From contig NZ_JAMZDZ010000001.1 in the NCBI RefSeq assembly GCF_024172085.1, positions 3,968,001 to 4,032,000 on the forward strand: a stretch of 64,000 nt of DNA, written 5' to 3'. This DNA is from Hamadaea flava (GTDB lineage Bacteria; Actinomycetota; Actinomycetes; Mycobacteriales; Micromonosporaceae). Under the pieces are notes generated by a model, which saw nothing but the letters and a program-made list of their open reading frames with translations, searched no databases and was not told the DNA's origin. Positions 1 to 64,000 of this stretch are shown piece after piece (positions within the stretch are counted from its first letter, which is position 1; every line of letters begins with the position of its first letter). Made by a program: the position numbers and the translations under genes.

Positions 1-1
1 C

Positions 2-2257
2 GCCGTCAACGAGCTGGAAGCCCTCGCCACCGGCTCGGACATCGTTCTGAGCCAACTGCGTACCCTGCGCCATCTACGGGCACGGCACGACAACGCCCCC
101 GACCAGACGAGCGCCGACGAGCGCCGCCGGGACCTCAGCCGGGCCGCCGCCGCGATCCGCCTCGGACCAGCTGTCGGCATCGACCTACGGCTGGACTGCG
201 ACCTCGTCCTACCCAGGGCGGTGACGGCCGAGGCAGGTCGTGCCGCAGCCGCGCTGACCCACCTGGCCCGCCCGTCCGCGCGCCGGTGGCGCGACTGGCA
301 CGCCCGGTTCCTGAACCGGTACGGCCTGCGCGCCCTCGTCCCGATCCTGGACGCGGTCGATGGGCAGGTGGGCCTCGGCTACCCGGACGGCTTCACCGGC
401 GAGCCCGCCGAGGACGCGACCGAGCTGCACGACCGGGACCGGCGCCTGCTCGCCTTGGCGCAGCGGGCCGCTCTGCGGGGCGAACACGAGGTGGTCCTCG
501 ACGATGCTTCGCTGGAGCGGGTGGCCGGCGCAGCCCCGACCGAGGTGTACCCGACCGCTGAACTCACCGTCCGCGTCCACGCCGAGTCACTGCAAGCCAT
601 CGACAGAGGAGACTTCCAGCTGTCGATCGTGCGCGCCTCCGGGCAAGCCTTCTCCACCGCGGGGCGGTTCCTCGACCTGTTCGGTGAAGCAGCCCAACAG
701 CGTATGGCTGCCGAGGCAGTCGCCAGCCCGACCGCCAGCGAGGGAGCCCTGCTGGCGCAGCTGACGGCCGTGACTCGATACACGATCAGCCTGGACGTCA
801 ATCGCGCCGGACAACTGCTGCCCCACCTGATCCCGGTCGGCGAGCACCACCGCCCGTCGCAGGCCACGATCGCCTTGGACGACATCGCCGTCACCGCCGA
901 CGTCCACCGCCTCTATCTGATCTCCATCTCCCGTCAGCGCGCGCTGCAGCCGGTCGCGGTCAACGCCGTCGAACCGGTCCGCCACGCCCACCCGCTAGCG
1001 CGGTTCCTCGCCGAAGCACCCGTGGCGCTGGCCACCGCCTGCACTCCGCTGGAGTGGGGACCAGCAGCCAAGGGCCTGCCGTTCCTGCCCGCCCTGCGCT
1101 ATGGCCGCACACTGCTGAGTCCCGCCCGCTGGCACCTGGCGGCAGAGGAGCTGCCCAACCGCCACGCACCCTGGCCCGACTGGGATACGGCACTTGGGGA
1201 CTGGCAGGAGGCCACCGGCTGCCCCCGCCTGGTCGCGCTCGGCGTCGGCGACCAAACGATCAGACTCGACCTGGGCGAACCCGCCCACCGGGCTCTGTTA
1301 CGCGACCACCTGACCCGCGAACCCACCGCACTGCTCCGCGCCACCGCCGACGGCAACGAGTGGATCGGCGGCCACGCCCACGAGATCGTCATCCCCCTGT
1401 TCGCCACCGCCACAAGGCCACCAGCCCCCCGCATCAGCCAGACGACGGTCGACGGTCGCAACCACGGCATCCTGCCCGGCGGTGACCACCACTACCTCAA
1501 GATCTACGCCCGGCCCGACGAACAGGACACCATCCTCAGCAGCCATCTGCCCCGGCTGTTGTCCCGCTACCCCGAGGCAGGACCCTGGTGGTACCTGCGC
1601 TACGCCGACCCCGAACCGCACCTGCGGCTGCGCCTACCCGGCGTGCCCCGCGAGGCCGTCTACAGCTGGACGCGACAGCTGCACGCCGACGACCTGACCC
1701 GCCGAGTCCAGTGGGACACCGACTTTCCCGAACCGGGCCGTTTCGGCGGCCCAGGCGCGTACGTGGTGACTACGGCAGTGTTCGGCGTCGACTCGGAGGC
1801 CGCGCTCGCCGAGCTGGCGACATCCCTGAGCCATCCTGCCATCCATCGGCAGGCGTTGACCGCCGCCAGCATGGTCGATCTCGTCCACGCCGTCATCGGG
1901 GACCCGGCCGAGGCCATGCGCTGGCTGATCTCCCACGCCCGCACCCACCGGCCCGCGCCCGCACGAACCGTGTACGACGACGCAGTGCGCCTGGCCAACC
2001 CCTACAACCACTTCGCGTTGCGTGCCCAGCCAGGCGGTGTCGCCATCGCCGAAAGGTGGGCAGCACGCCGCCGGGTCATTACCGCCTGGCGTAGTGACCT
2101 CCCCGGCGTCAGCATCACCAGCCGGGCCGACCTGCTGCCCGACCTGCTGCACCTGCATCACGTTCGCGTCATAGGACTCGACCTGGAAAGCGAACGCGCC
2201 TGCCTGCACCTCGCCCGCGCCGCCGCCCTCAGCTGGACGACAAGGAGCACCCCGTGA
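2..2257 (+). CDS. Lantibiotic dehydratase (LanB-type), 5' end outside window
   Basis: The frame is open from the first base, so the gene starts before the window; 751 residues are visible, against about 1000 in full class I LanB proteins. LanB enzymes use glutamyl-tRNA to glutamylate Ser/Thr of a precursor peptide and then eliminate glutamate to give dehydroamino acids. The visible part holds the end of the glutamylation domain and, from about visible residue 497, a C-terminal SpaB_C/thiopeptide-type elimination domain, seen as HHYLKIYARP followed by WWYLRYADPEPHLRLRL. The stop overlaps the LanC start (GTGA), which indicates translational coupling. The family call is firm; the peptide product is unknown because no precursor gene is visible. 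Confidence 0.85.
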   Translation, partial: AVNELEALATGSDIVLSQLRTLRHLRARHDNAPDQTSADERRRDLSRAAAAIRLGPAVGIDLRLDCDLVLPRAVTAEAGRAAAALTHLARPSARRWRDWHARFLNRYGLRALVPILDAVDGQVGLGYPDGFTGEPAEDATELHDRDRRLLALAQRAALRGEHEVVLDDASLERVAGAAPTEVYPTAELTVRVHAESLQAIDRGDFQLSIVRASGQAFSTAGRFLDLFGEAAQQRMAAEAVASPTASEGALLAQLTAVTRYTISLDVNRAGQLLPHLIPVGEHHRPSQATIALDDIAVTADVHRLYLISISRQRALQPVAVNAVEPVRHAHPLARFLAEAPVALATACTPLEWGPAAKGLPFLPALRYGRTLLSPARWHLAAEELPNRHAPWPDWDTALGDWQEATGCPRLVALGVGDQTIRLDLGEPAHRALLRDHLTREPTALLRATADGNEWIGGHAHEIVIPLFATATRPPAPRISQTTVDGRNHGILPGGDHHYLKIYARPDEQDTILSSHLPRLLSRYPEAGPWWYLRYADPEPHLRLRLPGVPREAVYSWTRQLHADDLTRRVQWDTDFPEPGRFGGPGAYVVTTAVFGVDSEAALAELATSLSHPAIHRQALTAASMVDLVHAVIGDPAEAMRWLISHARTHRPAPARTVYDDAVRLANPYNHFALRAQPGGVAIAERWAARRRVITAWRSDLPGVSITSRADLLPDLLHLHHVRVIGLDLESERACLHLARAAALSWTTRSTP

Positions 2258-3477
2258 CCGCCCCCGCCACCACTACCCACCGCGCGGACCCGCTCGCCGC
2301 CGTCTGCACCCGCCTCGCCGACCCTTCGATCGTCGGCCCGTCGCCAGATGGACGGACCCGGCCGCAGTCGTTGGCCGGTGGCGCGGTCGGTATCGCGCTG
2401 CTACACATCGAGCGCGCCGTGTCCGGCCTCGGCGACGAAGCCACCGCCCACACCTGGATACGCGCCGCGGCCAGCGAGCCGGTCAGCATCGGCCGCAACT
2501 CCGACCCGTTCCACGGAGCCCCCGCACTGGCGTTCATGTTCCACATTGCGAGCCCGCTCGGTGGCTACCGCCGCGCCGCCAACAGCCTCGACGAGGCCAC
2601 CAGCGTCCTCACCCGGCAACGGTTGGCCGCCGCGCACGCCCGCATCGACCGCCGCGAGCCGCTTCCCATGTTCGAGTTCGACCTCGTGCACGGTCTGACC
2701 GGCCTGGGCCTGTACCACCTGCACGCCCACCCCGACCACCCGATCAGCGGCGATCTGGTGGCCTACCTTACCCGCCTCACCGAACCCCTCGGCGACAACA
2801 CCGACCGGCCGCCGTGGTGGCTGCCCTCCGGCCTCGGCGGCGTACCCCACGACGAGTTCCCCCACGGCCACGGCAACATCGGAACCGCCCACGGCATCAG
2901 CGCCGTCATCGCCCTGCTCGCCTACGCTATCCTGCACGGCCATGACACGCCCGCCGCCCGCGACGCGCTCAACCACCTATGCGACTGGACCGACCACTAC
3001 CGCCAAGACGACCCCGCCGGAACCTGGTGGCCCGGCTACGTAGCACCCGGCACCGCCCTCAAACGCCACCGGCCGTCCTGGTGCTACGGAACCCCCGGCA
3101 CCGCCCGCGCCCAGCAACTCGCCGGGCAGGCCCAACGCGACACCACCCGCCAGCAGCGCGCCGAGGAGGCGATGCTCACGGTGCTCGCCGATGAGGCCCA
3201 GCGCCAGCGGCTCTCGGAGATCGGTCTATGCCATGGCAAAGCCGGGCTGCTGCAATCCGGCTGCCGCATGGCGGCCGACAGTACCGACCCGGGCCGATCG
3301 GCCCAGCTCGCCGCCCATCTTCCCAGCCTGGCCGCCGAGCTTGCCACCCAACTCACCAGCGAAGTCTCAGCCGATCCGGAACTGATGAACGGCACCGCCG
3401 GAGCCGCGCTCGCCCTGCACACCGCCACCACCGGCAACCCGGCCACCGGCTGGGACGCCTTCCTCGCCCTGTCCTGA
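2254..3477 (+). CDS. LanC-like lanthipeptide cyclase
   Basis: This 407-residue protein has the expected LanC length and the zinc-binding signature of the family: WCYG with Cys277 and the CHG motif with Cys326-His327. A GTAHG motif upstream fits the LanC alpha/alpha toroid. LanC enzymes add cysteine thiols to dehydrated Ser/Thr to form lanthionine rings. The GTG start overlaps the LanB stop by four bases, so both enzymes are probably made from one transcript. It is followed after 13 bp by a second SpaB_C-type gene. The family is clear; catalytic activity is inferred from intact metal ligands. Confidence 0.86.
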   Translation: MTAPATTTHRADPLAAVCTRLADPSIVGPSPDGRTRPQSLAGGAVGIALLHIERAVSGLGDEATAHTWIRAAASEPVSIGRNSDPFHGAPALAFMFHIASPLGGYRRAANSLDEATSVLTRQRLAAAHARIDRREPLPMFEFDLVHGLTGLGLYHLHAHPDHPISGDLVAYLTRLTEPLGDNTDRPPWWLPSGLGGVPHDEFPHGHGNIGTAHGISAVIALLAYAILHGHDTPAARDALNHLCDWTDHYRQDDPAGTWWPGYVAPGTALKRHRPSWCYGTPGTARAQQLAGQAQRDTTRQQRAEEAMLTVLADEAQRQRLSEIGLCHGKAGLLQSGCRMAADSTDPGRSAQLAAHLPSLAAELATQLTSEVSADPELMNGTAGAALALHTATTGNPATGWDAFLALS

Positions 3478-3490
3478 CCGGCGAAACGCC

Positions 3491-4303
3491 ATGACCACAC
3501 CCGGATGGCGGCAGACCACCATCACCTTCGCCGACCCCGACACCGCCGAGCAGACCGCCGTCGACCACCTCGCGCCGATCCTGGCCGACGCCGAAGCCCG
3601 CAGCCTCATCACCGCCTGGTTCTACGTACGCAAAGGCGAATGGCGGCTGCGATACCTGCCCAGCACCAGCAACGGTCCTGCCGAGGACCATGTCAGCAGC
3701 GAGCTGCAACGGCTCATTCGGCTCGGCATCGTTCTCGGCGCCGTCGCCGGCATCTACGAGCCCGAGGTCTACGCCTTCGGCGGCCCCGACGCCATGGACA
3801 TCGCCCACCAACTCTGGCACCACGACAGCCGCCACCTCCTCGCAGGCAGCATGGCGCACCAGCGCGAGCAGTCGATCATGCTGGTCGCGGCGATGATGCG
3901 GGCGGCAGGGCTGGACTGGTATGAGCAAGGCGATGTGTGGGCACGTGTCGCCGAGCACAGGGACCCGCCGGACCCCGGCCACGTCGCGTCTCTGCAGCAC
4001 GCCACGCAGCGGCTCCTCACGGTCGACATCGTCAGCCTCACCGTCCCAGGAGCCACGATGGCGACCTGTTCGGCCCTGGTCGAGGCGTACATCGCCGCTG
4101 GTGACAGCCTGCGGCGACTCAACCAGGCCGGACGGCTCCAGCACCGCGGACTACGAGACATCCTCACCCATCACGTGATCTTCGCCTGGAACCGGCGCAG
4201 CATCCCCGGCCTGCACCAAGCAGCCATCGCTGCAGCCGCGAAGATCCTCATCTTCGGCCCCGGCCCCAACGTCGACCCTCTCACCACAGGCGGTGAAGCA
4301 TGA
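3491..4303 (+). CDS. Stand-alone thiopeptide-type (SpaB_C) bacteriocin biosynthesis protein
   Basis: The 270-residue protein matches the free-standing version of the LanB C-terminal elimination domain: an N-terminal WRQTTITFADPD strand, ITAWFYVRKGEWRLRYLP near residues 40-57, then YEPEVYAFGGPDAMDIAHQL, typical of thiopeptide-type biosynthesis proteins. Known members eliminate glutamate from glutamylated Ser/Thr in split LanB systems. Here the upstream LanB already carries a fused domain of this type, so this copy may act on other residues or assist the fused enzyme. ATG follows the LanC stop by 13 bp, and the 3' end overlaps the next gene by four bases. Confidence 0.8.
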   Translation: MTTPGWRQTTITFADPDTAEQTAVDHLAPILADAEARSLITAWFYVRKGEWRLRYLPSTSNGPAEDHVSSELQRLIRLGIVLGAVAGIYEPEVYAFGGPDAMDIAHQLWHHDSRHLLAGSMAHQREQSIMLVAAMMRAAGLDWYEQGDVWARVAEHRDPPDPGHVASLQHATQRLLTVDIVSLTVPGATMATCSALVEAYIAAGDSLRRLNQAGRLQHRGLRDILTHHVIFAWNRRSIPGLHQAAIAAAAKILIFGPGPNVDPLTTGGEA

Positions 4304-5385
4304 ATCCAGACGTCGCCCGTCGCTTTCCTCTAATCGCCCGCCCTCGCCCCGCCTGCACGCCCCTGGTCCAGCGCGTCGCCGACCTCGAACACCGTGCCGG
4401 TCTCGCCCGAGAGCAACACGACGTGGCCTCCGCGACCGCAGTCTTCAACCTCGCCGCCCTGCTCGCGTCCGACTGCGGCCTACCCGATCTCGCCCGCACC
4501 TGGTGCCACCGGCTCGCTGCCGTCGCGCTGGCCAACCGCACCGAGCCCCGACATGCCCTCGAACCCATCGTCAACCTCGCACGTCTGCGCATCCGCGCAG
4601 GCGACGGCCCCACCGCGTGGACTCTGTTGGAGACCCTCTACCAGGCAATCGCCACCCGCACCGACACCGTGATCGACGGCATCCTGATCCCGGCCGCAAA
4701 CCTCACCGAAGCACCCGCCAGCCACGCCAACGCATGTACCTGGCTATGGAGCGTCCTACTCGGCACTGGCGCCCACGCCCTCGCCACCGCCGGCCGCTGG
4801 GACGATGCAAGCCAACGCCTCGCCCAACATAACGGCGTCGGCGTGCGCATGCTCGACGGCCGACAGGTCGCCGTCATCGCCCACGCCACAGCGGGCCGTC
4901 ACCGGGAGGCGCACGCCGTGCTGAGCGCAACCCGCCCCGGCGAGGCATGGGAAAATGCTGTCACCGCGGCCATGTGGATGCATATACCGAATGACGGTCC
5001 AGACGAGGCGGCTATCGCGGCGCTAACCGCCTACCACGCGCTTGGACCTGCACAGCCAGGGCTCGCCGTCTTCCAAACCAGGCTGGGCCTCACCATCGTC
5101 GACGCCCTCGACGCCAACCATCCCGCACGCGAACCCATTGCCGCTGGCCTGATCAGGCAGGGCGTCAACGACGGCTACGCCGCCCGCGAACTACTGGGCC
5201 ACCCGGGATGCCTCAGTGCCGCCAGCAGACAGCAGGCCGATGATCTCGCCAGCCTCGCCTCCCGATGCGGCCTCGGCCAAGGAGGTGTACCCGGGACGCT
5301 GCTCGCATGCCTTTACAACGCACTCGACGTTGCCGAAGCCACAATCAAACGCTCAGGTCGGGGGCACGCCCATGGACCTGCCTAG
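4300..5385 (+). CDS. Helical-repeat (TPR-like) protein of the lanthipeptide operon
   Basis: The 361-residue protein starts with ATG inside the stop of the preceding gene (ATGA), so it belongs to the lanthipeptide operon. The sequence is almost wholly alpha-helical and alanine-rich, with repeating pairs such as FNLAALLASDCGLPDLARTW and LARLRIRAGDGPTAW that look like degenerate TPR units. No DNA-binding helix-turn-helix, catalytic motif, signal peptide or membrane segment is visible. Proteins of this kind are common beside actinobacterial lanthipeptide genes, sometimes fused to an XRE domain. A scaffold or regulatory role is a guess. Confidence 0.6.
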   Translation: MNPDVARRFPLIARPRPACTPLVQRVADLEHRAGLAREQHDVASATAVFNLAALLASDCGLPDLARTWCHRLAAVALANRTEPRHALEPIVNLARLRIRAGDGPTAWTLLETLYQAIATRTDTVIDGILIPAANLTEAPASHANACTWLWSVLLGTGAHALATAGRWDDASQRLAQHNGVGVRMLDGRQVAVIAHATAGRHREAHAVLSATRPGEAWENAVTAAMWMHIPNDGPDEAAIAALTAYHALGPAQPGLAVFQTRLGLTIVDALDANHPAREPIAAGLIRQGVNDGYAARELLGHPGCLSAASRQQADDLASLASRCGLGQGGVPGTLLACLYNALDVAEATIKRSGRGHAHGPA

Positions 5386-5454
5386 CCAGTCCTGCTCCCA
5401 TGCCCGCCGCACCAGGGCCGGATTCGGGCAGCGCATATGTCACTGACGCGCCCA

Positions 5455-6504
5455 CTACGCGATGTCAAGCCAGCCCTGCGTCGTTACAGCCGACATCAGC
5501 TGCCGCACCTCGGGCATGGCTTGAAGTTGGGGGTACTCATCGGCAAGCTGCGTTACTGCTTCGGAGGCATCATCGCCAAACTGATATTGCAATACAGCCA
5601 CGGCCTTTACGGCTAGGAACTCATCGTGAGTCCTAATTGCCTCCTGCAAGACTTCATCGAACAGGCGGACCACATCTGGACCCCACCCCGAAGAGAGAAG
5701 TAAATAGACGTCCTCACCGACGCTTCCGCGTCGAAACATGTTTTCGCGGTCGACCAACTTCAAGAGCAGGATTGCGTCTGTAACGGTCCATCGGAATCGG
5801 CTCACAACGGCGGCCTTTGTTTTACCCGCGACAGTACGCGTCGGACTCGGCCATATGTCAGGATGGAATTGTACGCAATGGGCAAGCGCGTAAGCGGCGT
5901 CCGGAAGGACCTCAGGATGCAACTGACCTAAGGCGTACCTAAGCATCACGAGCGCTCTGTAGTCGACTTGGCCGACTGCGAAGCAATCCCATACCGCCGC
6001 GCCTTGTTTGTCGGGTGCATCTGAATACAAGCCCAACACGGAGCCTAATGGCGTTGACGCCCGACGTGCTGCCAACAGAAACGACTGCCAGCTTTCGCCA
6101 TTCAGGACGAGGCTCGCGTATATCCGCCCAGATTGGTTATCGGGAAGAGTTCTAAGCTCCTCTGTGAGGTTAATCCAGTACAGCACATCAGCAGTAGGAT
6201 CGTGGACTATGCCGAATACGGGCAGCGTCGATTCCGTCCAGAAGGCATAGTCCGCAGGGCTGTATGGTACGAACCATCCCTTAGATGACGAGTAGGAATT
6301 TCCTCCCTTAATCTGTAAAGCTATCACCTGGCCCGTTACTTCCCGCTCATCGGAGATGTCGACGTACGCATCTTTGCCATAGTCGTTGCTCTGGCTCACT
6401 TCGAGGAACACTTGGCCACGTGATTCAAAAAGCTCACGCACGCGATTAACCGCAGCCCGCTCGACGATGCGTTGATCGGTAATCTGCTTACGACCCGAGG
6501 ACAC
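5455..6504 (-). CDS. DUF4365-type PD-(D/E)xK nuclease-like protein
   Basis: The N-terminal ~150 residues match DUF4365: a helix with ERAAVNRVRELFESRG, then DYGKDAYVDI and VIALQIKGG, which supply the D...QxK core of a PD-(D/E)xK nuclease fold, followed by VLYWINLTEEL. The C-terminal 200 residues are helical with no recognised domain. The gene starts with GTG and a weak Shine-Dalgarno, 70 bp after the NurA stop on the same strand, so it is probably the last gene of the HerA/NurA module. DUF4365 occurs widely in defence islands. Nuclease activity is inferred from the fold only. Confidence 0.7.
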   Translation of the reverse strand: MSSGRKQITDQRIVERAAVNRVRELFESRGQVFLEVSQSNDYGKDAYVDISDEREVTGQVIALQIKGGNSYSSSKGWFVPYSPADYAFWTESTLPVFGIVHDPTADVLYWINLTEELRTLPDNQSGRIYASLVLNGESWQSFLLAARRASTPLGSVLGLYSDAPDKQGAAVWDCFAVGQVDYRALVMLRYALGQLHPEVLPDAAYALAHCVQFHPDIWPSPTRTVAGKTKAAVVSRFRWTVTDAILLLKLVDRENMFRRGSVGEDVYLLLSSGWGPDVVRLFDEVLQEAIRTHDEFLAVKAVAVLQYQFGDDASEAVTQLADEYPQLQAMPEVRQLMSAVTTQGWLDIA

Positions 6505-6574
6505 GTTACACCCACTCTGAGACAGTCAAATCGCCAGACGACGAACGCGATTGCCTGGCGTCTCCTCATTCGCG

Positions 6575-7984
6575 CTAGGGCGACTCGCCAGAGCTAACAC
6601 TGCGTTCCGTGAGCATTCGCAGCACCTTCTCTGCGTTGGCCAATGGATACGCCGCCCAATGGTGTGCCAGCGCCACAGGTATGAGGGCGTCATCATAAAG
6701 CCTTGTGCCGATGCCATCGAGGACATCTAGCGCTCTACTCAATGCTGGAAACCGAACGAAGTCACTGTAATCGGCCTCGCCGTAACCATATGCCAACTCG
6801 GTTTCTGGAACGACCGTGCTGACCAATAGTTGCCCGTCCGCCGAGTGGTAGAACAACTTCCGACCAAAGTAGGTTTCAGCCAGGCTGCGCACCCTGAGTC
6901 TCTTGGTCATATACACGTCATCGAGGCGCATCAGATGGCGTCGCTTCACAAATCGTCGTATGCCGTGGAAGTGCTCGACCGGGTACCCGCTCTTTGCGAC
7001 TCCGATCACGACGGGCGGCTGATGACCACGAAGCCTTGCACGTCGCATGATCTCCTGCCAACAGCCTCGGAGCCCGTGCTGAAAACGTGCTGGTTCACCG
7101 AAGAGAGCGAGGTCGCCGTCACAGATAAACGCGGTCTGTTGGAGCATGCGGGGCGACATGGCCTCAATGCCCAACGCAACGCCAATCAAAACGAGATGTT
7201 CGATGACCTGACTGGTCCGGCTTAACACTTGCTTATTGCTGTCGTCTGAATTGAATTGTTCCCAAATGCGCAAGGCGTCTGTCGGCCATACATTGGCACC
7301 GCACTCGGCACACTTACTCATAGACAGCGCCGGAATCGGGGCACCCTTATAGCCGCGAGGCGGCTCGTTCAGTGAACACTTCTTGTTGGGGCACTTCGTC
7401 AGAAGCAAATTGCCGCGCGCGGCGGCGGACGCCTCGTGTGGTCGAGCATAGCGCTGCGTTTCCAGCAGAAGTTGGAGGAGCGTTCGCTGCTGGATGACGG
7501 TGTCCGCGAATAGATCGAAGAATTCCGCACGAAAGGCTTCGTCGGGATCTTCAAAACTTTCGTGCTCCAAGAAGGAGCCCGGTAGGAATCCGGATACGAC
7601 GGAGGACTCCGTGGCATCTGCTAGCCGGGCTGGGTCGACGAACGGACCAGTCCGCTCGAGCATCTGTCGGAGGTCGATGAACACGCCGGCTATCTGCATA
7701 TAAAGCACGCGGGTCGAAGGATACCTGTCATAAGCTTCCTGGTCCTCGTGTCCGGAACCGTCTACGCAAACCACGTACTTGATCTCAGGACTATGCACCT
7801 GCCCGAGTGTGTCTGCATCAACAATCCGCTCAAGGATCATAGACTCGTCGAAGGCGTCCTCGGGCTTGTGATAACGCGCCAGCCGTTCTGCGATGATCGG
7901 ATTGGCGGACGTTGGAAGGTGACCTAGACGGGATGCCATTTCATAACGAATCGCGCCAAGTGCCGAACGAGAAGTGTACGACAT
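6575..7984 (-). CDS. NurA-like nuclease with zinc-ribbon insert
   Basis: The 469-residue protein carries the NurA domain: VVCVDGSG at residues 71-78 with Asp75 as expected metal ligand, MQIAGVFIDLRQML after it, and a C-terminal HHWAAYPLANAEKVLRML block typical of NurA. Between them lies CPNKKC...CAEC, a zinc ribbon not standard in archaeal NurA. NurA is a 5'-3' nuclease that works with the HerA translocase in DNA end processing. I chose ATG 7984 because GAAGG lies 6-7 nt upstream and it follows the HerA stop by 2 bp; a longer reading frame upstream would run far into HerA. The tight spacing indicates a HerA-NurA pair. Confidence 0.77.
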   Translation of the reverse strand: MSYTSRSALGAIRYEMASRLGHLPTSANPIIAERLARYHKPEDAFDESMILERIVDADTLGQVHSPEIKYVVCVDGSGHEDQEAYDRYPSTRVLYMQIAGVFIDLRQMLERTGPFVDPARLADATESSVVSGFLPGSFLEHESFEDPDEAFRAEFFDLFADTVIQQRTLLQLLLETQRYARPHEASAAARGNLLLTKCPNKKCSLNEPPRGYKGAPIPALSMSKCAECGANVWPTDALRIWEQFNSDDSNKQVLSRTSQVIEHLVLIGVALGIEAMSPRMLQQTAFICDGDLALFGEPARFQHGLRGCWQEIMRRARLRGHQPPVVIGVAKSGYPVEHFHGIRRFVKRRHLMRLDDVYMTKRLRVRSLAETYFGRKLFYHSADGQLLVSTVVPETELAYGYGEADYSDFVRFPALSRALDVLDGIGTRLYDDALIPVALAHHWAAYPLANAEKVLRMLTERSVSSGESP

Positions 7985-7986
7985 GT

Positions 7987-10284
7987 TCAGCCTTCGAGCT
8001 CGAACATCGGTTCGGTCTGGGGCGGGAACTTGTTCGAGTAGATCTCGTCGGGATCTGGGCAATCTTCAAAGGAGTCGACCTTTGCCACATCCGGGGCGAA
8101 GTCATTACTCCGCACGGTGGGCGGAAGTCCGCACTCCTGCCGGATGCGATTGACCATCGACAGGTCGAATTTGGCAACCTGTATGGGGAGGGTATAGGGC
8201 GACGAGTCTGTGCGGAGGCGCACGAATCCTCGGTCGTCAGCCGTTAGGATTTGATCAGTGAAGTCTGCGAAGTCATAGAATTTTGCTAGCTTGGCGACCT
8301 CAGCAGAATTGTTCATATATGCGCACACCCAATTGGCAGTGTTCGAGAGGATCGACTGGTCGACCGTCGATACTTCCTGAGTGGCGTAGATTAGCCCGAT
8401 CTTGTACTTGGCCGCCTCTCGCGCCAGCCGAACGTACGGATCGTTAGCCGTGGTTGTCTTCGCGAACTTGTCCCGGTCAAGCAGACGATGCGCTTCCTCC
8501 AGGAAGATCTGCATGGGTCGCGGCGACATTCCTTCGCGAAATCTCTTCGAGGCGTTACCCAGGATCACTGTGATGACACGCTCAGCGCAGACCTGCAATA
8601 CCTGCTCTGACCCGCGCGAGAGGTCGACGATGACCAGTCGCCCCCGAGCGAGGTCGGCGTAGATCGACGGAGCAAAGTCCGTGGTCGCATCGCCTGAGTG
8701 GTATTCGTTCAGAAATCGGAGGATCTTCCACCCGCTTGCCGAACCGGTGGGCGAGAGCATGTTCACCATGCCATCGATGGCCGGGTCTCCGTGGCCGCCG
8801 GAGGCTCGGTCCGCGACCCATAGACTGACGGCCTCTACGCTGGTTTCCTCTGCCTCTTCATCCGTCTTGGCTTTCCGCCCGCCGCGGGCCCGGCCAGCCG
8901 ACTTCGCAGCGCGAGAAGCTTCCGTGGCGATGCGCACACAAGCCTCTTCCAGTTGCGCACCGGTGAGATACAGGTACTGCCCTTGAGCGCTAACGTCGAG
9001 ACCCCGTACATCCTTCAGGAGGTCACGCGTCCCCTGGTTCACCGGTAACTGGAAGCGCCATTTGGACGGTGGGCGCAGACCAGCCTTGTGAAGGATGGCG
9101 AAGTACATCGCCCGTACTGCCAGCAGGCGCTTTTTGTCGCCCGTGTCATCGACATCGTCAGGGCTTCGAGTTGGGTCGCAGGCCAGGAAGTTGTTGATAT
9201 AGACCTTGTTCTCGCCGGCAAGGAACGAGTTGACCAGGCTCCAACACCCGTTGATCTGCTTGTCGTCAAAAAAGTTCAGGGACAAAGGGCGAATGTTGGC
9301 GGCACGTTCCTGATGTGTTGCGCCAAGCCGGTAGATCCTCACGTTGTCGCCGAGCTGCGAGAGCGCTGTTCCGTCCTGGCGATTGGCGTAAGCGTATTCA
9401 CCGGCAGGGTCGAAGATCAGCTGTCCGACCCGTGTGCCCGTTCTGTGCGCATATAGATGGACTGCGGACGCCAGAACTTTCATGGTGTTCGACTTGCCAG
9501 CGCGGGTCATGCCGAAGACTGCGGTCTTATGGGCGACGAAGTCCTTAGGGCGAACCTTCACGTCTACTTCGGTGCCTTGACCGTCGGTCTTGGCAACCCG
9601 CTCGCGCCTGCGAGCTGATGAGTACCGCAACGTGCCGATGACCATAGTTGCGTCGGTGTCCGGCATGTCAGCGTTCGGAGCATCATCCCCTTGTTGATCT
9701 CCAGGGCGCTCACCCATAGGAAGCTCGACATGATCGATAATGATCTGAAGGCTTTCTCCGTGGGGCTTGGACACAAGGTAACCGGCGGCAGCGTAAACCG
9801 CGTCCACATCCTTGCCGAATACCAGGTCACCTGACTCGTTCTCGACGAACGTACCAAGCACGCGGCAGCGGAAGGCAGCCTGCTGCATCATGGCCTGGGT
9901 CAGGTTGTCGGTAGGCGGTGCTGGGTCCTGGTTCTGCCGGTAGTGGTTAGTGATAGCACGGTCAGTGTCAGCCGCACGAAGGTGGATCAAGTCTGCCTGA
10001 TTGGGCAGCGATGTTTCGCAGATCACGCGAAGAAGGATGACGCTGCGGTCGGCCGGCGCGATCTCAGCGGACGCCTTCGGGTCGTCAAATCCCCTCGGGT
10101 ACGCCAGGAGCAGGCAGTGCTGCGGCACGCCGTGAGCACGCATCATCCACGAGTCGTTGGTCAGCACACTGGCTTCGTGATAACCCAGGTTGAAGACGCC
10201 GCCGATCTTTACTGACTGCCGCACAAGGCGGAACAGCGGCGACTCTTCGGCTGCTGCGTGTTCTCCCAGACTGAGCGACGACAT
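7987..10284 (-). CDS. HerA-like DNA translocase ATPase
   Basis: The 765-residue protein has the FtsK/HerA ATPase layout: an N-terminal barrel-like region, Walker A GMTRAGKSN at residues 258-266, DPAGEYAY after it, the LVIVDLSRG strand, and a Walker B-type strand IFLEEAHRLL near residue 590, with a sensor-like LIYATQEVSTVD. HerA forms hexamers that pump DNA and activate partner nucleases. A low-complexity insert around residues 190-215 (GDDAPNADMPD) is poorly conserved. GGAGGT lies 12 nt before the ATG. NurA follows after 2 bp and a D12 methyltransferase gene ends 121 bp upstream on the same strand. The family call is strong. Confidence 0.86.
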   Translation of the reverse strand: MSSLSLGEHAAAEESPLFRLVRQSVKIGGVFNLGYHEASVLTNDSWMMRAHGVPQHCLLLAYPRGFDDPKASAEIAPADRSVILLRVICETSLPNQADLIHLRAADTDRAITNHYRQNQDPAPPTDNLTQAMMQQAAFRCRVLGTFVENESGDLVFGKDVDAVYAAAGYLVSKPHGESLQIIIDHVELPMGERPGDQQGDDAPNADMPDTDATMVIGTLRYSSARRRERVAKTDGQGTEVDVKVRPKDFVAHKTAVFGMTRAGKSNTMKVLASAVHLYAHRTGTRVGQLIFDPAGEYAYANRQDGTALSQLGDNVRIYRLGATHQERAANIRPLSLNFFDDKQINGCWSLVNSFLAGENKVYINNFLACDPTRSPDDVDDTGDKKRLLAVRAMYFAILHKAGLRPPSKWRFQLPVNQGTRDLLKDVRGLDVSAQGQYLYLTGAQLEEACVRIATEASRAAKSAGRARGGRKAKTDEEAEETSVEAVSLWVADRASGGHGDPAIDGMVNMLSPTGSASGWKILRFLNEYHSGDATTDFAPSIYADLARGRLVIVDLSRGSEQVLQVCAERVITVILGNASKRFREGMSPRPMQIFLEEAHRLLDRDKFAKTTTANDPYVRLAREAAKYKIGLIYATQEVSTVDQSILSNTANWVCAYMNNSAEVAKLAKFYDFADFTDQILTADDRGFVRLRTDSSPYTLPIQVAKFDLSMVNRIRQECGLPPTVRSNDFAPDVAKVDSFEDCPDPDEIYSNKFPPQTEPMFELEG

Positions 10285-10405
10285 GGCGGAACCGATACCT
10301 CCGAGGGGCGGGGCTTAGGAGCTTCGATGAAGCGCAACCATGATGCAGCACGCGTAGGACACTTTGCACGCCGTCAGGAAGACGTCCAGGTTGCCTGGCG
10401 CGTCG

Positions 10406-11452
10406 CTAACGAACGGACGATCCCGCGACTACACGGTAGGACGAGGAGTCCGGAACGTCGAGGAAGTTGGTAACGAGCAGCTCGTCCCGCACTACGCGCG
10501 CCTGTTTGCGTTGGTTTTCGGCAGGCTGGCCAGCAGCGGTGTAGCGGTTCTTCACATAGATGAGGGTTCGCGTAGGGTTCGCCGGATAGAGTGAACGCGT
10601 CGTCGCGGTGTCGTCGTAGGACAAGATCCAGCGGAACGGAAGCTCCGTGGCCAACGTCTCGGCAAGTTGCTTGTGATGATCATCCTCGAAGGACCACACA
10701 TATAGAGAGGGCGCCTTCTCGACATACGGCGGATCAAGGTAGACGAGGATCTCATCCTTGTCTACTAACTTGCCAAATGCGCTTTTGAGGCGTGCGAGAC
10801 TTGTGGTCCAGTCCCCGTGCCAGACGTCAAGTAACCGGCCAGTATCGGCTAGCTCGCCGATGGCTCGGAGCCGCGTCGCGATTGCATCCTTGTTAAAACG
10901 GCAGTCGATCTTGTATGGGGAGGACTGAGCGCGACCTCCGATCGGACCAGCCCATCCATGGAGGATGCCCGAGAAGGTCGTCCTATTCATAAACAAGCAT
11001 TTGAGGCCGCGCTCTTTGACGCCGCGGGGGTTCGACATTCGCCACCAGTCCCAGCGGTCGACCGTCACCTCCTCCTCCATCATCCTGTTGATGAGCCAAC
11101 TGGTGTGGAAGGCAGCTGTGTACCAAAACGAAGAGACGAGCTCGTCTGCGTCCGCTAGGACGGCGTGTTGAACGGCCCCAGTTCCGAGCAACCGCAAAGC
11201 TGTCGATGCGCCGCCGCAGAAGGGCTCAAGCAAGAGCCGAGGCGGCGGAACATTCGCGCGCACCAACGACTCGATAATGGGTACGAGCTGCCGTTTTGCA
11301 CCGGGATACCGGAGCGGGCTCAACACAGCCTGCCTGAACAACTTCTCATCCGTTACGGCGGCTGGCTTGTTCAGGACCTCATCGGCTGGCCACGGCCGAA
11401 CCCTTTTAGGGACAGCTTGACTGCGCTCGCCTCGGACGACGTGCGCGGCCAC
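10406..11452 (-). CDS. D12-class (Dam-like) adenine-specific DNA methyltransferase
   Basis: The 348-residue protein has the alpha-group (D12) motif order: SPLRYPGAKR near residue 45, SAM-binding EPFCGGAS (FCGG at 78-81), and catalytic DPPY at residues 240-243. This class forms N6-methyladenine. The GTG start is supported by GGAGGG about 9 nt upstream. The gene sits between a PD-(D/E)xK-like/wHTH gene pair and HerA-NurA, all on the minus strand, so methylation of host DNA as a self-marking step for this module is a reasonable inference. No dedicated target specificity can be read from the sequence. Confidence 0.85.
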   Translation of the reverse strand: MAAHVVRGERSQAVPKRVRPWPADEVLNKPAAVTDEKLFRQAVLSPLRYPGAKRQLVPIIESLVRANVPPPRLLLEPFCGGASTALRLLGTGAVQHAVLADADELVSSFWYTAAFHTSWLINRMMEEEVTVDRWDWWRMSNPRGVKERGLKCLFMNRTTFSGILHGWAGPIGGRAQSSPYKIDCRFNKDAIATRLRAIGELADTGRLLDVWHGDWTTSLARLKSAFGKLVDKDEILVYLDPPYVEKAPSLYVWSFEDDHHKQLAETLATELPFRWILSYDDTATTRSLYPANPTRTLIYVKNRYTAAGQPAENQRKQARVVRDELLVTNFLDVPDSSSYRVVAGSSVR

Positions 11453-11664
11453 CCTATGTTCCCTCCATGTTGAGATCGACTGGGCTACCGTATCTGCCGC
11501 TCCTTACCGAGGTCGGGAACGACACAGATTACGGCACCCAAACAGTACGGGCGTACTTCGGCACGATCAAGACCGTGGCGGCTACTAGTCACATAGCCGC
11601 TGCTAACAGCCATGATCGCCATCGCGGCCATGACCGCCACCACCGCATGGGGCTGTCTGCCGAT

Positions 11665-12804
11665 TCACCGACCCGATTCGGTGGGCTCGGTTGAGCCGAC
11701 GGCCGACGGCTGTGCGAAGACCTGACGGACAAAGTTCCGGAACTCTGCGTCCAGGCCAGCGACCGTCACAAGGAATCCACAGACGTCGGCAAGCAGCTTG
11801 GCTGCCAGAGGATCGAACGCGTCACCGAATGCCTGCGCGGCGGTTGAGGGCTCCTTGGCGAGCTGAGCCTCGGCTGCCCACTCGGCATACCTCAGCTCGT
11901 CGCTGATGGAGTTCGGGCGACGCAAGTGCCGCGTGAGAAGTTCGAGCAACTGTGGGTACCACGGAGGTAGCACCCCATCGGTTCCGCCGATAACCGTCTG
12001 TTTGGGCGCAAGGCGCTGCAGCATCTCTGCCAGCCGCCGTTTCTCTTGCAAGGCCATCTGGCCCCCGAAGAGATACTGCTGGAGAGCGGTGTCAATGTCA
12101 GTCACATGCACGGCCCGCACGTTTCGGGCTGCATGAGCGAGGGACAGTGTGTACAGCCAAGAGCAATCCAGAAACAACGCTCGATGTACCGGATGCTTCG
12201 GGTCGAGGACCTTCGCAACCTGCTCCAAGTGCGCAACCACCTGGAGCAGGTTGCGATGTTCCTCGTACACCCAGTAGTCGAATTGCCGGTATTCGGTGAG
12301 CTTGTCAAGCTTCTTGTCTAGATTGGTGAATGCTTTAAGGGACGCCTCGACCAGTTTTTGGTCGAAAAGAATCGAAACTGGACCAGTAGCCAGTTCCAGG
12401 ACCGACGGATGAAACTCCTCAAGCCGAGCCAAATCGCCTGGCTCCAGGACAGAGATCCCAAGCCGCGCTGCGAGCTGGCGCGAAGCGGCAGTCACGCCGC
12501 CAGCCCGAACCATCCATGCATCGTCGGCGGCGAAGAAGTCCGACACGCCCCGCACCCAAAACATCCGCTCGGTCGAACCCCGCTGAGAGGTCTTGCAGTC
12601 CGAAATCACGGTGCGCAGTGCGAAGCCAGGACTGACAACGACTCCCAGAACGTCAAGGTCGGTAAAGGACTCGAAGCGCGGGGTCGCGCGGCCGGCGGCA
12701 GAGGGAATGTAGGCGCGCAGCGGCACATCGACGCGGGTAGAAAAGCCCATGCGCCACAGAAGGCGTCGAGAAGCGATCTTGAGTCCGAGGTCGTGCTCCG
12801 TCAT
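11665..12804 (-). CDS. Hypothetical protein with PD-(D/E)xK-like core
   Basis: I do not recognise the family of this 379-residue protein. Near its N-terminus it has FTDLDVLGV (Asp51) followed by VISDCKTS (Asp69, Lys71), a D-x17-DxK pattern of the PD-(D/E)xK nuclease superfamily, placed after a helix that often opens such folds. The rest is helical, with no membrane segment. The ATG overlaps the stop of the upstream winged-helix gene by four bases, so the two are translationally coupled. The context (methyltransferase, HerA, NurA downstream) suggests a nuclease or a DNA-end or modification sensor. Confidence 0.58.
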   Translation of the reverse strand: MTEHDLGLKIASRRLLWRMGFSTRVDVPLRAYIPSAAGRATPRFESFTDLDVLGVVVSPGFALRTVISDCKTSQRGSTERMFWVRGVSDFFAADDAWMVRAGGVTAASRQLAARLGISVLEPGDLARLEEFHPSVLELATGPVSILFDQKLVEASLKAFTNLDKKLDKLTEYRQFDYWVYEEHRNLLQVVAHLEQVAKVLDPKHPVHRALFLDCSWLYTLSLAHAARNVRAVHVTDIDTALQQYLFGGQMALQEKRRLAEMLQRLAPKQTVIGGTDGVLPPWYPQLLELLTRHLRRPNSISDELRYAEWAAEAQLAKEPSTAAQAFGDAFDPLAAKLLADVCGFLVTVAGLDAEFRNFVRQVFAQPSAVGSTEPTESGR

Positions 12805-14078
12805 AGTGCTGCCCTTCCCATGGCCGTAGCGATCAACGCGCTGTACTCCTTGTCGGTCAGCGTCTTTTTCTCCCGGCGACGGCTTACTGTCTGCAGTGGT
12901 GCTTGATAGGGCGAGTTAAGTGAGAGCAGACCTCGTGCCGCGTCGTCGCCGGCACGGTCCTCGATCGGCTCGCCGTAAGTCATGAGATCACGGGCAAGGC
13001 GGACCGCCTCCACGTTGTCGTCCGTGACGATCAGCTGGGGCATCACCCAGTTTCCAGACGGCACGAAGTCGACGATCTGCATGCGGAACAACAGCTGGTA
13101 CTGCCGCTGGTGCGAGCCGTGCGGTCGAAGCCTGTGTCCCCGGTCCGGGTCCAGCAGCGCAGTGAGCACACGGGCGGGATCACGGGCACTAGTCGCGCCT
13201 CCGAAATGCTCACCGCACCGAACGCAGGCGATTACGGCCAACGCTTTCTCCAACACGGCCTTACGGGCAGTGAGAAGGCTCGGGTCCGGCAGGTATGGAA
13301 GCGTGGCGAAGGGCTGGTCGAATCCCTCCGGCCGGGTTACCGACGGCGCCAAGATGAAACCGCGGCTGATGGCGTCTGCCAAAGCTGGGAAGCCCTTGTC
13401 GTCCACGGGCAAGCCCTGGTGTGACCTCACAGCAGCGAGCTCCTCGGCGATGCGACCGCTCCCGTGTTGCTCCAGGAGGGACCCGAGCAGCGCCGGGTTC
13501 TCGAAGCCGAAGAACGGCGAATAGAGGACTTCACCATCGATCAACGCAACGCCGTTGATCAGCGATGCGGCCTTGCCGATCTCGATAAGGCGAGGAACAT
13601 CGCGATGATCAAGACCGAGTTCGTTCTCCAGCTCCTCGCTCGGGACCGGCGAATGTGCAAGCCTGTCCACAACTGCCAGCATCTCCTGCTCAAGCTGGCT
13701 AGGCTGATCACTTCGCCAGGCGCCACCCAGACGTTCGTAGAGGTCCTCGTGGTACGGCACGTTCTCAGTGAAACCGAGGATCTTCTGGCCACGTCGCTGG
13801 ACGTCATCAACGAGCCCCGCACGCTCTAGCGTGTCGACGACTGCACCGAAGGCGTACGGACTGATGTCGAGCTGCTCCGCCACGATGGTCTTGAGCGCCT
13901 CGGCATCTGATACAACGTCCTGTCCCCTGACCAGTGACGCGAGGCTGGCGGCCATACCCACGGTTCGAGTGTCCGCCAGAGGCGTCAGCGTGGCACTGTT
14001 CGGATCGACGTTGCGAAGACCGTTATGAATGTCATGGCACCTGAGGCCAGCCTTGAAGTCCCCGAGAGGCCCCGTCAT
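12801..14078 (-). CDS. Hypothetical protein with winged-helix domains, first gene of the HerA/NurA module
   Basis: This 425-residue protein is not assigned to a known family. Residues about 40-110 look like a winged helix (DAEALKTIVAEQLDISPYAF then VVDTLERAGLVDDV), and residues 125-190 repeat that shape, with a helix at QEMLAVVDRLAHSPVPSEEL. A CVRC pair is present at about residue 280. I placed the start at ATG 14078 because AAGGGGAT lies about 7 nt upstream. It is the first gene of the minus-strand module and overlaps the next gene by 4 bp, so a DNA-sensing or regulatory role is plausible but unproven. Confidence 0.56.
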   Translation of the reverse strand: MTGPLGDFKAGLRCHDIHNGLRNVDPNSATLTPLADTRTVGMAASLASLVRGQDVVSDAEALKTIVAEQLDISPYAFGAVVDTLERAGLVDDVQRRGQKILGFTENVPYHEDLYERLGGAWRSDQPSQLEQEMLAVVDRLAHSPVPSEELENELGLDHRDVPRLIEIGKAASLINGVALIDGEVLYSPFFGFENPALLGSLLEQHGSGRIAEELAAVRSHQGLPVDDKGFPALADAISRGFILAPSVTRPEGFDQPFATLPYLPDPSLLTARKAVLEKALAVIACVRCGEHFGGATSARDPARVLTALLDPDRGHRLRPHGSHQRQYQLLFRMQIVDFVPSGNWVMPQLIVTDDNVEAVRLARDLMTYGEPIEDRAGDDAARGLLSLNSPYQAPLQTVSRRREKKTLTDKEYSALIATAMGRAAL

Positions 14079-14451
14079 CACCCATCCCCTTGCTGAGCGC
14101 TTATTCCGCACTAAACAGACAGGGCCCGGGTCAACGAGCCCAAGGGCTCGGTGAGGGGTGGTCGACCACGCGAACTGTCCTGCCGAAATCTACCGGACGC
14201 GTCCCGTTGATCCGAAATCGTTTCTGGCCCGCGTTGGCCCGCCTGCCCAGGCCGCGACGTACGCATAGTGCGAGACCGACGGACTAGCTCGACCCGGGGG
14301 GCAGGCTCTCGACTAAATCGACTATGTGCCGCGCTAAGCGACACTCGATGGTTAGATCAGCCGCTACCCGCCGAGTACCACCACGCCAGGATCAACCAGA
14401 CCGCCCCGAGGCCGTACCGGCGAGGTTAAGGCACCCTCAGTCGCTTGATCG
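14079..14451. other. Gene-free stretch upstream of the HerA/NurA module
   Basis: No supported gene lies here; short open frames on both strands lack Shine-Dalgarno sequences and protein-like composition. It should hold the promoter of the minus-strand module, but I cannot identify convincing -35/-10 boxes. Confidence 0.4.
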
Positions 14452-14482
14452 GCGCGGCGTCGGCCGAGAGCCGACGCCGCGC
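14452..14482. repeat. Perfect 13-bp inverted repeat with 5-nt loop
   Basis: GCGCGGCGTCGGC at 14452-14464 pairs perfectly with GCCGACGCCGCGC at 14470-14482 around a CGAGA loop. No T-tract follows on either strand, so it is not a classic terminator. It lies 36 bp from the att-like repeat and could be a recombinase arm site or a structured RNA end. Confidence 0.6.
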
Positions 14483-14518
14483 TCCGTATTCGATCAGCCG
14501 GTAGGTAGCCGCCATGTG

Positions 14519-14593
14519 CCGCTGATGATCGCGACGTCGCTGGTCGCGTCAGGCCGTTCCCATGTTCGACGGGACCCGCCGGGGGCACCACGC
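14519..14593 (+). repeat. Att-like direct repeat, left copy
   Basis: This 75-bp block is repeated imperfectly at 26156-26229. The shared pieces are a near-identical block from 14519 (CCGCTGATGATCGCGA), a 21-bp identical core at 14555-14575 containing GTTCCCATGTTCGACGGGAC, and an identical block at 14579-14593 (CCGGGGGCACCACGC). The last part resembles a tRNA 3' end (GTTCGA...CCGGGGGCACCA), but the T-arm is 3 nt too long and no tRNA body precedes it. It lies next to an integrase remnant and its terminator, as expected of attL or attR of an integrated element. The attachment role is inferred. Confidence 0.55.
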
Positions 14594-14608
14594 ATGAGCA
14601 GCTAAAAC

Positions 14609-14643
14609 AAGGCCCCGACCAGGGATTTCCCCGGCGGGGCCTT
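14609..14643 (-). terminator. Rho-independent terminator after the integrase remnant
   Basis: AAGGCCCCG (14609-14617) pairs perfectly with CGGGGCCTT (14635-14643). Read on the minus strand the hairpin is followed by GTTTTAG, so it terminates transcription coming from the integrase gene that ends at 14718. Confidence 0.7.
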
Positions 14644-14717
14644 CGTACATCTGTCCGACTGTGTCCGGTGATTTCCGGGCGGCTGCGACTGTTCTTGCCG
14701 AATGCGTGCCCAAGTTT

Positions 14718-15194
14718 TTAGGCTGCTGGACCGTGCCCCAGCGCGTGCTGGATTCGCTGCCTCAGCAGGTGTTTTCCGCCGTCCAAGCACTTGGCGTAGA
14801 TCTTATAGAGGACCTCGATGGAGCGCCCGGCCCACGCGGCGACGTCGGCCGGTGGAACGCCACCGTTGAGCCACGTCGAAACGGCGGCATGACGCAGGTC
14901 ATAGGGAGTCCCTGCGAGGGGCGACGCCTGGACCTCCGGCGTGAACACCTCGGCGCGAGCGCGACGCCACGCCTTGTTGATCGTATTGCGTGGAAGTTCC
15001 TCGCCGTTGCGTTCCCCCCGGAAGAGCAGACCGTCTGACCCGACACCGAATCGCTCAACGTGCTCGAGGAGTAGTGCGGTCAGTTCCGGAGGACAGGGCA
15101 CGGTGCGACTCTCCCCCACTGCGCGCTGCTTCAACCGCCGGTTGTCGCGATTCGTCCCGGTCGGGCTGCGTCGGATCTTCGGCCAGGCAGGCAT
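14718..15194 (-). pseudogene. Tyrosine integrase, C-terminal fragment
   Basis: Only the C-terminal catalytic half remains (about 158 residues). It shows [15 protein letters not shown], then YDLRHAAVSTWL supplying the HxxR-like Arg box, and the nucleophile region VLYKIYAKCLDG. In this actinobacterial integrase family the motif WAGHS normally precedes the nucleophile; here it reads WAGRS, so a catalytic-site His is lost. The N-terminal DNA-binding part is missing because the reading frame is joined near 15180-15195 to an ISL3 transposase remnant. The fragment ends just before a terminator and the left att-like repeat, the usual position of an integrase in an integrative element. Confidence 0.75.
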
Positions 15195-15941
15195 GGTGGC
15201 GGGCGACGGTCTTCTCCAGGTGGTCGCCGAGGTTGCGCCACAGATGCCAGCGGTCAGCGACTTCGATCGCGGTCGGAGCGGCGGCGTGCACTGCTTCGGC
15301 GTAAACGCCGGCCCGGTCGCGGCAGACGACCTGGACCTCGGGATGCTCGGCCAGCCATGCTGCGAGGGTGGCCGCTTGCCGGTCGGGTAGTAGGTCGATC
15401 GGCCGGTGGGTGGCCATGTCGATCAGGATCGTGCCGTAGACACGGCCGCGGCGTAGCGCGAAGTCGTCGACGCCCAGCGTCGTGACGGCAACCGCTGCCG
15501 GGTCGGGCAGGGCGCGGACCAGGCGCAGCATGCTGCTACGGCTGACGTGCAGGTTCAGCTGCCGACACAGGCGGGCGGCTGCCCGCCCTGCCAGAGCCAG
15601 ACCGATCTGTTCCAGCACATCACGCAGCGGTGGACAGCGTCGCGCGCATCGGTCGGTGAGGCCGCTGATCTGCTCGGCGAACCGGCGCACGGGACAATCG
15701 GCCTGCTGGCAGACGAACAACCGGACCGTCAGTTGCACCACGACCTGCCGTCCGCCCGTGGTCAGTTCGGCAACGTCACGCCGATACCGGCCATGCCCCC
15801 GCCTCGACGAATATCCACATCCCGGGCAGGCAGCAGTCGGCGTCCACGCTCGGGCACGGATCCGCACCTCGCAGCCAGTCTGGCTGACGACGTCCACAGC
15901 CAGCCCGGCCAGGTGAGGAGCAATACGTCGACGACGATCAT
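15180..15941 (-). pseudogene. ISL3-family transposase, N-terminal remnant
   Basis: The frame encodes an ISL3 zinc-finger region (CPGCG ... CQQADCP) followed by the start of the DDE domain with [13 protein letters not shown] and [17 protein letters not shown]. The last ~150 residues of a normal transposase are missing; the DNA continues as integrase sequence from about 15180. The 5' end is also damaged: the family's N-terminal [11 protein letters not shown] is in one frame, while the likely start (ATG 15941, then IVVDVLL) is in another, separated by what looks like loss of one C in CTCCTCAC. A GTG at 15897 opens the rest. No clear terminal inverted repeats were found. Confidence 0.75.
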
Positions 15942-16335
15942 CAGCGCACCGGCAGCCCTGTACATATTGGACCGACGGAGAGCCAGGGGCCAGCTTTGAT
16001 CAATGAATTTGGACCAGATCCATTTTTTCAACCGGCGCCGACAGCGGGATGACAGGTGTCAATTGCGTCGTTGACGGATGGGGTCAGGGTCAGCGTGGAC
16101 GTGTATCGCGGCGTGTGCCGCCGAACCCGGACTGGCGTTTGGTGGCGGGTCAGAGCTGGTGGGGATCACCGCCCACGGAACACCTGGTGCAGTACGAGTA
16201 TCAGGCGCGATGCCCAACGAGCGACGAGATAGCAGCCTGCGGGCACTGGGCTGCCGAGCACGACTCAGTCCAGAGACGACAACGGGCATAGGGCAGGATC
16301 TCTTGCACTCGACCCCACGCCACGAAAGGGCCACA
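15942..16335. other. Gene-free stretch between ISL3 remnant and nuclease gene
   Basis: I see no credible gene, RNA or IS end here. An open frame continues upstream of the nuclease start, but its translation is cysteine- and glycine-rich without motif, and the nuclease start at 16336 has a good Shine-Dalgarno. The promoter of the nuclease gene should be in this stretch. Confidence 0.4.
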
Positions 16336-17235
16336 GTGACTATCCCTGTTGGGCGCTCGTCACAGCCTCATGATCTCGCTGCTGCGATCTTCACCGCACT
16401 GGCTGAAGAATTCCTGTACGCCACCCAAGCGCCACGGCCATTTTACCTTCGGGACAAGCAAAACACCCAGTCGGACCCCTTCGATGAACTGGTGAGCGAC
16501 GTGCTGAGCCGCAGACTCCCCCAAGGGATCTTGGTGATTACGTCAGGCAAGCCCCTGGTAAGTCCCGACCTAGTTGTGGCTCGTCCGGAAGAGACTCGCC
16601 TCCTCATTGCGGGTGGCACCGACCTTGACGCTCGCCGCATCGTGGCGGTCGAGGTGAAGAAGGTCAACTCCGACGCCTCGGGACGAGCAGCGCGGAGTAC
16701 TGGAATCGACTACAACTCGACTCCGCCCGCCGCCACGGTGAAAGTCGAATCTGCGGCCGGAAACCTGCTGCGCGTACCGGCCTTCTACCTGTTCGTTGTG
16801 CTTTTGCCTCATGGCGAGGACCAGGTCGTACAGACCTTGGCGCTCGTAACTGGATCCGCGCTGAACCAGGACATTCAGCTGTACGACGATGCGACAGGCG
16901 TCCGCCAGAAGAGCATTGGCTTGGGAACCTTTGGGGACGGGCTGGACAGGCAACGCCCAATGTTCGTCTTCGCAAACCCCCTCGGCTGGCCGTGGCTGAC
17001 GGGGGAGGCCACGCTGCTGCATGACCGTTCTGACCTTGCAGAGGAGCAGAACCTCGTGCGCGTTCGAGAGGTCGAACGGACGGCGAAGGATGGCACTGTG
17101 CACACGTTCTGGTGCTACAGGCTACGCCGCGGCGTCCCGGATATCACGGGGCCCAAGGTCAGCGAGCCCTTCCCCACCCCGGCAAACCGGAAGACAGAGA
17201 CAACGCCTCGGGGGCGGTTCCAGGTCAAGCTTTGA
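16336..17235 (+). CDS. PD-(D/E)xK nuclease, probable restriction endonuclease
   Basis: This 299-residue protein has a textbook PD-(D/E)xK core: SPDLVV with Pro77-Asp78, then RRIVAVEVKKV with Glu106-x-Lys108, after an N-terminal helix containing DPFDELVSDVLSRRL. I chose GTG 16336 because AAAGGG lies 5 nt upstream; the longer upstream reading is not protein-like. Its 3' end overlaps by 11 bp the 3' end of a convergent, broken methyltransferase gene, so the pair looks like an R-M system whose methyltransferase has decayed. The recognition sequence is unknown, and function as a nuclease is inferred from the motif. Confidence 0.72.
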   Translation: MTIPVGRSSQPHDLAAAIFTALAEEFLYATQAPRPFYLRDKQNTQSDPFDELVSDVLSRRLPQGILVITSGKPLVSPDLVVARPEETRLLIAGGTDLDARRIVAVEVKKVNSDASGRAARSTGIDYNSTPPAATVKVESAAGNLLRVPAFYLFVVLLPHGEDQVVQTLALVTGSALNQDIQLYDDATGVRQKSIGLGTFGDGLDRQRPMFVFANPLGWPWLTGEATLLHDRSDLAEEQNLVRVREVERTAKDGTVHTFWCYRLRRGVPDITGPKVSEPFPTPANRKTETTPRGRFQVKL

Positions 17236-19291
17236 GCTTTTGAGAAGATACGGCGAACTCAGCGCACACACGGTCTGCCGCCACCCCAGCCTCGGCAAGG
17301 AGGTCGTCAAGAGAACGGTCGCAGGTCGGATCAGTGTAGGAGGCGACAACTGCCCCGCGCACAACCGATTGAATGTCGCTCCAGCCAACCGCTACACCGG
17401 CGTCCCGGCACTCGCGTAACTCCGTGACGACCCGATCGACGCTTGGACGCACGCCACCCGAGGTCTTGCGGCAGACGATCACGGCATCGAGGTTGGATGG
17501 ATCGCTAGCGCCGGATTTGGGGGTTGCCACGCTCAATTCGCCCTTAACTGGTTGAACGGCGGTGATCACGAATCCGGCATTACGCAGTGCGGTTACTAAC
17601 GCGGACCATCCGGCCGCACGGGCCTGATGGAAGGTGAAGGCGAGGATTCCGTCTTCCTTCAGGACACGAGCACACTCTTGCCATACATCCTCGATCGCCT
17701 TGGCGAATTCGTCCGAATCGGCCGACTGCACCTCGCCCTCTGCTCGGGTAGTGCTCAGCTCAGTTGGGTAGCCCTCGAAGGGCCGCACGCCGCGCAGCCA
17801 CGCATGGAAGGAGTCAGCAAGTTCCGAGTAGTGCACGTTGTCAAGGTACGGAGGGTCATTCACCACCAGGTCGATAGCGGCGTCGGGCAGATCGAGGTGC
17901 GCCGATGACTTGCCCACGACCAAGGACGAGTTCGGCTGCCGGGTGAACTCTGACCACTGCTGCACGACAGGTGCATTCAGCGTCATGGAAATGCCGAACA
18001 CACGCTCGGCGCCGACCAGGTCGTGTGGTGATTCCTTGTACTCAAGCACTCGCAGCAGGCGGCTCTTGAAAAGTGTCGAAAACGAGCCAGAGGAGGCGAT
18101 GGTTCCCCAGGGATGCGCCTCCAAAGGCGTCCTTTCAGGCTTCAATATATGGTGAGAGAACACGTGCCGCACCGCTCCAGTTCCCTCGCCCTTGTATGAT
18201 CAGAAGAGGTTGTTGAACTCCAGAACACCGGAGAATAGAGCGGCAAGCGCTTCACGCTCTGGGCTGATGGGCAGGTCCCGAACTGCAGCACCAAGCAGGC
18301 CGAGGCTATACAGCTGCCGCGCGTTAAAAAACTGTCGCCACTCCCGATAGCCCCATGACAATGCCTGGCGCGTGTTGTATCCGGAGTCAAGGCGGCCACA
18401 GGGCATGACGATCTTGTCCGCATTCTCGGTCAGAAGCTGCTCGGCTCGGCTATACAACTGCTCGTCGAATTCGCCAATGGGATCGTAACGGCGTCCGCCG
18501 TCGAGAGTGAGGACAAGCTTTGCGTACATGCGTTGCCTTGGCGGCTGCCCGCCGAGCGCATCGATGATTTTGGTCCGATGCCCTGCGGAGCAGGTCATGG
18601 TTGCTCCTGCGACTGGCCCATCGAATGACCCCGACCATCGACAATCGTGGCAGGTGAAGCGTGTGTCCGCGGAAAGGTCGACGGCGACTACCGCGTGACA
18701 CTGAGGGCACGTTGCCTGCGCCGCCGGATAACGCTTCGGATATGCATGCTGAGCGAATATGTAACGAGAAAAGAGCTCGATTGGTGGCGCGCCTCCTGGA
18801 CACAACGGGCAAGCCACGGTCGATACCCAGAGGTAGTAAAGGACGTGCTCCCCGTCCTTCGTCATATGAAGCGAGTCAATCTCTGCCTTGACGCGACTTT
18901 CGACGTCTTTAAAAGCTTCGGCGAGTGCTTCGTGATCCCACTCTGCCAATGCCTGACGCTGAACGAGAGTTGCCACCGGATTGATATCGTAGCCGATAAC
19001 TCGGCAACCCATTTTCGCAGCCTCGACCAAGGTGGCCCCGGATCCTGCAAATGGGTCCAATACGACCACATCCGGCCGATGATTGAGCGACCCGTAGGCA
19101 GCCACCGCATCGTCGCGCGAGTCAGCGAGGGCGGAAGCGAGGATGCCTCGAAAGACACTACCCAGACGCTATGCCCACCTATTGTGCGTGTGGCTCGCCG
19201 GCCGATGCACCTCCTTGCGCCACGACTCTCGTTCTGCGGCGGCAGAGACAAACCCGGCCGGGAACCCTACCTCAAGTGCCGTCGCCTTCAC
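17225..19291 (-). pseudogene. Zinc-ribbon DNA methyltransferase, copy A, broken by two in-frame stops
   Basis: Read from GTG 19291, one continuous frame of 688 codons matches the intact methyltransferase at 23849-26011 along its length, but contains TAG at 19169-19171 (where the paralogue has Lys, WWAKRLGSVFRG) and TGA at 18200-18202 (between LEFNNLF and KGEGTGAVRH). The frame does not shift at either stop, so these are point nonsense changes. SAM motif DPFAGSG, catalytic DPPY (NDPPYLDNVHY), and CxxC/CxxGH zinc-ribbon pairs are all still present. The gene faces the nuclease at 16336-17235 and overlaps its end by 11 bp. Stop-codon readthrough or assembly error are alternatives. Confidence 0.75.
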
Positions 19292-19649
19292 CCCGCTAGT
19301 TTGGCAGGCGGGACCGACGATCCAACACGGGGGCGCACCGATAGTGTTTGGTTGACCAAGGCCCCAGTGACCGGGACCCTGTGAACGGTGTCTCCGGCCT
19401 AAGGGCCTGAAACACCGAGGCTGCGCGACGGCTCCGACCCGAGTGACAGGCATCAAGATGAAGCGCCGAGCCCGGCTGCTCTCCTGACATTTGCTTTCTA
19501 AGGGGTTCCGTGCGACAACCGTCGCGTGACAACCGGTCCCGGTAGAGACGACGCATATTCAGCGCCTTCCAAACCCGACACAGTCGCCGTAGGCTCAGGC
19601 ATCGGGCGCCCGCCTACGAGGTCGACCGCGACTATGCGGAGGGTTCAAC
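19292..19649. promoter_or_regulatory. Divergent intergenic region between methyltransferase copy A and DUF262 gene
   Basis: This stretch separates two divergent genes and must hold both promoters. GACAACCG occurs twice in direct orientation at 19514-19521 and 19528-19535, 14 nt apart, possibly a regulator site. I cannot assign -35/-10 boxes. GGAGGG at about 19637 is the ribosome binding site of the DUF262 gene. Confidence 0.35.
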
Positions 19650-20885
19650 ATGTCGACATACGATCTTTCCACCCTGGTGGAAGGCGAGCACATACCGTCG
19701 CACCAGCTCAGAAGAGCAAGCACACTGGGCGACGTCTCTGACGAGCATCTGAACGAGAAGTACATCCGCGGCGATGTCCGGATAGTCGTTGAACAAGCTC
19801 GCTACCCGCTGAAGCAAGTGTCCGATCTAGTAAAATCGGCCGACTACGATCTACAGCCCGACTTCCAACGGCGTCCACGCTGGAGCAGAGAAAGGCAATC
19901 GCGGCTAATCGAGTCCTTCATAATGAATGTCCCTGTTCCGCCGGTCTTCCTGTACGAGACTGAATATTCGCGTTACGAGGTCATGGATGGTCGGCAGCGC
20001 CTCACCGCAATTTCCGACTTCTACGAAGGTCGCTTCGAGCTTGAGGGTCTTGAGCATTGGGCCGAATTGAATGGCAGGCGCTACAACACTCTGCCTGAGC
20101 AGGTGAGGCGGGGTATTGACCGGCGATATCTGTCTTCCATAGTCCTTCTTCACGAAACCGCAAAATCTCCTGAACAGGCGGCGCGACTAAAGCAGCTGGT
20201 GTTCGAGCGTATCAACACAGGCGGAGAGGACCTGTCCTCGCAGGAGAAGAGAAATGCCTTATCTCCTGGTGAACTCAATAAACTATGCATCCGCCTGGCT
20301 CGGTTGCCGTCACTTTGCCAGATGTGGGGCATTCCGACGCCAACGGAGGATGAGCGTTTAGGTGACCCCAACTGGCAACCGCCTCCGGAGCTTGCCGAGA
20401 ATCCTCTCTTCAAAAGGATGGAGGATGCTGAACTTATACTTCGATTCTTTGCTCATCGCCAGCGTCGTGAGCTTTGGCGTAGCGGAACGCGGCTCGAAGA
20501 GTACCTGAGCACGTACCTGCGAATCGGCAATGAGTTCAAGCAGCCGACTCTCGCCGCCCTCGAAGAAGTATTTGTCGCCACCAGCGACCTGGCCTTCCAG
20601 GTCCTCGGGGTCTCAGCATTCTGGCTCTACAGGGAACGAAAGGGTGCATGGAGTTGGGTAGCGCGTCCCACGCTTGTATCGTATGACTCATTCATGTGGG
20701 CGTTTAGTAGATTGCTCAAAAAGAAAGATATCCTTTTGCGTCGCGCAAAAGAAATTGACGGGGAATTGGCGAACTTTTACGTGAGTAATTACGCTAAATT
20801 CGACGGACGGCGAGTCAACACGAGCGACATTGAGGCAAGAGACATGGCCGCGCTCGCCTTCCTGCAGTCCTTTTGCGAGGTCTAG
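19650..20885 (+). CDS. DUF262 domain protein (ParB/Srx-fold, GmrS-like)
   Basis: The 411-residue protein carries the DUF262 signature: DLQPDFQRRPRWSRERQSRL near residue 70, the motif DGRQRL at residues 113-118 (nucleotide-binding site of the ParB-like fold), and VFERINTGGEDLSSQEKRN near residue 190. It lacks the C-terminal HNH (DUF1524) domain found in GmrSD-type Type IV restriction enzymes. The ATG has GGAGGG 6 nt upstream. The next gene, encoding a HEPN protein, starts directly after its stop codon, so the two probably form a functional pair: the DUF262 protein as NTP-dependent sensor and HEPN as effector. That division of labour is inferred. Confidence 0.8.
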   Translation: MSTYDLSTLVEGEHIPSHQLRRASTLGDVSDEHLNEKYIRGDVRIVVEQARYPLKQVSDLVKSADYDLQPDFQRRPRWSRERQSRLIESFIMNVPVPPVFLYETEYSRYEVMDGRQRLTAISDFYEGRFELEGLEHWAELNGRRYNTLPEQVRRGIDRRYLSSIVLLHETAKSPEQAARLKQLVFERINTGGEDLSSQEKRNALSPGELNKLCIRLARLPSLCQMWGIPTPTEDERLGDPNWQPPPELAENPLFKRMEDAELILRFFAHRQRRELWRSGTRLEEYLSTYLRIGNEFKQPTLAALEEVFVATSDLAFQVLGVSAFWLYRERKGAWSWVARPTLVSYDSFMWAFSRLLKKKDILLRRAKEIDGELANFYVSNYAKFDGRRVNTSDIEARDMAALAFLQSFCEV

Positions 20886-22094
20886 GTGGACCTCGCGACC
20901 CCAGTCTTGCAGGCCGACGAGGGATTCCGCGAGACACGGCAGCTGATCGAAATGTCAGCGCTGCTGTTAGATCTTCGCAGGAAGACAAGTGTGGCCGCGA
21001 CAACCGATGAGGCTCGGTCGATATTCAAAATAGCAGCCGGCAACGGCTGGCGGCGGCAGGTGTACTCTGCCGTGATTGTACAAGCCTACGCAACGCACGA
21101 GAGGTTCGTTCGGGACCTTGCGAAGGCCGTGGGAGACTTTCTCACGGAAACCTACGCGACTTATGACGATCTCCCCAGGCGGACCAAAGACGAGCACATG
21201 AAACTAGCCGTGCGTCGGTTACAGGATGTTACTGAGCGTGGCCATTCTCAAGAAGTGGTGGACCCCCAAAGGATTTTGAGTCGTCTTACCGCCTGCTTGG
21301 ACGGAGGACTGCAACTGAATTTAGACGTGCTTGTACGTCACCCGGCGAACTATCGAAGCGGGGTTGTCGAGGAGGTCTTTTCACGCTTCGGTTTGGATGT
21401 GCGCACCACCTCTTCTAGGGAAGATCTATCAGTCCTCGTTGGAGGCGTGCTCAATGGCGTATACGCGTCGGCCGCGAGCGTGGTGGACGACCTGGCCGAT
21501 CGGCGCAACCAGGTAGCGCATGGAGGACTGGTCGAAGAGATCCTTGGAGCCGAGGACCTTGCAGGCATTGTCGATGCGGTCGCTGGCTACGACCTCTGGC
21601 TCGCCCGGCATGTTGCAGATTGCCTCTTATCGGACCTGATACGCCGCAACGGCACTCCGATTGCAACCGTTGATCGCACTTGGAGAAACCCTAACACAGG
21701 GATTAGCTCAATAGCCCGATTGGTTGATGTTGCTTCTAGCCTAATTCGAGGCGATGTTGTCTATGTCGTTATACCCCAAACGGCAAAAGCATCTACATGC
21801 TCGATTGTGAGTATCCAAGTGCACAATGAGCCTGCTGACGCAGCAAAGCCCGGCGGGGGACCATTTGGCGTCGACTTGGGACATGGTGTCACGAAAGGAG
21901 TCAGAATCTATGTCCTGAATGATCGATGGAAGTCAATCGCCAACGCTCTACGACGCGTGGCGGATCTGGCGCCGATAGGCCAGCAAGATCGCGCAATTGC
22001 CTCGCTGGTTCCTAGCCAGCACGAGCCTGAAGCGGCGGAGATGGTTGTTCTGGGCGGCATGACAGCGCCAGCGACAGAGCCAGCGACAGAATAG
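20886..22094 (+). CDS. HEPN-domain protein, probable RNase effector paired with DUF262
   Basis: The 402-residue protein has an N-terminal HEPN-type helical domain with VQAYATHERFVRDLAKAV and the catalytic RxxxxH motif in DLADRRNQVAHGG (Arg207, His212), as in MAE_28990-type HEPN nucleases. Such proteins cut RNA, usually in abortive-infection or toxin roles. The C-terminal ~150 residues (from about residue 250) contain mostly beta-type sequence without a recognised domain and may bind the partner or target. GTG directly follows the DUF262 stop with no gap. Codon use is less GC-biased than in the chromosomal flanks, which supports horizontal acquisition. Confidence 0.75.
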   Translation: MDLATPVLQADEGFRETRQLIEMSALLLDLRRKTSVAATTDEARSIFKIAAGNGWRRQVYSAVIVQAYATHERFVRDLAKAVGDFLTETYATYDDLPRRTKDEHMKLAVRRLQDVTERGHSQEVVDPQRILSRLTACLDGGLQLNLDVLVRHPANYRSGVVEEVFSRFGLDVRTTSSREDLSVLVGGVLNGVYASAASVVDDLADRRNQVAHGGLVEEILGAEDLAGIVDAVAGYDLWLARHVADCLLSDLIRRNGTPIATVDRTWRNPNTGISSIARLVDVASSLIRGDVVYVVIPQTAKASTCSIVSIQVHNEPADAAKPGGGPFGVDLGHGVTKGVRIYVLNDRWKSIANALRRVADLAPIGQQDRAIASLVPSQHEPEAAEMVVLGGMTAPATEPATE

Positions 22095-22231
22095 TCTAAA
22101 TCGACGCAATTGAGCGATTCGCTCATGATCCGAGCCTTAGGCCGAAATTGTTGCGGTCCCGGCGAGGAGGAGGAAGCGCTATCTCAGGCCCAACGAGCCG
22201 CCATCGTTGGTGCACTGATGTGTACAGCCTC

Positions 22232-22756
22232 TCAACCGACAAGCGTGAGCCCCGCGTCTGCGTCACCGACTGGGTGCTCGGCCAGGACCTTCGCCAGACG
22301 ATCCTCATACGATGAACCTTCTACACGACCCTTCTCCGGACCGACAAATTGCCTCCAGCGCGATGGATGACGAGGTCCGCCAGCCACCTGCCAGAATCGA
22401 GTGAAACGTCCTGCTAGTTGCGCCATGAGCCAATCGGCTTGCTGTCGTAGCAGCCTTCCAGTCGGGCCGGGCGAGGCACTACAGCCCCAGCCGAATAGCA
22501 CTTCCTGGGCATCCCCCAGCGCCGCAGCGAGCAGGTGCCGGGAGCGCTCGAGATCGTGCGCGGTGATGCTGGTTTCGAGTAGCTGCGGTTTGTCCTTGGT
22601 GGGCACGTCCAGCAGGTTCGTGATAGTCAAGCCACCGCATGACGTCACGGGTAGTGCCGCGCTTAGGTTGCGAAACGAGGTCGTCTGAGCTGTTGCTTTA
22701 AGCGCTGGATTCAGCAGCACTGCGCAGAGCGTTCGTGTGGGGAGCTCGACGGACAC
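22232..22756 (-). CDS. DUF1643 domain protein
   Basis: The 174-residue protein shows the DUF1643 pattern: RTLCAVLLNPALKA near the N-terminus, SCGGLTITNLLDV at about residues 39-51, and VLFGWGCSASPGP near residue 87. DUF1643 proteins have unknown function and are frequent in mobile and phage-derived regions. The usual downstream Gly/His-rich end is less conserved here. It lies alone on the minus strand between the HEPN gene and a divergent R-M pair, inside the segment bounded by the att-like repeats. Confidence 0.65.
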   Translation of the reverse strand: MSVELPTRTLCAVLLNPALKATAQTTSFRNLSAALPVTSCGGLTITNLLDVPTKDKPQLLETSITAHDLERSRHLLAAALGDAQEVLFGWGCSASPGPTGRLLRQQADWLMAQLAGRFTRFWQVAGGPRHPSRWRQFVGPEKGRVEGSSYEDRLAKVLAEHPVGDADAGLTLVG

Positions 22757-23055
22757 CGAGGAATGGTCACACAGACTCCGAGCTGACGCACGTAGGACGG
22801 GCCATCGGCTTGTCGTCTATGGCCCGGTGTAGCAGGAGCCGCTTCTCCGGTCCAAGTCCGATCACACGGCCGGTGCTTTGCCGCAGCCTGTGGCGTTACG
22901 CGCAGCGACGACCGTGCTGCCGATACGCTGTCATCCGCGATGAGTGGGTTGCGAGGCCCGAAGCGCGGCTTCGGCAGCCGGGCGCCGGCGCGCGTCCGCA
23001 CCGCAGGGTAGGTAGGGTTTGAAGTATGTCACGGAGCCGAGTAGAGGGCACTTAG
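22757..23055. other. Divergent intergenic stretch before the R-M pair
   Basis: No supported gene is visible. GAGGG at 23045-23049 precedes the TTG start of the nuclease gene. Promoters for DUF1643 and the nuclease should lie here, but no clear boxes stand out. Confidence 0.35.
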
Positions 23056-23097
23056 TTGAGTACTGTCGAGCAGGTCTTGAGTACTGTCGAGCAGGTC
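23056..23097 (+). repeat. 21-bp tandem duplication at the nuclease start codon
   Basis: TTGAGTACTGTCGAGCAGGT plus a final C occurs twice without any mismatch or gap (23056-23076, 23077-23097). Each copy begins with an in-frame TTG that can act as a start codon and encodes LSTVEQV, so the duplication changes the N-terminus by seven residues but not the frame. Confidence 0.9.
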
Positions 23098-23856
23098 TTC
23101 CTTGAGTGCGCGAGTGCTCGTGCAACCGGTGCCTTGATCCGCAAGGTGAGCGCGAGCGACAAAGAGTTTCATTTTCAGAACTGGGTTCAGGCCCGGCTTG
23201 ATGCTTGCGACCTTCAATATGACCAGCCGGGCCGTAACTTATACCCAGACTTTCGGCTCGTGCATCACGCTGAAGGCTACGAGGTCAAGGGCCTGGGGTG
23301 GCCTGGCCGTGAAGCCAACTACGACTCCAACTCACAGGTGCCATCCGGAAAACACCGGGGACGCGATGTCTTCTATATTTTTGGCCGGTACCCGAATGAC
23401 ACGAACGGAATGGACGAGTACCCAGTCACAGATCTCGTCATCTGCCATGGCGACTTTCTCAACGCGGATTCCAGCTACGTCCATCTGAACAAGTCTTTTC
23501 GAGGCTTCGGATCATACGGTGACATCCTGGTACGGGACCGGAAGATGTATGTAGTTCCCACACCCTTTGCGCTAGCGGCCGGCACAGTAGGCTTGGCCAC
23601 TCTGATCGTTCCTGCCAATTTTGTTCCAGAGAGTAAACAGCTCATTCGGGTCGGAGAACTTGCGCGAGTCGAAGTCGAGAAAATAGTCGTTTCGTACGAG
23701 TTCGATCTCCGGACCAATGAGATGCTTCGGCACATGGCACCTAACCCCAGTGCTGGCGTCGAGCACCGATTCCACGCTTACCGACCCAAGGGCCAAGGTG
23801 AGCAGAACCAGGTGACGCTCACTTCGGCGAGGGTAGAGGCACTCTCCTATGAATAG
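23056..23856 (+). CDS. PD-(D/E)xK restriction endonuclease-like protein paired with methyltransferase B
   Basis: The 266-residue protein has NLYPDFRL with Pro64-Asp65 followed by GYEVKGLGW with Glu76-x-Lys78, a compact PD-(D/E)xK active site, and a conserved-looking GRDVFYIFGRY strand. Helices before it may form the DNA-binding part. The start is TTG 23056 with GAGGG upstream, or the identical TTG 21 bp later. Its stop overlaps the methyltransferase start by 8 bp, the usual organisation of a Type II restriction-modification operon. Sequence specificity cannot be read, and the assignment rests on motif and context. Confidence 0.75.
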   Translation: MSTVEQVLSTVEQVFLECASARATGALIRKVSASDKEFHFQNWVQARLDACDLQYDQPGRNLYPDFRLVHHAEGYEVKGLGWPGREANYDSNSQVPSGKHRGRDVFYIFGRYPNDTNGMDEYPVTDLVICHGDFLNADSSYVHLNKSFRGFGSYGDILVRDRKMYVVPTPFALAAGTVGLATLIVPANFVPESKQLIRVGELARVEVEKIVVSYEFDLRTNEMLRHMAPNPSAGVEHRFHAYRPKGQGEQNQVTLTSARVEALSYE

Positions 23857-26011
23857 CCGCCGCGCGAACGTCCCCGTACGGTCAGCGCTTGAAACATGTT
23901 TCCCCAGCGCTATGCTGAGTACAGTCGGCACCCACGAGTCATGGCGCAAGGAAGTGCACCGGCCCGCGACGAGCACACATAAGTGGTGGGCTAAGCGACT
24001 CGGGTCAGTTTTCAGAGGAATCATTGTTGCCGCGACTACGGAGCAAGGCGGCGACGCTGCCGCGGCCTACTCGTGTGCCACCCGACTGACGGGCACAGTA
24101 GTCCTCGATCCGTTTGCCGGTTCAGGCGTCACTGGCGTCGAGGCTATCAAGTTGGGCGCGACGGCGATCTGCATGGATATCAATCCTGTCGCGACGCTTG
24201 TGCAGCGGCAAGCGCTCCAACCGTGGGATCTTGCCGCTCTTTACGACGCCTATGCACGCGTAGAACGCGCATCCCACGCCGAGGTCGACCGGGTGCACCG
24301 GACGGAAGACGGCCGAACGGTGCTTTACTACTTTTGGGTAGCGACTGCTGTGTGTCCGCAATGCGCTGTGAAGGTCAACCTGTTCGACTCGACAGTCTAC
24401 TCCAAGGATGCTTATCCAAAGCGCAAGCCTAGAGCTCAGCTCGTGTGTCCCGAGTGTCTAGATATTCAGGAAGGCCGCTTCGACTTCAAGGCGGCTATTT
24501 GTGCCGCAGGTCACGAGTTCTCTCAAGCCGGACCGGTAGAGAGGTCGAAGGCAACGTGCAGGAACGGGCACTCGTTCAAAATTGTCAGTGCCCTTGGCGA
24601 CCGTCCGCCTGAGTACGAGATGTATTCAAAGATGGTGGCGAACGCTAGAGGAGAAAAGTCGTACGAACCGATTACGCAATGGGATCGAGCGCTTTACATG
24701 GAGTGCGAGAACCTTCTGGAGCAGCTTCCGGACTCGGCGGTACTTCCCAGGGGTAGCCTGACCTCGGGTAACAACACGAATCAAGCGCTGAAGTGGAACT
24801 TCCGGGAATGGCGACAGTTCTTCAACGCACGGCAACTCTATTCCTTGTCCATCATCGCGACTGCCATTCGTGACCTGGACGGCCTGAGCGCTGAACGAGA
24901 GGCCCTATGCGCACTGTTTTCCGGAGCCTTAGAATTCAATAATCTCTTCGCCTCGTTCAAAGGCGAAGGAACCGGCGCGGTGCGGCACATGTTCTCCAAT
25001 CACGTCCTCAAGCCGGAGCGAACGCCCCTCGAAGCACACCCGTGGGGCACCCCCCAGTCCTCAGGCGCCTTCTCGACGCTTCTGAAAAGCCGTATAGAGC
25101 GGGCGCACAACTACAAGGAAGCGCCGATTGATCTGACGGTTCGACATGGCAACGTCGCGCGTACAGCGGAGCTATCGACTTCCATTACCGCGCCGCTGCG
25201 TGAGGATTGGATGAATCTCGGTACCGGTGGCGCGTACGTGGTTACGCGCAGCGCTGCCGATACTGGTTTGGCTGATGCTTGTGTCGACCTTGTGATTACC
25301 GACCCTCCGTTCATGGACAATGTCCACTATGCGGAGCTAGCTGACTTCTTCCATTCCTGGCTGCGCGAAATGCGCCCACACGCGGACTACCCCTCGGACG
25401 ACACAACTCGTAGAGCCGGCGAAGTCCAGAATGCGGATCCGGCGGAGTTCGGCAAGGCGATCGAGGCCGTCTGGGTTGAATGCGAGCGCCTGCTCAAGCA
25501 TGGTGGGCTGTTGGCCTTCACGTACCACCAAGCCCGGATCAGCGGATGGGCTCGACTCATCGAGGCACTCCACCGGGCGGGCTTCGTCGTCACCGCCATA
25601 CAACCAGTCAAGGGAGAGATGACGACTAGCGTGGTGAAGGCTGGTGCGTCCGAACCATCGAATCTCGACAGCATCGTTGTTTGCCGCCGCGCCGCTGACG
25701 GAGCGACCAGCCCGCATTCATCGCTGGATCAAGCGTTCGAGTATGCCTGTGCGCAGTTGGGCGCGCTTCGCGATGCTGGCGTTGATGTAGGCAAAGGTGA
25801 TGTCCGCTCTGTTGTAAGAGGAACTCTGCTGGCGCACCTCGCGGCAGAAGGCGTTACCCTAGATGACGCGTGCCAGGAGGTCGTGGACCGGCTCGCCAGC
25901 CAAGCGGTTGAGGCGCTCGCCGAAGGTCAGCGGCCCAGGGCGGTGGAACACACCTCAACCCGCGTTGACGGCGCAGCCGACGATCGACAGCTCGCCCTTT
26001 TCGGTGGCTGA
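23849..26011 (+). CDS. Zinc-ribbon DNA methyltransferase, copy B (intact)
   Basis: The 720-residue protein opens with SWRKEVHRPATSTHKWWAKR, then SAM-binding DPFAGSG at residues 87-93, a zinc-ribbon region (CPQC, CPEC, CAAGH, CRNGH) at about 170-250, WRQFFNARQLYSL, KGEGTGAVRHMFSNHVLKPE, and catalytic DPPF at residues 485-488. The order of SAM motif before DPPF fits an amino-methyltransferase of the N6A/N4C type, related to large DUF1156-like enzymes of defence loci. It overlaps the upstream nuclease by 8 bp. A second, broken copy lies on the opposite strand at 17225-19291. Transcription probably ends at the hairpin at 26240. Confidence 0.82.
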   Translation: MNSRRANVPVRSALETCFPSAMLSTVGTHESWRKEVHRPATSTHKWWAKRLGSVFRGIIVAATTEQGGDAAAAYSCATRLTGTVVLDPFAGSGVTGVEAIKLGATAICMDINPVATLVQRQALQPWDLAALYDAYARVERASHAEVDRVHRTEDGRTVLYYFWVATAVCPQCAVKVNLFDSTVYSKDAYPKRKPRAQLVCPECLDIQEGRFDFKAAICAAGHEFSQAGPVERSKATCRNGHSFKIVSALGDRPPEYEMYSKMVANARGEKSYEPITQWDRALYMECENLLEQLPDSAVLPRGSLTSGNNTNQALKWNFREWRQFFNARQLYSLSIIATAIRDLDGLSAEREALCALFSGALEFNNLFASFKGEGTGAVRHMFSNHVLKPERTPLEAHPWGTPQSSGAFSTLLKSRIERAHNYKEAPIDLTVRHGNVARTAELSTSITAPLREDWMNLGTGGAYVVTRSAADTGLADACVDLVITDPPFMDNVHYAELADFFHSWLREMRPHADYPSDDTTRRAGEVQNADPAEFGKAIEAVWVECERLLKHGGLLAFTYHQARISGWARLIEALHRAGFVVTAIQPVKGEMTTSVVKAGASEPSNLDSIVVCRRAADGATSPHSSLDQAFEYACAQLGALRDAGVDVGKGDVRSVVRGTLLAHLAAEGVTLDDACQEVVDRLASQAVEALAEGQRPRAVEHTSTRVDGAADDRQLALFGG

Positions 26012-26155
26012 AGTCCTTCAGAGGTCCGACCCGACGGTTGTCCAGGCCGGGGCATTGGCCTAGCAAACAGCGTTGGTCTGTCAGCGTCGCTCGACACCGA
26101 CAGCCCAACGAAGGCGGTGATTTTATCCCCTCAGGACAATGTCAGCCATCACGTT

Positions 26156-26229
26156 CCGCTGATGATCGCGATGTCCCCGATGTGTCCAGACGTTCCCATG
26201 TTCGACGGGACTCTCCGGGGGCACCACGC
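26156..26229 (+). repeat. Att-like direct repeat, right copy
   Basis: This is the right counterpart of the block at 14519-14593, in the same orientation: CCGCTGATGATCGCGA at 26156, the identical 21-bp core at 26191-26211, and CCGGGGGCACCACGC at 26215-26229. The core contains an imperfect palindrome, GTTCCC...GGGAC. Core-to-core distance is 11,636 bp. It lies between the last defence gene and the chromosomal MBL-fold gene, so it is a candidate right junction of the element. Sequence outside the three shared pieces has diverged, which argues against a recent insertion. Confidence 0.55.
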
Positions 26230-26239
26230 GAAATTGCAG

Positions 26240-26277
26240 AGGGTCACAGTCCACGCGGACTGTGGCCCTTACTTTTT
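26240..26277 (+). terminator. Terminator between methyltransferase B and the MBL-fold gene
   Basis: AGGGTCACAGTCC (26240-26252) pairs with GGACTGTGGCCCT (26257-26269), with one G.T pair, and is followed on the plus strand by ACTTTTT. It can stop plus-strand transcription from the R-M operon and overlaps the stop codon of the convergent MBL-fold gene. Confidence 0.75.
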
Positions 26278-27084
26278 GGCGGCGAGGCTCTGGATCTGCC
26301 CCTCGTGCACGTCGGCTACCCACTCCCAGCCTGGCTTGGCCGAGTGCCCGATCCGCAGGTCGCTCGGAACTCGGCCCTCCCGCAGTGCGATCACGTACGC
26401 CCGGTCCTGCTCGATCCGTTCGCGTAGCTGTTCGGCTCCGCCGACTGATCCGTGGCCCGGGATGACGAAGTCGACGTCGCCCGCCACGCTTTCGAGCAGC
26501 CGCAGTGCGGCGAGGTAGTCCTCGATCGGGTCCGCTGCGCCGTGCACGTCGAGCATCGGAATCAGGACGTCGGAGAGCATGTCGCCGGCGACGAGGACGC
26601 CGCGTTCTTCGATGAATAGGGCCGCGTGGCCGGGCGCGTGCGCCTGATGTTCGATGATCCGGATTTTCGGGCCGTCCCAGGGAAGCTGCGTCGTCTCGGC
26701 CGGCAGGGCTGTGATCAGGCCCAGCAGGTCCAACGGGACACGCTCGGCGATGCCCGTCGGTTCCAGGTGGGCGGTGATCTCGGCCTTCGCGCCTGGGTCG
26801 GCCAGCTGTTTTCGGACGGAGTCCGCGCAGCGCGCCGTCCCATATCGAGGCACCGTGCCGAACGGGGCGAGCCAGAGCAGGTGATCCCAATCCGGATGCG
26901 TCGAGAAGCCGGCGGCGACGGTCTGCCCCAGGTCGGACAGGTCGTCGGCGAGGCAGGCCATTTCGTGGTCCTGCACGCCCGGATCGATCAGCAGCACGCC
27001 GTCTCGGCCCAGGACGACGATGGAGTTGGTCTGGACGAATTCGCTCTCGTGGACCAGTACACCTTCCGTGACCAGTCTCAGCAT
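26269..27084 (-). CDS. MBL-fold metallo-hydrolase
   Basis: The 271-residue protein has a metallo-beta-lactamase fold: VLLIDPGVQDHE, the metal motif in STHPDWDHLLW, HAPGHAALFIEERGVLVAGD for the next ligands, and VIPGHGSVGG near the C-terminus. These match soluble MBL hydrolases of unknown substrate. ATG 27084 is chosen because AAGGAG lies about 8 nt upstream; the longer frame runs through a tandem repeat and is not protein-like. It is divergent from a serine beta-lactamase-like gene. The substrate could be a lactone, thioester or nucleotide; nothing decides this. Confidence 0.83.
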   Translation of the reverse strand: MLRLVTEGVLVHESEFVQTNSIVVLGRDGVLLIDPGVQDHEMACLADDLSDLGQTVAAGFSTHPDWDHLLWLAPFGTVPRYGTARCADSVRKQLADPGAKAEITAHLEPTGIAERVPLDLLGLITALPAETTQLPWDGPKIRIIEHQAHAPGHAALFIEERGVLVAGDMLSDVLIPMLDVHGAADPIEDYLAALRLLESVAGDVDFVIPGHGSVGGAEQLRERIEQDRAYVIALREGRVPSDLRIGHSAKPGWEWVADVHEGQIQSLAAKK

Positions 27085-27166
27085 GATGGCTCCTTCCGTC
27101 GGCGGGTTCGCCCCCGATCGTCCGGTCAGGTGTTGATTGTCGCCCATCTGCGACGTCGCCACTCGC

Positions 27167-27282
27167 GCGACGCATCCAGGTCGCCCGAGGGGTGAGCGAC
27201 GCATCCAGGTCGCCCGAGGGGTGAGCGACGGATCCAGGTCGCCCGAGGGGTGAGCGACGCATCCAGGTCGTCCGAGGGGTGA
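27167..27282. repeat. Four tandem copies of a 29-bp repeat in a divergent promoter region
   Basis: The unit GCGACGCATCCAGGTCGCCC + GAGGGGTGA repeats at 27167, 27196, 27225 and 27254 with exact 29-bp spacing. Copy 3 differs by one base (GGATCC) and copy 4 by one (TCGTCC). It lies between the MBL-fold gene and the divergent beta-lactamase-like gene, so regulatory binding sites are possible. Confidence 0.9.
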
Positions 27283-27378
27283 GCTAGGTCATGGTTGAGG
27301 TTGACCTCGGGTCACGGTGCAGGCTCAGCGCAACGGCATACGCCGACCAGGCAAAACCCGATGTGAGGAGCGATCACC

Positions 27379-28500
27379 ATGTCCGTCGACCTGTCCCAGT
27401 CGACCACCGGAGCCCGTCAGGAGCGACCGGAACTGCAGCAGGCGATCGAGGAGATCGTCGAGTCCGGCTTCGTCGGAGTGTCGCTCCGCGTACGCGATGA
27501 GCGGGGTGAGTGGCTCGGCGCCGCCGGGGCGGCCGAGCTGGGCGGGACCACGAAACCGCCGGTGAACGGGTATGTGCGGATCGGCAGCAATACCAAGACC
27601 TTCATCGCGGCCGTGGTGCTGCGGCTGGTGGCTGAGGGCCGGATCGGGTTGGACGACCCGGCGGCGGATCATCTGCCCGAGTTCGAGCTGGACGAGCGGA
27701 TCACGGTGCGGATGCTGTTGCAGCACACCAGCGGTGTGTTCAATTTCAGCGGCGAGGTCGACGGCGACGGGACCATCGTGCCGGGAATCCTCATTCCGTA
27801 CGGGCCTACGGGCGATCGGTGGCCGGATCACCGGTTCAGCGTTCATCGGCCGCAGGACTTGGTGCGGTTGGCGTTATCCAAGCCGGCGCGGTTCGAGCCG
27901 GGGACGAGATGGAGCTACTCCAACACCAACTACGTGCTCGCCAGGTTGCTGATCGAGCAGGTCACCGGGCGTACGGTCGCCGAGGAGACACAGCGGTCGA
28001 TCCTGGGGCCGCTCGGGCTGTCGGACACGGTGCTCCCGGACGCGTCGCCGGAGATCCCGGAGCCGTACGCCCACGCCTACTTCCGGTACGCCGACGGTAA
28101 CGCGCAACGGACGATCGACATCACCCGGCAGAATCCGTCGTGGATCTCCAGCGGCGGCGACATGATCTCCACCGTTCGGGATCTGGGCACGTTCATCTCC
28201 GCGCTGCTGGGCGGCGAGCTTCTGCCAGCCCCGTTGCTGGCCGAGATGTGTACGCCCCACCCGACGGGCATCCCGAACATGGACTACGGGTTGGGTGTGT
28301 TCGTGCTGGCCACGGCCGGCGGCCGCACGGTGATCTCTCATAACGGCGCCGCCGTGGGCCACGCGGCGCTGATGTACAGCACACCGGACGGTCGCACGAC
28401 GCTGACTGCCGCGCTGAATTGCGTCGACGACCCGAACCTGTCCATCGCGCCGGCCTTCCAGATCGCGCAGCATAGGCTGCTCGGTGAGGTGTTCGGCTGA
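27379..28500 (+). CDS. Serine beta-lactamase-like hydrolase (class C / DD-peptidase fold)
   Basis: The 373-residue protein has the three active-site motifs of the family: SxxK as GSNTKTF (about residues 69-75), YxN in RWSYSNTNY (about residue 178), and HxG-type SHNGAAVGH near the C-terminus. Members hydrolyse beta-lactams, D-Ala peptides or esters; the exact substrate cannot be told. No signal peptide is evident, so it may be cytoplasmic or an esterase. The ATG has GAGGAG upstream. A MerR-type regulator gene overlaps its stop by one base, which suggests the two are co-transcribed. Confidence 0.85.
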   Translation: MSVDLSQSTTGARQERPELQQAIEEIVESGFVGVSLRVRDERGEWLGAAGAAELGGTTKPPVNGYVRIGSNTKTFIAAVVLRLVAEGRIGLDDPAADHLPEFELDERITVRMLLQHTSGVFNFSGEVDGDGTIVPGILIPYGPTGDRWPDHRFSVHRPQDLVRLALSKPARFEPGTRWSYSNTNYVLARLLIEQVTGRTVAEETQRSILGPLGLSDTVLPDASPEIPEPYAHAYFRYADGNAQRTIDITRQNPSWISSGGDMISTVRDLGTFISALLGGELLPAPLLAEMCTPHPTGIPNMDYGLGVFVLATAGGRTVISHNGAAVGHAALMYSTPDGRTTLTAALNCVDDPNLSIAPAFQIAQHRLLGEVFG

Positions 28501-29285
28501 TGAGAAGCGGCGTCACGATCGGGCGGGCGGCGGCCTTCGTCGGCGTCACGGTGAAGACGGTGCGGCACTACCACCGTCTCGGTCTGGTCCAGGAACCGGA
28601 TCGTGACAGCTCCGGCTATCGGCGGTACGGGTCGGCGGAGCTGCTGCGGCTGGTGCAGGTCCGGACGCTGGCCGCTGCCGGGGTCCCGCTGGCCGAGGTC
28701 GGGTCGCTGCTCGACGCTGACGCGGTCCTGTTCGCGGCTGCGGTCTCCGAGGTCGACCGGCAGCTCACCGACCGGATCGACGAACTGGTCGCGCGGCGGG
28801 ACATGCTGCGCCGCCTCGCCGACGGCGACCGGGCGTTGTTGCCGGACCGGGCGGTGGCGTTGCTGGATCGGATGCCGGATCTCGGATTCGCGGCGGACGA
28901 GGTGGCGGCGACCAGGGAAGGCTGGGTGCTGGCCCGGGCGCTGGTCCCGGAGGGCTTCGACGATTATCTCGCCCATTTCGCGAACGCCCTCGAAGATCCC
29001 CAGCTCGTCGCGTTGACCAAGCTGGCCGCGGAAGCCGCGACCTGGGAGCCTGACGACCCGCGGATCGCCGAGGTGGCTGCCGTCGCAGCCGAGCATTATC
29101 TCGCCAACCCGGCACTGCTGGAGACGGTGACGAGTTTGCAGGCCCGTACGGATTTGGCGGCCCGCTACACCTTGATCGCCCGCTCCGGCGCCAAGCAGAC
29201 CCCGGCGGCAATGCACCTGACCTCGCTGTTCGAGGCCCGACTCCGGGAGGCCGGCGTACGCGTTCCGCGGCCCGAATCGTCCTGA
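28500..29285 (+). CDS. MerR-family transcriptional regulator
   Basis: Residues 1-75 form a MerR DNA-binding domain (TIGRAAAFVGVTVKTVRHYH followed by LGLVQEPDRDSSGYRRYG), followed by a helical dimerisation region and a C-terminal domain of about 150 residues without a cysteine metal site, so the ligand is probably organic. The ATG lies within the stop of the preceding beta-lactamase-like gene (TGATG). It probably controls that gene and itself, perhaps through the repeats at 27167-27282; this is inference. Confidence 0.85.
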   Translation: MRSGVTIGRAAAFVGVTVKTVRHYHRLGLVQEPDRDSSGYRRYGSAELLRLVQVRTLAAAGVPLAEVGSLLDADAVLFAAAVSEVDRQLTDRIDELVARRDMLRRLADGDRALLPDRAVALLDRMPDLGFAADEVAATREGWVLARALVPEGFDDYLAHFANALEDPQLVALTKLAAEAATWEPDDPRIAEVAAVAAEHYLANPALLETVTSLQARTDLAARYTLIARSGAKQTPAAMHLTSLFEARLREAGVRVPRPESS

Positions 29286-29434
29286 TCCACCGCGTTCGGC
29301 AGCGGTCGATCAGCGGCTGCAAGCAACTGAGCAGCAGTTGAACAGGTGCCGCCCTTGATCGACTTTGCTAGCGTGCGGAGCGGCGAGGGGTTACGCGACC
29401 TTCGTCGGCAAATGTTCTCGATCCGAGGAGACTC

Positions 29435-30007
29435 ATGTCTTCAGTGCAACCTCTCCGCCGTCTGTTCCGCCGTGCCGCCGCTCCCGCCCTCGGCGTGCTG
29501 CTGGCCCTCGGCGTCACCGTGGCCATGGCCTCGCCGGCCTCGGCCAACGGTTCCTACAGCGGCCGGGCCTATGTCTACGGCGCAGGCGTCGTGAGCGACG
29601 ACTTCAACGATGAAGGCGTCGTCAACGTCTCGACGAATCGGCTCACCAATGCCACGTGCCTGTGGCAGACCATTCTCTACGCCAGCGGATACCTTCCGGC
29701 CTCCGGCATCGACGGCGCCTTCGGCGATCAGACGGATGCCGCGACGCGCAACTTCCAGCGCGACCGGGGCCTGGTGGTGGACGGCTCTGCCGGGAAGGCC
29801 AGCTGGGCGAAGGCCGGCGACCGGATCTCGCAACGCGACAACCAGAACGGCTGGCTGTACATCATCTTCGATGGTGTGGCGGGTTCTCGCAGCTCCTACA
29901 GCTCGCACGACTTCGTCCTGCAGCGCTCGCCGGACGGGAACTACCGGTTCTACCCGCCGAACGGCGGCCCCTACTGGGCGGGCTACAACTCCCGTACCTG
30001 CTCCTGA
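29435..30007 (+). CDS. Secreted peptidoglycan-binding domain protein
   Basis: The 190-residue protein begins with a Sec signal peptide: RRLFRR, a hydrophobic stretch APALGVLLALGVTVAMA, and cleavage probably after ASA. A PG_binding_1 domain follows (LWQTILYASGYLPASGIDGAF, then AATRNFQRDRGLVVDG). The C-terminal 70 residues are rich in Tyr, Ser and Asn and not recognised. GAGGAG precedes the ATG. It is probably an extracytoplasmic wall-binding protein, and the gene is followed by a strong terminator. Confidence 0.82.
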   Translation: MSSVQPLRRLFRRAAAPALGVLLALGVTVAMASPASANGSYSGRAYVYGAGVVSDDFNDEGVVNVSTNRLTNATCLWQTILYASGYLPASGIDGAFGDQTDAATRNFQRDRGLVVDGSAGKASWAKAGDRISQRDNQNGWLYIIFDGVAGSRSSYSSHDFVLQRSPDGNYRFYPPNGGPYWAGYNSRTCS

Positions 30008-30020
30008 TCCTCTTTTGTGC

Positions 30021-30055
30021 AGTGGGCCCTCGGCGTACTCCGCCGGGGGCCCACT
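30021..30055 (+). terminator. Hairpin terminator after the secreted protein gene
   Basis: AGTGGGCCC (30021-30029) pairs perfectly with GGGCCCACT (30047-30055), with extra inner GC pairs, followed by TTCGT. It starts 14 bp after the stop codon. Confidence 0.75.
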
Positions 30056-30159
30056 TTCGTGGATATCCGGTGAGTGGATATCCGGCAATCCGGCCGGACA
30101 GCCTCCGTGCCAGGGCTACCGTGGAGCTGACCTGCCCGGCGAGGACGGTAGGTGGCAGC

Positions 30160-31977
30160 ATGCTCGATCTCGATCCGCCGTTCCGCCGGCCGGTCCGGCT
30201 CGACGGATACCCGCGACTGGAAGACCTCGGCCTCATCGGTGACGGCTCGACCGCCGCGCTGGTGGGGCTGGACGGCACGATCCACTGGATGTGCGTACCG
30301 GGGTTCGATTCGCCGCCGCTGTTCGGCTCACTGCTGGACCGCGTACGCGGCGGCTCGTTCACCTTGACGGCACAGGGCCTGGTGGACGCCCGGCAGCGGT
30401 ACGAACCCGACTCGGGCGTCCTGATCACCGAGCTGCGTACCGACAGCGGCCTGCTGCGCATCAGCGATGCGCTGGTGTTGCGGGCGGGCGCCGACTTGAG
30501 CGACGACGTGTCGAGCGATCGGGCCGAACTGGTTCGCTCCGCCCTCGTCGTCGAGGGCCAGGTGACGGTCGAGCTGGATCTGCTTCCCCGCGGCGAGGTG
30601 GAGGCCCGTCCGGCGGTGGACGGGCTGGAGGTGCAGATCGCCGGCCGTCCGGATCTGCGGCTGCACCTTCGCGCCGATCGGCCGCTCGCCGGACTGCGCA
30701 GCCAGTTCGACCTGCGCCAGGGCGAGCACCTCGACGTCGTGCTGAGCTGGGGGCGTTCCCGTCGGCATCACCGCTTCGACGCGGCGGCGATGTTGCGTGC
30801 CACGACCCAGTCGTGGCGGCAGTGGATGGCCGACTTCCAGTACGCCGGACCGCAGGAGCGAATGGTGCGGCGGGCGGCGATCACGTTGAAGATGTGCGAT
30901 CACTGGACGCACGGGTCGCTCATCGCCGCACCCACGTCGTCGTTGCCGGCCCCGATCGGCGGACCGCGGAACTGGGACTACCGGTACGTCTGGATCCGGG
31001 ATGCCGCGTTCAGCGTGTTCGCGTTGCGGCGTATCGGTTTCGCGAGTGAGGCGGACGCGTTCCTCGGCTGGGTGCTGGACGCGTTCGAACGCGGTCGCCG
31101 CCCGCGCATCATGTACGCGATCGACGGCGGACTGGTGCCTGACGAGGTGGAGGACGCCGACTTCGAGGGCTACCGTCGATCCCCTCCGGTGCGGTGGGGC
31201 AACGGCGCCGCCGATCAGCGGCAACACGACGTCTACGGCGAAGTGCTCGATTGCGCGTACCAGTGGGTCAGAGGCGGTGGGCGCCTCGAACCCGCGCTGT
31301 GGTCGAGTCTGGCCGGTCTCGCGGACATCGCGGAGACCGCCTGGCGGCAGCCGGACCAGGGCATCTGGGAGGTACGCAGCGAGGGCCGGGTGTTCACCTA
31401 TTCGGCCGCGTTGTGCCAGGTGGCGCTGGACCGCGCGGCGGTCCTGGCCGAGCGGCACGCGTTGCCGGGGCCGGTGGCGCGCTGGCGGGCGGCGGCCGAC
31501 GATCTGCGGGCGACGATTCTCGACCGGGCTTGGAACGACGAGGCCAAGACTTTGAGCGAGCACCTCGACGGCAGCGACAGCCTCGACGCGAGCCTGCTGG
31601 CTTTGCCGTTGCGGCGGGTCGTCCCGGTCGACCATCCCAAGATGGTCGCGACGGCCGACGCGGTGGCGCAGCGCCTGTCGGCCGGGAACGGTCTGCTCTA
31701 CCGCTACCTGCACGAACATTCGCCGGACGGGATCACCGGCGACGAGGGCGCGTTCCTGCTGTGCAGCTTCTGGCTGGTGGAGAACCTCGCCGGGCAGGGC
31801 CGGCTGGACGAGGCCGAGGAACTGTTCGCGTCGCTCTGCGATCGGGCCAGTCCGCTGGGCCTGCTGCCGGAACAGATCGACCCCGCGACGAACGGCTTCA
31901 TCGGCAACTTCCCACAGGCGTTCAGCCACATCGGAGTGATCGCCGGCGCGGTCACGCTCGCCCGCGCCCGCTCCTGA
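30160..31977 (+). CDS. Glycoside hydrolase family 15 protein (glucoamylase/trehalase-like)
   Basis: The 605-residue protein matches actinobacterial GH15 proteins: N-terminal YPRLEDLGLIGDGSTAALVG and GTIHWMCVPGFDSPPLFGSL, a beta-sandwich region, then the (alpha/alpha)6 barrel with GGPRNWDYRYVWIRDAAFSV and general-base region GLLPEQIDPATNGFIGNFPQ. Family members cleave terminal alpha-glucosidic bonds, and some related mycobacterial enzymes are trehalases. I used ATG 30160 because the homology begins there; GGTGG lies about 7 nt upstream. No signal peptide is seen, so it is intracellular. It ends at a long palindrome shared with the convergent SDR gene. Confidence 0.88.
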   Translation: MLDLDPPFRRPVRLDGYPRLEDLGLIGDGSTAALVGLDGTIHWMCVPGFDSPPLFGSLLDRVRGGSFTLTAQGLVDARQRYEPDSGVLITELRTDSGLLRISDALVLRAGADLSDDVSSDRAELVRSALVVEGQVTVELDLLPRGEVEARPAVDGLEVQIAGRPDLRLHLRADRPLAGLRSQFDLRQGEHLDVVLSWGRSRRHHRFDAAAMLRATTQSWRQWMADFQYAGPQERMVRRAAITLKMCDHWTHGSLIAAPTSSLPAPIGGPRNWDYRYVWIRDAAFSVFALRRIGFASEADAFLGWVLDAFERGRRPRIMYAIDGGLVPDEVEDADFEGYRRSPPVRWGNGAADQRQHDVYGEVLDCAYQWVRGGGRLEPALWSSLAGLADIAETAWRQPDQGIWEVRSEGRVFTYSAALCQVALDRAAVLAERHALPGPVARWRAAADDLRATILDRAWNDEAKTLSEHLDGSDSLDASLLALPLRRVVPVDHPKMVATADAVAQRLSAGNGLLYRYLHEHSPDGITGDEGAFLLCSFWLVENLAGQGRLDEAEELFASLCDRASPLGLLPEQIDPATNGFIGNFPQAFSHIGVIAGAVTLARARS

Positions 31978-32020
31978 CGCCCGCTCCGACGCCCGGGTGG
32001 CAGCTCTACGGCACCGCACC

Positions 32021-32075
32021 GGATCACCGTTCTGGGTCGAATCTTGCGCCAAGATTCGACCCAGAACCGTGATCC
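32021..32075. terminator. 26-bp stem palindrome between convergent genes
   Basis: Arms 32021-32046 and 32050-32075 are complementary over 26 bp with a single mismatch and a CGC loop; the inner part reads GGGTCGAATCTTG/CAAGATTCGACCC and the outer part GGATCA/TGATCC. It separates convergent genes and related palindromes occur at 41182 and 59382, so it is probably a bidirectional terminator element. Confidence 0.75.
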
Positions 32076-32096
32076 AGCGCCCTAAGGCGGGGCGCG

Positions 32097-32912
32097 TCAG
32101 GCGGTGTGGCGGCGCACCATGCCCGCGGCCAGCGGCGCGGCGTCGAGATCCCCGGCGGCGATGCGCTCGCGGATGGTCTTGCGGACCATCGCCGCCGCCA
32201 CCGCCGGGAAGTGCCGCGCCACCGCCATCTCGAAGCGTCCGCGCCGGGTCGTGGCCACGTTACGCAATGGCTTCGCCGAGGTCGCGCTGCGGACGATCGC
32301 GTCGATCACGCCGGACGCCGGCTCGTAGCGGGACACTCCGTCGAGCGACAGCCCGGCTTGGGCCGACGCGTCGTGGATCGGCGAGGCGACCATGCTCGGA
32401 TAGACCACCGTCACGCCGATGTGCGTACCCACCTCTAGGCGGAGCGCGTCGGCGTAGGCGACGAGGGCGCGCTTGCTGACGCCGTAGGCGGCGGCCAGCG
32501 GCAGCGGCAGGACTGCCATCCGGCTGGACACGAAGATCACCCGGCCTCGGCTCGCCTCCAGCGCCGGGATCGCGGCGGCCGTGGTGTTCCAGGCCGCGAT
32601 CAGGTTCACTTCGAGCTGCTGCCGCGCCGCCGTGCTGGGCGCGTATTCGGCCGGCGCCGGGCCGCCGACCCCAGCGTTGTTGATCAACAGATCCAGGCCG
32701 CCGAGGTCCGCGACGGCTCGGTCGACGGCCGCGGCCGCGGCATCGCCGCCGGTCAGATCACATCCATGAATTTGTACGCCGTCAGCCGTGCCCGAGGCCA
32801 GATCGAGGCCGACGACCCGAGCGCCGGCCGCGGTGAACCGCGCGCAGAGCAGTCGGCCGAAGGTGCCGGCCGCGCCGGTGATGAGCACACGGCGTCCGGA
32901 GAGCGTGGTCAT
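32097..32912 (-). CDS. SDR-family oxidoreductase
   Basis: The 271-residue protein is a classical short-chain dehydrogenase: LITGAAGTFGRLL supplies the TGxxxGxG cofactor motif, NNAGVG follows near residue 80, and the Ser-Tyr-Lys catalytic set appears as VSSRM and AAYGVSKRAL. The C-terminal 70 residues resemble those of membrane-associated SDRs. ATG 32912 has GGAAGG upstream and overlaps the stop of the flavin monooxygenase by 4 bp, so the two enzymes share a transcript and may act in sequence on a ketone or ester substrate. Confidence 0.87.
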   Translation of the reverse strand: MTTLSGRRVLITGAAGTFGRLLCARFTAAGARVVGLDLASGTADGVQIHGCDLTGGDAAAAAVDRAVADLGGLDLLINNAGVGGPAPAEYAPSTAARQQLEVNLIAAWNTTAAAIPALEASRGRVIFVSSRMAVLPLPLAAAYGVSKRALVAYADALRLEVGTHIGVTVVYPSMVASPIHDASAQAGLSLDGVSRYEPASGVIDAIVRSATSAKPLRNVATTRRGRFEMAVARHFPAVAAAMVRKTIRERIAAGDLDAAPLAAGMVRRHTA

Positions 32913-34228
32913 GCGGATTCCTTCCAGGTGACACCGCGTCCGGCGGCGGCGCGGCGGGTGCCTTCGGCCAGTTCCTTGGCCGCCAACGCCAGGTACGCGT
33001 CGAAGTCGATGCGCATGGCCGGACGCCGCTCGCCCCAGCGGTCGCGGGCGGCGGCAAGTTGCGCAGCGCAATCGGCGCGCTGCTCGTCCGCGGCCGGCAG
33101 CGCGTACCGGCCCGCGAGGTGGGCGGCGACCAGGCGAGCCTGCGCCTCCACGATGGGCAGCGCCGCCCCGGTCGACTGCATCAGGCCGACGAACGTCAGG
33201 CCCGGTGCGTCGAGGTGGAACACACGACGGTAGAGCGGCAGCCGGTCGGCGCCGTCGCCCAGCAGCGCCGGGTCGAGGAACGGCAGGTCGACGCGGTATC
33301 CGGTGCACCAGACGATCAGGTCGACGTCGTCCTGCCGCCCGTCGGTCATGGTCACGGTCGTGCCGTCGACGCGCTCGATGCCGGGGCGTACGCCGATCTC
33401 CCCGTGCGTGATCCGGGACAGCAGCCCGTCGGACAACGTCGGGTGATCCTGGAGGAAGCCGTGAGTCGGATCGGGCAGCCCGTACTTGCTCGGCTTGCCG
33501 ACGGTCAGCTTCAGCATCGTCTCGCTGATGCGTTGCCGCGTACGCCACGGCAGCCGTTTGGCCAGCGCGCCGTTGAGCGTGTCGGACGGCCGTCCGAGCA
33601 GGTGCTTGGGCACGATCCAGACGCCCCGCCGCAGCGACAGCAGGGTCGACGTGGCGACGTGGGAGGCGTCGACCACGATGTCCATCGCCGAGTTCCCGCC
33701 GCCGACGACCAGCACCCGCCTTCCGGCGAGCTGGGCGGGGTCGCGGTAGTCGTGGCTGTGCAGTTGCTCCAGCGTCGGCGTACCCGGATAGGCGGGCACG
33801 TGCGGGGTGCTGTTGTGACCGTTGGCGACCACGACGGCTGCGTACCGCTGGGTCGTCGTGCCGAGTGGCCCACGGACCGTGACGTCCCAGCCGGTCCCCG
33901 CGCGGACCACGCGCTCGACCGTGTGCCGCAGGCTGACGCGGTCGGCGAGCCCGAAGGTCTCGGCGTAGTCGCCGAGGTAGCCCGCGATGCGGGTGTGGTC
34001 GGGGTAGTCCGGCCAGTCGGCGGGCATCGGATAGTCGGCGAACTCCGTACGCGTGCGGCTGGTGTTGAGATGCAGCGTCCGGTACGCCGACGAGTGCGGC
34101 CCGCCGAGCACCCAGAGTCCGCCGACCCGGTCACCGGGGTCGAAACACCGCGCCGGTACGCCTTGATCGGTGAGTGCCTTGAGCGTCGCCAACCCGGATG
34201 GGCCGGCCCCGATCACCGCGACCTGCAT
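32909..34228 (-). CDS. FAD-dependent monooxygenase (FMO-like)
   Basis: The 439-residue protein has the FAD dinucleotide motif AVIGAGPSGLA at the N-terminus, an NADPH motif VLVVGGGNSAMD near residue 175, and the linking region FADYPMPADWPDYP typical of FMO/Baeyer-Villiger-like flavoproteins. VWCTGYRVDLPFLD is the conserved ATG-type block near residue 305. It probably hydroxylates or inserts oxygen into small organic substrates. An operator-like palindrome lies directly upstream of its start, and a TetR gene follows upstream on the same strand. It is co-transcribed with the SDR. Confidence 0.86.
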   Translation of the reverse strand: MQVAVIGAGPSGLATLKALTDQGVPARCFDPGDRVGGLWVLGGPHSSAYRTLHLNTSRTRTEFADYPMPADWPDYPDHTRIAGYLGDYAETFGLADRVSLRHTVERVVRAGTGWDVTVRGPLGTTTQRYAAVVVANGHNSTPHVPAYPGTPTLEQLHSHDYRDPAQLAGRRVLVVGGGNSAMDIVVDASHVATSTLLSLRRGVWIVPKHLLGRPSDTLNGALAKRLPWRTRQRISETMLKLTVGKPSKYGLPDPTHGFLQDHPTLSDGLLSRITHGEIGVRPGIERVDGTTVTMTDGRQDDVDLIVWCTGYRVDLPFLDPALLGDGADRLPLYRRVFHLDAPGLTFVGLMQSTGAALPIVEAQARLVAAHLAGRYALPAADEQRADCAAQLAAARDRWGERRPAMRIDFDAYLALAAKELAEGTRRAAAGRGVTWKESA

Positions 34229-34241
34229 GGCCGACCTCCTT

Positions 34242-34261
34242 TATCCAACGATGGTTGGATA
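34242..34261. promoter_or_regulatory. Perfect operator-like palindrome upstream of the FMO gene
   Basis: TATCCAAC (34242-34249), spacer GATG, GTTGGATA (34254-34261) form a perfect inverted repeat 14 bp before the FMO start. A 15/20 match lies in front of the TetR and MFS genes at 34940, so this is the likely binding site of the adjacent TetR regulator. Confidence 0.75.
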
Positions 34262-34284
34262 ATGCCCGGGCTGGTGGCCGAGCG

Positions 34285-34929
34285 TCAACCCGCCCGGTAC
34301 ATCCGATCCAGCCAGCGGTGCACGAAGGCCCGGAACTCGATGCGCTCGTCGCCACGCGCGGACGGGCTCACCACGTGCGCGTGCACCGACCAGACGAGGC
34401 TGCGGACGGCGATGCGCGGCGACGGCTCGGCGAGCAGCCCGAGGTCGGTGGCCGCGATCAGGACCTCCTCGACCGCCCGATACAGCGGCAAGGAGTACGC
34501 GTCGTCCAGCTCGGCGTGCAGCTCCGGTTCCGACCAGCGGCGCAGCCAGAGGGCGGTGGTCTCCGGCACCCGCTCCAGGAAGTCGACGAACACGTCGAGC
34601 AGTGCGTGCAGGCGGGCGAACGCCTCTTCCGGGCCGGACCGCAGCCCTTCGTGCGCGGACGCGACCGCACCGGCCAGCGCGTCGGACTCGGCGGCGAAGA
34701 CGCGGGCGAAACAGGCCTGGTAGAGATCCGCCTTCGTGCCGGCGTGGTGGTGCACGGTCGCCACGTCGACGCCGGCCGCCGCGGCCACCTCCCGCAGACT
34801 CACCGAGTCGTACGCGCGCCGGGCGAACAGGCCGGTCGCGGCCGCCATGATCGCCGCGTGGGTGTCCCGCTGCTCGGCCCGTCGGGGGCGGCCCGGCCCG
34901 CGTCTGCGCTCCATGGTCATGCCCGCCAT
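34285..34929 (-). CDS. TetR-family transcriptional regulator
   Basis: The 214-residue protein begins with a TetR_N HTH: IMAAATGLFARRAYDSVSLR followed by EVAAAAGVDVATVHHHAGTK, then a helical ligand-binding domain. Alternative starts at 34920 and 34914 would remove three or five residues and cannot be excluded. The gene lies between the FMO/SDR operon and a divergent MFS_2 transporter; matched palindromes in front of both targets indicate it represses the transporter and the oxidising enzymes until a ligand is present. Confidence 0.86.
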   Translation of the reverse strand: MAGMTMERRRGPGRPRRAEQRDTHAAIMAAATGLFARRAYDSVSLREVAAAAGVDVATVHHHAGTKADLYQACFARVFAAESDALAGAVASAHEGLRSGPEEAFARLHALLDVFVDFLERVPETTALWLRRWSEPELHAELDDAYSLPLYRAVEEVLIAATDLGLLAEPSPRIAVRSLVWSVHAHVVSPSARGDERIEFRAFVHRWLDRMYRAG

Positions 34930-34939
34930 TGTGCCCTAC

Positions 34940-34959
34940 AATCCGTCAATCGTTGGATA
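34940..34959. promoter_or_regulatory. Second operator-like site, between TetR and MFS genes
   Basis: AATCCGTCAATCGTTGGATA matches the palindrome at 34242-34261 in 15 of 20 positions, with an intact right arm GTTGGATA. It lies 11 bp before the TetR start and 13 bp before the MFS start, fitting autoregulation plus control of the transporter. Confidence 0.62.
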
Positions 34960-34971
34960 CTGGAGCCCACT

Positions 34972-36309
34972 ATGCCCGAGCCCGCCATGACCCAGCCCGC
35001 CGTCCACCAGTTGTCCCGCCCGAGCCTGGCCGGCTTCGCCACCGGCTCCCTCGGCATGGGCATCTGGGTCACCGTGCCCGGCCTGCTCCTGCTCTTCTTC
35101 CTGACCGACGTGCTCGCGGTCAGCCCGACGGTGGCGGGTCTCGCCCTGCTGCTGCCGAAGATCCTCGACGTGCTCCTGCACCCCTGGGTCGGCCGGCTGT
35201 CCGACGCCGACCGGCGTCGCCACGGGCATCGCCGCCGGCTCATGCTGTTCGGATGCGCGCTGCCGGTCGCGTTCGCCCTGCTCTTCGCGGTTCCCGGCGG
35301 CCTCACGGGCGGGTCGGCCGCGCTCTGGGTGACGGCCGCGTTCGTCCTCGGCAACTTCGCGTTCGCGCTCTACCAGGTGCCCTACCTGTCGACCCCCGCC
35401 GACCTCACGATCGGCTACGACGAGCGGACCCGCCTGATGGGCTTCCGCATGGTCGTGCTCACCCTCGGCATCCTGCTCAGCGGCGTACTCGCGCCGATCA
35501 TCCAGAACACCTTCGGGTACGCCGCCATGGGCGCCACGCTCGGCGTCGGCATGCTGGCGACGATGTTCATCGGCGTACGCGGAGTGCGGCAGCTGACCGA
35601 GCAGGCCCCGTCACCGGTGACCGGCGCCGGTCATGCACCCGGTCTTCGGGCGCTGCTGGATGCGTTGCGGGACAAGCAGTACCGCTGGCTGGTCGCGAGC
35701 TACCTCTTGATGTCGACCACCAGCCACCTCGTGCTCGCAGCCGTCCCTTATTACGCCGCCTACGAGCTGGGCCGCCCGAAGCTGACGACCGTGCTGGTCG
35801 CGGCGTTCGTCGCCCCGGCCCTGATCGCCACCCCGTTCTGGGTCCGCCTGGTACGCCGCATCGGCAAGCAGTCCGGGCTCCTCATCGCGCAGGGGACCTT
35901 CGTCGGCGGCTGCGTCGTGCTGGCGTTCGGGCGTACCGCGGGGCTCGCCGTGCTGATCGCCGCCGTGGCCGTGCTCGGCATCGCCTTCGCCGCGATGCAA
36001 CTGCTGCCGTTCTCGATGGTCCCCGACGTCGTCCGCGCGGCCGACCCGGACAAGGCGGGCTCCTACCTCGGCGTCTGGACCGCCGCCGAGGCGACCGGCG
36101 GGGCGCTGGGGCCCTACGTCTACTCGGCCTGCCTCGCGATCGGCGGCTTCGTCGGCTCCACGGCGGATGAGGAAGTCGTGCAGTCCGCGTTCGCCCACGA
36201 CATGATCCGGCTGGGCTTCGGGCTGGTGCCCGCCGTCCTCATGGTCGGCAGCATCCTCCTCCAGCGGCGCTACGTCCTGGACCGCCAGCTCCGCAGCGCC
36301 GCCGCCTAG
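34972..36309 (+). CDS. MFS_2 (GPH-type) transporter
   Basis: The 445-residue protein has about 12 hydrophobic segments and the GPH/MFS_2 pattern: an early KILDVLLHPWVGRLSD loop (with R/D residues between TM2 and TM3), LYQVPYLSTPADLTIGYDER in the middle, and PDKAGSYLGVWTAAEATGGA late. This family carries sugars and other organic solutes with cations. GGAG lies 8 nt before the ATG. It is divergent from TetR and is likely to move the substrate or product of the FMO/SDR enzymes. Confidence 0.85.
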   Translation: MPEPAMTQPAVHQLSRPSLAGFATGSLGMGIWVTVPGLLLLFFLTDVLAVSPTVAGLALLLPKILDVLLHPWVGRLSDADRRRHGHRRRLMLFGCALPVAFALLFAVPGGLTGGSAALWVTAAFVLGNFAFALYQVPYLSTPADLTIGYDERTRLMGFRMVVLTLGILLSGVLAPIIQNTFGYAAMGATLGVGMLATMFIGVRGVRQLTEQAPSPVTGAGHAPGLRALLDALRDKQYRWLVASYLLMSTTSHLVLAAVPYYAAYELGRPKLTTVLVAAFVAPALIATPFWVRLVRRIGKQSGLLIAQGTFVGGCVVLAFGRTAGLAVLIAAVAVLGIAFAAMQLLPFSMVPDVVRAADPDKAGSYLGVWTAAEATGGALGPYVYSACLAIGGFVGSTADEEVVQSAFAHDMIRLGFGLVPAVLMVGSILLQRRYVLDRQLRSAAA

Positions 36310-36345
36310 GGTTCGTTCCCCTGCTCGGCGGGTACGGGACTAATC

Positions 36346-36618
36346 ATGACAAGTGGAGCGCTCGACAACAGCTATCAGCTCTCGGACGCCGACGCGGAGG
36401 AACTGGTCGCCCGCCGGGCCGCCCGGGAGGAAATGTCCCGGTACGTCGACCTCGACACCCTGCCGATGACCGCCCGGATGATCCGCGCGGGGGCCGAGGC
36501 CAACGGCGCACCCGACGAGTCGCTGCGTCGCCTCGGCGAACTCGATCCCGAGCTGGAGATCCTGAACGCGGACGCGCTCTGGGAGGCGCTCGGCTACAAC
36601 GCCGAACCGAGCGCCTAG
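36346..36618 (+). CDS. Small conserved-looking hypothetical protein, 90 residues
   Basis: The protein is acidic and helical, with no membrane segment, cysteine or known motif. The coding pattern is GC-biased as in its neighbours. No strong Shine-Dalgarno precedes ATG 36346, so the start is uncertain. It stands alone between the MFS_2 gene and the convergent LAL regulator. I do not recognise it. Confidence 0.55.
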   Translation: MTSGALDNSYQLSDADAEELVARRAAREEMSRYVDLDTLPMTARMIRAGAEANGAPDESLRRLGELDPELEILNADALWEALGYNAEPSA

Positions 36619-36671
36619 CCCGGGGATCGATCATGAACGGGGGGACGCGACACGCCGGTCGATCACGACCG

Positions 36672-39245
36672 CTAGTTCATGATCGCGCGGAAAGTCGGGG
36701 GGAGGTCGGAGCGGGCGGTGACGCCTAGCTTCGGGTACGCCTTGTACAGGTGGTAGGCGACCGTCTTCGGGCTCAGGAAGAGCTGGGCCGCGATGTCCTT
36801 GTTGGACAGACCTTGCGCCGCCAGCCGGGCGATCTGGAGTTCCTGCGGGGTCAAGGACGCGACCGCCGAGGCCACGGGCTCCGACGTCGGCAGCCCGGTC
36901 GCCGCGAGTTCGGTACGCGTACGGGCGGCCCAGGGGTGGGCGTCGAGGCGGTCGAAGACTTCGAGCGCCCGTTGCAGGACGGTACGCGCTTCGGCCTTGC
37001 GGCGGGCCCGGCGGAGCCACTCGCCGTAGAGCAGCTCGGTGCGGGCCTGCTCGAACGGCCGGGCCGGGAGGGCCAGCGAGTGCTGGAACAGCTGCTCGTC
37101 GCCGCCGAGCAGGGCCTGGCAGCGCAGCAAGAGGGCCGTGGCCCACGGCTGCTGCACCCGCTCGACGAACTCCGTGAACCGATCCAGTGAAACGGCCGGG
37201 GAACCAGCGCGGACCGCCGCCTCGACCAGATCCGGAACGCACCGGTACGCCGCCACCTGATGGGCGTACGGGTCGTCCTGAAGGGACAGCAGTCGGGGAA
37301 CGGCGGCCTCGGGCCGGCCCTCGCCCAGGTCGAGCAGCGCCAACGCCCACTGTGCCCAGGTGTGCCCGGCCGGTTCGCAGCTCGGCGCGGCGGCCGCCAA
37401 CGCTTCCGCCGCCAGGGAACGGCAGTCCTCGGACGCACCCGCGACGGCGGCGAGGACGGCCCGCAGGGCGGAGAGCTGACTGATCCAGAGCGGCTGACCG
37501 CCGTCGCGCGCGACGTCGAGTCCTTCGGCCGCACTGATGTCGGCGTCGCGGTGGCGGCCGTGGAAGAACTCGGCTTCGGCCTGGAAGAACAGCAGGGTCG
37601 GCAGCAGCCCGACCAGGCCCTCGGCCCGGCAGCGCCCGACCAACGCCGAAGTCAGCTCGTACGCCTCGGCGTCCTGGCCGGAGACGAAGCCGAGCCCGCA
37701 GATCTGCACGAGGTCCCGGGGCGCCGCGTCGGGCATGCCGCCGACGAAGGCGGGCCGGCCGCGTACCGAGGCGACCTGGAACCGCGCGAGCGGATCGTCA
37801 AGCTTCGCCAGTTGGTCGAGGCACTCCGAGAGGACAGGTTCACCGAGGTACCAGGCGGGGTGGACGGCCTGCAGGAGGATCGGACCGGGGTCGTCGGAGA
37901 ACCCGGCCGCCGCCGTGAGCAGGTCGTACGCCGTCTGGTAGTTGCCCTGCCAGAACCAGGCGCGTCCTTCGACCCAGCCGACCTGGGCGAGGAAGTCCGG
38001 CTCCGGCACCAGCGCGGCGGCCCGTTCGGCCAGGGTGACCGCGTTGGCCGGGGTGCCCGCCTGCATGCCGTTCTCGGCCGCCAGCAGCAGCCGTCGCGCC
38101 TGGTCGGCCGGGGTCTGACTCAACTGCGCCGCCCGCTCGTACGCCGCTGCGGCGGCCCCGTAACCGTTGCGGTCCCGCGCCTGCCGGGCGGTGTCTTCGA
38201 GCGCCGCCGCGACCTCGTCGTCCGGGCCGGTCGCGGCGGCGGCGAGATGCCAGGCACGCCGGTCAGCCGAGTCCGATGTGGTCAGAACTGCGGCGAGCGC
38301 TCGATGGGCGGCCAGCCGATCGGAGTACGCCGCCCCGTGATACACCGCTGTGCGTACCAGTGGGTGCTTGAACTGGAGCCGCGTGCCCACGACCTCCAGG
38401 AGACCCGCGGCCTCGGCCGGGCGGAGGTCGTCGGCCGTGCCGCGACTCGCCGGCAGGACCACCGCGAGATCTCCGGTGTCCTCGGCCGCCGCGACCAGCA
38501 GCACCGCGCGGGTGGTCGCGGGGAGTCCCGCGACCTGGCCGGAGAAGGCGGCCTGGAGGCGTTCAGGCAGCGGGCGACCCGCCGCCTGATCTCCCACCTT
38601 CGGCAGCTCCAAAAGCGCGAGCGGATTGCCCTCGGCCTCGGCGAGCACGCGGTACCGGACCACGGGGTCCAGCTCGGGGTCGAGCAGTCGCGCGGCGTCG
38701 ACCGGACCGAGACCGGAGAGCCGAAGCTCGGGCAGACCGGGCGCGGCGAAACCACCGTCCCGGGTGGCGAACAGCAAGGCCACACCCTCGCCGCTCAACC
38801 GGCGGGCCGCGAAGAGCAGCGCGTCGGCCGAGACCGCGTCCAGCCAGTGGGCATCGTCGATGAGGCAGAGGAGTGGCCCGTCGTCGGCCGCCTCCGCGAG
38901 CAGCGACAACACACCGAATCCCACCAGCAGACGGTCCGCGCTCTCCCCCTGCGCCAGGCCGAACGCAGCGGCGAGCGCGGCCCGTTGCGCGCCAGGCAGG
39001 CGATCCAGCCGGTCCAGCACCGGACGCAACAGCTGGCTCAGACCGGCGAACGGCAGCTCGGCCTCGAACTCGACGCCGCTGCCGCGCAGAACCCGCCCGA
39101 CCGGCAGCTCCGCGGCCCACTCCAGCAGCGCGGTCTTGCCGATACCCGGCCCACCGCGCAGCACGAGGGCGCCGCCCGCGCCGTCACGGGCCGCCGCGAT
39201 CAATCGCTCCACCTGGTCTTGCTCGCGATTCCGGCCGTGCAACAC
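36672..39245 (-). CDS. LuxR-family LAL (MalT-like) ATPase regulator
   Basis: The protein (about 857 residues from GTG 39245) has the LAL layout: HGRNREQDQVERL, Walker A RGGPGIGKTALLEWA, Walker B LLCLIDDAHWLDA, a long TPR-like helical middle, and a C-terminal LuxR HTH (LTPQELQIARLAAQGLSNKD followed by IAAQLFLSPKTVAYHL). Such regulators bind an unknown ligand with ATP and activate transcription. No good Shine-Dalgarno is present; TAGATT about 7 nt upstream may be the -10 of a leaderless transcript. It is divergent from a SnoaL-like/DHA2 exporter pair, which it may control. Confidence 0.87.
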   Translation of the reverse strand: MLHGRNREQDQVERLIAAARDGAGGALVLRGGPGIGKTALLEWAAELPVGRVLRGSGVEFEAELPFAGLSQLLRPVLDRLDRLPGAQRAALAAAFGLAQGESADRLLVGFGVLSLLAEAADDGPLLCLIDDAHWLDAVSADALLFAARRLSGEGVALLFATRDGGFAAPGLPELRLSGLGPVDAARLLDPELDPVVRYRVLAEAEGNPLALLELPKVGDQAAGRPLPERLQAAFSGQVAGLPATTRAVLLVAAAEDTGDLAVVLPASRGTADDLRPAEAAGLLEVVGTRLQFKHPLVRTAVYHGAAYSDRLAAHRALAAVLTTSDSADRRAWHLAAAATGPDDEVAAALEDTARQARDRNGYGAAAAAYERAAQLSQTPADQARRLLLAAENGMQAGTPANAVTLAERAAALVPEPDFLAQVGWVEGRAWFWQGNYQTAYDLLTAAAGFSDDPGPILLQAVHPAWYLGEPVLSECLDQLAKLDDPLARFQVASVRGRPAFVGGMPDAAPRDLVQICGLGFVSGQDAEAYELTSALVGRCRAEGLVGLLPTLLFFQAEAEFFHGRHRDADISAAEGLDVARDGGQPLWISQLSALRAVLAAVAGASEDCRSLAAEALAAAAPSCEPAGHTWAQWALALLDLGEGRPEAAVPRLLSLQDDPYAHQVAAYRCVPDLVEAAVRAGSPAVSLDRFTEFVERVQQPWATALLLRCQALLGGDEQLFQHSLALPARPFEQARTELLYGEWLRRARRKAEARTVLQRALEVFDRLDAHPWAARTRTELAATGLPTSEPVASAVASLTPQELQIARLAAQGLSNKDIAAQLFLSPKTVAYHLYKAYPKLGVTARSDLPPTFRAIMN

Positions 39246-39365
39246 GGGTTCGAATCTACACACTGGTACGCCCAGCGCCGGATTACCTAAGCGATACCGA
39301 TTCCGGGGCGACCCGATCTCCGTAGGTTTCTTCTCACCAGCAGATATGCGAAAGGAACCCCTCCC

Positions 39366-39779
39366 ATGGAGATCATCCAGAAGTACCTCGCCGCGTGGAA
39401 CGCCACCGACGCCGTCGCTCGCCAGGAGCTGATCGCGGAGGTCTTCACCGCCGACGTCCGCTACACCGACCCGCTGGCCGACGTCACCGGGCACGAGCAG
39501 CTCGACGGGCTGCTGGCCGCGGTGCAGGGCCAGTTCGCCGGGCTGGAGTTCCGGCTCGGCGGCGCGGTCGACGCCCACCACGACATCGCCCGGTTCACCT
39601 GGCACCTCGGGCCGCGCGATGTCGGCCCGAACGCCCGAGCCGAGCGTGAGGACGGCGGGTCGGCTCACAACAGCGGCGGCGAGCCGATCGTCGTCGGGTT
39701 CGACGTCGTCGAGCTGATCGACGGCCGGATCGCGAAGGTCTACGGCTTCCTCGACAAGGTTCCGGGAGGTGCGGCATGA
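39366..39779 (+). CDS. SnoaL-like / NTF2-fold polyketide cyclase-type protein
   Basis: The 137-residue protein has the NTF2-like pattern: a first helix YLAAWNATDAVARQELIAEV, then FTADVRYTDPLADVTG, and a C-terminal VVGFDVVELIDGRIAKVYGF strand pair. These small alpha+beta barrel proteins include cyclases, isomerases and many of unknown role. AAAGGA lies about 9 nt upstream of the ATG. Its stop overlaps the start of a DHA2 exporter (ATGA), so the two are co-expressed. Confidence 0.82.
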   Translation: MEIIQKYLAAWNATDAVARQELIAEVFTADVRYTDPLADVTGHEQLDGLLAAVQGQFAGLEFRLGGAVDAHHDIARFTWHLGPRDVGPNARAEREDGGSAHNSGGEPIVVGFDVVELIDGRIAKVYGFLDKVPGGAA

Positions 39780-41149
39780 CCGCGACCCTGACGTCGCCGG
39801 AGGTCACTTCGCGCGGGGGTAGCACCCCGCGCGGGGTGATGCCCGTCCTCCTCACCGCGACCTTCATGACGGCGTTGGACTTCTTCATCGTCAACGTCGC
39901 CCTACCCGCCGTACAACTCGACCTCCGGGCCGGACCCGCTGCGCTGCAATGGGTGGTCGCCGGGTACGGGCTGGCCCTGGCGGCCGGGCTCATCACCGGC
40001 GGCCGGCTGGGCGACCTCTACGGCCGCCGCCGGATCTTCGGCCTCGGACTCGCCCTGTTCACTGTGGCCTCGATGCTCTGCGGACTGGCCCTCAGCTCCG
40101 GGTTCCTCGTCGGCGCCCGGGTGCTGCAAGGGCTGGGGGCGGCGCTGATGATGCCGCAGACGCTGGCCATTCTGCGTACGGCGGTGCCGTTGTGGGCGCA
40201 GCCGAAGGCGTTCGCCCGGTACGGCCTCACGCTGGGGCTGGGCGCGGTGTTCGGCCAGGTCATCGGCGGACTGCTGATCAAGGCCGGCCTGTTCGGGCTG
40301 GACTGGCGGATGTGCTTCCTGATCAACCTGCCGATCGGCGTCGCCGCCCTGGTCAAACTGCGTACGCTGCCTGAGTCGCGGGCCGTCGGCGGCCGGCTCG
40401 ACCTCGTCGGGGTCCTGCTCGTCACGGCCGCCCTGGTCACCCTGGTCCTACCGCTCATCCAGGGGCCGGAGCAGGACTGGCCGCTGTGGACCTGGCTCAG
40501 CCTGGCCGGTTCGGCCGTCCTGTTCGGGGCGTTCGGCGTACACCAGAGTCGCCAGGCGCACCCGCTGGTGAACCCGCGGCTGTTCCGCCAGCCGGCCTTC
40601 GGCAAAGGACTGCTCGCCGTGCAGCTGTTCTGGATGGGCCAGGCCTCGTTCTTCCTGATCCTGGCTCTGTACCTCCAGTTCGGCCGCGGACTGTCCGCAT
40701 TGGAGTCCGGCACGGTGTTCATGGCGATCGGCGCGGGCTACCTGCTCACCTCGACCAACGCCCACCGGTTCGCGGCCCGCCTGGGCCGGCACGTGCTGAC
40801 CGTCGGCGCACTGATCATGGTGGCCGGGCTGGCCTCGATGGCGGTCGCCGCCGGGCACGGGATCGGCTGGCTGCTGCCCGGCCTCGCGATCGACGGCATC
40901 GGGATGGGCCTGGCGTTGGCCCCGCTGACCACGACCGTCCTGGCGAAGGTCGCACCGGAGCACGCCGGGTCGGCGTCCGGCGTCCTGTCCACCGTCAACC
41001 AGACCGGCAACGCCGTCGGGGTGGCGCTGATCGGAATCGTGTTCTACCAGGCCGCCGACTACACCGGCGGATTCCAGGCCGGGCTGATCGCCCTGTGCGT
41101 CCTGGAGTTGGCCCTGGCCGGCCTGGTCCAACTCCTCCCCCGCCGCTGA
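39776..41149 (+). CDS. DHA2-type MFS drug exporter
   Basis: The 457-residue protein shows the DHA2 (EmrB/QacA) layout: TM1 with ALDFFIVNVALPAVQLDL, WVVAGYGLALAAGLITGGRL, the GRLGDLYGRRRIF loop, motif C-like GLTLGLGAVFGQVIGGLLI, and GSASGVLSTVNQTGNAVGVA in the C-terminal half. It should export hydrophobic compounds using the proton gradient. It is coupled to the SnoaL-like gene by a 4-bp overlap. The substrate is unknown. Confidence 0.87.
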   Translation: MTATLTSPEVTSRGGSTPRGVMPVLLTATFMTALDFFIVNVALPAVQLDLRAGPAALQWVVAGYGLALAAGLITGGRLGDLYGRRRIFGLGLALFTVASMLCGLALSSGFLVGARVLQGLGAALMMPQTLAILRTAVPLWAQPKAFARYGLTLGLGAVFGQVIGGLLIKAGLFGLDWRMCFLINLPIGVAALVKLRTLPESRAVGGRLDLVGVLLVTAALVTLVLPLIQGPEQDWPLWTWLSLAGSAVLFGAFGVHQSRQAHPLVNPRLFRQPAFGKGLLAVQLFWMGQASFFLILALYLQFGRGLSALESGTVFMAIGAGYLLTSTNAHRFAARLGRHVLTVGALIMVAGLASMAVAAGHGIGWLLPGLAIDGIGMGLALAPLTTTVLAKVAPEHAGSASGVLSTVNQTGNAVGVALIGIVFYQAADYTGGFQAGLIALCVLELALAGLVQLLPRR

Positions 41150-41181
41150 CCTCCTGTGTTCCCGCTTCGCTGTGGCTTTTG

Positions 41182-41206
41182 GGCGCTGGATCAGGGATCC
41201 AGCGCC
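41182..41206. terminator. Perfect palindrome after the DHA2 exporter gene
   Basis: GGCGCTGGATC (41182-41192) pairs perfectly with GATCCAGCGCC (41196-41206) around AGG. The outer arms match those of the element at 59382-59446. It lies 33 bp after the exporter stop. Confidence 0.65.
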
Positions 41207-41224
41207 GCACGCTACCGTGGACGG

Positions 41225-41521
41225 GTGATCGTTCAGTTCGACGCCGAGTTGTGGCTGTGGGACGCGCGGAAGCTGGACAGCTGGACGTTCGTGAGCCTGC
41301 CCGCCGACGCCTCTCAGGAGATCCGGGAACTCACCGAGGGGCCTCGGCGGGGTTTCGGCGCGGTACGCGTACGGGTGACCATCGGGTCGAGCACCTGGGC
41401 GACGTCGATCTTCCCGGACAGCAAGAGCGGCTGCTACGTGCTGCCGGTCAAGAAGGCGGTACGCCGGGCCGAGGAACTGCACCCGGGCGAGGTCGCCGAG
41501 GTTTCCGTGGAAGTCCTGTAA
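41225..41521 (+). CDS. DUF1905 domain protein
   Basis: From GTG 41225 the 98-residue protein matches DUF1905: VQFDAELWLWDARKLDSWTF, the WTFVSLPADASQEI block, GFGAVRVRVTIGSSTWATSI and a C-terminal YVLPVKKAVRRAEEL. DUF1905 proteins are small beta-barrels of unknown function. An upstream ATG in frame would extend it by 23 residues, but that part crosses a palindrome and is not conserved-looking. It stands alone between the exporter and the ECF sigma gene. Confidence 0.75.
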   Translation: MIVQFDAELWLWDARKLDSWTFVSLPADASQEIRELTEGPRRGFGAVRVRVTIGSSTWATSIFPDSKSGCYVLPVKKAVRRAEELHPGEVAEVSVEVL

Positions 41522-41582
41522 GAACGGACTCCGCCAGGGCATTGCTGGCCGACGGCAACCCTTCCCCAAGGAGTTCGGGCCA

Positions 41583-42113
41583 GTGACACATCCCTCGGCG
41601 CGCGAACACTTCGCCGCGCTCTTCCACCGGCATCACCGGCAGGTCTACGCGTACGCCGTGAGCCGGGCCGGGCGTGGCGTCGCGGACGACATCGTCAACG
41701 ACACCTTCCTCGTGGCCTGGCGGCGGTTGGACGCCGTACCCCTCGATCCCCTGCCCTGGCTGTTGGGCGTGGCCCGCAACGTGGTCTACGAAAAGCACCG
41801 GGACCAGGTACGCCAACTGAGCCTGATGTCGCAGGCCAAGGCGGCGGTCGAGGGAGATGTCGCCGACCTGGTCGCCGAGCGGTCGGCGACCTTGGCGGCG
41901 CTGGACGCCCTGACCCCCGCCGATCGGGAACTGCTGACCCTGGTGGCCTGGCACGGTCTGGCCGCCCGGGACGCCGCGAAGGTGCTGGGCGTCAGCACCG
42001 CCACCTTCTTCGTCCGGCTGCACCGCGCGCGTAGACGGTTCGAGAAGGCGCTCGCCGAGCAGTCCGCCGTCGAATCCGCCCTTCCCCTTCCCGCAGAGGA
42101 GATCCGCAGATGA
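41583..42113 (+). CDS. ECF RNA polymerase sigma factor
   Basis: The 176-residue protein has sigma region 2 (residues ~8-75: REHFAALFHRHHRQVYAYA, then ADDIVNDTFLVAWRRLD) and region 4 (residues ~105-160: LTPADRELLTLVAWHGLAAR, VLGVSTATFFVRLHRARRRF). The GTG start has AAGGAG upstream. It overlaps by four bases a membrane-anchored CU044_5270-type protein, the standard arrangement of this sigma group, in which the partner modulates the sigma factor at the membrane. Target promoters are unknown. Confidence 0.87.
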   Translation: MTHPSAREHFAALFHRHHRQVYAYAVSRAGRGVADDIVNDTFLVAWRRLDAVPLDPLPWLLGVARNVVYEKHRDQVRQLSLMSQAKAAVEGDVADLVAERSATLAALDALTPADRELLTLVAWHGLAARDAAKVLGVSTATFFVRLHRARRRFEKALAEQSAVESALPLPAEEIRR

Positions 42114-43129
42114 ATCGCCACCGTCGCGCGTTGCAGCAGATCGCTGACGCGCGCCCAGCGGTGCTCGACGGCGCACCTGACCGCCCGGCTCCGCACTTCC
42201 CTGACGCGCCCGCGCATTTCCGGCGTACGCCGCGGCAGCGGCTCGTGCTCGCAGGACTGGTTCCGACGATCGCCGTCGCCGCGATCGTCATCGCCGTCGC
42301 CGTGTCCACAACGGGCCAGGGAGTCACCCCGCAACCACCGCAGACGCAGGCCGAGTCCCCGAACGCACGGGGCATCCTGCTCGCCGCCGCCGCGCAGGCC
42401 GCCACCGGTACGCAGCCGACCGGAAGCTACTGGGTGACCAAGCTGGAAATGCAGATCCGGTACGACGTAGGTGGTTACACCGTCCTCGCCCGGGTCGAGA
42501 ACGAGACCTGGCACGCTTTGCGTACCGGGGTCGACGACGTCTCCGTGATCACCTGGCTCGGCGCGGCGCCGGCGACGGAGGCCGACAAGACAGCCTGGGC
42601 GAAGGCGGGTTCGCCGACGTCCTGGCAGGCGCTCGCGCCGGACGGGAAGCCCGGCCGCAAGGTCGACGCCGCCCCGCGGGCCCGCAAGGTCGAGATCGTG
42701 CCGCCGTTCGGGTTCGCCCTGCTCAGCAAGGACCTCACGTACGCAGACGTCCAGGCGCTGCCCGCCGATCCGGCGCGACTCAAGGCGTACCTGACGGCGC
42801 TGGACGCCCAGAGCATGGACACGGAGCTGCTGTTCTCCCTGGGCGGGGAGATCCTGACCCAGCTACCGGCCACCCCCCAGGTACGCGCGGCGGTCTACCG
42901 GATGCTGGCCGAGCTGCCCGACCTGACGATCACCCAGGGTGAGCAGGATGCGAAGGGCCGGCCCGGGGTGGGCGTGCAGCACACGTTCCGCAACGCGGAC
43001 GGCTCGACCTTCGACTCCAAGCTGATCATCGATCCACAGTCGGGCGACCTGCTCGCCACGGTCGACCGGCAGGGCAGCACGCTCCGGCTGGACGACCGGT
43101 TCACGGACGAGGCCCCACCGACGGCCTGA
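42110..43129 (+). CDS. CU044_5270-type membrane protein, sigma-factor partner
   Basis: The 339-residue protein has a short cytoplasmic N-terminus (about 45 residues), one membrane segment (LVLAGLVPTIAVAAIVIAVA), and a large extracytoplasmic domain with YWVTKLEMQIRYDVGG, typical of CU044_5270 proteins found behind ECF sigma factors in actinobacteria. It has no zinc-binding anti-sigma motif (HxxxCxxC). The gene is translationally coupled to the sigma gene. A role as membrane-bound regulator of that sigma factor is inferred from context. Confidence 0.8.
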   Translation: MNRHRRALQQIADARPAVLDGAPDRPAPHFPDAPAHFRRTPRQRLVLAGLVPTIAVAAIVIAVAVSTTGQGVTPQPPQTQAESPNARGILLAAAAQAATGTQPTGSYWVTKLEMQIRYDVGGYTVLARVENETWHALRTGVDDVSVITWLGAAPATEADKTAWAKAGSPTSWQALAPDGKPGRKVDAAPRARKVEIVPPFGFALLSKDLTYADVQALPADPARLKAYLTALDAQSMDTELLFSLGGEILTQLPATPQVRAAVYRMLAELPDLTITQGEQDAKGRPGVGVQHTFRNADGSTFDSKLIIDPQSGDLLATVDRQGSTLRLDDRFTDEAPPTA

Positions 43130-43188
43130 CCGCTTGAAACGCATCGGCCGCCGCCCAGGCACGGGAGGCGGCCGATGCGCGATGGCGA

Positions 43189-43764
43189 TCAGAGGACCGA
43201 GTCGCGTTCGAGATCGGTGATGTCGACCTCGTTCTCCTCGAACAGCGCCTCCAGGGCGTCTGCCCCGTTCTCCAGCGCGTACTCCGCCTCGGCTTCGCTC
43301 ACCGGGATGGCGAGCAGCCAGGCGACGGTCTTCTCGCCGATGACCCGGGAGGCGAACTCCTGGTCCCAGTAGACCGAGGGATCGGCGAAGTAGATGTGCG
43401 GCAGCTCGGTGTCGGGGATCTGCATCTTGACGATGTCTCGGAAGCAGGCCCCGGGCTCGGGCTCCCACCCGTCGTTCAGCACGAAGAACGCGGCGGTGGA
43501 GACGATCTCGGCGAACGGGTAGTCAGACTCGGCCACCCCGAGGAACTCGACGCCGAGCGGCGGGTCCAGGTCTCGGTCGAGCGACATGTCCGACAGCCCG
43601 ACCGTCGCGTACGCCGTCAGGCCCTTCTCCGGGCGATCCGCCGAGTGCAGTACGCCGATCCGGCTGGTCTCGTCGGCGTTGAGGTATTCGATGACCCGGG
43701 GACTGCCACCGAAGATCCCCGCCGTCGTCTTGGCGATCGCTTTGTTGTCCGCGCTCACTGCCAT
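43189..43764 (-). CDS. SUFU-domain immunity protein
   Basis: The 191-residue protein matches the suppressor-of-fused (SUFU) domain that serves as an immunity protein in bacterial polymorphic toxin loci: IEYLNADETSRIGVL, GLTAYATVGLSD, then AESDYPFAEIVSTAAFFVLN and LPHIYFADPSVYWDQ. ATG 43764 lies one base after the stop of the GH-E nuclease toxin gene, so it is translated right behind the toxin and should neutralise it. Direct binding to the toxin is inferred from position and family. Confidence 0.84.
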   Translation of the reverse strand: MAVSADNKAIAKTTAGIFGGSPRVIEYLNADETSRIGVLHSADRPEKGLTAYATVGLSDMSLDRDLDPPLGVEFLGVAESDYPFAEIVSTAAFFVLNDGWEPEPGACFRDIVKMQIPDTELPHIYFADPSVYWDQEFASRVIGEKTVAWLLAIPVSEAEAEYALENGADALEALFEENEVDITDLERDSVL

Positions 43765-43765
43765 G

Positions 43766-44224
43766 TCACGGCCCCAAGTAGTCGTCGGTGTGGTCTTCGC
43801 CGGCGTGGCTCTGGTTGGACGAGGGGAGCTCCGGCCGGTAGTGGGACGGGTCGTTGTGCTCGTCCAGGAACTTCTTCCGCGTGATCTTACGCTGCCGGGC
43901 ACTGTCTCGATGCTTACGGAACTCGTAGCCCGGCTTGTGGCCCATGTCCCACGACTTCTTCTTGTCCATCACCTTACCGGTGAGCGGGTCGCGAACCTTG
44001 CCGTCGGGACCTTTCGCGGACTTCCAGACCTTGTCGCGGACCCCCTTGCGGAAACCCTTCGGCCGCCGGTAGGTGTCCTTGGTCTTCTTCGCGGCCTTCT
44101 TCGCCGCCTTGGTGACGCCTGGCAGGACGTCACCCTTCTTCACGACCTTGGCCAGGGGCTTCATCAGGCCCTCGGCCGCCTCACCGGCCAGCTTGCCGAC
44201 GGCGCGCTTGCCCGCCCTAGCCAC
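43766..44224 (-). CDS. GH-E family (HNH/EndoVII-fold) nuclease toxin
   Basis: The 152-residue protein is basic, with a Lys-rich N-terminal linker (KAAKKAAKKTKDTYRRPKG) and the GH-E nuclease core MGHKPGYEFRKHRD followed by FLDEHNDPSHYRPELPSSN and SHAGED, carrying the Gly-His and Glu residues of the family. Usually this module is the C-terminus of a large secreted protein; here it stands on its own ORF from GTG 44224 (AAGG 8-9 nt upstream), overlapping the preceding WXG-type gene by 8 bp in a +1 frame. It probably cleaves DNA of competitors and is held in check by the SUFU protein. Confidence 0.83.
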   Translation of the reverse strand: MARAGKRAVGKLAGEAAEGLMKPLAKVVKKGDVLPGVTKAAKKAAKKTKDTYRRPKGFRKGVRDKVWKSAKGPDGKVRDPLTGKVMDKKKSWDMGHKPGYEFRKHRDSARQRKITRKKFLDEHNDPSHYRPELPSSNQSHAGEDHTDDYLGP

Positions 44225-44711
44225 CGAGCACCTTCGATACTGCTTGGTCGAGCAACCAGTTGAGCAGTCGCTTGAGCGCCTCCCGCAGCAGGGCGATGAT
44301 CGCCGTCGACGCGCCGAACGTCACGAAGGCCGCCGCGATGGCGGAGGCGATCGCGATGAGGGTCAGCGTCGCCTGGACGATGACGTTGATCTTCAGCGCC
44401 AGGACGATGCCGGCGCAGACCATCATGCCGACCCCGACGATGTCGGCGCCGGTGCCGCCCTGGTTCAGCCGCTGCACCGGGCTGCCGTCGCCGGAGAACC
44501 GGGACTGGAAGGCGCTGATCATCTCGCCCTTGTTCTGGTTCCACACCTGCATCGCGGTGTTCTGTGCGTCGCCGACGTGGCCGTCGAGCAGACCGGACAG
44601 CTTCGACCAGGACTGGCCGAGGTCCAGCAGCGCGGTCTCGTCGCCCTTCGGCCAGGTGAACCCGATGATCGACAGGATGGTCTGCACCTCGCCGGGAACT
44701 GTCATACCCAT
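44217..44711 (-). CDS. WXG100-like secretion-domain protein with hydrophobic C-terminus
   Basis: The 164-residue protein has the N-terminal region of actinobacterial polymorphic toxins (PGEVQTILSIIGFTWPKGDE and LDLGQSWSKLSGLL), then two hydrophobic segments (ADIVGVGMMVCAGIVLAL, TLTLIAIASAIAAAFVTFGA) and an amphipathic end. In most relatives this module continues into the toxin domain. Here it stops at TAG 44217 and the GH-E nuclease begins in the +1 frame 8 bp earlier, so the toxin is split into two coupled genes or the locus carries a frameshift. It is probably exported by a Type VII system. Confidence 0.75.
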   Translation of the reverse strand: MGMTVPGEVQTILSIIGFTWPKGDETALLDLGQSWSKLSGLLDGHVGDAQNTAMQVWNQNKGEMISAFQSRFSGDGSPVQRLNQGGTGADIVGVGMMVCAGIVLALKINVIVQATLTLIAIASAIAAAFVTFGASTAIIALLREALKRLLNWLLDQAVSKVLGG

Positions 44712-44721
44712 TACAGACCTC

Positions 44722-45060
44722 CTAGAGGGACAGGCTCGGGCCGCCGGACGCCAGCTTGGTCATCCGCTCCACTGCGGACATGTCGGCGTCGTCGTAGTTG
44801 TCGGCGGCGACCCCGAGCCGTTCGGCATAGTCGTCCAACGTGTCCAGATTGGACGTGATCGCGTTGACCACCAGGGCCAGGGCCGCCTTGTAGATGGCGC
44901 CCATCGCACTGCCCAGGTCGTCGTCGCCCCAGCACTCGCCGAGCGACTCGATCTCGCCGATGAACTGCTGGATCATCTGGTCGGCCCGCTCAGTGACGTC
45001 GTTGAGCTGCGTCGAGGCCAGGCGGAGGCCGGTGGAGACGACCTCGATCGGGACGCTCAT
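44722..45060 (-). CDS. WXG100-family (ESX-like) protein
   Basis: The 112-residue protein is mainly two helices joined by a turn with CWGDDDLGSAMG, a WxG-type variant (WGD). Helix 1 covers ADQMIQQFIGEIESLG and helix 2 YKAALALVVNAITSNLDTLD. Its ATG overlaps the stop of the YbaB-like gene by four bases, and the toxin-side gene follows after 10 bp. Such proteins are substrates or partners of Type VII secretion; no secretion ATPase is in the window. Confidence 0.75.
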   Translation of the reverse strand: MSVPIEVVSTGLRLASTQLNDVTERADQMIQQFIGEIESLGECWGDDDLGSAMGAIYKAALALVVNAITSNLDTLDDYAERLGVAADNYDDADMSAVERMTKLASGGPSLSL

Positions 45061-45476
45061 GACAGCCGCCGATCGATCTTCGCCATCTGGTCGGCGAGCG
45101 TGTCGGTGATCCGGGACATCGTCCGCACGCCCTCCTCCCGGATCTGCTTCATCGTCTCGGCCAGCGCGGCCGGGTCGACCGCGGCCGCGGCGGCGGCCGC
45201 CGGGTCGGACGACCGGGACGCCGCCCAGGCCTGGTTGAAGGCGGACATGATCTCGACGGCGAGCTCTCGTGGCGTCAGTGCCATGACGTGGTCGTCGAGG
45301 ACGAGTTCGCTCATCCGGCCGTCGGCGGCGAGCTTGAGGCTCACCTTTCCGTCGAGGGCACTCCCCGACGCTTCGAGGCTGGGATCGCGGGACTGATCGC
45401 GGGCCTTCTCGGCCTCGCGTTGGGCCATTTCCATCAGACGGTCGAGGTCACCGACGATGCTCGACAAGTCGGACAT
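45057..45476 (-). CDS. YbaB/EbfC-like DNA-binding family protein
   Basis: From ATG 45476 (GGGGAGGT upstream) the 139-residue protein has a YbaB-type fold: a leading helix LDRLMEMAQREAEKARDQ, a beta-hairpin VSLKLAADGRMSELVLDD, and a helical ELAVEIMSAFNQAWAAS. An alanine tract follows. YbaB-like proteins are regularly the first gene of actinobacterial WXG100/toxin loci, where their role is unknown. It opens the five-gene minus-strand operon. Confidence 0.75.
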   Translation of the reverse strand: MSDLSSIVGDLDRLMEMAQREAEKARDQSRDPSLEASGSALDGKVSLKLAADGRMSELVLDDHVMALTPRELAVEIMSAFNQAWAASRSSDPAAAAAAAVDPAALAETMKQIREEGVRTMSRITDTLADQMAKIDRRLS

Positions 45477-45775
45477 GCCTACCTCCCCATGTGCCGGGCG
45501 ACCCCGGAACCACTGCTGGGCACCCCGAGGTTCGGTCCCGAAAGTAGTCAGCACATAGGCGGCACGCAATGCGTAATCCGTCGCCTGTGGACAACTTCAG
45601 CGACTAAGAATGCGCGCCAATCGCCTGACGTGCAGTGATTGTCTGCGTACGCGTTGTCAAGTCACCAACCCGCCGGTTCAATCGACCGAATCGATCAAGA
45701 TCAGCCGGTTTTCGTGTGAGCGTCGGCGGCTGGCGGGGATAATGGCACGATACCTACCGATTTATGAGGGATCGT
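45477..45775 (+). promoter_or_regulatory. Divergent region with candidate promoter of the GGDEF/EAL gene
   Basis: No gene is visible. GATAAT at 45738-45743 fits a -10 box, predicting a transcript start near 45750 and a leader of about 26 nt before GTG 45776, with GAGGG at 45766-45770 as ribosome binding site. No clear -35 is seen. Promoter of the divergent toxin operon is not assigned. Confidence 0.4.
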
Positions 45776-48700
45776 GTGCGACGGTTGATCATCCCCGCGT
45801 ACGCGGCGTGGCTTCTAGTGCTGGCGACGGCCTACTTCGTGATGCCGCCGACGAACGCTGCCGCCCTCGTCTGGCTCGCGATCGGGCTCAGCAGCGGTGC
45901 GGCGGTGGTCGTCGGCATACGCCTGAACCGGCCGAGCCGGCCGCGTCCCTGGTACTTCCTGGCCGGCGCGGTCTTCGCGTACGCCGCCGCCGACGCGGTG
46001 TACTACCTCGTCGAGGGCGTCACCCCGCTGGTCGACGATTACCTCGCCGACGATCTGCTGTACACCGTCATGTTCGTCCTGTTGATGGCGGGTCTGCTCC
46101 AATTCGGGCGGCCCGCCGCCCGGGGCGCGCTCCTCGACGCGTTGATCGTGATGTGCGGTGTGGGACTGCTGACCTGGATCGTCCTGGTCCAGCCGAGCGC
46201 CCGGGTGGCCACGTCGGACGACCTCGCCCATCTCACCTCGATGATCTATCCCATCGCCGACGTCGTCATCCTGGCCGGCGTCACCCGGCTCATCCGGGCG
46301 CTCAACGTCACGACCTCGATCGTGTTGCTGGTCGTGGGCGCCGCCGGCCTGCTCGTCTCGGACGCGTTCTATCGGGCGACGCATGCCGGTTTCGCCCTCG
46401 GCGACCTGGTCGGGCTGGGCTGGTTCGTCTTCTACGGCTGCTTCGGCCTGGCCGCGCTCGTCCCGTCCATGCGTACGCTCACCGAGCCGCCGAGACTGCG
46501 CGTACGGGACACCACGCCGCTCAGCATCGCGCTTCTCGCGGTGTCCGCCCTGATCCCGCCGGCGGTGCTGTTCTTCGAGGCGGTGACCAATCCGCCCGCC
46601 CGGCATGGCGTCATCATCGCCATCGCCTGCGCCGCCATGGGCGTCCTCGTGCTGACCCGGCTGGCCGGAGTGGGCCGGAAACTCCAGTCCCAGATCAGCC
46701 GGGAACGGGGGCTGCGCCAGGTCACGACCTCCCTGGTCTCGGCGGCGGACCCGAAGGCCGTGGGCGCGGCGCTCAAGGACGGCGTCGCCGAACTGATCCC
46801 GGCCGATCTTGCGCATCGCGCGATCCTGCTCGAGTCATCCCAGGCCTCAGTCTCGCTGCAAGCGCTGCGGAGCGAGCAGATCCTGGCCACCACCTCGCTG
46901 CCCGAGTGGCTCGCGCAGCGGGTGTTGCCCCATCCGACGACCATGGCGGCCCCGCTCGTGCTGCCCGACCGGCCGGCCGGCGATTCGCAGGTGGGCGTAC
47001 TGCTGATCGGGGCGCCCGACCGGGTCCTGCGCGCGATCCGGGCCTCCGTGCAGGCGCTCACCGCCCAGGCCGCGCTGGCCATGGACCGCATCCAGCTCGG
47101 GCAGGAACTAGTGCGGCGCAACAACGAGGAGTACTTCCGCGCGCTCGTCCACAACACCGCGGACGTCATCCTGATCCTGGACGCCGACGACCACGTCCGG
47201 TACGCCAGCCCGGCGGCGACGGCGATGTTCGGCACCTCCAGCGTCCTCAAGATGCCGCTGCTGGACCTGGTCGACCCCAGCAGCAAGGTCCAGGCCGCCG
47301 CCGAGCTGCAAGCGGTGTGCCGCACCGGCGACCGGGCCGTCCGGGGCTCCGACTGGACCGTACGCGGCCCGAACGGCCCCGCGTTGCAGGCCGAGGTGGC
47401 CTGGCGGGATCTGCGCGCCGACCCGGCCGTCCAGGGCATCGTCGTGACGCTGCGGGACGTGACCGATCGCCGCCGGCTGGAGCGGGAGCTGACCCATCGG
47501 GCGTACCACGACGCGCTGACCGGCCTGCCCAACCGGGCGCTGTTCGCCGAACGCCTGCAACAGGCGCTCGCGCACGCCGACCAGAACCTGACCGTCGTCG
47601 GCGTGCTGATCCTCGACCTCGACGACTTCAAGATCGTCAACGACACGCTGGGCCACAACCTCGGCGACGAGCTGCTCATCGGGGTCAGCCACCGGCTCAG
47701 CGAGCTGCTGCGGCACCGGGACATGGCGGCCCGGCTGGGCGGGGACGAGTTCGCCGTCATCATCGAGGACGCGGCCGACCTCGCCGCGGTCGAAGATGTG
47801 GCCGCCCGGATCGTGACCGCCTTCCGGGAGCCGCTGCTGGTGCAGGGTCAGCTGGTCAACGGCTCGGTCAGCGTGGGTGTGGCGACCAACTCCGAAGCCG
47901 TCGACAGCGCCGAACTGTTGCGCCACGCCGACCTGGCCCTCTACGTCGCCAAGGGCGAGGGGAAGGGACAGTGGCGGCGTTACCAGCCCGATCTGCATAC
48001 CGCGATCACCGAGCGGCTCACCCTGCGGACCGAGTTGGACGCCGCGCTCGCCGGCGACCAGCTCGACGTCGAGTACCAGCCGATCGTCGCGCTGAGCAGC
48101 GGCCACACCGTCGGCTTCGAGGCGCTCGTCCGCTGGAACCACCCGACGCGGGGCCGCCTGGGGCCGCAGGCCTTCATCGACCTGGCCGAGGAGTCGGGGC
48201 TCATCGAGCCGATCGGCGAATGGGTGCTCCGGCACGCGATCGAGGCCGCCCAGTCATGGCAGGGCAACGGCCGCGCGAACCGGCCCTACGTCAGCGTCAA
48301 CGTCTCGGCCTGGCAATTCCGCAACTCCACGTTCGCCGACAAGGTCCTGGCCGAACTCACCGACCACGGCGTCGCCCCCGGTCTGCTGATGCTCGAGATC
48401 ACCGAGAGCCTGCTGGTACGCGACGACGACCGGCTCTGGCGTGACCTGGCCCGGCTCCGGCAGGCGGGCGTACGCATCGCGATCGACGACTTCGGCACCG
48501 GTTACTCCTCCCTGAGCTACCTGCGCGCGGTCCCGCTGGACGTGCTGAAGATCGACCGCCAGTTCACCTCCACGATCGCCGCGTCGGCCAAACAGCGGGC
48601 CCTGGTCGACGGCATCGTGCGGCTGGCGCACACGCTGGGCCTGGAGGTGATCGCCGAGGGCATCGAGACGTCGGCCGAGTCGACGCTGCTGACCGTGCTG

Positions 48701-48781
48701 GGCTGCCCCTACGGTCAGGGTTACCTGTTCGCCAAGCCGTTGCCGCTCCCCGCGACTTACGCGTGGCTGGCCCGTCACTAG
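45776..48781 (+). CDS. Membrane-bound PAS-GGDEF-EAL protein (cyclic di-GMP turnover)
   Basis: The ~1000-residue protein has about nine N-terminal membrane segments (residues 1-300), a GAF-like region, a PAS domain (about 450-560, EEYFRALVHNTADVILILDA), a GGDEF domain with intact RLGGDEFAVI (about 655) and an EAL domain with intact GFEALVRW (about 782) and IAIDDFGTGYSSLSYL. Both diguanylate cyclase and phosphodiesterase motifs are complete, so it could do either reaction. I place the start at GTG 45776 since GAGGG lies 5 nt before it; ATG 45764 is the alternative and would put that sequence inside the gene. Confidence 0.87.
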   Translation: MRRLIIPAYAAWLLVLATAYFVMPPTNAAALVWLAIGLSSGAAVVVGIRLNRPSRPRPWYFLAGAVFAYAAADAVYYLVEGVTPLVDDYLADDLLYTVMFVLLMAGLLQFGRPAARGALLDALIVMCGVGLLTWIVLVQPSARVATSDDLAHLTSMIYPIADVVILAGVTRLIRALNVTTSIVLLVVGAAGLLVSDAFYRATHAGFALGDLVGLGWFVFYGCFGLAALVPSMRTLTEPPRLRVRDTTPLSIALLAVSALIPPAVLFFEAVTNPPARHGVIIAIACAAMGVLVLTRLAGVGRKLQSQISRERGLRQVTTSLVSAADPKAVGAALKDGVAELIPADLAHRAILLESSQASVSLQALRSEQILATTSLPEWLAQRVLPHPTTMAAPLVLPDRPAGDSQVGVLLIGAPDRVLRAIRASVQALTAQAALAMDRIQLGQELVRRNNEEYFRALVHNTADVILILDADDHVRYASPAATAMFGTSSVLKMPLLDLVDPSSKVQAAAELQAVCRTGDRAVRGSDWTVRGPNGPALQAEVAWRDLRADPAVQGIVVTLRDVTDRRRLERELTHRAYHDALTGLPNRALFAERLQQALAHADQNLTVVGVLILDLDDFKIVNDTLGHNLGDELLIGVSHRLSELLRHRDMAARLGGDEFAVIIEDAADLAAVEDVAARIVTAFREPLLVQGQLVNGSVSVGVATNSEAVDSAELLRHADLALYVAKGEGKGQWRRYQPDLHTAITERLTLRTELDAALAGDQLDVEYQPIVALSSGHTVGFEALVRWNHPTRGRLGPQAFIDLAEESGLIEPIGEWVLRHAIEAAQSWQGNGRANRPYVSVNVSAWQFRNSTFADKVLAELTDHGVAPGLLMLEITESLLVRDDDRLWRDLARLRQAGVRIAIDDFGTGYSSLSYLRAVPLDVLKIDRQFTSTIAASAKQRALVDGIVRLAHTLGLEVIAEGIETSAESTLLTVLGCPYGQGYLFAKPLPLPATYAWLARH

Positions 48782-48797
48782 GACCTAGGCTGGGCGG

Positions 48798-49562
48798 ATG
48801 AAGATCGCAGTCGTCGGCGGCACCGGGCTCACCGGCCGCGAGGTAGTCCGGGCCGTGGAAGCCCAAGGTCATCAGCCAGTCGTGATCGCGCGCTCGCAGG
48901 GCGTCGACATCATCACGGGTGACGGCCTCGATGCCGCGCTCAGAGGGGTCAGCGCGATCATCGACGTCTCGAACGCCCCGGCGGAGGATGCCGAGGCGGC
49001 CCGCCAGTTCTTCGGCACGGCCACCGGCACGCTGCTCGCCGCGGCCACGCGGGCCGGCGTCGGCCATCACGTGGTGCTGTCCATCGTGGGCATCGACCGC
49101 GTCGCGGGAAACCCGCACTACGCGGGCAAACGGCGCCAGGAGGAGGTCGCGCTCGCCGGTCCCGTTCCGACCACGGTGGTACGCGCGACGCAGTTCCACG
49201 ATTTCGCCGCGATGGTGGTCAGCTGGTCGGCAAGCGACGGCGTCGCTCCGATCGCGCCGTTGCTCGTGCAGCCGATCGCGGTCGCGGACGTGGCCGATGC
49301 CCTGGTGGCGGTCGCGCTGGACACCCCGGTCGGCGGCATCGTCGAGGTGGCCGGGCCGAAGCCGGAGGATCTCGTCGACATGGCCCGGCGGACCCTCGGC
49401 GTACGCGGGCAGACCGTCGAGCTGGCGCCGAGCTGGCAGGGCCGGTTCACCGTCGAGATGGCCGGCGAGGTGCTGCTTCCCGGGCCGAACGCGCGGATCG
49501 CGCCCACGACCTTCGAGCAGTGGCTGGCGAACGATCCCGCGAACCGGCCGGGAGCCGCATAA
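48798..49562 (+). CDS. NmrA-like NAD(P)-binding protein (atypical SDR)
   Basis: The 254-residue protein has an N-terminal Rossmann motif IAVVGGTGLTGREVV (GxxGxxG), no Ser-Tyr-Lys triad, and LSIVGIDRVAGNPHYAGKRR in place of the active site, followed by VVRATQFHDFAAMVV. This pattern fits atypical SDRs such as NmrA/HSCARG, which sense or use NAD(P)H. ATG lies 17 bp after the GGDEF/EAL stop. Function as a quinone reductase or redox sensor is possible. Confidence 0.8.
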   Translation: MKIAVVGGTGLTGREVVRAVEAQGHQPVVIARSQGVDIITGDGLDAALRGVSAIIDVSNAPAEDAEAARQFFGTATGTLLAAATRAGVGHHVVLSIVGIDRVAGNPHYAGKRRQEEVALAGPVPTTVVRATQFHDFAAMVVSWSASDGVAPIAPLLVQPIAVADVADALVAVALDTPVGGIVEVAGPKPEDLVDMARRTLGVRGQTVELAPSWQGRFTVEMAGEVLLPGPNARIAPTTFEQWLANDPANRPGAA

Positions 49563-49612
49563 ACGCCCTGGAGGCGGGTATCGCCCCTGCCGGAGGGAAG
49601 GGGGATGCGCCC

Positions 49613-50230
49613 ATGGCGACCACCAAGAAGGCCGCGAAGGCCGCGACCAAGGCGACGGCGAAGAAGGCCGGCAGGAGCAGTCAGCCGCGGCTGGGCCAGG
49701 TCAGTTCGGAGATCCAGAAGTTCGGGAGCGTCGTGGAGCTGCCGATCGGCCTGTCCTACGACGCCCGGATGTACTCGTGCGAGCGGCTGAACAGGATTCT
49801 GGCGGACACCCAAGTCCTGTACGCGCTGTACAAGAAGTACCACTGGCTCATGCGCGGGCCGACCTTCTACCAGCTGCATCTGTTGCTGGACAAGCATGCG
49901 GGCGAGCAGCTGGCCCTGGTCGACCTCGTGGCCGAGCGGGTGCAGACGCTAGGTGGGGTGGCCGTCGGCGATCCGCGGCACGCGGCCGAGCTGACTCGGA
50001 TCCCCCGGCCGCCGGACGGCGTCGAGGAGGTCCCGGCGATGCTCTCCCGGCTGCTCCAGGCGCACGAGACCATCCTGGAGGACGCGCACGACGCCGCGTC
50101 CCGGGTCGAGGAGGAAGGCGACGACGGCAGCAACGACCTGCTCGTCTCCGACGTCGTCCGGACCGGCGAACTCCAGGTCTGGTTCCTGTCCGCGCATCTG
50201 GTGGACACGCCGACCACCGTGGCGCGCTGA
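49613..50230 (+). CDS. dps: Dps-family ferritin-like DNA protection protein
   Basis: The 205-residue protein begins with a Lys/Ala-rich tail (TTKKAAKAATKATAKKAG), a DNA-binding extension known in actinobacterial Dps, then a Dps four-helix bundle: LNRILADTQVLYALYKKYHW, FYQLHLLLDKHAGEQLALVD (ferroxidase His/Asp pattern) and LVAERVQTLGG. Dps dodecamers oxidise and store iron and shield DNA under stress. ATG 49613 follows AAGGGGG about 5 nt upstream; a GTG at 49520 would add a non-conserved segment. Confidence 0.87.
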   Translation: MATTKKAAKAATKATAKKAGRSSQPRLGQVSSEIQKFGSVVELPIGLSYDARMYSCERLNRILADTQVLYALYKKYHWLMRGPTFYQLHLLLDKHAGEQLALVDLVAERVQTLGGVAVGDPRHAAELTRIPRPPDGVEEVPAMLSRLLQAHETILEDAHDAASRVEEEGDDGSNDLLVSDVVRTGELQVWFLSAHLVDTPTTVAR

Positions 50231-50231
50231 G

Positions 50232-51482
50232 TCAGGCGTACGCGGCGGGCAGGGTCACTGTGACGACCAGCCCGCCGCCGGACCGGGGCCGGGCGACGAC
50301 CTCGCCGCCGTGCGCCCGGGCCACCGACCGCACGATGGAGAGACCGAGCCCGGCGCCCTTCGAGGTGACCAGTCGCTCGTCGTCGAGCCGCCGGAACGGC
50401 TCGAAGAGCCCCGGGATGTCGTAGGGCGGGATGGTCAGCCCGCTGTTGGCGACTTCCAGCTCGACCCCGCCGTCCGGGCGTACGCGGCTCGTGACGCGCG
50501 CGAAGCCACCCGCGTGGTTGTGCCGGATCGCGTTCTCGACAAGGTTCTGCGCCAGCCGTTCCAGCAGGATCGGATCGCCGATGGTGACCGCCTCGGCGGG
50601 ATTCTCCGTGAGCGTGACCTCGGCCGCCCGCGCTTCGTCGGCGGCCTGCGCGACGACGTGGCTGACGACGTCGGCGAGGTCGATCTCGGCGCGCTCCAGC
50701 ACCTCGTTCTCGGAGCGGGCCAGCAGCAGCAGTCCGTTGATCAGCCGTTCGTGCCGGCTGTTGATCTCCAGCAGGGTCTCCCCCAACTGCTTCACGTCCG
50801 CCGACGCCGTCTTGCGGTTCATCGCGACCTCGACGAGCGCCCGGTTCAGCGTCAACGGCGTACGCAGCTCGTGGGAGGCGTTGGCGACGAACCGCCGCTG
50901 GCCCTCGAACGACCGGTCGAGCCGCTCGACCATGGTGTCGAAGGTGTCGGCCAGTTCTTTGACGTCGTCGTCGCCGCCCTCCAACGCGATGCGCTCGTGC
51001 AGGCTCAAATCCGCGCCCCGCGCGTTGGCGATCCGACGGGCCGTCTCGGTGACCCGATGCAGCGGTGCGAGCACCCGCCCGGCGATCAGCCAGCCCAGGG
51101 CGATCGAGGCGACGCCGACGATGCCGAGCGCGATGCCGCCCTGGGTGAGCAATGAGGTGAGCGCATCCGTACGCAGCTTCCGCTGCTGTTGCTCCAGATA
51201 CTTCGGCACGTCGCTCGCGTTAATCTGCTGCCCGCTGCCCGAGACCAGGAACGGCTCGTCGGCCAGGCCGTCCGGCAGGGCGTCCGGGCCGGGCGTGCTC
51301 TTCGGACTGCCCTTGATCTGGCCAGACATCTTGATCTGCACCATGTTCCCGGCCCCCGGCAGCTGTTGCTGGACCAGCAGGAAGGTCACGCCGAGCAGGA
51401 CCATGCCGGCCATCAGGAACAGGCCGCCGTAGACCAGGGTCAGCCGCATGCGCAGGGTGGGCCGGAATCGGCGACGGCTCAT
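50232..51482 (-). CDS. Sensor histidine kinase
   Basis: The 416-residue protein has an N-terminal membrane segment (TLVYGGLFLMAGMVLLGVTF), an extracytoplasmic loop, a second segment (LLTQGGIALGIVGVASIAL), a HAMP-like region, a HisKA dimerisation domain with NASHELRTPLTL (His about residue 203) and an HATPase domain with NLVENAIRHN and KGAGLGLSIV. It phosphorylates the response regulator encoded immediately upstream, whose stop its start overlaps (ATGA). The stimulus is probably external; the divergent MacAB-like operon is a likely target. Confidence 0.88.
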   Translation of the reverse strand: MSRRRFRPTLRMRLTLVYGGLFLMAGMVLLGVTFLLVQQQLPGAGNMVQIKMSGQIKGSPKSTPGPDALPDGLADEPFLVSGSGQQINASDVPKYLEQQQRKLRTDALTSLLTQGGIALGIVGVASIALGWLIAGRVLAPLHRVTETARRIANARGADLSLHERIALEGGDDDVKELADTFDTMVERLDRSFEGQRRFVANASHELRTPLTLNRALVEVAMNRKTASADVKQLGETLLEINSRHERLINGLLLLARSENEVLERAEIDLADVVSHVVAQAADEARAAEVTLTENPAEAVTIGDPILLERLAQNLVENAIRHNHAGGFARVTSRVRPDGGVELEVANSGLTIPPYDIPGLFEPFRRLDDERLVTSKGAGLGLSIVRSVARAHGGEVVARPRSGGGLVVTVTLPAAYA

Positions 51483-52135
51483 GGGATCCGATACCCCTCT
51501 CCAGGAAGCGTCTCGATGACGGCGGGCTCGCCGAGCTTGCGACGCAACTTCAACACGGTGAGCCGGACGGCCGAGGTGAACGGGTCGGCGTTCTCGTCCC
51601 AGACCTTCTCCAGCAGGTGCTCGGCGCTGACCACCGCGCCGTCCGCCCGCAGCAGCTCGGTCAGCAGCCCGAACTCCTTCTTGGAGAGCAGGACGTACCT
51701 GTCGCCTCGGAAGACCTGCCGGCGGGCGGGGTCCAGGACGATGCCGGCCCGGCGCAGCACCGGGGGGACGGCCGGGCGGGCCCGGCGGCCCAGCGCCTGG
51801 ACGCGGGCGGCCAGCTCGGCGAAGGCGAACGGCTTCGGCAGATAGTCGTCGGCGCCGAGGGACAACCCGTTCACCCGGTCGCCGATCTCCGCCGCGGCGG
51901 TCAGCATCAGCACCCGGGCCGCCGACTCCGAGGCGACCACCTCCCGGCATACCTCGTCGCCGTGCACCTTCGGCAGGTCACGATCGAGCACGACCACGTC
52001 GTAGTCGTTGACGCCCAGCCGGTCCAGCGCGGCCTCGCCGTCGAGCGCCACGTCGACCGCGTGAGCATCGTCACGCAGCCACTCCGCGATCGCCTCGGCC
52101 AGGAGGCGTTCGTCCTCCACCACGAGAATGCGCAT
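51479..52135 (-). CDS. OmpR-family response regulator
   Basis: The 218-residue protein has a receiver domain (ILVVEDERLLAEAI; phosphoacceptor Asp51 in VVVLDRDLP; Lys in YLPKPFAF) and a C-terminal winged-helix domain (FGLLTELLRADGAVVSAEHL, TSAVRLTVLKLRRKLGEP). It pairs with the downstream histidine kinase through a 4-bp overlap. It is divergent from the lipoprotein/MacAB-like export operon across a 177-bp gap, which it probably regulates. Confidence 0.88.
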   Translation of the reverse strand: MRILVVEDERLLAEAIAEWLRDDAHAVDVALDGEAALDRLGVNDYDVVVLDRDLPKVHGDEVCREVVASESAARVLMLTAAAEIGDRVNGLSLGADDYLPKPFAFAELAARVQALGRRARPAVPPVLRRAGIVLDPARRQVFRGDRYVLLSKKEFGLLTELLRADGAVVSAEHLLEKVWDENADPFTSAVRLTVLKLRRKLGEPAVIETLPGEGYRIP

Positions 52136-52312
52136 CAGCCCGCAAACCCCTTCAAAGTCCCCGTGACCTGCGCGGTCACCGCTCCATGGTGACGCGCCGT
52201 GATGTTTCTCCGGCGTTAGCGCTTTCGGAAGCGCCCCCGAAACAGCTCGACGCGTTGACTCGGCGCCCTAAGCGGCCGCACTCCGCGGGCCGCCCGGCAA
52301 GGAGACGAAATC

Positions 52313-52861
52313 ATGAGCAGAAGGCTCCTCGTCGCGACGGCCAGTGTGCCGATCGCGTTGCTGTTCGCGCTGTCCGGCTGTGGCAAGTCCGGTAACACGG
52401 ACAACGGGGTCGCCTCGGTCGGCGGCACCGCCAGCGCCAGCCCGAGCGCGTCCAAGACCCGTTCCGCCGCCGAGGAGCAGGAGCGGGCGCTCAAGTTCGC
52501 CCAGTGCATGCGTGAACACGGCGTGGACATGCCGGACCCGGAGATCAAGGACGGCAAGATCCAGATGCGGATCAACGCCCAGCCGGGAACCGACGTCGAC
52601 GCAGCCCAGAAGGCGTGCAAGGACTACGCGCCCGACGGCGGCCCCGGCGGCGGCAAGGCCGACGCGGAGATGCAGAAGAAGGCCCTCGAGTACGCCAAGT
52701 GCATGCGGGAGAACGGCGTCGAGAAGTTCCAGGACCCCGATCCCAACCAGGGCGGCATCCGCATCGACGGCAGCATCGCGGATGACCCTGACTTCCCGAA
52801 GGCGCAGCAGGCCTGCGACAAGATCATGGGCCCGTCGATCAAGGAGACCCAGAGCTCATGA
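52313..52861 (+). CDS. Secreted lipoprotein of the MacAB-like operon
   Basis: The 182-residue protein has a lipoprotein signal: SRRLLVATASVPIALLFA, lipobox LSGC with Cys23, then a Ser/Ala-rich linker and two similar segments, each with a CMREHG/CMRENG motif (KFAQCMREHGVDMPDPE and YAKCMRENGVEKFQDP). The duplication suggests a two-domain extracytoplasmic sensor or binding protein. AAGGAG lies upstream of the ATG. The stop overlaps the adaptor gene (ATGA). This family is often found with two-component systems and ABC exporters in actinobacteria. Confidence 0.8.
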   Translation: MSRRLLVATASVPIALLFALSGCGKSGNTDNGVASVGGTASASPSASKTRSAAEEQERALKFAQCMREHGVDMPDPEIKDGKIQMRINAQPGTDVDAAQKACKDYAPDGGPGGGKADAEMQKKALEYAKCMRENGVEKFQDPDPNQGGIRIDGSIADDPDFPKAQQACDKIMGPSIKETQSS

Positions 52862-53973
52862 CGGTCTCCACGGAGGACACGGCGACGGGCGTACGCCCCA
52901 AGCGCCGGAAGAAGGGACGCGGCGGAAAGCTGATCGGAGCTGGTGTCGCCGTCCTCGCGGTCGGCGCGGCGACCGCGGCCACCCTCGGTTTCGGGTTCGC
53001 GCCGGAGAAGGCCGAGGACAACCAGTCGCAGCTGCCGCCGACGACCGCGAAGGTCACCAAGCAGACCCTCAACGACACCCAATCCGTGTCCGGCGATCTC
53101 GGGTACGGCGACTCGACGGCCCTCGCCGCACGGATCCAGGGAACCGTGACGTCACTCCCGTACGCCAGCTCGATCTTCCAACGCGGGAACGCCGTCTACA
53201 AGGTGAACAACACCCCGATCGTGCTCATGTACGGCACTGTTCCGGCGTACCGGGAGTTGAAGGTGGGCGACGAGGGCGCCGACGTCAAGCAGCTGGAGCA
53301 GAACCTGAAGGCGCTGGGCTATTCCGGTTTCACCGTCGACAGCAAGTACACCTCGGACACTGCTGACGCGGTCGAGGACTGGCAGGAAGATCTCGGTCTC
53401 GACGAGACCGGCCGGGTCGAGCTGGGCCGGGTGCTGTTCGCTCCAGGTGCGATCCGGGTCGACAGCGTCAAGGCATCGCTGGGCGGCGAGATCGGCCCGG
53501 GACAAGAGGTCTTGTCCTACACCGGGACCAGCCGCGTGGTCAGCATCCAGTTGGGCATCGGCGACCAGCGGCTGGCCAAGAAGGGCACGGCCGTCTCGAT
53601 CCAGCTGCCCGACGGCAAGAAGGTCGACGGGACCGTTCAGCGGGTCTACACCGTGATCGAGGCCAGCGACGACCCCAACGGCGACGCGGAGACGAAGATC
53701 GAGGCGCAGCTGACCCTGAAGGACGCCAAGGCGGCGGCCGGCCTCGACGTCGCCTCCGTCGAGGTGGTCTTCACGGCGGCCGAGCACAAGGACGTGCTCA
53801 CCGTCCCGGTCGCCGCGCTGGTCGCACTGGCCGAGGGCGGCTACGGCGTCGAGATCGTCGACGGCTCCAGCACGCACTACGTGAAGGTCGAGACCGGCCT
53901 GTTCGGGGGCGGCCGGGTCGAGATCACCGGCGACGGCATCGCCGAGGGCGTCACCGTCGGGATGCCGAAATGA
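52858..53973 (+). CDS. MacA-like efflux adaptor with peptidoglycan-binding domain
   Basis: The 371-residue protein has one N-terminal membrane segment ([19 protein letters not shown]), a barrel-hybrid region starting near [18 protein letters not shown], an inserted PG_binding_1 domain at about residues 135-190 ([35 protein letters not shown]), and a C-terminal barrel with [18 protein letters not shown]. It should bridge the ABC exporter to the cell wall. It overlaps the ATPase gene by four bases. Confidence 0.83.
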
Positions 53974-54680
53974 TCGAGCTGACCGGCGTCTCGAAGGTCT
54001 ACCCGGGTGGCGTGCACGCGCTGCGCGACGTGAGCTTGACGATCGGCGAGCAGGAGCTGATGGCGATCGTCGGACCGTCCGGGTCGGGCAAGTCGACCAT
54101 GCTGCACGTACTGGGCACGCTCGATCGGCCCAGCTCCGGCCGGGTGACGATCGACGGGTACGACGTCTCCCGGCTCTCCGACCGGCAGCTGTCGGCGTTA
54201 CGGGCGACCCGGATCGGCTTCGTGTTCCAGCAGTTCCACCTCGCGCCCGGGGTCAGTGCGCTGGACAACGTCGCCGACGGGCTCCTCTACAGCGGCATCG
54301 GCCTCGGCGAACGCCGTCGGCGCGCGAACGTGGCCCTGGAGCGTGTCGGGCTCGGACACCGGATCGACCACGAGCCCCACGAGTTGTCCGGCGGCGAACG
54401 GCAGCGGGTCGCCATCGCCCGCGCCGTCGTCGGCGAGCCGCCCGTGCTGCTGGCCGACGAGCCGACCGGCAACCTCGACTCCTCGTCGGGGGCAGGCGTG
54501 ATGAAGCTGCTCCGGGAGCTGCACTCGGCGGGCACCACCGTCGTGATCATCACGCACGACCGGGAGATCGCTGCCACGCTGCCGCGCCAGGTGCACATGC
54601 GCGACGGCGAGATCGTCGGCGACGACCTGCCGGACGAGGCCGCTGCGCTGGGCGTACCACTGGAAGGAGCGCGACCGTGA
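53970..54680 (+). CDS. MacB-type ABC transporter ATP-binding protein
   Basis: The 236-residue ATPase has Walker [10 protein letters not shown] (residues 35-43), Q-loop QQFHLAPG, signature LSGGERQR, Walker [13 protein letters not shown] and an H-loop in [11 protein letters not shown]. The sequence class is that of MacB/LolD exporters, which move substrates mechanically across the envelope with an FtsX-like permease. It is coupled by 4-bp overlaps to the adaptor before it and the permease after it. Confidence 0.9.
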
Positions 54681-55897
54681 CCGCGAGTCTGGACCACCGG
54701 CCGCGGTTGACCCCGGCCCGGATGGGACCGCGCGACATCGTGCGGGTCGGGGCCGCGGGCCTGCGCACGCGGCCGACCCGCGCGCTGCTGTCGGCGCTGG
54801 GCATCGCGATCGGCATCGCCGCGATGATCGCGGTGGTCGGCATCTCGTCGTCCTCGCAGGCGGACCTGGACCGCAAGCTGGCCGCGCTGGGGACGAACCT
54901 GCTGACGGTCTCCCCGGGGCAGACGATGTTCGGCAAGGACGCCAGCCTGCCCGAGGAGGCCGAGTCGATGATCGAGCGGATCGGCCCGGTGCAGGCCGTG
55001 TCGGCGGTCGGCACGGTCAGCGGCGCGAGCGTCTACCGGTCCGACAAGATCCCGAAGGCGCAGACCAACGGGCTCGCCACCTTCGCGGCCCGGCTGGACC
55101 TGCTGGAGACGGTCGGCGCGAAGCTCCGAAGTGGAGTGTGGCTGAACGAGGCGACGGCCCGGTACCCGGCGGTCGTGCTCGGCGACGCGGCCGCGCGGCG
55201 GCTGGGCATCAGCCACGCCGGACCCGATGTCGAGATCATCGTCGGCGGCGACAGGTTCATCGTGGTCGGCATCCTCGAACCGGTGGCCCTCGCGGACGAA
55301 CTGGACCCCGGCGTGATCATGGGCTGGCCGGTGGCGGCGGACAAGTTCGACTTCGACGGCCACGCGACGACGGTCTACACGCGGTCGGACGAGAGCCAGG
55401 TCGAGGCGGTCCGCGCCGTGCTCGGCGCGACGGCCAACCCGGAGAACCCGAGCGAGGTCAACGTGTCCCGCCCGTCCGAGGCGCTGACCGCGCAACGGGC
55501 GGCCGGCGCGGCCTTCACCGGCCTACTGCTCGGCCTGGGCGCGGTAGCCCTGCTGGTCGGCGGGGTCGGCGTGGCCAACACGATGGTGATCTCGGTCCTC
55601 GAACGCCGGGCCGAGATCGGTCTCCGGCGCTCGCTCGGCGCCACCCGCGGGCAGATCCGGGTGCAGTTCCTCGCGGAATCACTCCTGCTGTCCGCCCTCG
55701 GCGGCGTCGGCGGCCTGCTCCTGGGCATCGGCGTGACCACCGGGTACGCGTACTACCAGAGTTGGCCGACCACCGTGCCCGCCTGGGCGACCGTCGGCGG
55801 CGTGGCCGCCACCGTCGTGATCGGCGGGATCGCCGGGCTCTACCCGGCCATCCGGGCCGCCCGGCTCTCCCCGACGGAGGCGCTCGCCGCCCCCTGA
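54677..55897 (+). CDS. MacB/FtsX-type ABC transporter permease
   Basis: The 406-residue permease has an N-terminal segment ([20 protein letters not shown]), a large extracytoplasmic domain (residues ~45-270, MacB periplasmic core), and three C-terminal membrane segments ([56 protein letters not shown]), with the [18 protein letters not shown] loop typical of MacB. Together with ATPase and adaptor it forms a complete tripartite-type exporter for peptides, lipids or antibiotics. A hairpin follows the stop. Confidence 0.89.
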
Positions 55898-55912
55898 CCC
55901 TTCTCACGACGC

Positions 55913-55966
55913 AGATCAGGGATGTGCGGACCTCCTCACCTGGGGAAGGCTGCACATCCCTGATCT
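55913..55966 (+). terminator. Palindromic terminator after the MacAB-like operon
   Basis: AGATCAGGGATGTGC (55913-55927) pairs perfectly with GCACATCCCTGATCT (55952-55966), enclosing a smaller GC hairpin. It starts 16 bp after the permease stop. Its GATCAGG/CCTGATC arms resemble those of the element at 59382. Confidence 0.7.
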
Positions 55967-56267
55967 CGCTATCCAGCCTGCGCAGCACGCAGGGATGGGT
56001 GGGCCGCCGCCCCGGGGGAGGTGGCGCAGCGGCCCACCCCCGTTCGCAGTCGCCTGCGTGTGGACCGACGCGTCATCGCCTGCGACCGAGCCTAAGCAGG
56101 CCCGCTGTCTGGGCACTTTCTTCGGCGGACTCGGAAAACTTCCGGTCAGCCGGCGGGGCTGATCACCTGATCGCCGGTCGTCGAGGCCGAATACTCTTGG
56201 CCACCGGCAGTTTCCGGCGGCAGAATGTCGCCAGCCGCAGATCAGCGGTCGGACGACAGGAACGCAT
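55967..56267. other. Gene-free stretch before the SARP-type regulator
   Basis: No supported gene lies here. AGGA about 10 nt upstream of ATG 56268 serves the next gene. The stretch should contain its promoter, but no convincing boxes were found. Confidence 0.35.
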
Positions 56268-59200
56268 ATGGCAAACCCCTCCGTCGGGAGGATTCGCGCG
56301 GCTCGCGTCGCCGCCAAGCTCACCCAGGCAGAGCTCGCGGCACGGGCCGGCATCAGCGTCCGCGCCCTGCGCGACATCGAGCAGGGGCGGGTCGACAAAC
56401 CACACTCCTCGTCGATGGAGCGACTGTCCGCAGCGCTCGGTCTGGACCCGGCCCCGGCACCCACGCAGGCGATCACGGTCAGCGTCCTCGGCCCACTGGT
56501 TCTCACCCGCCAAGGCAGACCGGTTGCGATCATGGCGGCCGCGCAGCGGCGGCTGATCACCCTCCTGGCGCTCGAGTCCGACCGATTCGTCCGGATAGAT
56601 GAGATCGCAGAGGCGCTCTGGGACTCACGGCCACCTGAGGGCTGGCGAAATCGGCTGCACGTGCTGATCGGCCAGCTTCGCGACCTGCTCGAACCGCGGC
56701 GAGGGCGACGCGCGGCGAGCCGATACCTGCCGTCCGGAACGGGAGCGTACCGGCTGCAACTGCCGGTGGACGCCGTCGACGTCACCAGGTTCACCCAGTC
56801 CGTAGCGGCGGCGCGGGCGACCGCCCAGGACGGCGACCCGAATCGAGCGATGCACGCCTATGAGGCGGCGCTGCTGTGCTGGCGAGGCCCCGTAGACCGG
56901 GCGTACGCCGACCGGCCGGCTGCGCTCGCCCTCCGGCGTACCTGTCTGTCGGCGGTGTTGGAGCTGGCCGAGCAGGCCGCCGCCGCCGGGCAGGACGCGC
57001 GTACGCTCGCGCCGTTGGAAGCGACCGCCACCGCCGAACCGCTGCACGAAGGTCTGCAGGCCGCGCTGATGCGGGCGTACGCCCGGACCGGCCAGCAGGA
57101 TCGAGCGATGCACCTCTATGCCGATCTCCGCAAGCGCCTGAGCGAAGAGCTGGGCGTGGACCCCGCACAAGAGACACAGGCGGCGTATCGAGAGATCCTG
57201 CGGCCGGGTGAGGCCGACGGCGCGAATCGCGTTCCGCAGCCGAGACCAGCCCAACTGCCCGTGACCACGCCCTATTTCGGAGGCCGCGACGACGCCGTCG
57301 CGGCTGTCGCCGGTCATCTCTGCGGTCCGCCCCGGCCCGGCGAGATTCCGTCCGCCCGCATCCTGGTCTTGCACGGGATGCCCGGGATCGGCAAGACGAC
57401 CTTGACCGTGCACGTCGCCCATCAGGTGAAGCAGCGCTATCCGGACGGACAGCTCTACGCCGACCTGCGCGGCGAGTCCATCGACCCAGCACACCCGGGT
57501 CAGCTGCTCAGCGGCTTTCTTCGATCGCTGGGGGTGACGGCCGGCGACATCCCCGAGAACCTGGCTGAACGCTCCGCGCTGCTGCGGTCCTATCTCACCG
57601 GCCGGCGCATCCTGATGGTTCTGGACGACGCTCGCAGCGCCGAACAGGTGCTGCCTTTCCTGCCGTCAGGCGATGGCAACGACGTCCTGATCACGAGCCG
57701 CAATCCGCTCATCGAGCTCCCAGTCACCCGGTACCGGCTCGATCCACTGGACGCGGCGTCGTCGCTCTCACTGCTCCGGCGCCTGGTACCCGAGGACGAG
57801 CTCGAGGGGGATCCGCTGGCGGCGGCCCGCATCGTGCAGATCTGCAGCGGCCTGCCGCTCGCCCTCAGCATCGCCGCCGCCCGTACACACTCCGGCGACA
57901 CCCTGGACGGCATCGCGCACACGCTGGAACCCGCCGACAGCCGGATCACCGGTCTGCACAGCGGCGAGCTGGCACTGCGGAACACCCTGGACTCCGCGTA
58001 CGCCAACCTGGGGCACGCGGCCCGAGCCATGCTGCGGCGGTTGGCCGCAGTCGGTACGCGTACCTTCCCGGCCTGGCTCAGCGCCGTCCTCCGAGTGGAG
58101 CCGGAGAAGTCCGTCGACGCCCTCGCCGAACTCTCCGCGGCACACCTCGTGAGCAGGGCCGGCGGGTCGGCCGCACACGCTCATTACCGCATCCACGACC
58201 TCGTCCGCCTCTACGCGATGAACTTGACCGACGACGAGGACCACGCGGCCGCCCGATACGCGGTCGCGCAGTGGGCACATGTGGCCCGCCGGACCTCCGG
58301 CCAGTACGCCGGTGGGCGCAGCCTGTCCCTGGATCCGCTGTCCCTGCCCGACCCGGACGAGCCGGGACTCCCCGAGGTCGTGGACGTCAACGGCTGGTTC
58401 GACACCGAACGCGACAACCTGCTCGACGCGCTGGCCGGCCGGGCCGCCACCGGCGATCTCCGGCTCGCGGTGAGCCTGCTCGTGGCGCTCAGCCCCTTCC
58501 TGCGGGCGCGGTATCAGCTCGACCAGTGGCGAGTGTGCCTCCAGCGGATCAGGGCGGTTCCCGGTTTCGCCGACGATCTCGTCGCGAGCGCGTACGCCGA
58601 CGAGTCCGAGACCAACCTGCTGATGGCCGAAGGCCAGGACGTCGCCGCCATCGCGGTGGCCGAGCACGGTCTGGCCACGTTCCTGCGGATCGGCCAGGCG
58701 CAGGGCGCTCACCTGATGCGCTACCACCTGGCTTACTTCCACCGGCGGGCGAAACGAATAGAACAGGCGACCGCGCTGCTCACCGAGATCCTCGACGCGC
58801 CACCGGAACAGGAGCCGAGCCCGTCCATCCGGGCCGCGGCACACCAGGGAATCGGCCTCATCCACCGTGAGCATTTGGACGATCTGCCGACCGCGGTGCA
58901 TCACTTCGAACGTGCCCTCGCCCTGCTACCCGATCCCACCAATCGCGAATACACGCAGGTGGTCTACAGCCTGTGCCTCGGTCTGCACATCCTGAACCGG
59001 CTCGCCGAGATGGAGCCACTGGTGGCCGCGGGACTTCGGGTATCCCGATCGCTCGGCGATCGAGTGGGCATGTTCAGCTTCCTCAGTCTGCAGTCCTCCG
59101 TCCTGCCGATCGAGCAGGCACGCGACGCCTTGGAGGAGGCTCAGATCCTTGCCCAGACGATCGGCAGAGCCGAGTACCAGGCGCATGTCCACGAGGCCAG

Positions 59201-59354
59201 GGGCCGGCTCGCCGAGCGCATGGACGACTACACGGAGGCAGCCCGGCAGTTCGCGGCCGCCGTCGCGATCTACGAACGAGCCAGCGCGGGCCGCTCGGCC
59301 GACCGGGCGGCCAAAACCCTGGCCCGGTTGCGGACGCAGGCGGACGCCAGCTGA
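56268..59354 (+). CDS. XRE-SARP-NB-ARC-TPR transcriptional regulator (AfsR-like)
   Basis: The 1028-residue protein combines four parts: an XRE helix-turn-helix (about residues 7-63, KLTQAELAARAGISVRALRD), a SARP winged helix and BTAD region (about 68-315, RRLITLLALESDRFVRIDEI, AYRLQLPVDAVDVTRF, ELGVDPAQETQAAYREIL), an NB-ARC ATPase (Walker A HGMPGIGKTTL near 370, ILMVLDDARSAEQV) and a C-terminal TPR-like array. AfsR/SARP regulators activate antibiotic or other secondary-metabolite genes with ATP-dependent control. The extra N-terminal XRE domain gives it two DNA-binding modules. No biosynthetic cluster is in the immediate neighbourhood, so its targets are elsewhere or outside the window. Confidence 0.87.
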   Translation: MANPSVGRIRAARVAAKLTQAELAARAGISVRALRDIEQGRVDKPHSSSMERLSAALGLDPAPAPTQAITVSVLGPLVLTRQGRPVAIMAAAQRRLITLLALESDRFVRIDEIAEALWDSRPPEGWRNRLHVLIGQLRDLLEPRRGRRAASRYLPSGTGAYRLQLPVDAVDVTRFTQSVAAARATAQDGDPNRAMHAYEAALLCWRGPVDRAYADRPAALALRRTCLSAVLELAEQAAAAGQDARTLAPLEATATAEPLHEGLQAALMRAYARTGQQDRAMHLYADLRKRLSEELGVDPAQETQAAYREILRPGEADGANRVPQPRPAQLPVTTPYFGGRDDAVAAVAGHLCGPPRPGEIPSARILVLHGMPGIGKTTLTVHVAHQVKQRYPDGQLYADLRGESIDPAHPGQLLSGFLRSLGVTAGDIPENLAERSALLRSYLTGRRILMVLDDARSAEQVLPFLPSGDGNDVLITSRNPLIELPVTRYRLDPLDAASSLSLLRRLVPEDELEGDPLAAARIVQICSGLPLALSIAAARTHSGDTLDGIAHTLEPADSRITGLHSGELALRNTLDSAYANLGHAARAMLRRLAAVGTRTFPAWLSAVLRVEPEKSVDALAELSAAHLVSRAGGSAAHAHYRIHDLVRLYAMNLTDDEDHAAARYAVAQWAHVARRTSGQYAGGRSLSLDPLSLPDPDEPGLPEVVDVNGWFDTERDNLLDALAGRAATGDLRLAVSLLVALSPFLRARYQLDQWRVCLQRIRAVPGFADDLVASAYADESETNLLMAEGQDVAAIAVAEHGLATFLRIGQAQGAHLMRYHLAYFHRRAKRIEQATALLTEILDAPPEQEPSPSIRAAAHQGIGLIHREHLDDLPTAVHHFERALALLPDPTNREYTQVVYSLCLGLHILNRLAEMEPLVAAGLRVSRSLGDRVGMFSFLSLQSSVLPIEQARDALEEAQILAQTIGRAEYQAHVHEARGRLAERMDDYTEAARQFAAAVAIYERASAGRSADRAAKTLARLRTQADAS

Positions 59355-59381
59355 ACTCGTTCGCGCTGGGTCGCTCGTTAC

Positions 59382-59446
59382 GCGCTGGATCAGGGTTCCA
59401 GGTCGGATCTTGCCTCAAGATTCGACCGAGATTCCTGATCCAGCGC
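59382..59446. terminator. Long hairpin between the SARP and USP genes
   Basis: Arms of 31 nt (59382-59412 and 59416-59446) surround a CCT loop, with matched outer GCGCTGGATCAGG/CCTGATCCAGCGC and inner TC.GATCTTG/CAAGATTCGA; five positions in the middle are mismatched or wobble. Its outer and inner parts match palindromes at 41182 and 32021. It separates convergent genes. Confidence 0.7.
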
Positions 59447-59492
59447 CCAAAGACGGCGCCGAAAGAAGGCGCCGAGAGACAGCGGAACCCCT

Positions 59493-59984
59493 TCAGGGGA
59501 CGACGGCCACCGGCCACTTCCCCGTGCGGACCAAGCGGGCCGCGACCGATCCGACCAACCGGTGCCCAGGCTGGGCCGACGCGCCCACGATGACCGCGTC
59601 GGCCTTCAGGTCGTCGGCCGCGGCCCGCAGCTCGCCGAACGGGTCGCCCCGCCGGGTCAGGAAGGTCACCGGTACGCGCATCTCCTCGGCGAGTTGGCGT
59701 ACCTCGTGACGCAGTTCCGTCTCCAGTTCGTCGAAGGTCCGCTGCTGTGCCGCCGCGGCCCCCGTGATCATCGACGTCCAGGCGTGCGGCTCGGCGACGT
59801 ACACCACGGCGAGCTGGCTGTTCTGCCGTCGTGCCATGCCGCAGGCGTACGCCGTCGCCCGCATGGACGTCTCCGAGCCGTCGATGCCGACCATGATCAG
59901 CCGGGGGCCGTCCGTTCCCCGCTCCCACGGCGAGACCGCGCAAGCAGGCCCGTATCGCACTACGGAGAGGGGTTCGGCGGTCAT
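59493..59984 (-). CDS. Universal stress protein
   Basis: The 163-residue protein has one USP domain: IMVGIDGSETSMRATAYA at the start and the ATP-binding G-2x-G-9x-G(S/T) pattern in VGASAQPGHRLVGSVAARLV, ending PVAVVP. A non-conserved 28-residue N-terminus precedes the domain, so the true start may be internal. Its start lies within the 3' end of the DHA2 exporter (4-bp overlap), so it is co-transcribed with it. Confidence 0.82.
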   Translation of the reverse strand: MTAEPLSVVRYGPACAVSPWERGTDGPRLIMVGIDGSETSMRATAYACGMARRQNSQLAVVYVAEPHAWTSMITGAAAAQQRTFDELETELRHEVRQLAEEMRVPVTFLTRRGDPFGELRAAADDLKADAVIVGASAQPGHRLVGSVAARLVRTGKWPVAVVP

Positions 59985-61633
59985 GACCTCGTCGCCGCCT
60001 TAGCACCGGCAGCCGAGCCCGTGGCCGACGCCGAACCCTCAGCCGAGGCGGCATCCCCGGCGGCCGCCGACGGCTTGGCGCCCAGGTCGATCGTCGTACG
60101 CAGGGTGATCGGCTTGAAGGCGATGGCCGCGATGAGGCCGACGACCGCGATGGCCGCCGAGATCAGGAAGATGTGCCCGGTCGCGTCCCCGTACGCCGCC
60201 CGCACGATGTGCTGGAAGGCCTCGGGCAGCGCGTTGATGTTGAGGGCGCTGGTCTTGCCGGTGCCGCTCGCCTGGATGCCGGCCTGGGCCAGGCTCTCCG
60301 TGATGTTGGCGGTGACCCGATTGGCCAGCACCGCGCCGAGGACCGAGACCCCGACCGTGCCGCCCAGCGACCGGAAGAAGGTGACCGAGGCGCTCGCCGC
60401 GCCCATCTCCTGGAGCGGGACGTCGTTCTGCACCGCCAGGACGAGGTTCTGCATCGTCATGCCGACGCCGATGCCGACCAGGGCCATGCCGAGGCCGACG
60501 AGGCCCAGCGGGGTCTCGTGGTCGATCGTCGACAGCACCAGGAAGCCGCCGATCAGCACGACCGTGCCGGCCACGATGAAGCGCTTGACGGTGCCGCTGC
60601 GCGAGATGAGCCGTCCGGTGATCGTCGAGGAGACCAGGACGCCGGCCATCATCGGGATGGTGAGCAGGCCCGCCTCGGTGGGCGTGTAGCCGCGGCCGAT
60701 CTGGAAGTACTGGCCGAGGAAGACCGCGCCGCCGAACATCGCCATGCCGACCGCGAGGCTCGCGATGATCGACAGGGCCGGCGTACGCCGCCGGATGATC
60801 TTCAATGGGACGACGGGCTGCGCCGCCCGGGATTCGACCCAGACCGCGATCGCCAGGATCACCACGCCCGCGCCGACGAAGGCGGCGGACTTCCCGGAGA
60901 TCCAGTCGAACGAGTTGCCGACGAAGGAGACCCAGATCAGCAGGATCGAGACGCCGGCCGCGATGAGGCCCGCGCCCCAGTAGTCGATCTTCACGTTCGC
61001 CTGGCGGACGGTCGGCAGGTGCAGCGTCTTCTGCAGGACCAGGAAGGCCAGCGCCGCGATCGGTACGCCGACGAAGAAGCACCAGCGCCAGCCCAGCCAG
61101 GAGTCGACGATGACGCCGCCGAGCAGCGGGCCGCCGACGGTGGCGAAGGCCATCACCCCACCGAGGTAGCCGTTGTACCGGCCACGCTCGCGCGGCGGGA
61201 TCATCGCCGCGATCACGACCTGCACCAGTGCCTGGAGTCCGCCGACGCCGATGCCCTGGAAGGCGCGGGCGCCGATCAGCTGACCGGCGTTCTGCGCGAG
61301 CCCGGCGAGGATCGACCCGGCGACGAAGATCACGATCGCGATTTGGACCAGGAGCTTCTTGTTGAACAGGTCGGCGAGCCGCCCCCAGATCGGGGTGCTG
61401 GCGGTGGCGGTCAGCAGGGTCGCCGTGACCACCCAGGTGTACTGCGTCTGCGTACCGTTCAGCGCACCGAGGATCTTGGGCAGCGCGGTCGAGACGACCG
61501 TGCTGCTGATCATGGCGACGAACAGGACCAGCAGCAGACCGCTCAGCGATTCCATCACCTCGCGGTGATTCATCGGTGCGGCGGCGTCCGAGCGGGCTGC
61601 GGCTTCCGCCGAAGCGGGGGGAGCGGTGCTCAT
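59981..61633 (-). CDS. DHA2-type (14-TM) MFS multidrug exporter
   Basis: The 550-residue protein has 14 hydrophobic segments, LLVLFVAMISSTVVSTALPK as TM1, the GRLADLFNKKLLVQ loop, motif C-like GVMAFATVGGPLLGGVIVD and GWRWCFFVGVPIAALAFLVL. The C-terminal end is an Ala/Ser-rich tail. It exports hydrophobic drugs by proton antiport. A TetR gene is divergent, with palindromes in the shared 98-bp promoter region, so it is probably the repressed target. Confidence 0.88.
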   Translation of the reverse strand: MSTAPPASAEAAARSDAAAPMNHREVMESLSGLLLVLFVAMISSTVVSTALPKILGALNGTQTQYTWVVTATLLTATASTPIWGRLADLFNKKLLVQIAIVIFVAGSILAGLAQNAGQLIGARAFQGIGVGGLQALVQVVIAAMIPPRERGRYNGYLGGVMAFATVGGPLLGGVIVDSWLGWRWCFFVGVPIAALAFLVLQKTLHLPTVRQANVKIDYWGAGLIAAGVSILLIWVSFVGNSFDWISGKSAAFVGAGVVILAIAVWVESRAAQPVVPLKIIRRRTPALSIIASLAVGMAMFGGAVFLGQYFQIGRGYTPTEAGLLTIPMMAGVLVSSTITGRLISRSGTVKRFIVAGTVVLIGGFLVLSTIDHETPLGLVGLGMALVGIGVGMTMQNLVLAVQNDVPLQEMGAASASVTFFRSLGGTVGVSVLGAVLANRVTANITESLAQAGIQASGTGKTSALNINALPEAFQHIVRAAYGDATGHIFLISAAIAVVGLIAAIAFKPITLRTTIDLGAKPSAAAGDAASAEGSASATGSAAGAKAATRS

Positions 61634-61670
61634 GATGGTGCCTCCAAGAGATCAACCACCAGAATCCCAC

Positions 61671-61714
61671 AAACTTGCCGGGTGGGCAAAGTTTCTCAAA
61701 GTGCAATTATGCAC
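61671..61714. promoter_or_regulatory. Operator-like palindromes between MFS and TetR genes
   Basis: AAACTTGCC (61671-61679) is opposed by GGCAAAGTTT (61685-61694), an inverted repeat with one missing base, and GTGCA-ATTA-TGCAC (61701-61714) is a perfect short palindrome 17 bp before the TetR start. Either could be the binding site of the TetR protein. Confidence 0.5.
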
Positions 61715-61731
61715 AGCGGTAGAATCCGGGT

Positions 61732-62340
61732 GTGACCACGGAGACGATCGCGTCCGCCCCCGAGGGGCTGAGGGAGCGGAAGAAGGCCGCCACCCGCCAG
61801 GCGCTGCACCAGGCGGCGCTGCGCCTCGCCGTCGAGAAGGGGTACGCCGAGGTCACCGTCGATGCCATCGCCGACGCCGCACTGGTCTCCCGCCGCACGT
61901 TCTCGAACTACTTCGGGAGCAAGGAGGACGCCCTTCTCTACGGCGATCGCAATCGGGGTGAGCAGCTCGTCGAACAGTTGCGCGCGCAGCCCGCCGACCG
62001 GACCGCCTGGCAGGCGTTGCGAGGGAGCGCCGTCCAGCTATACACCGGGCTGGAGAACCTCGACCCGCAGTGGGTCGCCCAGCTCCGGCTGATCCGGCGG
62101 CATCCGGCGATCCTGGCCCAGCAGGTGGCCAACCACGGCCGGCTCGAACAGGGCCTCGCCGAGGAGCTGACGACCCGGCCGGGCGGGCTCGATTCGCTGG
62201 CGGCGCGCGTACTGGCGGCCGCGTTCCTCGCCGCGCTCCGGGCGGCCATCACGGTCTGGCTCGACGAAGGCGGACGGCGACGAGGGCTGCCGGAGATGGT
62301 CGACCGCGCCCTCGACGAGCTGGCGAAGCAGTACGCCTGA
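61732..62340 (+). CDS. TetR-family transcriptional regulator
   Basis: The 202-residue protein starts with a TetR_N domain: TRQALHQAALRLAVEKGYAE, then DAIADAALVSRRTFSNYFGS, and has a helical ligand-binding half. The start is GTG 61732 with a weak ribosome binding site. It is divergent from the DHA2 exporter and separated from it by palindromes, the usual arrangement for a local efflux repressor. The Nei2-like gene starts 1 bp after its stop, so both may share a transcript. Confidence 0.86.
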   Translation: MTTETIASAPEGLRERKKAATRQALHQAALRLAVEKGYAEVTVDAIADAALVSRRTFSNYFGSKEDALLYGDRNRGEQLVEQLRAQPADRTAWQALRGSAVQLYTGLENLDPQWVAQLRLIRRHPAILAQQVANHGRLEQGLAEELTTRPGGLDSLAARVLAAAFLAALRAAITVWLDEGGRRRGLPEMVDRALDELAKQYA

Positions 62341-62341
62341 G

Positions 62342-63124
62342 ATGCCCGAGGGCGACACCGTCTGGAACACGGCCCGGTCGCTGGACCGGCTCGTCGGGCA
62401 GACCTTGACCGGCTCGGACTTTCGCGTACCGCAGTTGGCGACGGCCGACCTGACCGGGCGCACCGTCCAGTCCTCGGCCAGTCGAGGCAAACATCTGCTC
62501 CTGCGGCTCAGCGGCGGGGTGACCCTCCACTCCCATCTGCGGATGGACGGCTCCTGGCGCGTCTTCGCCGCCGGTGAGCGGTGGAGTGGCAAGCCCGCCC
62601 ACCTGATCAGGGTCGTCCTGAAGACGGACGGCGCGGCGGCGGTCGGCTATCACCTGCACGAGCTGAAACTCGTACGCACCACCGGCGAGCAGGCACTGCT
62701 GGAGCATCTTGGCCCCGACCTGCTCGGCGACGACTGGGATCCCGCCGAAGCCGTACGCCGTCTCGCAGCCGATCCGACCCGGGAGATCGCCGAAGCGCTG
62801 CTCGACCAACGGAACCTGGCCGGTATCGGCAACCTCTACAAGGCGGAAATCCTTTTCCTGCAAGGGATCTGGCCCTGGACTCCGGTCGGTGAGGTGGCCG
62901 GCCTGCCGAAGCTCGCCGATCTCGCCCACCGGCTGCTCACCGCCAACAAGGGCCGCTGGACGCAGAGCACCACCGGTTCACTACGCCGAGGCGAGACGAC
63001 GTACGTCTACGGCCGCCGGTCGATGCCCTGCCGACGCTGCGGCACCTTGATTCGCAAGCAGGACCAGGGCGAGCGAATCACCTATTGGTGTCCGACGTGT
63101 CAACCCGGGCCTGTGGGTAGATGA
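62342..63124 (+). CDS. nei2: Fpg/Nei-family DNA glycosylase (Nei2-like endonuclease VIII)
   Basis: The 260-residue protein begins MPEGDTVW, where Pro1 (after Met removal) is the Schiff-base nucleophile and Glu2 the catalytic acid of the family. LDQRNLAGIGNLYKAEILF is the helix-2-turn-helix, and CRRCG...CPTC forms the C-terminal zinc finger. These enzymes remove oxidised bases and nick the abasic site. PEGDTVW rather than PELPEVE marks the Nei branch, and length and pattern resemble mycobacterial Nei2. Confidence 0.86.
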   Translation: MPEGDTVWNTARSLDRLVGQTLTGSDFRVPQLATADLTGRTVQSSASRGKHLLLRLSGGVTLHSHLRMDGSWRVFAAGERWSGKPAHLIRVVLKTDGAAAVGYHLHELKLVRTTGEQALLEHLGPDLLGDDWDPAEAVRRLAADPTREIAEALLDQRNLAGIGNLYKAEILFLQGIWPWTPVGEVAGLPKLADLAHRLLTANKGRWTQSTTGSLRRGETTYVYGRRSMPCRRCGTLIRKQDQGERITYWCPTCQPGPVGR

Positions 63125-63130
63125 TGGGTC

Positions 63131-63766
63131 ATGGACCAGTGGGTGGTATTGACCCAGATCGCCCTCGCTGCCGTACTCGGCGCGTCGATCGGGCTGGAGC
63201 GGGAGCTCAACGCGCAACCGGCCGGCCTGCGTACGCACATGCTGGTCAGCCTGGGCGCGGGCCTGTTCACCCTGTCCGGGGCCTACCTGCCGGGCGATGA
63301 CCCGACTCGCATCGCCGCCCAGGTCGTGACCGGCATCGGCTTCCTCGGCGGCGGCGCGATCCTCCGCGAGGGTGCCAACATCCGGGGTCTCACCACGGCC
63401 GCCTCCCTCTGGGTGACCGCCGCGATCGGCACCGCGGTCGGGCTGCGCTGGTGGTTCCCAGCCGTCGCCACGACCGTACTGGCCCTCCTCGTCCTCTCCC
63501 TGGTGAAGTACGTCGAACGGGAGGCGCTGCCCCGCCGGCGGCTGCTGGAGATCACCCTGACCCTGGAACCGGACGCTCGGCTCGACCGCGTCGAGCAGGA
63601 GGTCATGGAGGCGCTGCCCCGCTCCCGGATACTCAAGGTCTCGTACTCCCTCACCGGCCAGGCCCTGGTGCTGACGTCGCAACCGCAGAACGGCACCAGC
63701 CTCAGCGTCATCGGCGAACGGCTGCGCGGGCTGGCCGGCGTACACGGGGTCGAAATCAGCCGCTGA
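63131..63766 (+). CDS. MgtC/SapB-family membrane protein
   Basis: The 211-residue protein has four to five membrane segments with the family pattern QIALAAVLGASIGLERELNA, AGLRTHMLVSLGAGLFTLSG, QVVTGIGFLGGGAILREGAN and RGLTTAASLWVTAAIGTAVG. A C-terminal ACT-like soluble domain (residues ~140-211) follows. MgtC-type proteins aid growth in low magnesium and virulence in some bacteria. It lies 6 bp after the nei2 stop. Confidence 0.87.
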   Translation: MDQWVVLTQIALAAVLGASIGLERELNAQPAGLRTHMLVSLGAGLFTLSGAYLPGDDPTRIAAQVVTGIGFLGGGAILREGANIRGLTTAASLWVTAAIGTAVGLRWWFPAVATTVLALLVLSLVKYVEREALPRRRLLEITLTLEPDARLDRVEQEVMEALPRSRILKVSYSLTGQALVLTSQPQNGTSLSVIGERLRGLAGVHGVEISR

Positions 63767-63784
63767 GGCTCGCATAATGGCCGC

Positions 63785-64000
63785 ATGTCTGGAAGCGCTC
63801 CCACAGACGACCTCCGACGATCGAGGATCGCTACCTCAGCCCTCTTCCTGCTCTTCGGCACGGCGCTCGGCGCCTGGACCGCCCGCATCCCGGCGATCAA
63901 GAGCCACCTCGGGCTCACCGACGGCACGCTCAGCCTCGGCCTGCTCGCCTTCGCCCTGGGCGCGATCATCGGCATGCAGGTCGCCGGTCGGCTGGTCGAT
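63785..64000 (+). CDS. MFS transporter, 3' end outside window
   Basis: ATG 63785 opens a frame that continues to the window end (72 codons). It shows SALFLLFGTALGAWTARIPA as TM1 followed by IKSHLGLTDGTLSLGLLAFA and GAIIGMQVAGRLVD, a pattern of YbjJ-type MFS proteins. The substrate is unknown. Confidence 0.75.
   Translation, partial: MSGSAPTDDLRRSRIATSALFLLFGTALGAWTARIPAIKSHLGLTDGTLSLGLLAFALGAIIGMQVAGRLVD

Follow-up and report, generated by a model that had tools for sequence, protein, structure and literature searches.

A probable methyltransferase-HerA-NurA restriction-like gene set among separate defence-type units in Hamadaea flava

The system that bears the closest comparison to the genes described here is TdpAB (with TdpC), which we take to be a phosphorothioate-gated HerA/NurA-type antiphage complex of thermophiles, represented by structures 8wet and 8wfd. 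TdpC is a DndC-like phosphorothioation enzyme. Archaeal and Deinococcus HerA-NurA pairs have been studied as end-resection enzymes, and the Thermococcus kodakarensis pair is described as degrading both strands of dsDNA, with a proposed role in antiviral defence, in a source that also names Sir2-HerA and HerA-DUF4297 as two-gene HerA defence systems (PMC12977600). Comparative genomics has further defined the HerA/FtsK capture systems and BRC, in which HerA is proposed to pass invading DNA on to a nuclease and base modification is sometimes also present; NurA is not mentioned in the main text of either report (PMC10853773, PMC12839542). Our literature search, which did not include the TdpAB papers, found no system composed of a DNA methyltransferase (MTase), HerA, and NurA.

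The window analyzed here is a 64,000-nucleotide stretch of the Hamadaea flava chromosome, with six minus-strand ORFs at 5455–14078, none of which has internal stops. The original prediction placed them in the order winged-helix (wHTH) protein, PD-(D/E)xK-like protein, D12 MTase, HerA, NurA, and DUF4365 protein, and this arrangement is correct, including the 4 bp overlap (12801–12804) at which the wHTH gene stops and the PD-(D/E)xK gene starts and the 2 bp separating the end of the HerA gene (7987) from the NurA ATG (7984). From 6 to 26 kb of the window the GC content of 2-kb blocks is 0.55–0.62 whereas from 26 kb onwards it is 0.66–0.73, such that the 6–26 kb region looks like a foreign island; the 2-kb block with transposase-like remnants has a GC content of 0.665. 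We think it probable that the cluster consists of two or three adjacent defence-type units rather than one module, and that three of the genes (MTase, HerA, and NurA) form its core, a restriction-like system and likely base-methylation counterpart of TdpAB.

The HerA/FtsK-superfamily DNA translocase (7987..10284, 765 residues) has a Pfam HerA/DUF87 match (2.8e-16) and Walker A (GMTRAGKS), Walker B (IFLEEAH), and sensor (ATQE) motifs, which are intact in all 14 HerA proteins examined. When a HerA profile was compared with PDB sequences, TdpA (8wet) was the first of seven matches (5.7e-15). The protein also resembles the MADS system in matching the PADLOC mad8 ATPase model (8.4e-15), but the best generic HerA model scores more strongly (3.6e-20), and no other mad proteins are among the PADLOC matches of the six proteins.

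The adjacent gene (6575..7984) codes for a 469-residue protein with an inserted CxxC zinc-ribbon-like segment and no direct Pfam match, the NurA domain included. Among its relatives, that of L023 matches Pfam NurA above the cut-off (4e-5), those of L024 and L045 match below it, and that of L022 has no match. The top Foldseek match of the AlphaFold2 model is chain G of the TdpAB structure 8wfd, presumably TdpB (E 7.3e-5, probability 1.00), in a gapped alignment with low TM-scores (0.33/0.42), and the other top PDB matches are archaeal and bacterial NurA proteins. D75-G-S, D289, and K331, together with C198, C225, and C228, are invariant in an alignment of 16 homologues. Assignment to the NurA nuclease family is supported by the agreement of the predicted fold, by the invariant D75-G-S, D289, and K331, and by the one relative above the Pfam cut-off. 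No relative was found when viral contigs were scanned with a single NurA profile.

The D12-class DNA adenine MTase (10406..11452, 348 residues, GTG start) contains EPFCGGA and DPPY motifs and matches Pfam MethyltransfD12 (2.4e-12). Homologues are present in 58 plasmid records, and HerA or NurA matches are in none of the three neighbourhoods opened; D12 alone is therefore not diagnostic. One segment of the enzyme (NR..SG...GGxxQ...CRF) has 0.55–0.80 identity to the window protein in nine other D12 loci, compared to 0.26–0.57 for the rest of the enzyme, and three controls are at 0.34, 0.37, and 0.55 in the same comparison. This raised likeness may reflect a shared target site or merely family-wide conservation, and we claim no target.

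BREX, DISARM, Dnd, and Ssp are recognized by the hallmark proteins PglZ, BrxC, DrmABC, DndBCDE, and SspBCD. None of these is among the PADLOC protein matches of the six proteins, which also have no Pfam match to SIR2 or DUF4297, in accord with the original prediction that the locus corresponds neither to these systems nor to the two-gene HerA systems. No PADLOC 2.0.0 match names an MTase-HerA-NurA system. Sir2-HerA and HerA-DUF4297 similarly couple a HerA ATPase to a partner effector, but here the partner is NurA and an MTase is present. The HerA/FtsK capture systems and BRC are likewise proposed to combine a HerA translocase with a nuclease, and sometimes with base modification, although there is no ORC/Cdc6 or PglZ match among the six proteins here (Pfam, PADLOC).

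The MTase, HerA, and NurA genes constitute a recurrent three-gene set. We gathered 24 HerA-NurA loci, of which 22 (including the window) could be judged for an MTase; L048, whose contig ends inside HerA, and L050, with NurA but no HerA in 16 kb, were left out. An MTase adjoins HerA-NurA in 19 of the 22 (16 of the D12 and three of the N6_N4 type), and linkage of MTase and nuclease genes across genomes is a criterion for restriction-modification. The D12 gene may be upstream, downstream, convergent, or divergent, and the linkage is retained through these four arrangements and through the change of MTase class. Loci with an MTase are in a haloarchaeal plasmid (L022), Deferribacter (L024), Bacillota (L058, L059), and Actinomycetota, and D12 is present in all six of the loci fetched after the pattern had been noticed (L068, L076–L080). 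The three loci without an MTase are all in cyanobacterial plasmids and indicate that HerA-NurA can act otherwise; L049 had been placed wrongly in this group, as an N6_N4-type MTase abuts its HerA (profile E 1.3e-81).

These cyanobacterial members and the end-resection enzymes of archaea and Deinococcus would fit a DNA end-resection or repair role for HerA-NurA, with the MTase as an orphan or hitch-hiker. Such a role is unlikely here, as MTase adjacency extends across phyla and the MTases are swapped, and the distribution of the genes is a poor fit to housekeeping repair. HerA is absent from all three same-genus relatives checked, and the set is sporadic, being present in about 1–2% of sampled genomes. 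Three samplings gave hits in 7/396, 3/199, and 8/394 genomes, with the genome of the window or of the centre itself counted in each case; the NurA profile used for the latter two had 11 rows, eight D12-linked and one N6_N4-linked, so that this sample leans to MTase-linked loci. The archaeal and Deinococcus complexes do share the two-protein motor-nuclease architecture, but differ from the genes here in the linked MTase, the sporadic distribution, and the CxxC insert in NurA, the last noted without column-by-column comparison with the archaeal proteins.

Sequence comparisons show that HerA and NurA evolve together, whereas the MTase follows them loosely, having been exchanged between backbones and changed in class. 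Across 16 loci the pairwise identities of HerA and NurA correlate with r 0.98, compared to 0.44 for D12 and HerA-NurA. D12 still tracks HerA and NurA above chance, as in ten loci its identities correlate with theirs at r 0.58 and 0.61, values reached in three and two of 5000 permutations, respectively. The proteins of L076 and L077 are 85% identical in HerA and 77% in NurA, but 33% in D12. For the ten loci the HerA and NurA data reject the D12-tree grouping (p-AU 2.9e-49); in counter-tests they do not reject L045, L046, and L047 as one clade (p-AU 0.225), and D12 rejects a single clade of the five window-type loci at p-AU of only 0.018 (10 loci) and 0.017 (16 loci). The groups were picked after the identities had been seen, and several long branches join near L046, L058, L059, L076, and L080.

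Exchange and a change of class are more readily expected of an MTase that marks DNA than of one that is a specific sensor, and this bears on an abortive system similar to PD-lambda-5, in which the MTase would respond to infection or to modifications of phage DNA, and the cell would be killed by HerA-NurA degrading its chromosome. PD-lambda-5 is described (PMC9519451) as an RM+Abi system compacted into a prophage form, and the window D12 is close to PADLOC PD-Lambda-5_B (1.4e-63). We regard this reading as distinctly unlikely, because HerA and NurA are present here instead of PD-Lambda-5_A, which is matched by none of the ten proteins scanned, and because the exchange is better suited to marking.

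The two genes upstream of D12 are a separate mobile two-gene unit. The first (12801..14078, 425 residues) codes for a wHTH-containing protein, a weak call resting on MarR_2 at 0.054 (Pfam) and on NmtR, Rrf2, and MarR chains at 0.005–0.026. The second (11665..12804, 379 residues) is a PD-(D/E)xK-type nuclease with the motif D-x-D ... (D/E)-C-K, in which D49, D51, C70, and K71 are invariant in eight alignment rows; in a wider set a single row, L051, has T in place of K71. Foldseek matches its structure model (pLDDT 82.6) to AF1548, Cdn1, VC1899, Can2, and Cap4 at probabilities of 0.87–1.00 (best chain each), none with E under 0.001 and the best at 0.025. The pair is present in 12 other loci, none with HerA-NurA, and is retained on plasmids of Streptomyces, Mycolicibacterium, Priestia, Roseomonas, and Komagataeibacter.

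The original prediction grouped all six genes as one possible defence system. On such a reading the wHTH and two PD-(D/E)xK-like proteins would be sensor and effectors. The genes are co-directional with short gaps and lie in a common low-GC island, and two of the 12 other pairs have an MTase-like gene directly downstream, as D12 is here (L051, Pfam N6_N4 7.9e-42; L019, C5-type by eye only). In one uniform scan, however, the wHTH and PD-(D/E)xK genes are in none of the 23 other HerA-NurA loci (some of them short), and HerA, NurA, and D12 are in none of 14 other wHTH/PD-(D/E)xK loci. Whole searches of nine genomes or plasmid records with MTase-HerA-NurA found neither gene of the pair, and NurA is absent from all eight genomes with a complete or fragmentary copy of the pair. 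Among the genomes searched only the window's has both units. Co-occurrence elsewhere, whose absence had been named beforehand as refuting the module, was thus not found, and the six genes are refuted as an obligate set; a single six-gene system is very improbable.

The DUF4365 protein (5455..6504, 349 residues; Pfam match 2.1e-18) is a third, independent neighbour. A tblastn search at E 0.01 gave no match to it in the 37 loci scanned (23 other HerA-NurA and 14 wHTH/PD-(D/E)xK), and its closest plasmid homologue is in a conjugative Arthrobacter plasmid with no HerA/NurA annotation in its 13-kb stretch.

The prediction of a modification-guided translocase-nuclease system is not supported for the six genes together but is supported for D12, HerA, and NurA, which stay linked in several phyla, in all four arrangements, and with either class of MTase. 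We favor the restriction-like reading of these three genes, which would probably destroy unmarked foreign DNA. The D12 MTase would methylate adenine in a short site of host DNA. A HerA hexamer, probably starting at free ends such as the termini of a phage genome on injection, would thread dsDNA into a dimeric NurA, and both strands would be degraded there. Methylated self DNA would be spared because its mark would block or hinder either translocation or cleavage, as we presume phosphorothioates do with TdpAB. HerA and NurA would be one inseparable machine and the MTase an exchangeable cassette.

The set resembles TdpAB-TdpC in the best solved relative of HerA, in the best match of the NurA model, and in having a DNA-modifying enzyme beside the pair. 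It differs in that a base MTase (D12 or N6_N4), exchanged between backbones, replaces the phosphorothioation enzyme, and in that gating is here inferred; none of 13 island proteins scanned has a PAPS-reductase/DndC-type Pfam match. A broader and more tentative possibility is a family of HerA-NurA nucleases that spans domains of life and is gated by base methylation. A processive motor degrading DNA from its ends would take methylation of adenine (or another base) as the signal to stop on self DNA, in effect a Chi equivalent defined by methyl groups; MTases would then be freely exchanged between backbones because the motor-nuclease reads the mark and not the enzyme. If correct, modification gating of HerA-NurA does not depend on phosphorothioate chemistry and follows a general logic common to backbone and base marks. 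The MTase of such an RM-like system could be replaced while the nuclease is kept, in contrast to classical Type II pairs, whose two members must recognize the same site, and naturally swapped pairs such as L076 and L077 would make the reading of a methyl mark by a translocase directly testable. In one of the Bacillota loci (L058) the neighbouring genes include a Type I RM system and a GajB-like helicase.

Six minus-strand ORFs at 5455-14078 encode, as originally predicted, a winged-helix-type protein (wHTH; 12801..14078), a PD-(D/E)xK restriction-like nuclease (11665..12804), a D12 DNA methyltransferase (MTase; 10406..11452), a HerA translocase (7987..10284), a NurA-family nuclease (6575..7984) and a DUF4365 protein (5455..6504), in that order and free of internal stops; there is a 4 bp overlap between the wHTH and PD-(D/E)xK genes and a 2 bp spacing between HerA and NurA. 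They do not behave as the single six-gene module that was proposed, as tblastn and profile scans separate D12-HerA-NurA from wHTH and PD-(D/E)xK. In tblastn comparisons of the six proteins with eight related loci from other genomes or plasmids (designated by L-numbers), L014-L017 contain only D12, HerA and NurA, L018 and L019 contain only wHTH and PD-(D/E)xK, and L020 and L021 have PD-(D/E)xK matches. A uniform scan, which included short loci (L016, 7 kb; L048, 4 kb; L080, 11 kb), found wHTH or PD-(D/E)xK in none of 23 other HerA-NurA loci, and HerA, NurA or D12 in none of 14 wHTH/PD-(D/E)xK loci besides the window; DUF4365 is in none of these 37 (tblastn, E 0.01). Among 396 genomes sampled, NurA is present in seven and wHTH in six, with both solely in the window's genome. 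Similarly, wHTH was not found in seven whole genomes and two plasmid records carrying MTase-HerA-NurA, nor NurA in eight whole genomes carrying the wHTH and PD-(D/E)xK pair or a fragment of it; the positive control for these searches is external, the window's genome having been recovered elsewhere with the identical NurA profile and with a wHTH profile related to the one used.

We gathered 24 HerA-NurA loci, 22 of which are assessable for an MTase (L048 and L050 were left out), and an MTase adjoins HerA-NurA in 19. Sixteen are of the D12 class, with the D12 gene upstream (window, L014-L017, L058), downstream (L045-L047, L068, L077-L079), convergent (L059, L076) or divergent (L080); the 7-kb contig of L016, assigned to a Clostridia MAG, is possibly a binning error. 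Three have an N6_N4-type MTase (L022 from Halorarius, L024 from Deferribacter, and L049), and neither type was found adjacent in L023, L031 and L081, all cyanobacterial plasmids. All six loci fetched by HerA or NurA alone after the pattern was noted (L068, L076-L080) have a D12 gene, although the NurA profile behind the later loci was built mostly from MTase-linked members and favors that branch. The Deferribacter HerA gene is split by an IS200/IS605 element (tnpA, TnpB; L024 3991-7789). In Micromonospora, a candidate defence gene of the DUF3644/PDC-S19 type neighbors D12-HerA-NurA (L014 7154-8212); in a Bacillota genome the set has a Type I MTase, a PD-(D/E)xK nuclease and a helicase resembling UvrD/GajB as neighbors (L058 9570-16558). 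Near HerA-NurA-D12 in L045 (13124-16492) is a 1122-residue STAND-type protein (nSTAND_NTPase5 1.1e-7, below cut-off), whose N-terminal start appears SIR2-like by eye.

Across the 16 D12 loci, HerA identity tracks NurA identity (r 0.98), whereas D12 identity follows them poorly (r 0.44); in a ten-locus set the D12 values are 0.58 against HerA and 0.61 against NurA, exceeding nearly all permutations, so the D12 link is loose rather than absent. The clearest case of exchange is the L076/L077 pair, in which HerA is 85%, NurA 77% and D12 only 33% identical, and the D12 arrangement differs; the L076 D12 clusters with those of Bacillota loci (support 100/100), at a point where long branches meet. The opposite holds for L046 and L047 (D12 66%, HerA 36%, NurA 32%). 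The D12-tree grouping is rejected by the HerA+NurA data (ten loci, p-AU 2.9e-49), and the HerA+NurA grouping is rejected by the D12 data only at p-AU 0.018 (ten loci) or 0.017 (16 loci); a group of L045, L046 and L047 is not rejected by the HerA+NurA data (p-AU 0.225). From these identities and tree tests, together with the change of MTase class in three loci, we conclude that HerA-NurA is one evolutionary unit and the MTase a replaceable cassette.

Walker A, Walker B and the sensor glutamine are retained in all 14 HerA proteins examined, and the best solved relative of the HerA profile is TdpA (8wet, 5.7e-15), first of seven HerA-type matches among PDB sequences. NurA residues D75-G-S, D289 and K331 and three cysteines are invariant across 16 homologues. 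A sequence search of the PDB with the NurA profile gave a single match, to an unrelated chain (E 0.83), and no NurA. The top Foldseek match of an AlphaFold2 model (mean pLDDT 73.9) is chain G of the TdpAB-DNA complex 8wfd (E 7.3e-5, prob 1.00), which we take to be TdpB, followed by NurA structures including those of Thermococcus, Deinococcus and Sulfolobus. TM-scores to chain G are low (0.33/0.42) and the match therefore shows family rather than details. A 2026 study (PMC12977600) describes T. kodakarensis HerA-NurA degrading both dsDNA strands, with NurA lacking endonuclease activity on circular dsDNA, and states a defence role as possible.

The predicted modification-guided translocase-nuclease stands in part: linkage, motifs and folds favor it for D12-HerA-NurA, and the linkage data argue against wHTH, PD-(D/E)xK and DUF4365 as members. 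Co-inheritance, intact motifs, fold relationships and MTase exchange are shown for MTase-HerA-NurA; in the mechanism we envisage, D12 would mark self DNA by adenine methylation in vivo, HerA would feed DNA, starting at ends, into NurA, and the methyl mark would halt or divert the complex, with a presumed antiphage effect. Swapping the MTase for one of another specificity is harmful in classical Type II systems. The exchange in these loci implies either that the nuclease reads the mark and not the site, or that the MTases have a common site, toward which the conserved D12 loop leans weakly.

TdpAB is a phosphorothioate-gated antiphage nuclease, and MTase-HerA-NurA may resemble it as a modification-gated HerA-NurA type. 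However, the phosphorothioation gene that defines TdpAB-TdpC is missing from the 13 island proteins scanned, and we therefore place the system outside TdpAB-TdpC, as a putative new variant of the TdpAB-like nucleases. Among PADLOC 2.0.0 matches to the six proteins, taken as individual model matches and not by system rules, none names such a system; they are generic HerA, MTase_II and orphan-MTase models, mad8 for HerA (8.4e-15), PD-Lambda-5_B for D12 (1.4e-63; no PD-Lambda-5_A partner was found) and the Aga nuclease model for DUF4365, with none for NurA, wHTH or PD-(D/E)xK. Among the literature matches listed (titles and abstract openings, outside subscription papers and preprints) no MTase-HerA-NurA defence system was found, and NurA is not mentioned in the main text of two papers that deal with HerA-based capture and with relatives of BREX (PMC10853773, PMC12839542).

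The wHTH and PD-(D/E)xK pair occurs in 12 other loci by tblastn and profiles (L018, L019, L021, L025, L027-L030, L051-L054), in Actinomycetota, Priestia, Roseomonas and Komagataeibacter. In the divergent L021, profiles from which its own sequences were left out match both partners (1e-16 and 4.8e-12); L026 has wHTH without its partner, and L020 a partial PD-(D/E)xK without wHTH. An MTase gene lies beside three of the 13 pairs (L019 3061-5671, L051 5484-7939 and the window's, with D12), possibly a sign of a connection to RM loci. The directly adjoining gene is of N6_N4 type in L051 (Pfam 7.9e-42) and C5-type by eye in L019. The active-site K of the L051 nuclease is replaced by T.

The six ORFs sit at the edge of an island of low GC content (about 5.4-26.2 kb; 0.55-0.62 per 2-kb block, with a single block at 0.665), flanked by high-GC chromosome on one side and a lanthipeptide-type gene set on the other, with a lantibiotic dehydratase and three more plus-strand ORFs (2-5385; Pfam Lant_dehydr_N 1.3e-110). 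In a sample of 41 genomes the HerA gene is present in two, including the window's, and in none of three same-genus relatives. Elsewhere in the island, two neighboring minus-strand ORFs of 315 and 301 residues (17225-19105) resemble antiphage MTases of the DUF1156 type, the first over the C-terminal and the second over the N-terminal part, and are probably a single gene, now split. A plus-strand GmrSD_N/NsnA-like gene (PADLOC NsnA 8.4e-57) is directly followed by one for a HEPN protein of RiboL-PSP / MAE_28990 type (19650-22094). A 266-residue ORF (23056-23856), for which neither Pfam nor PADLOC gives a match, adjoins a plus-strand gene for a 720-residue MTase related to PglX/HmaB/DUF1156 models (23849-26011). 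Upstream of the wHTH gene, integrase/transposase-like remnants recognized by eye (14718-15897, minus strand) reflect a possible route of island assembly.
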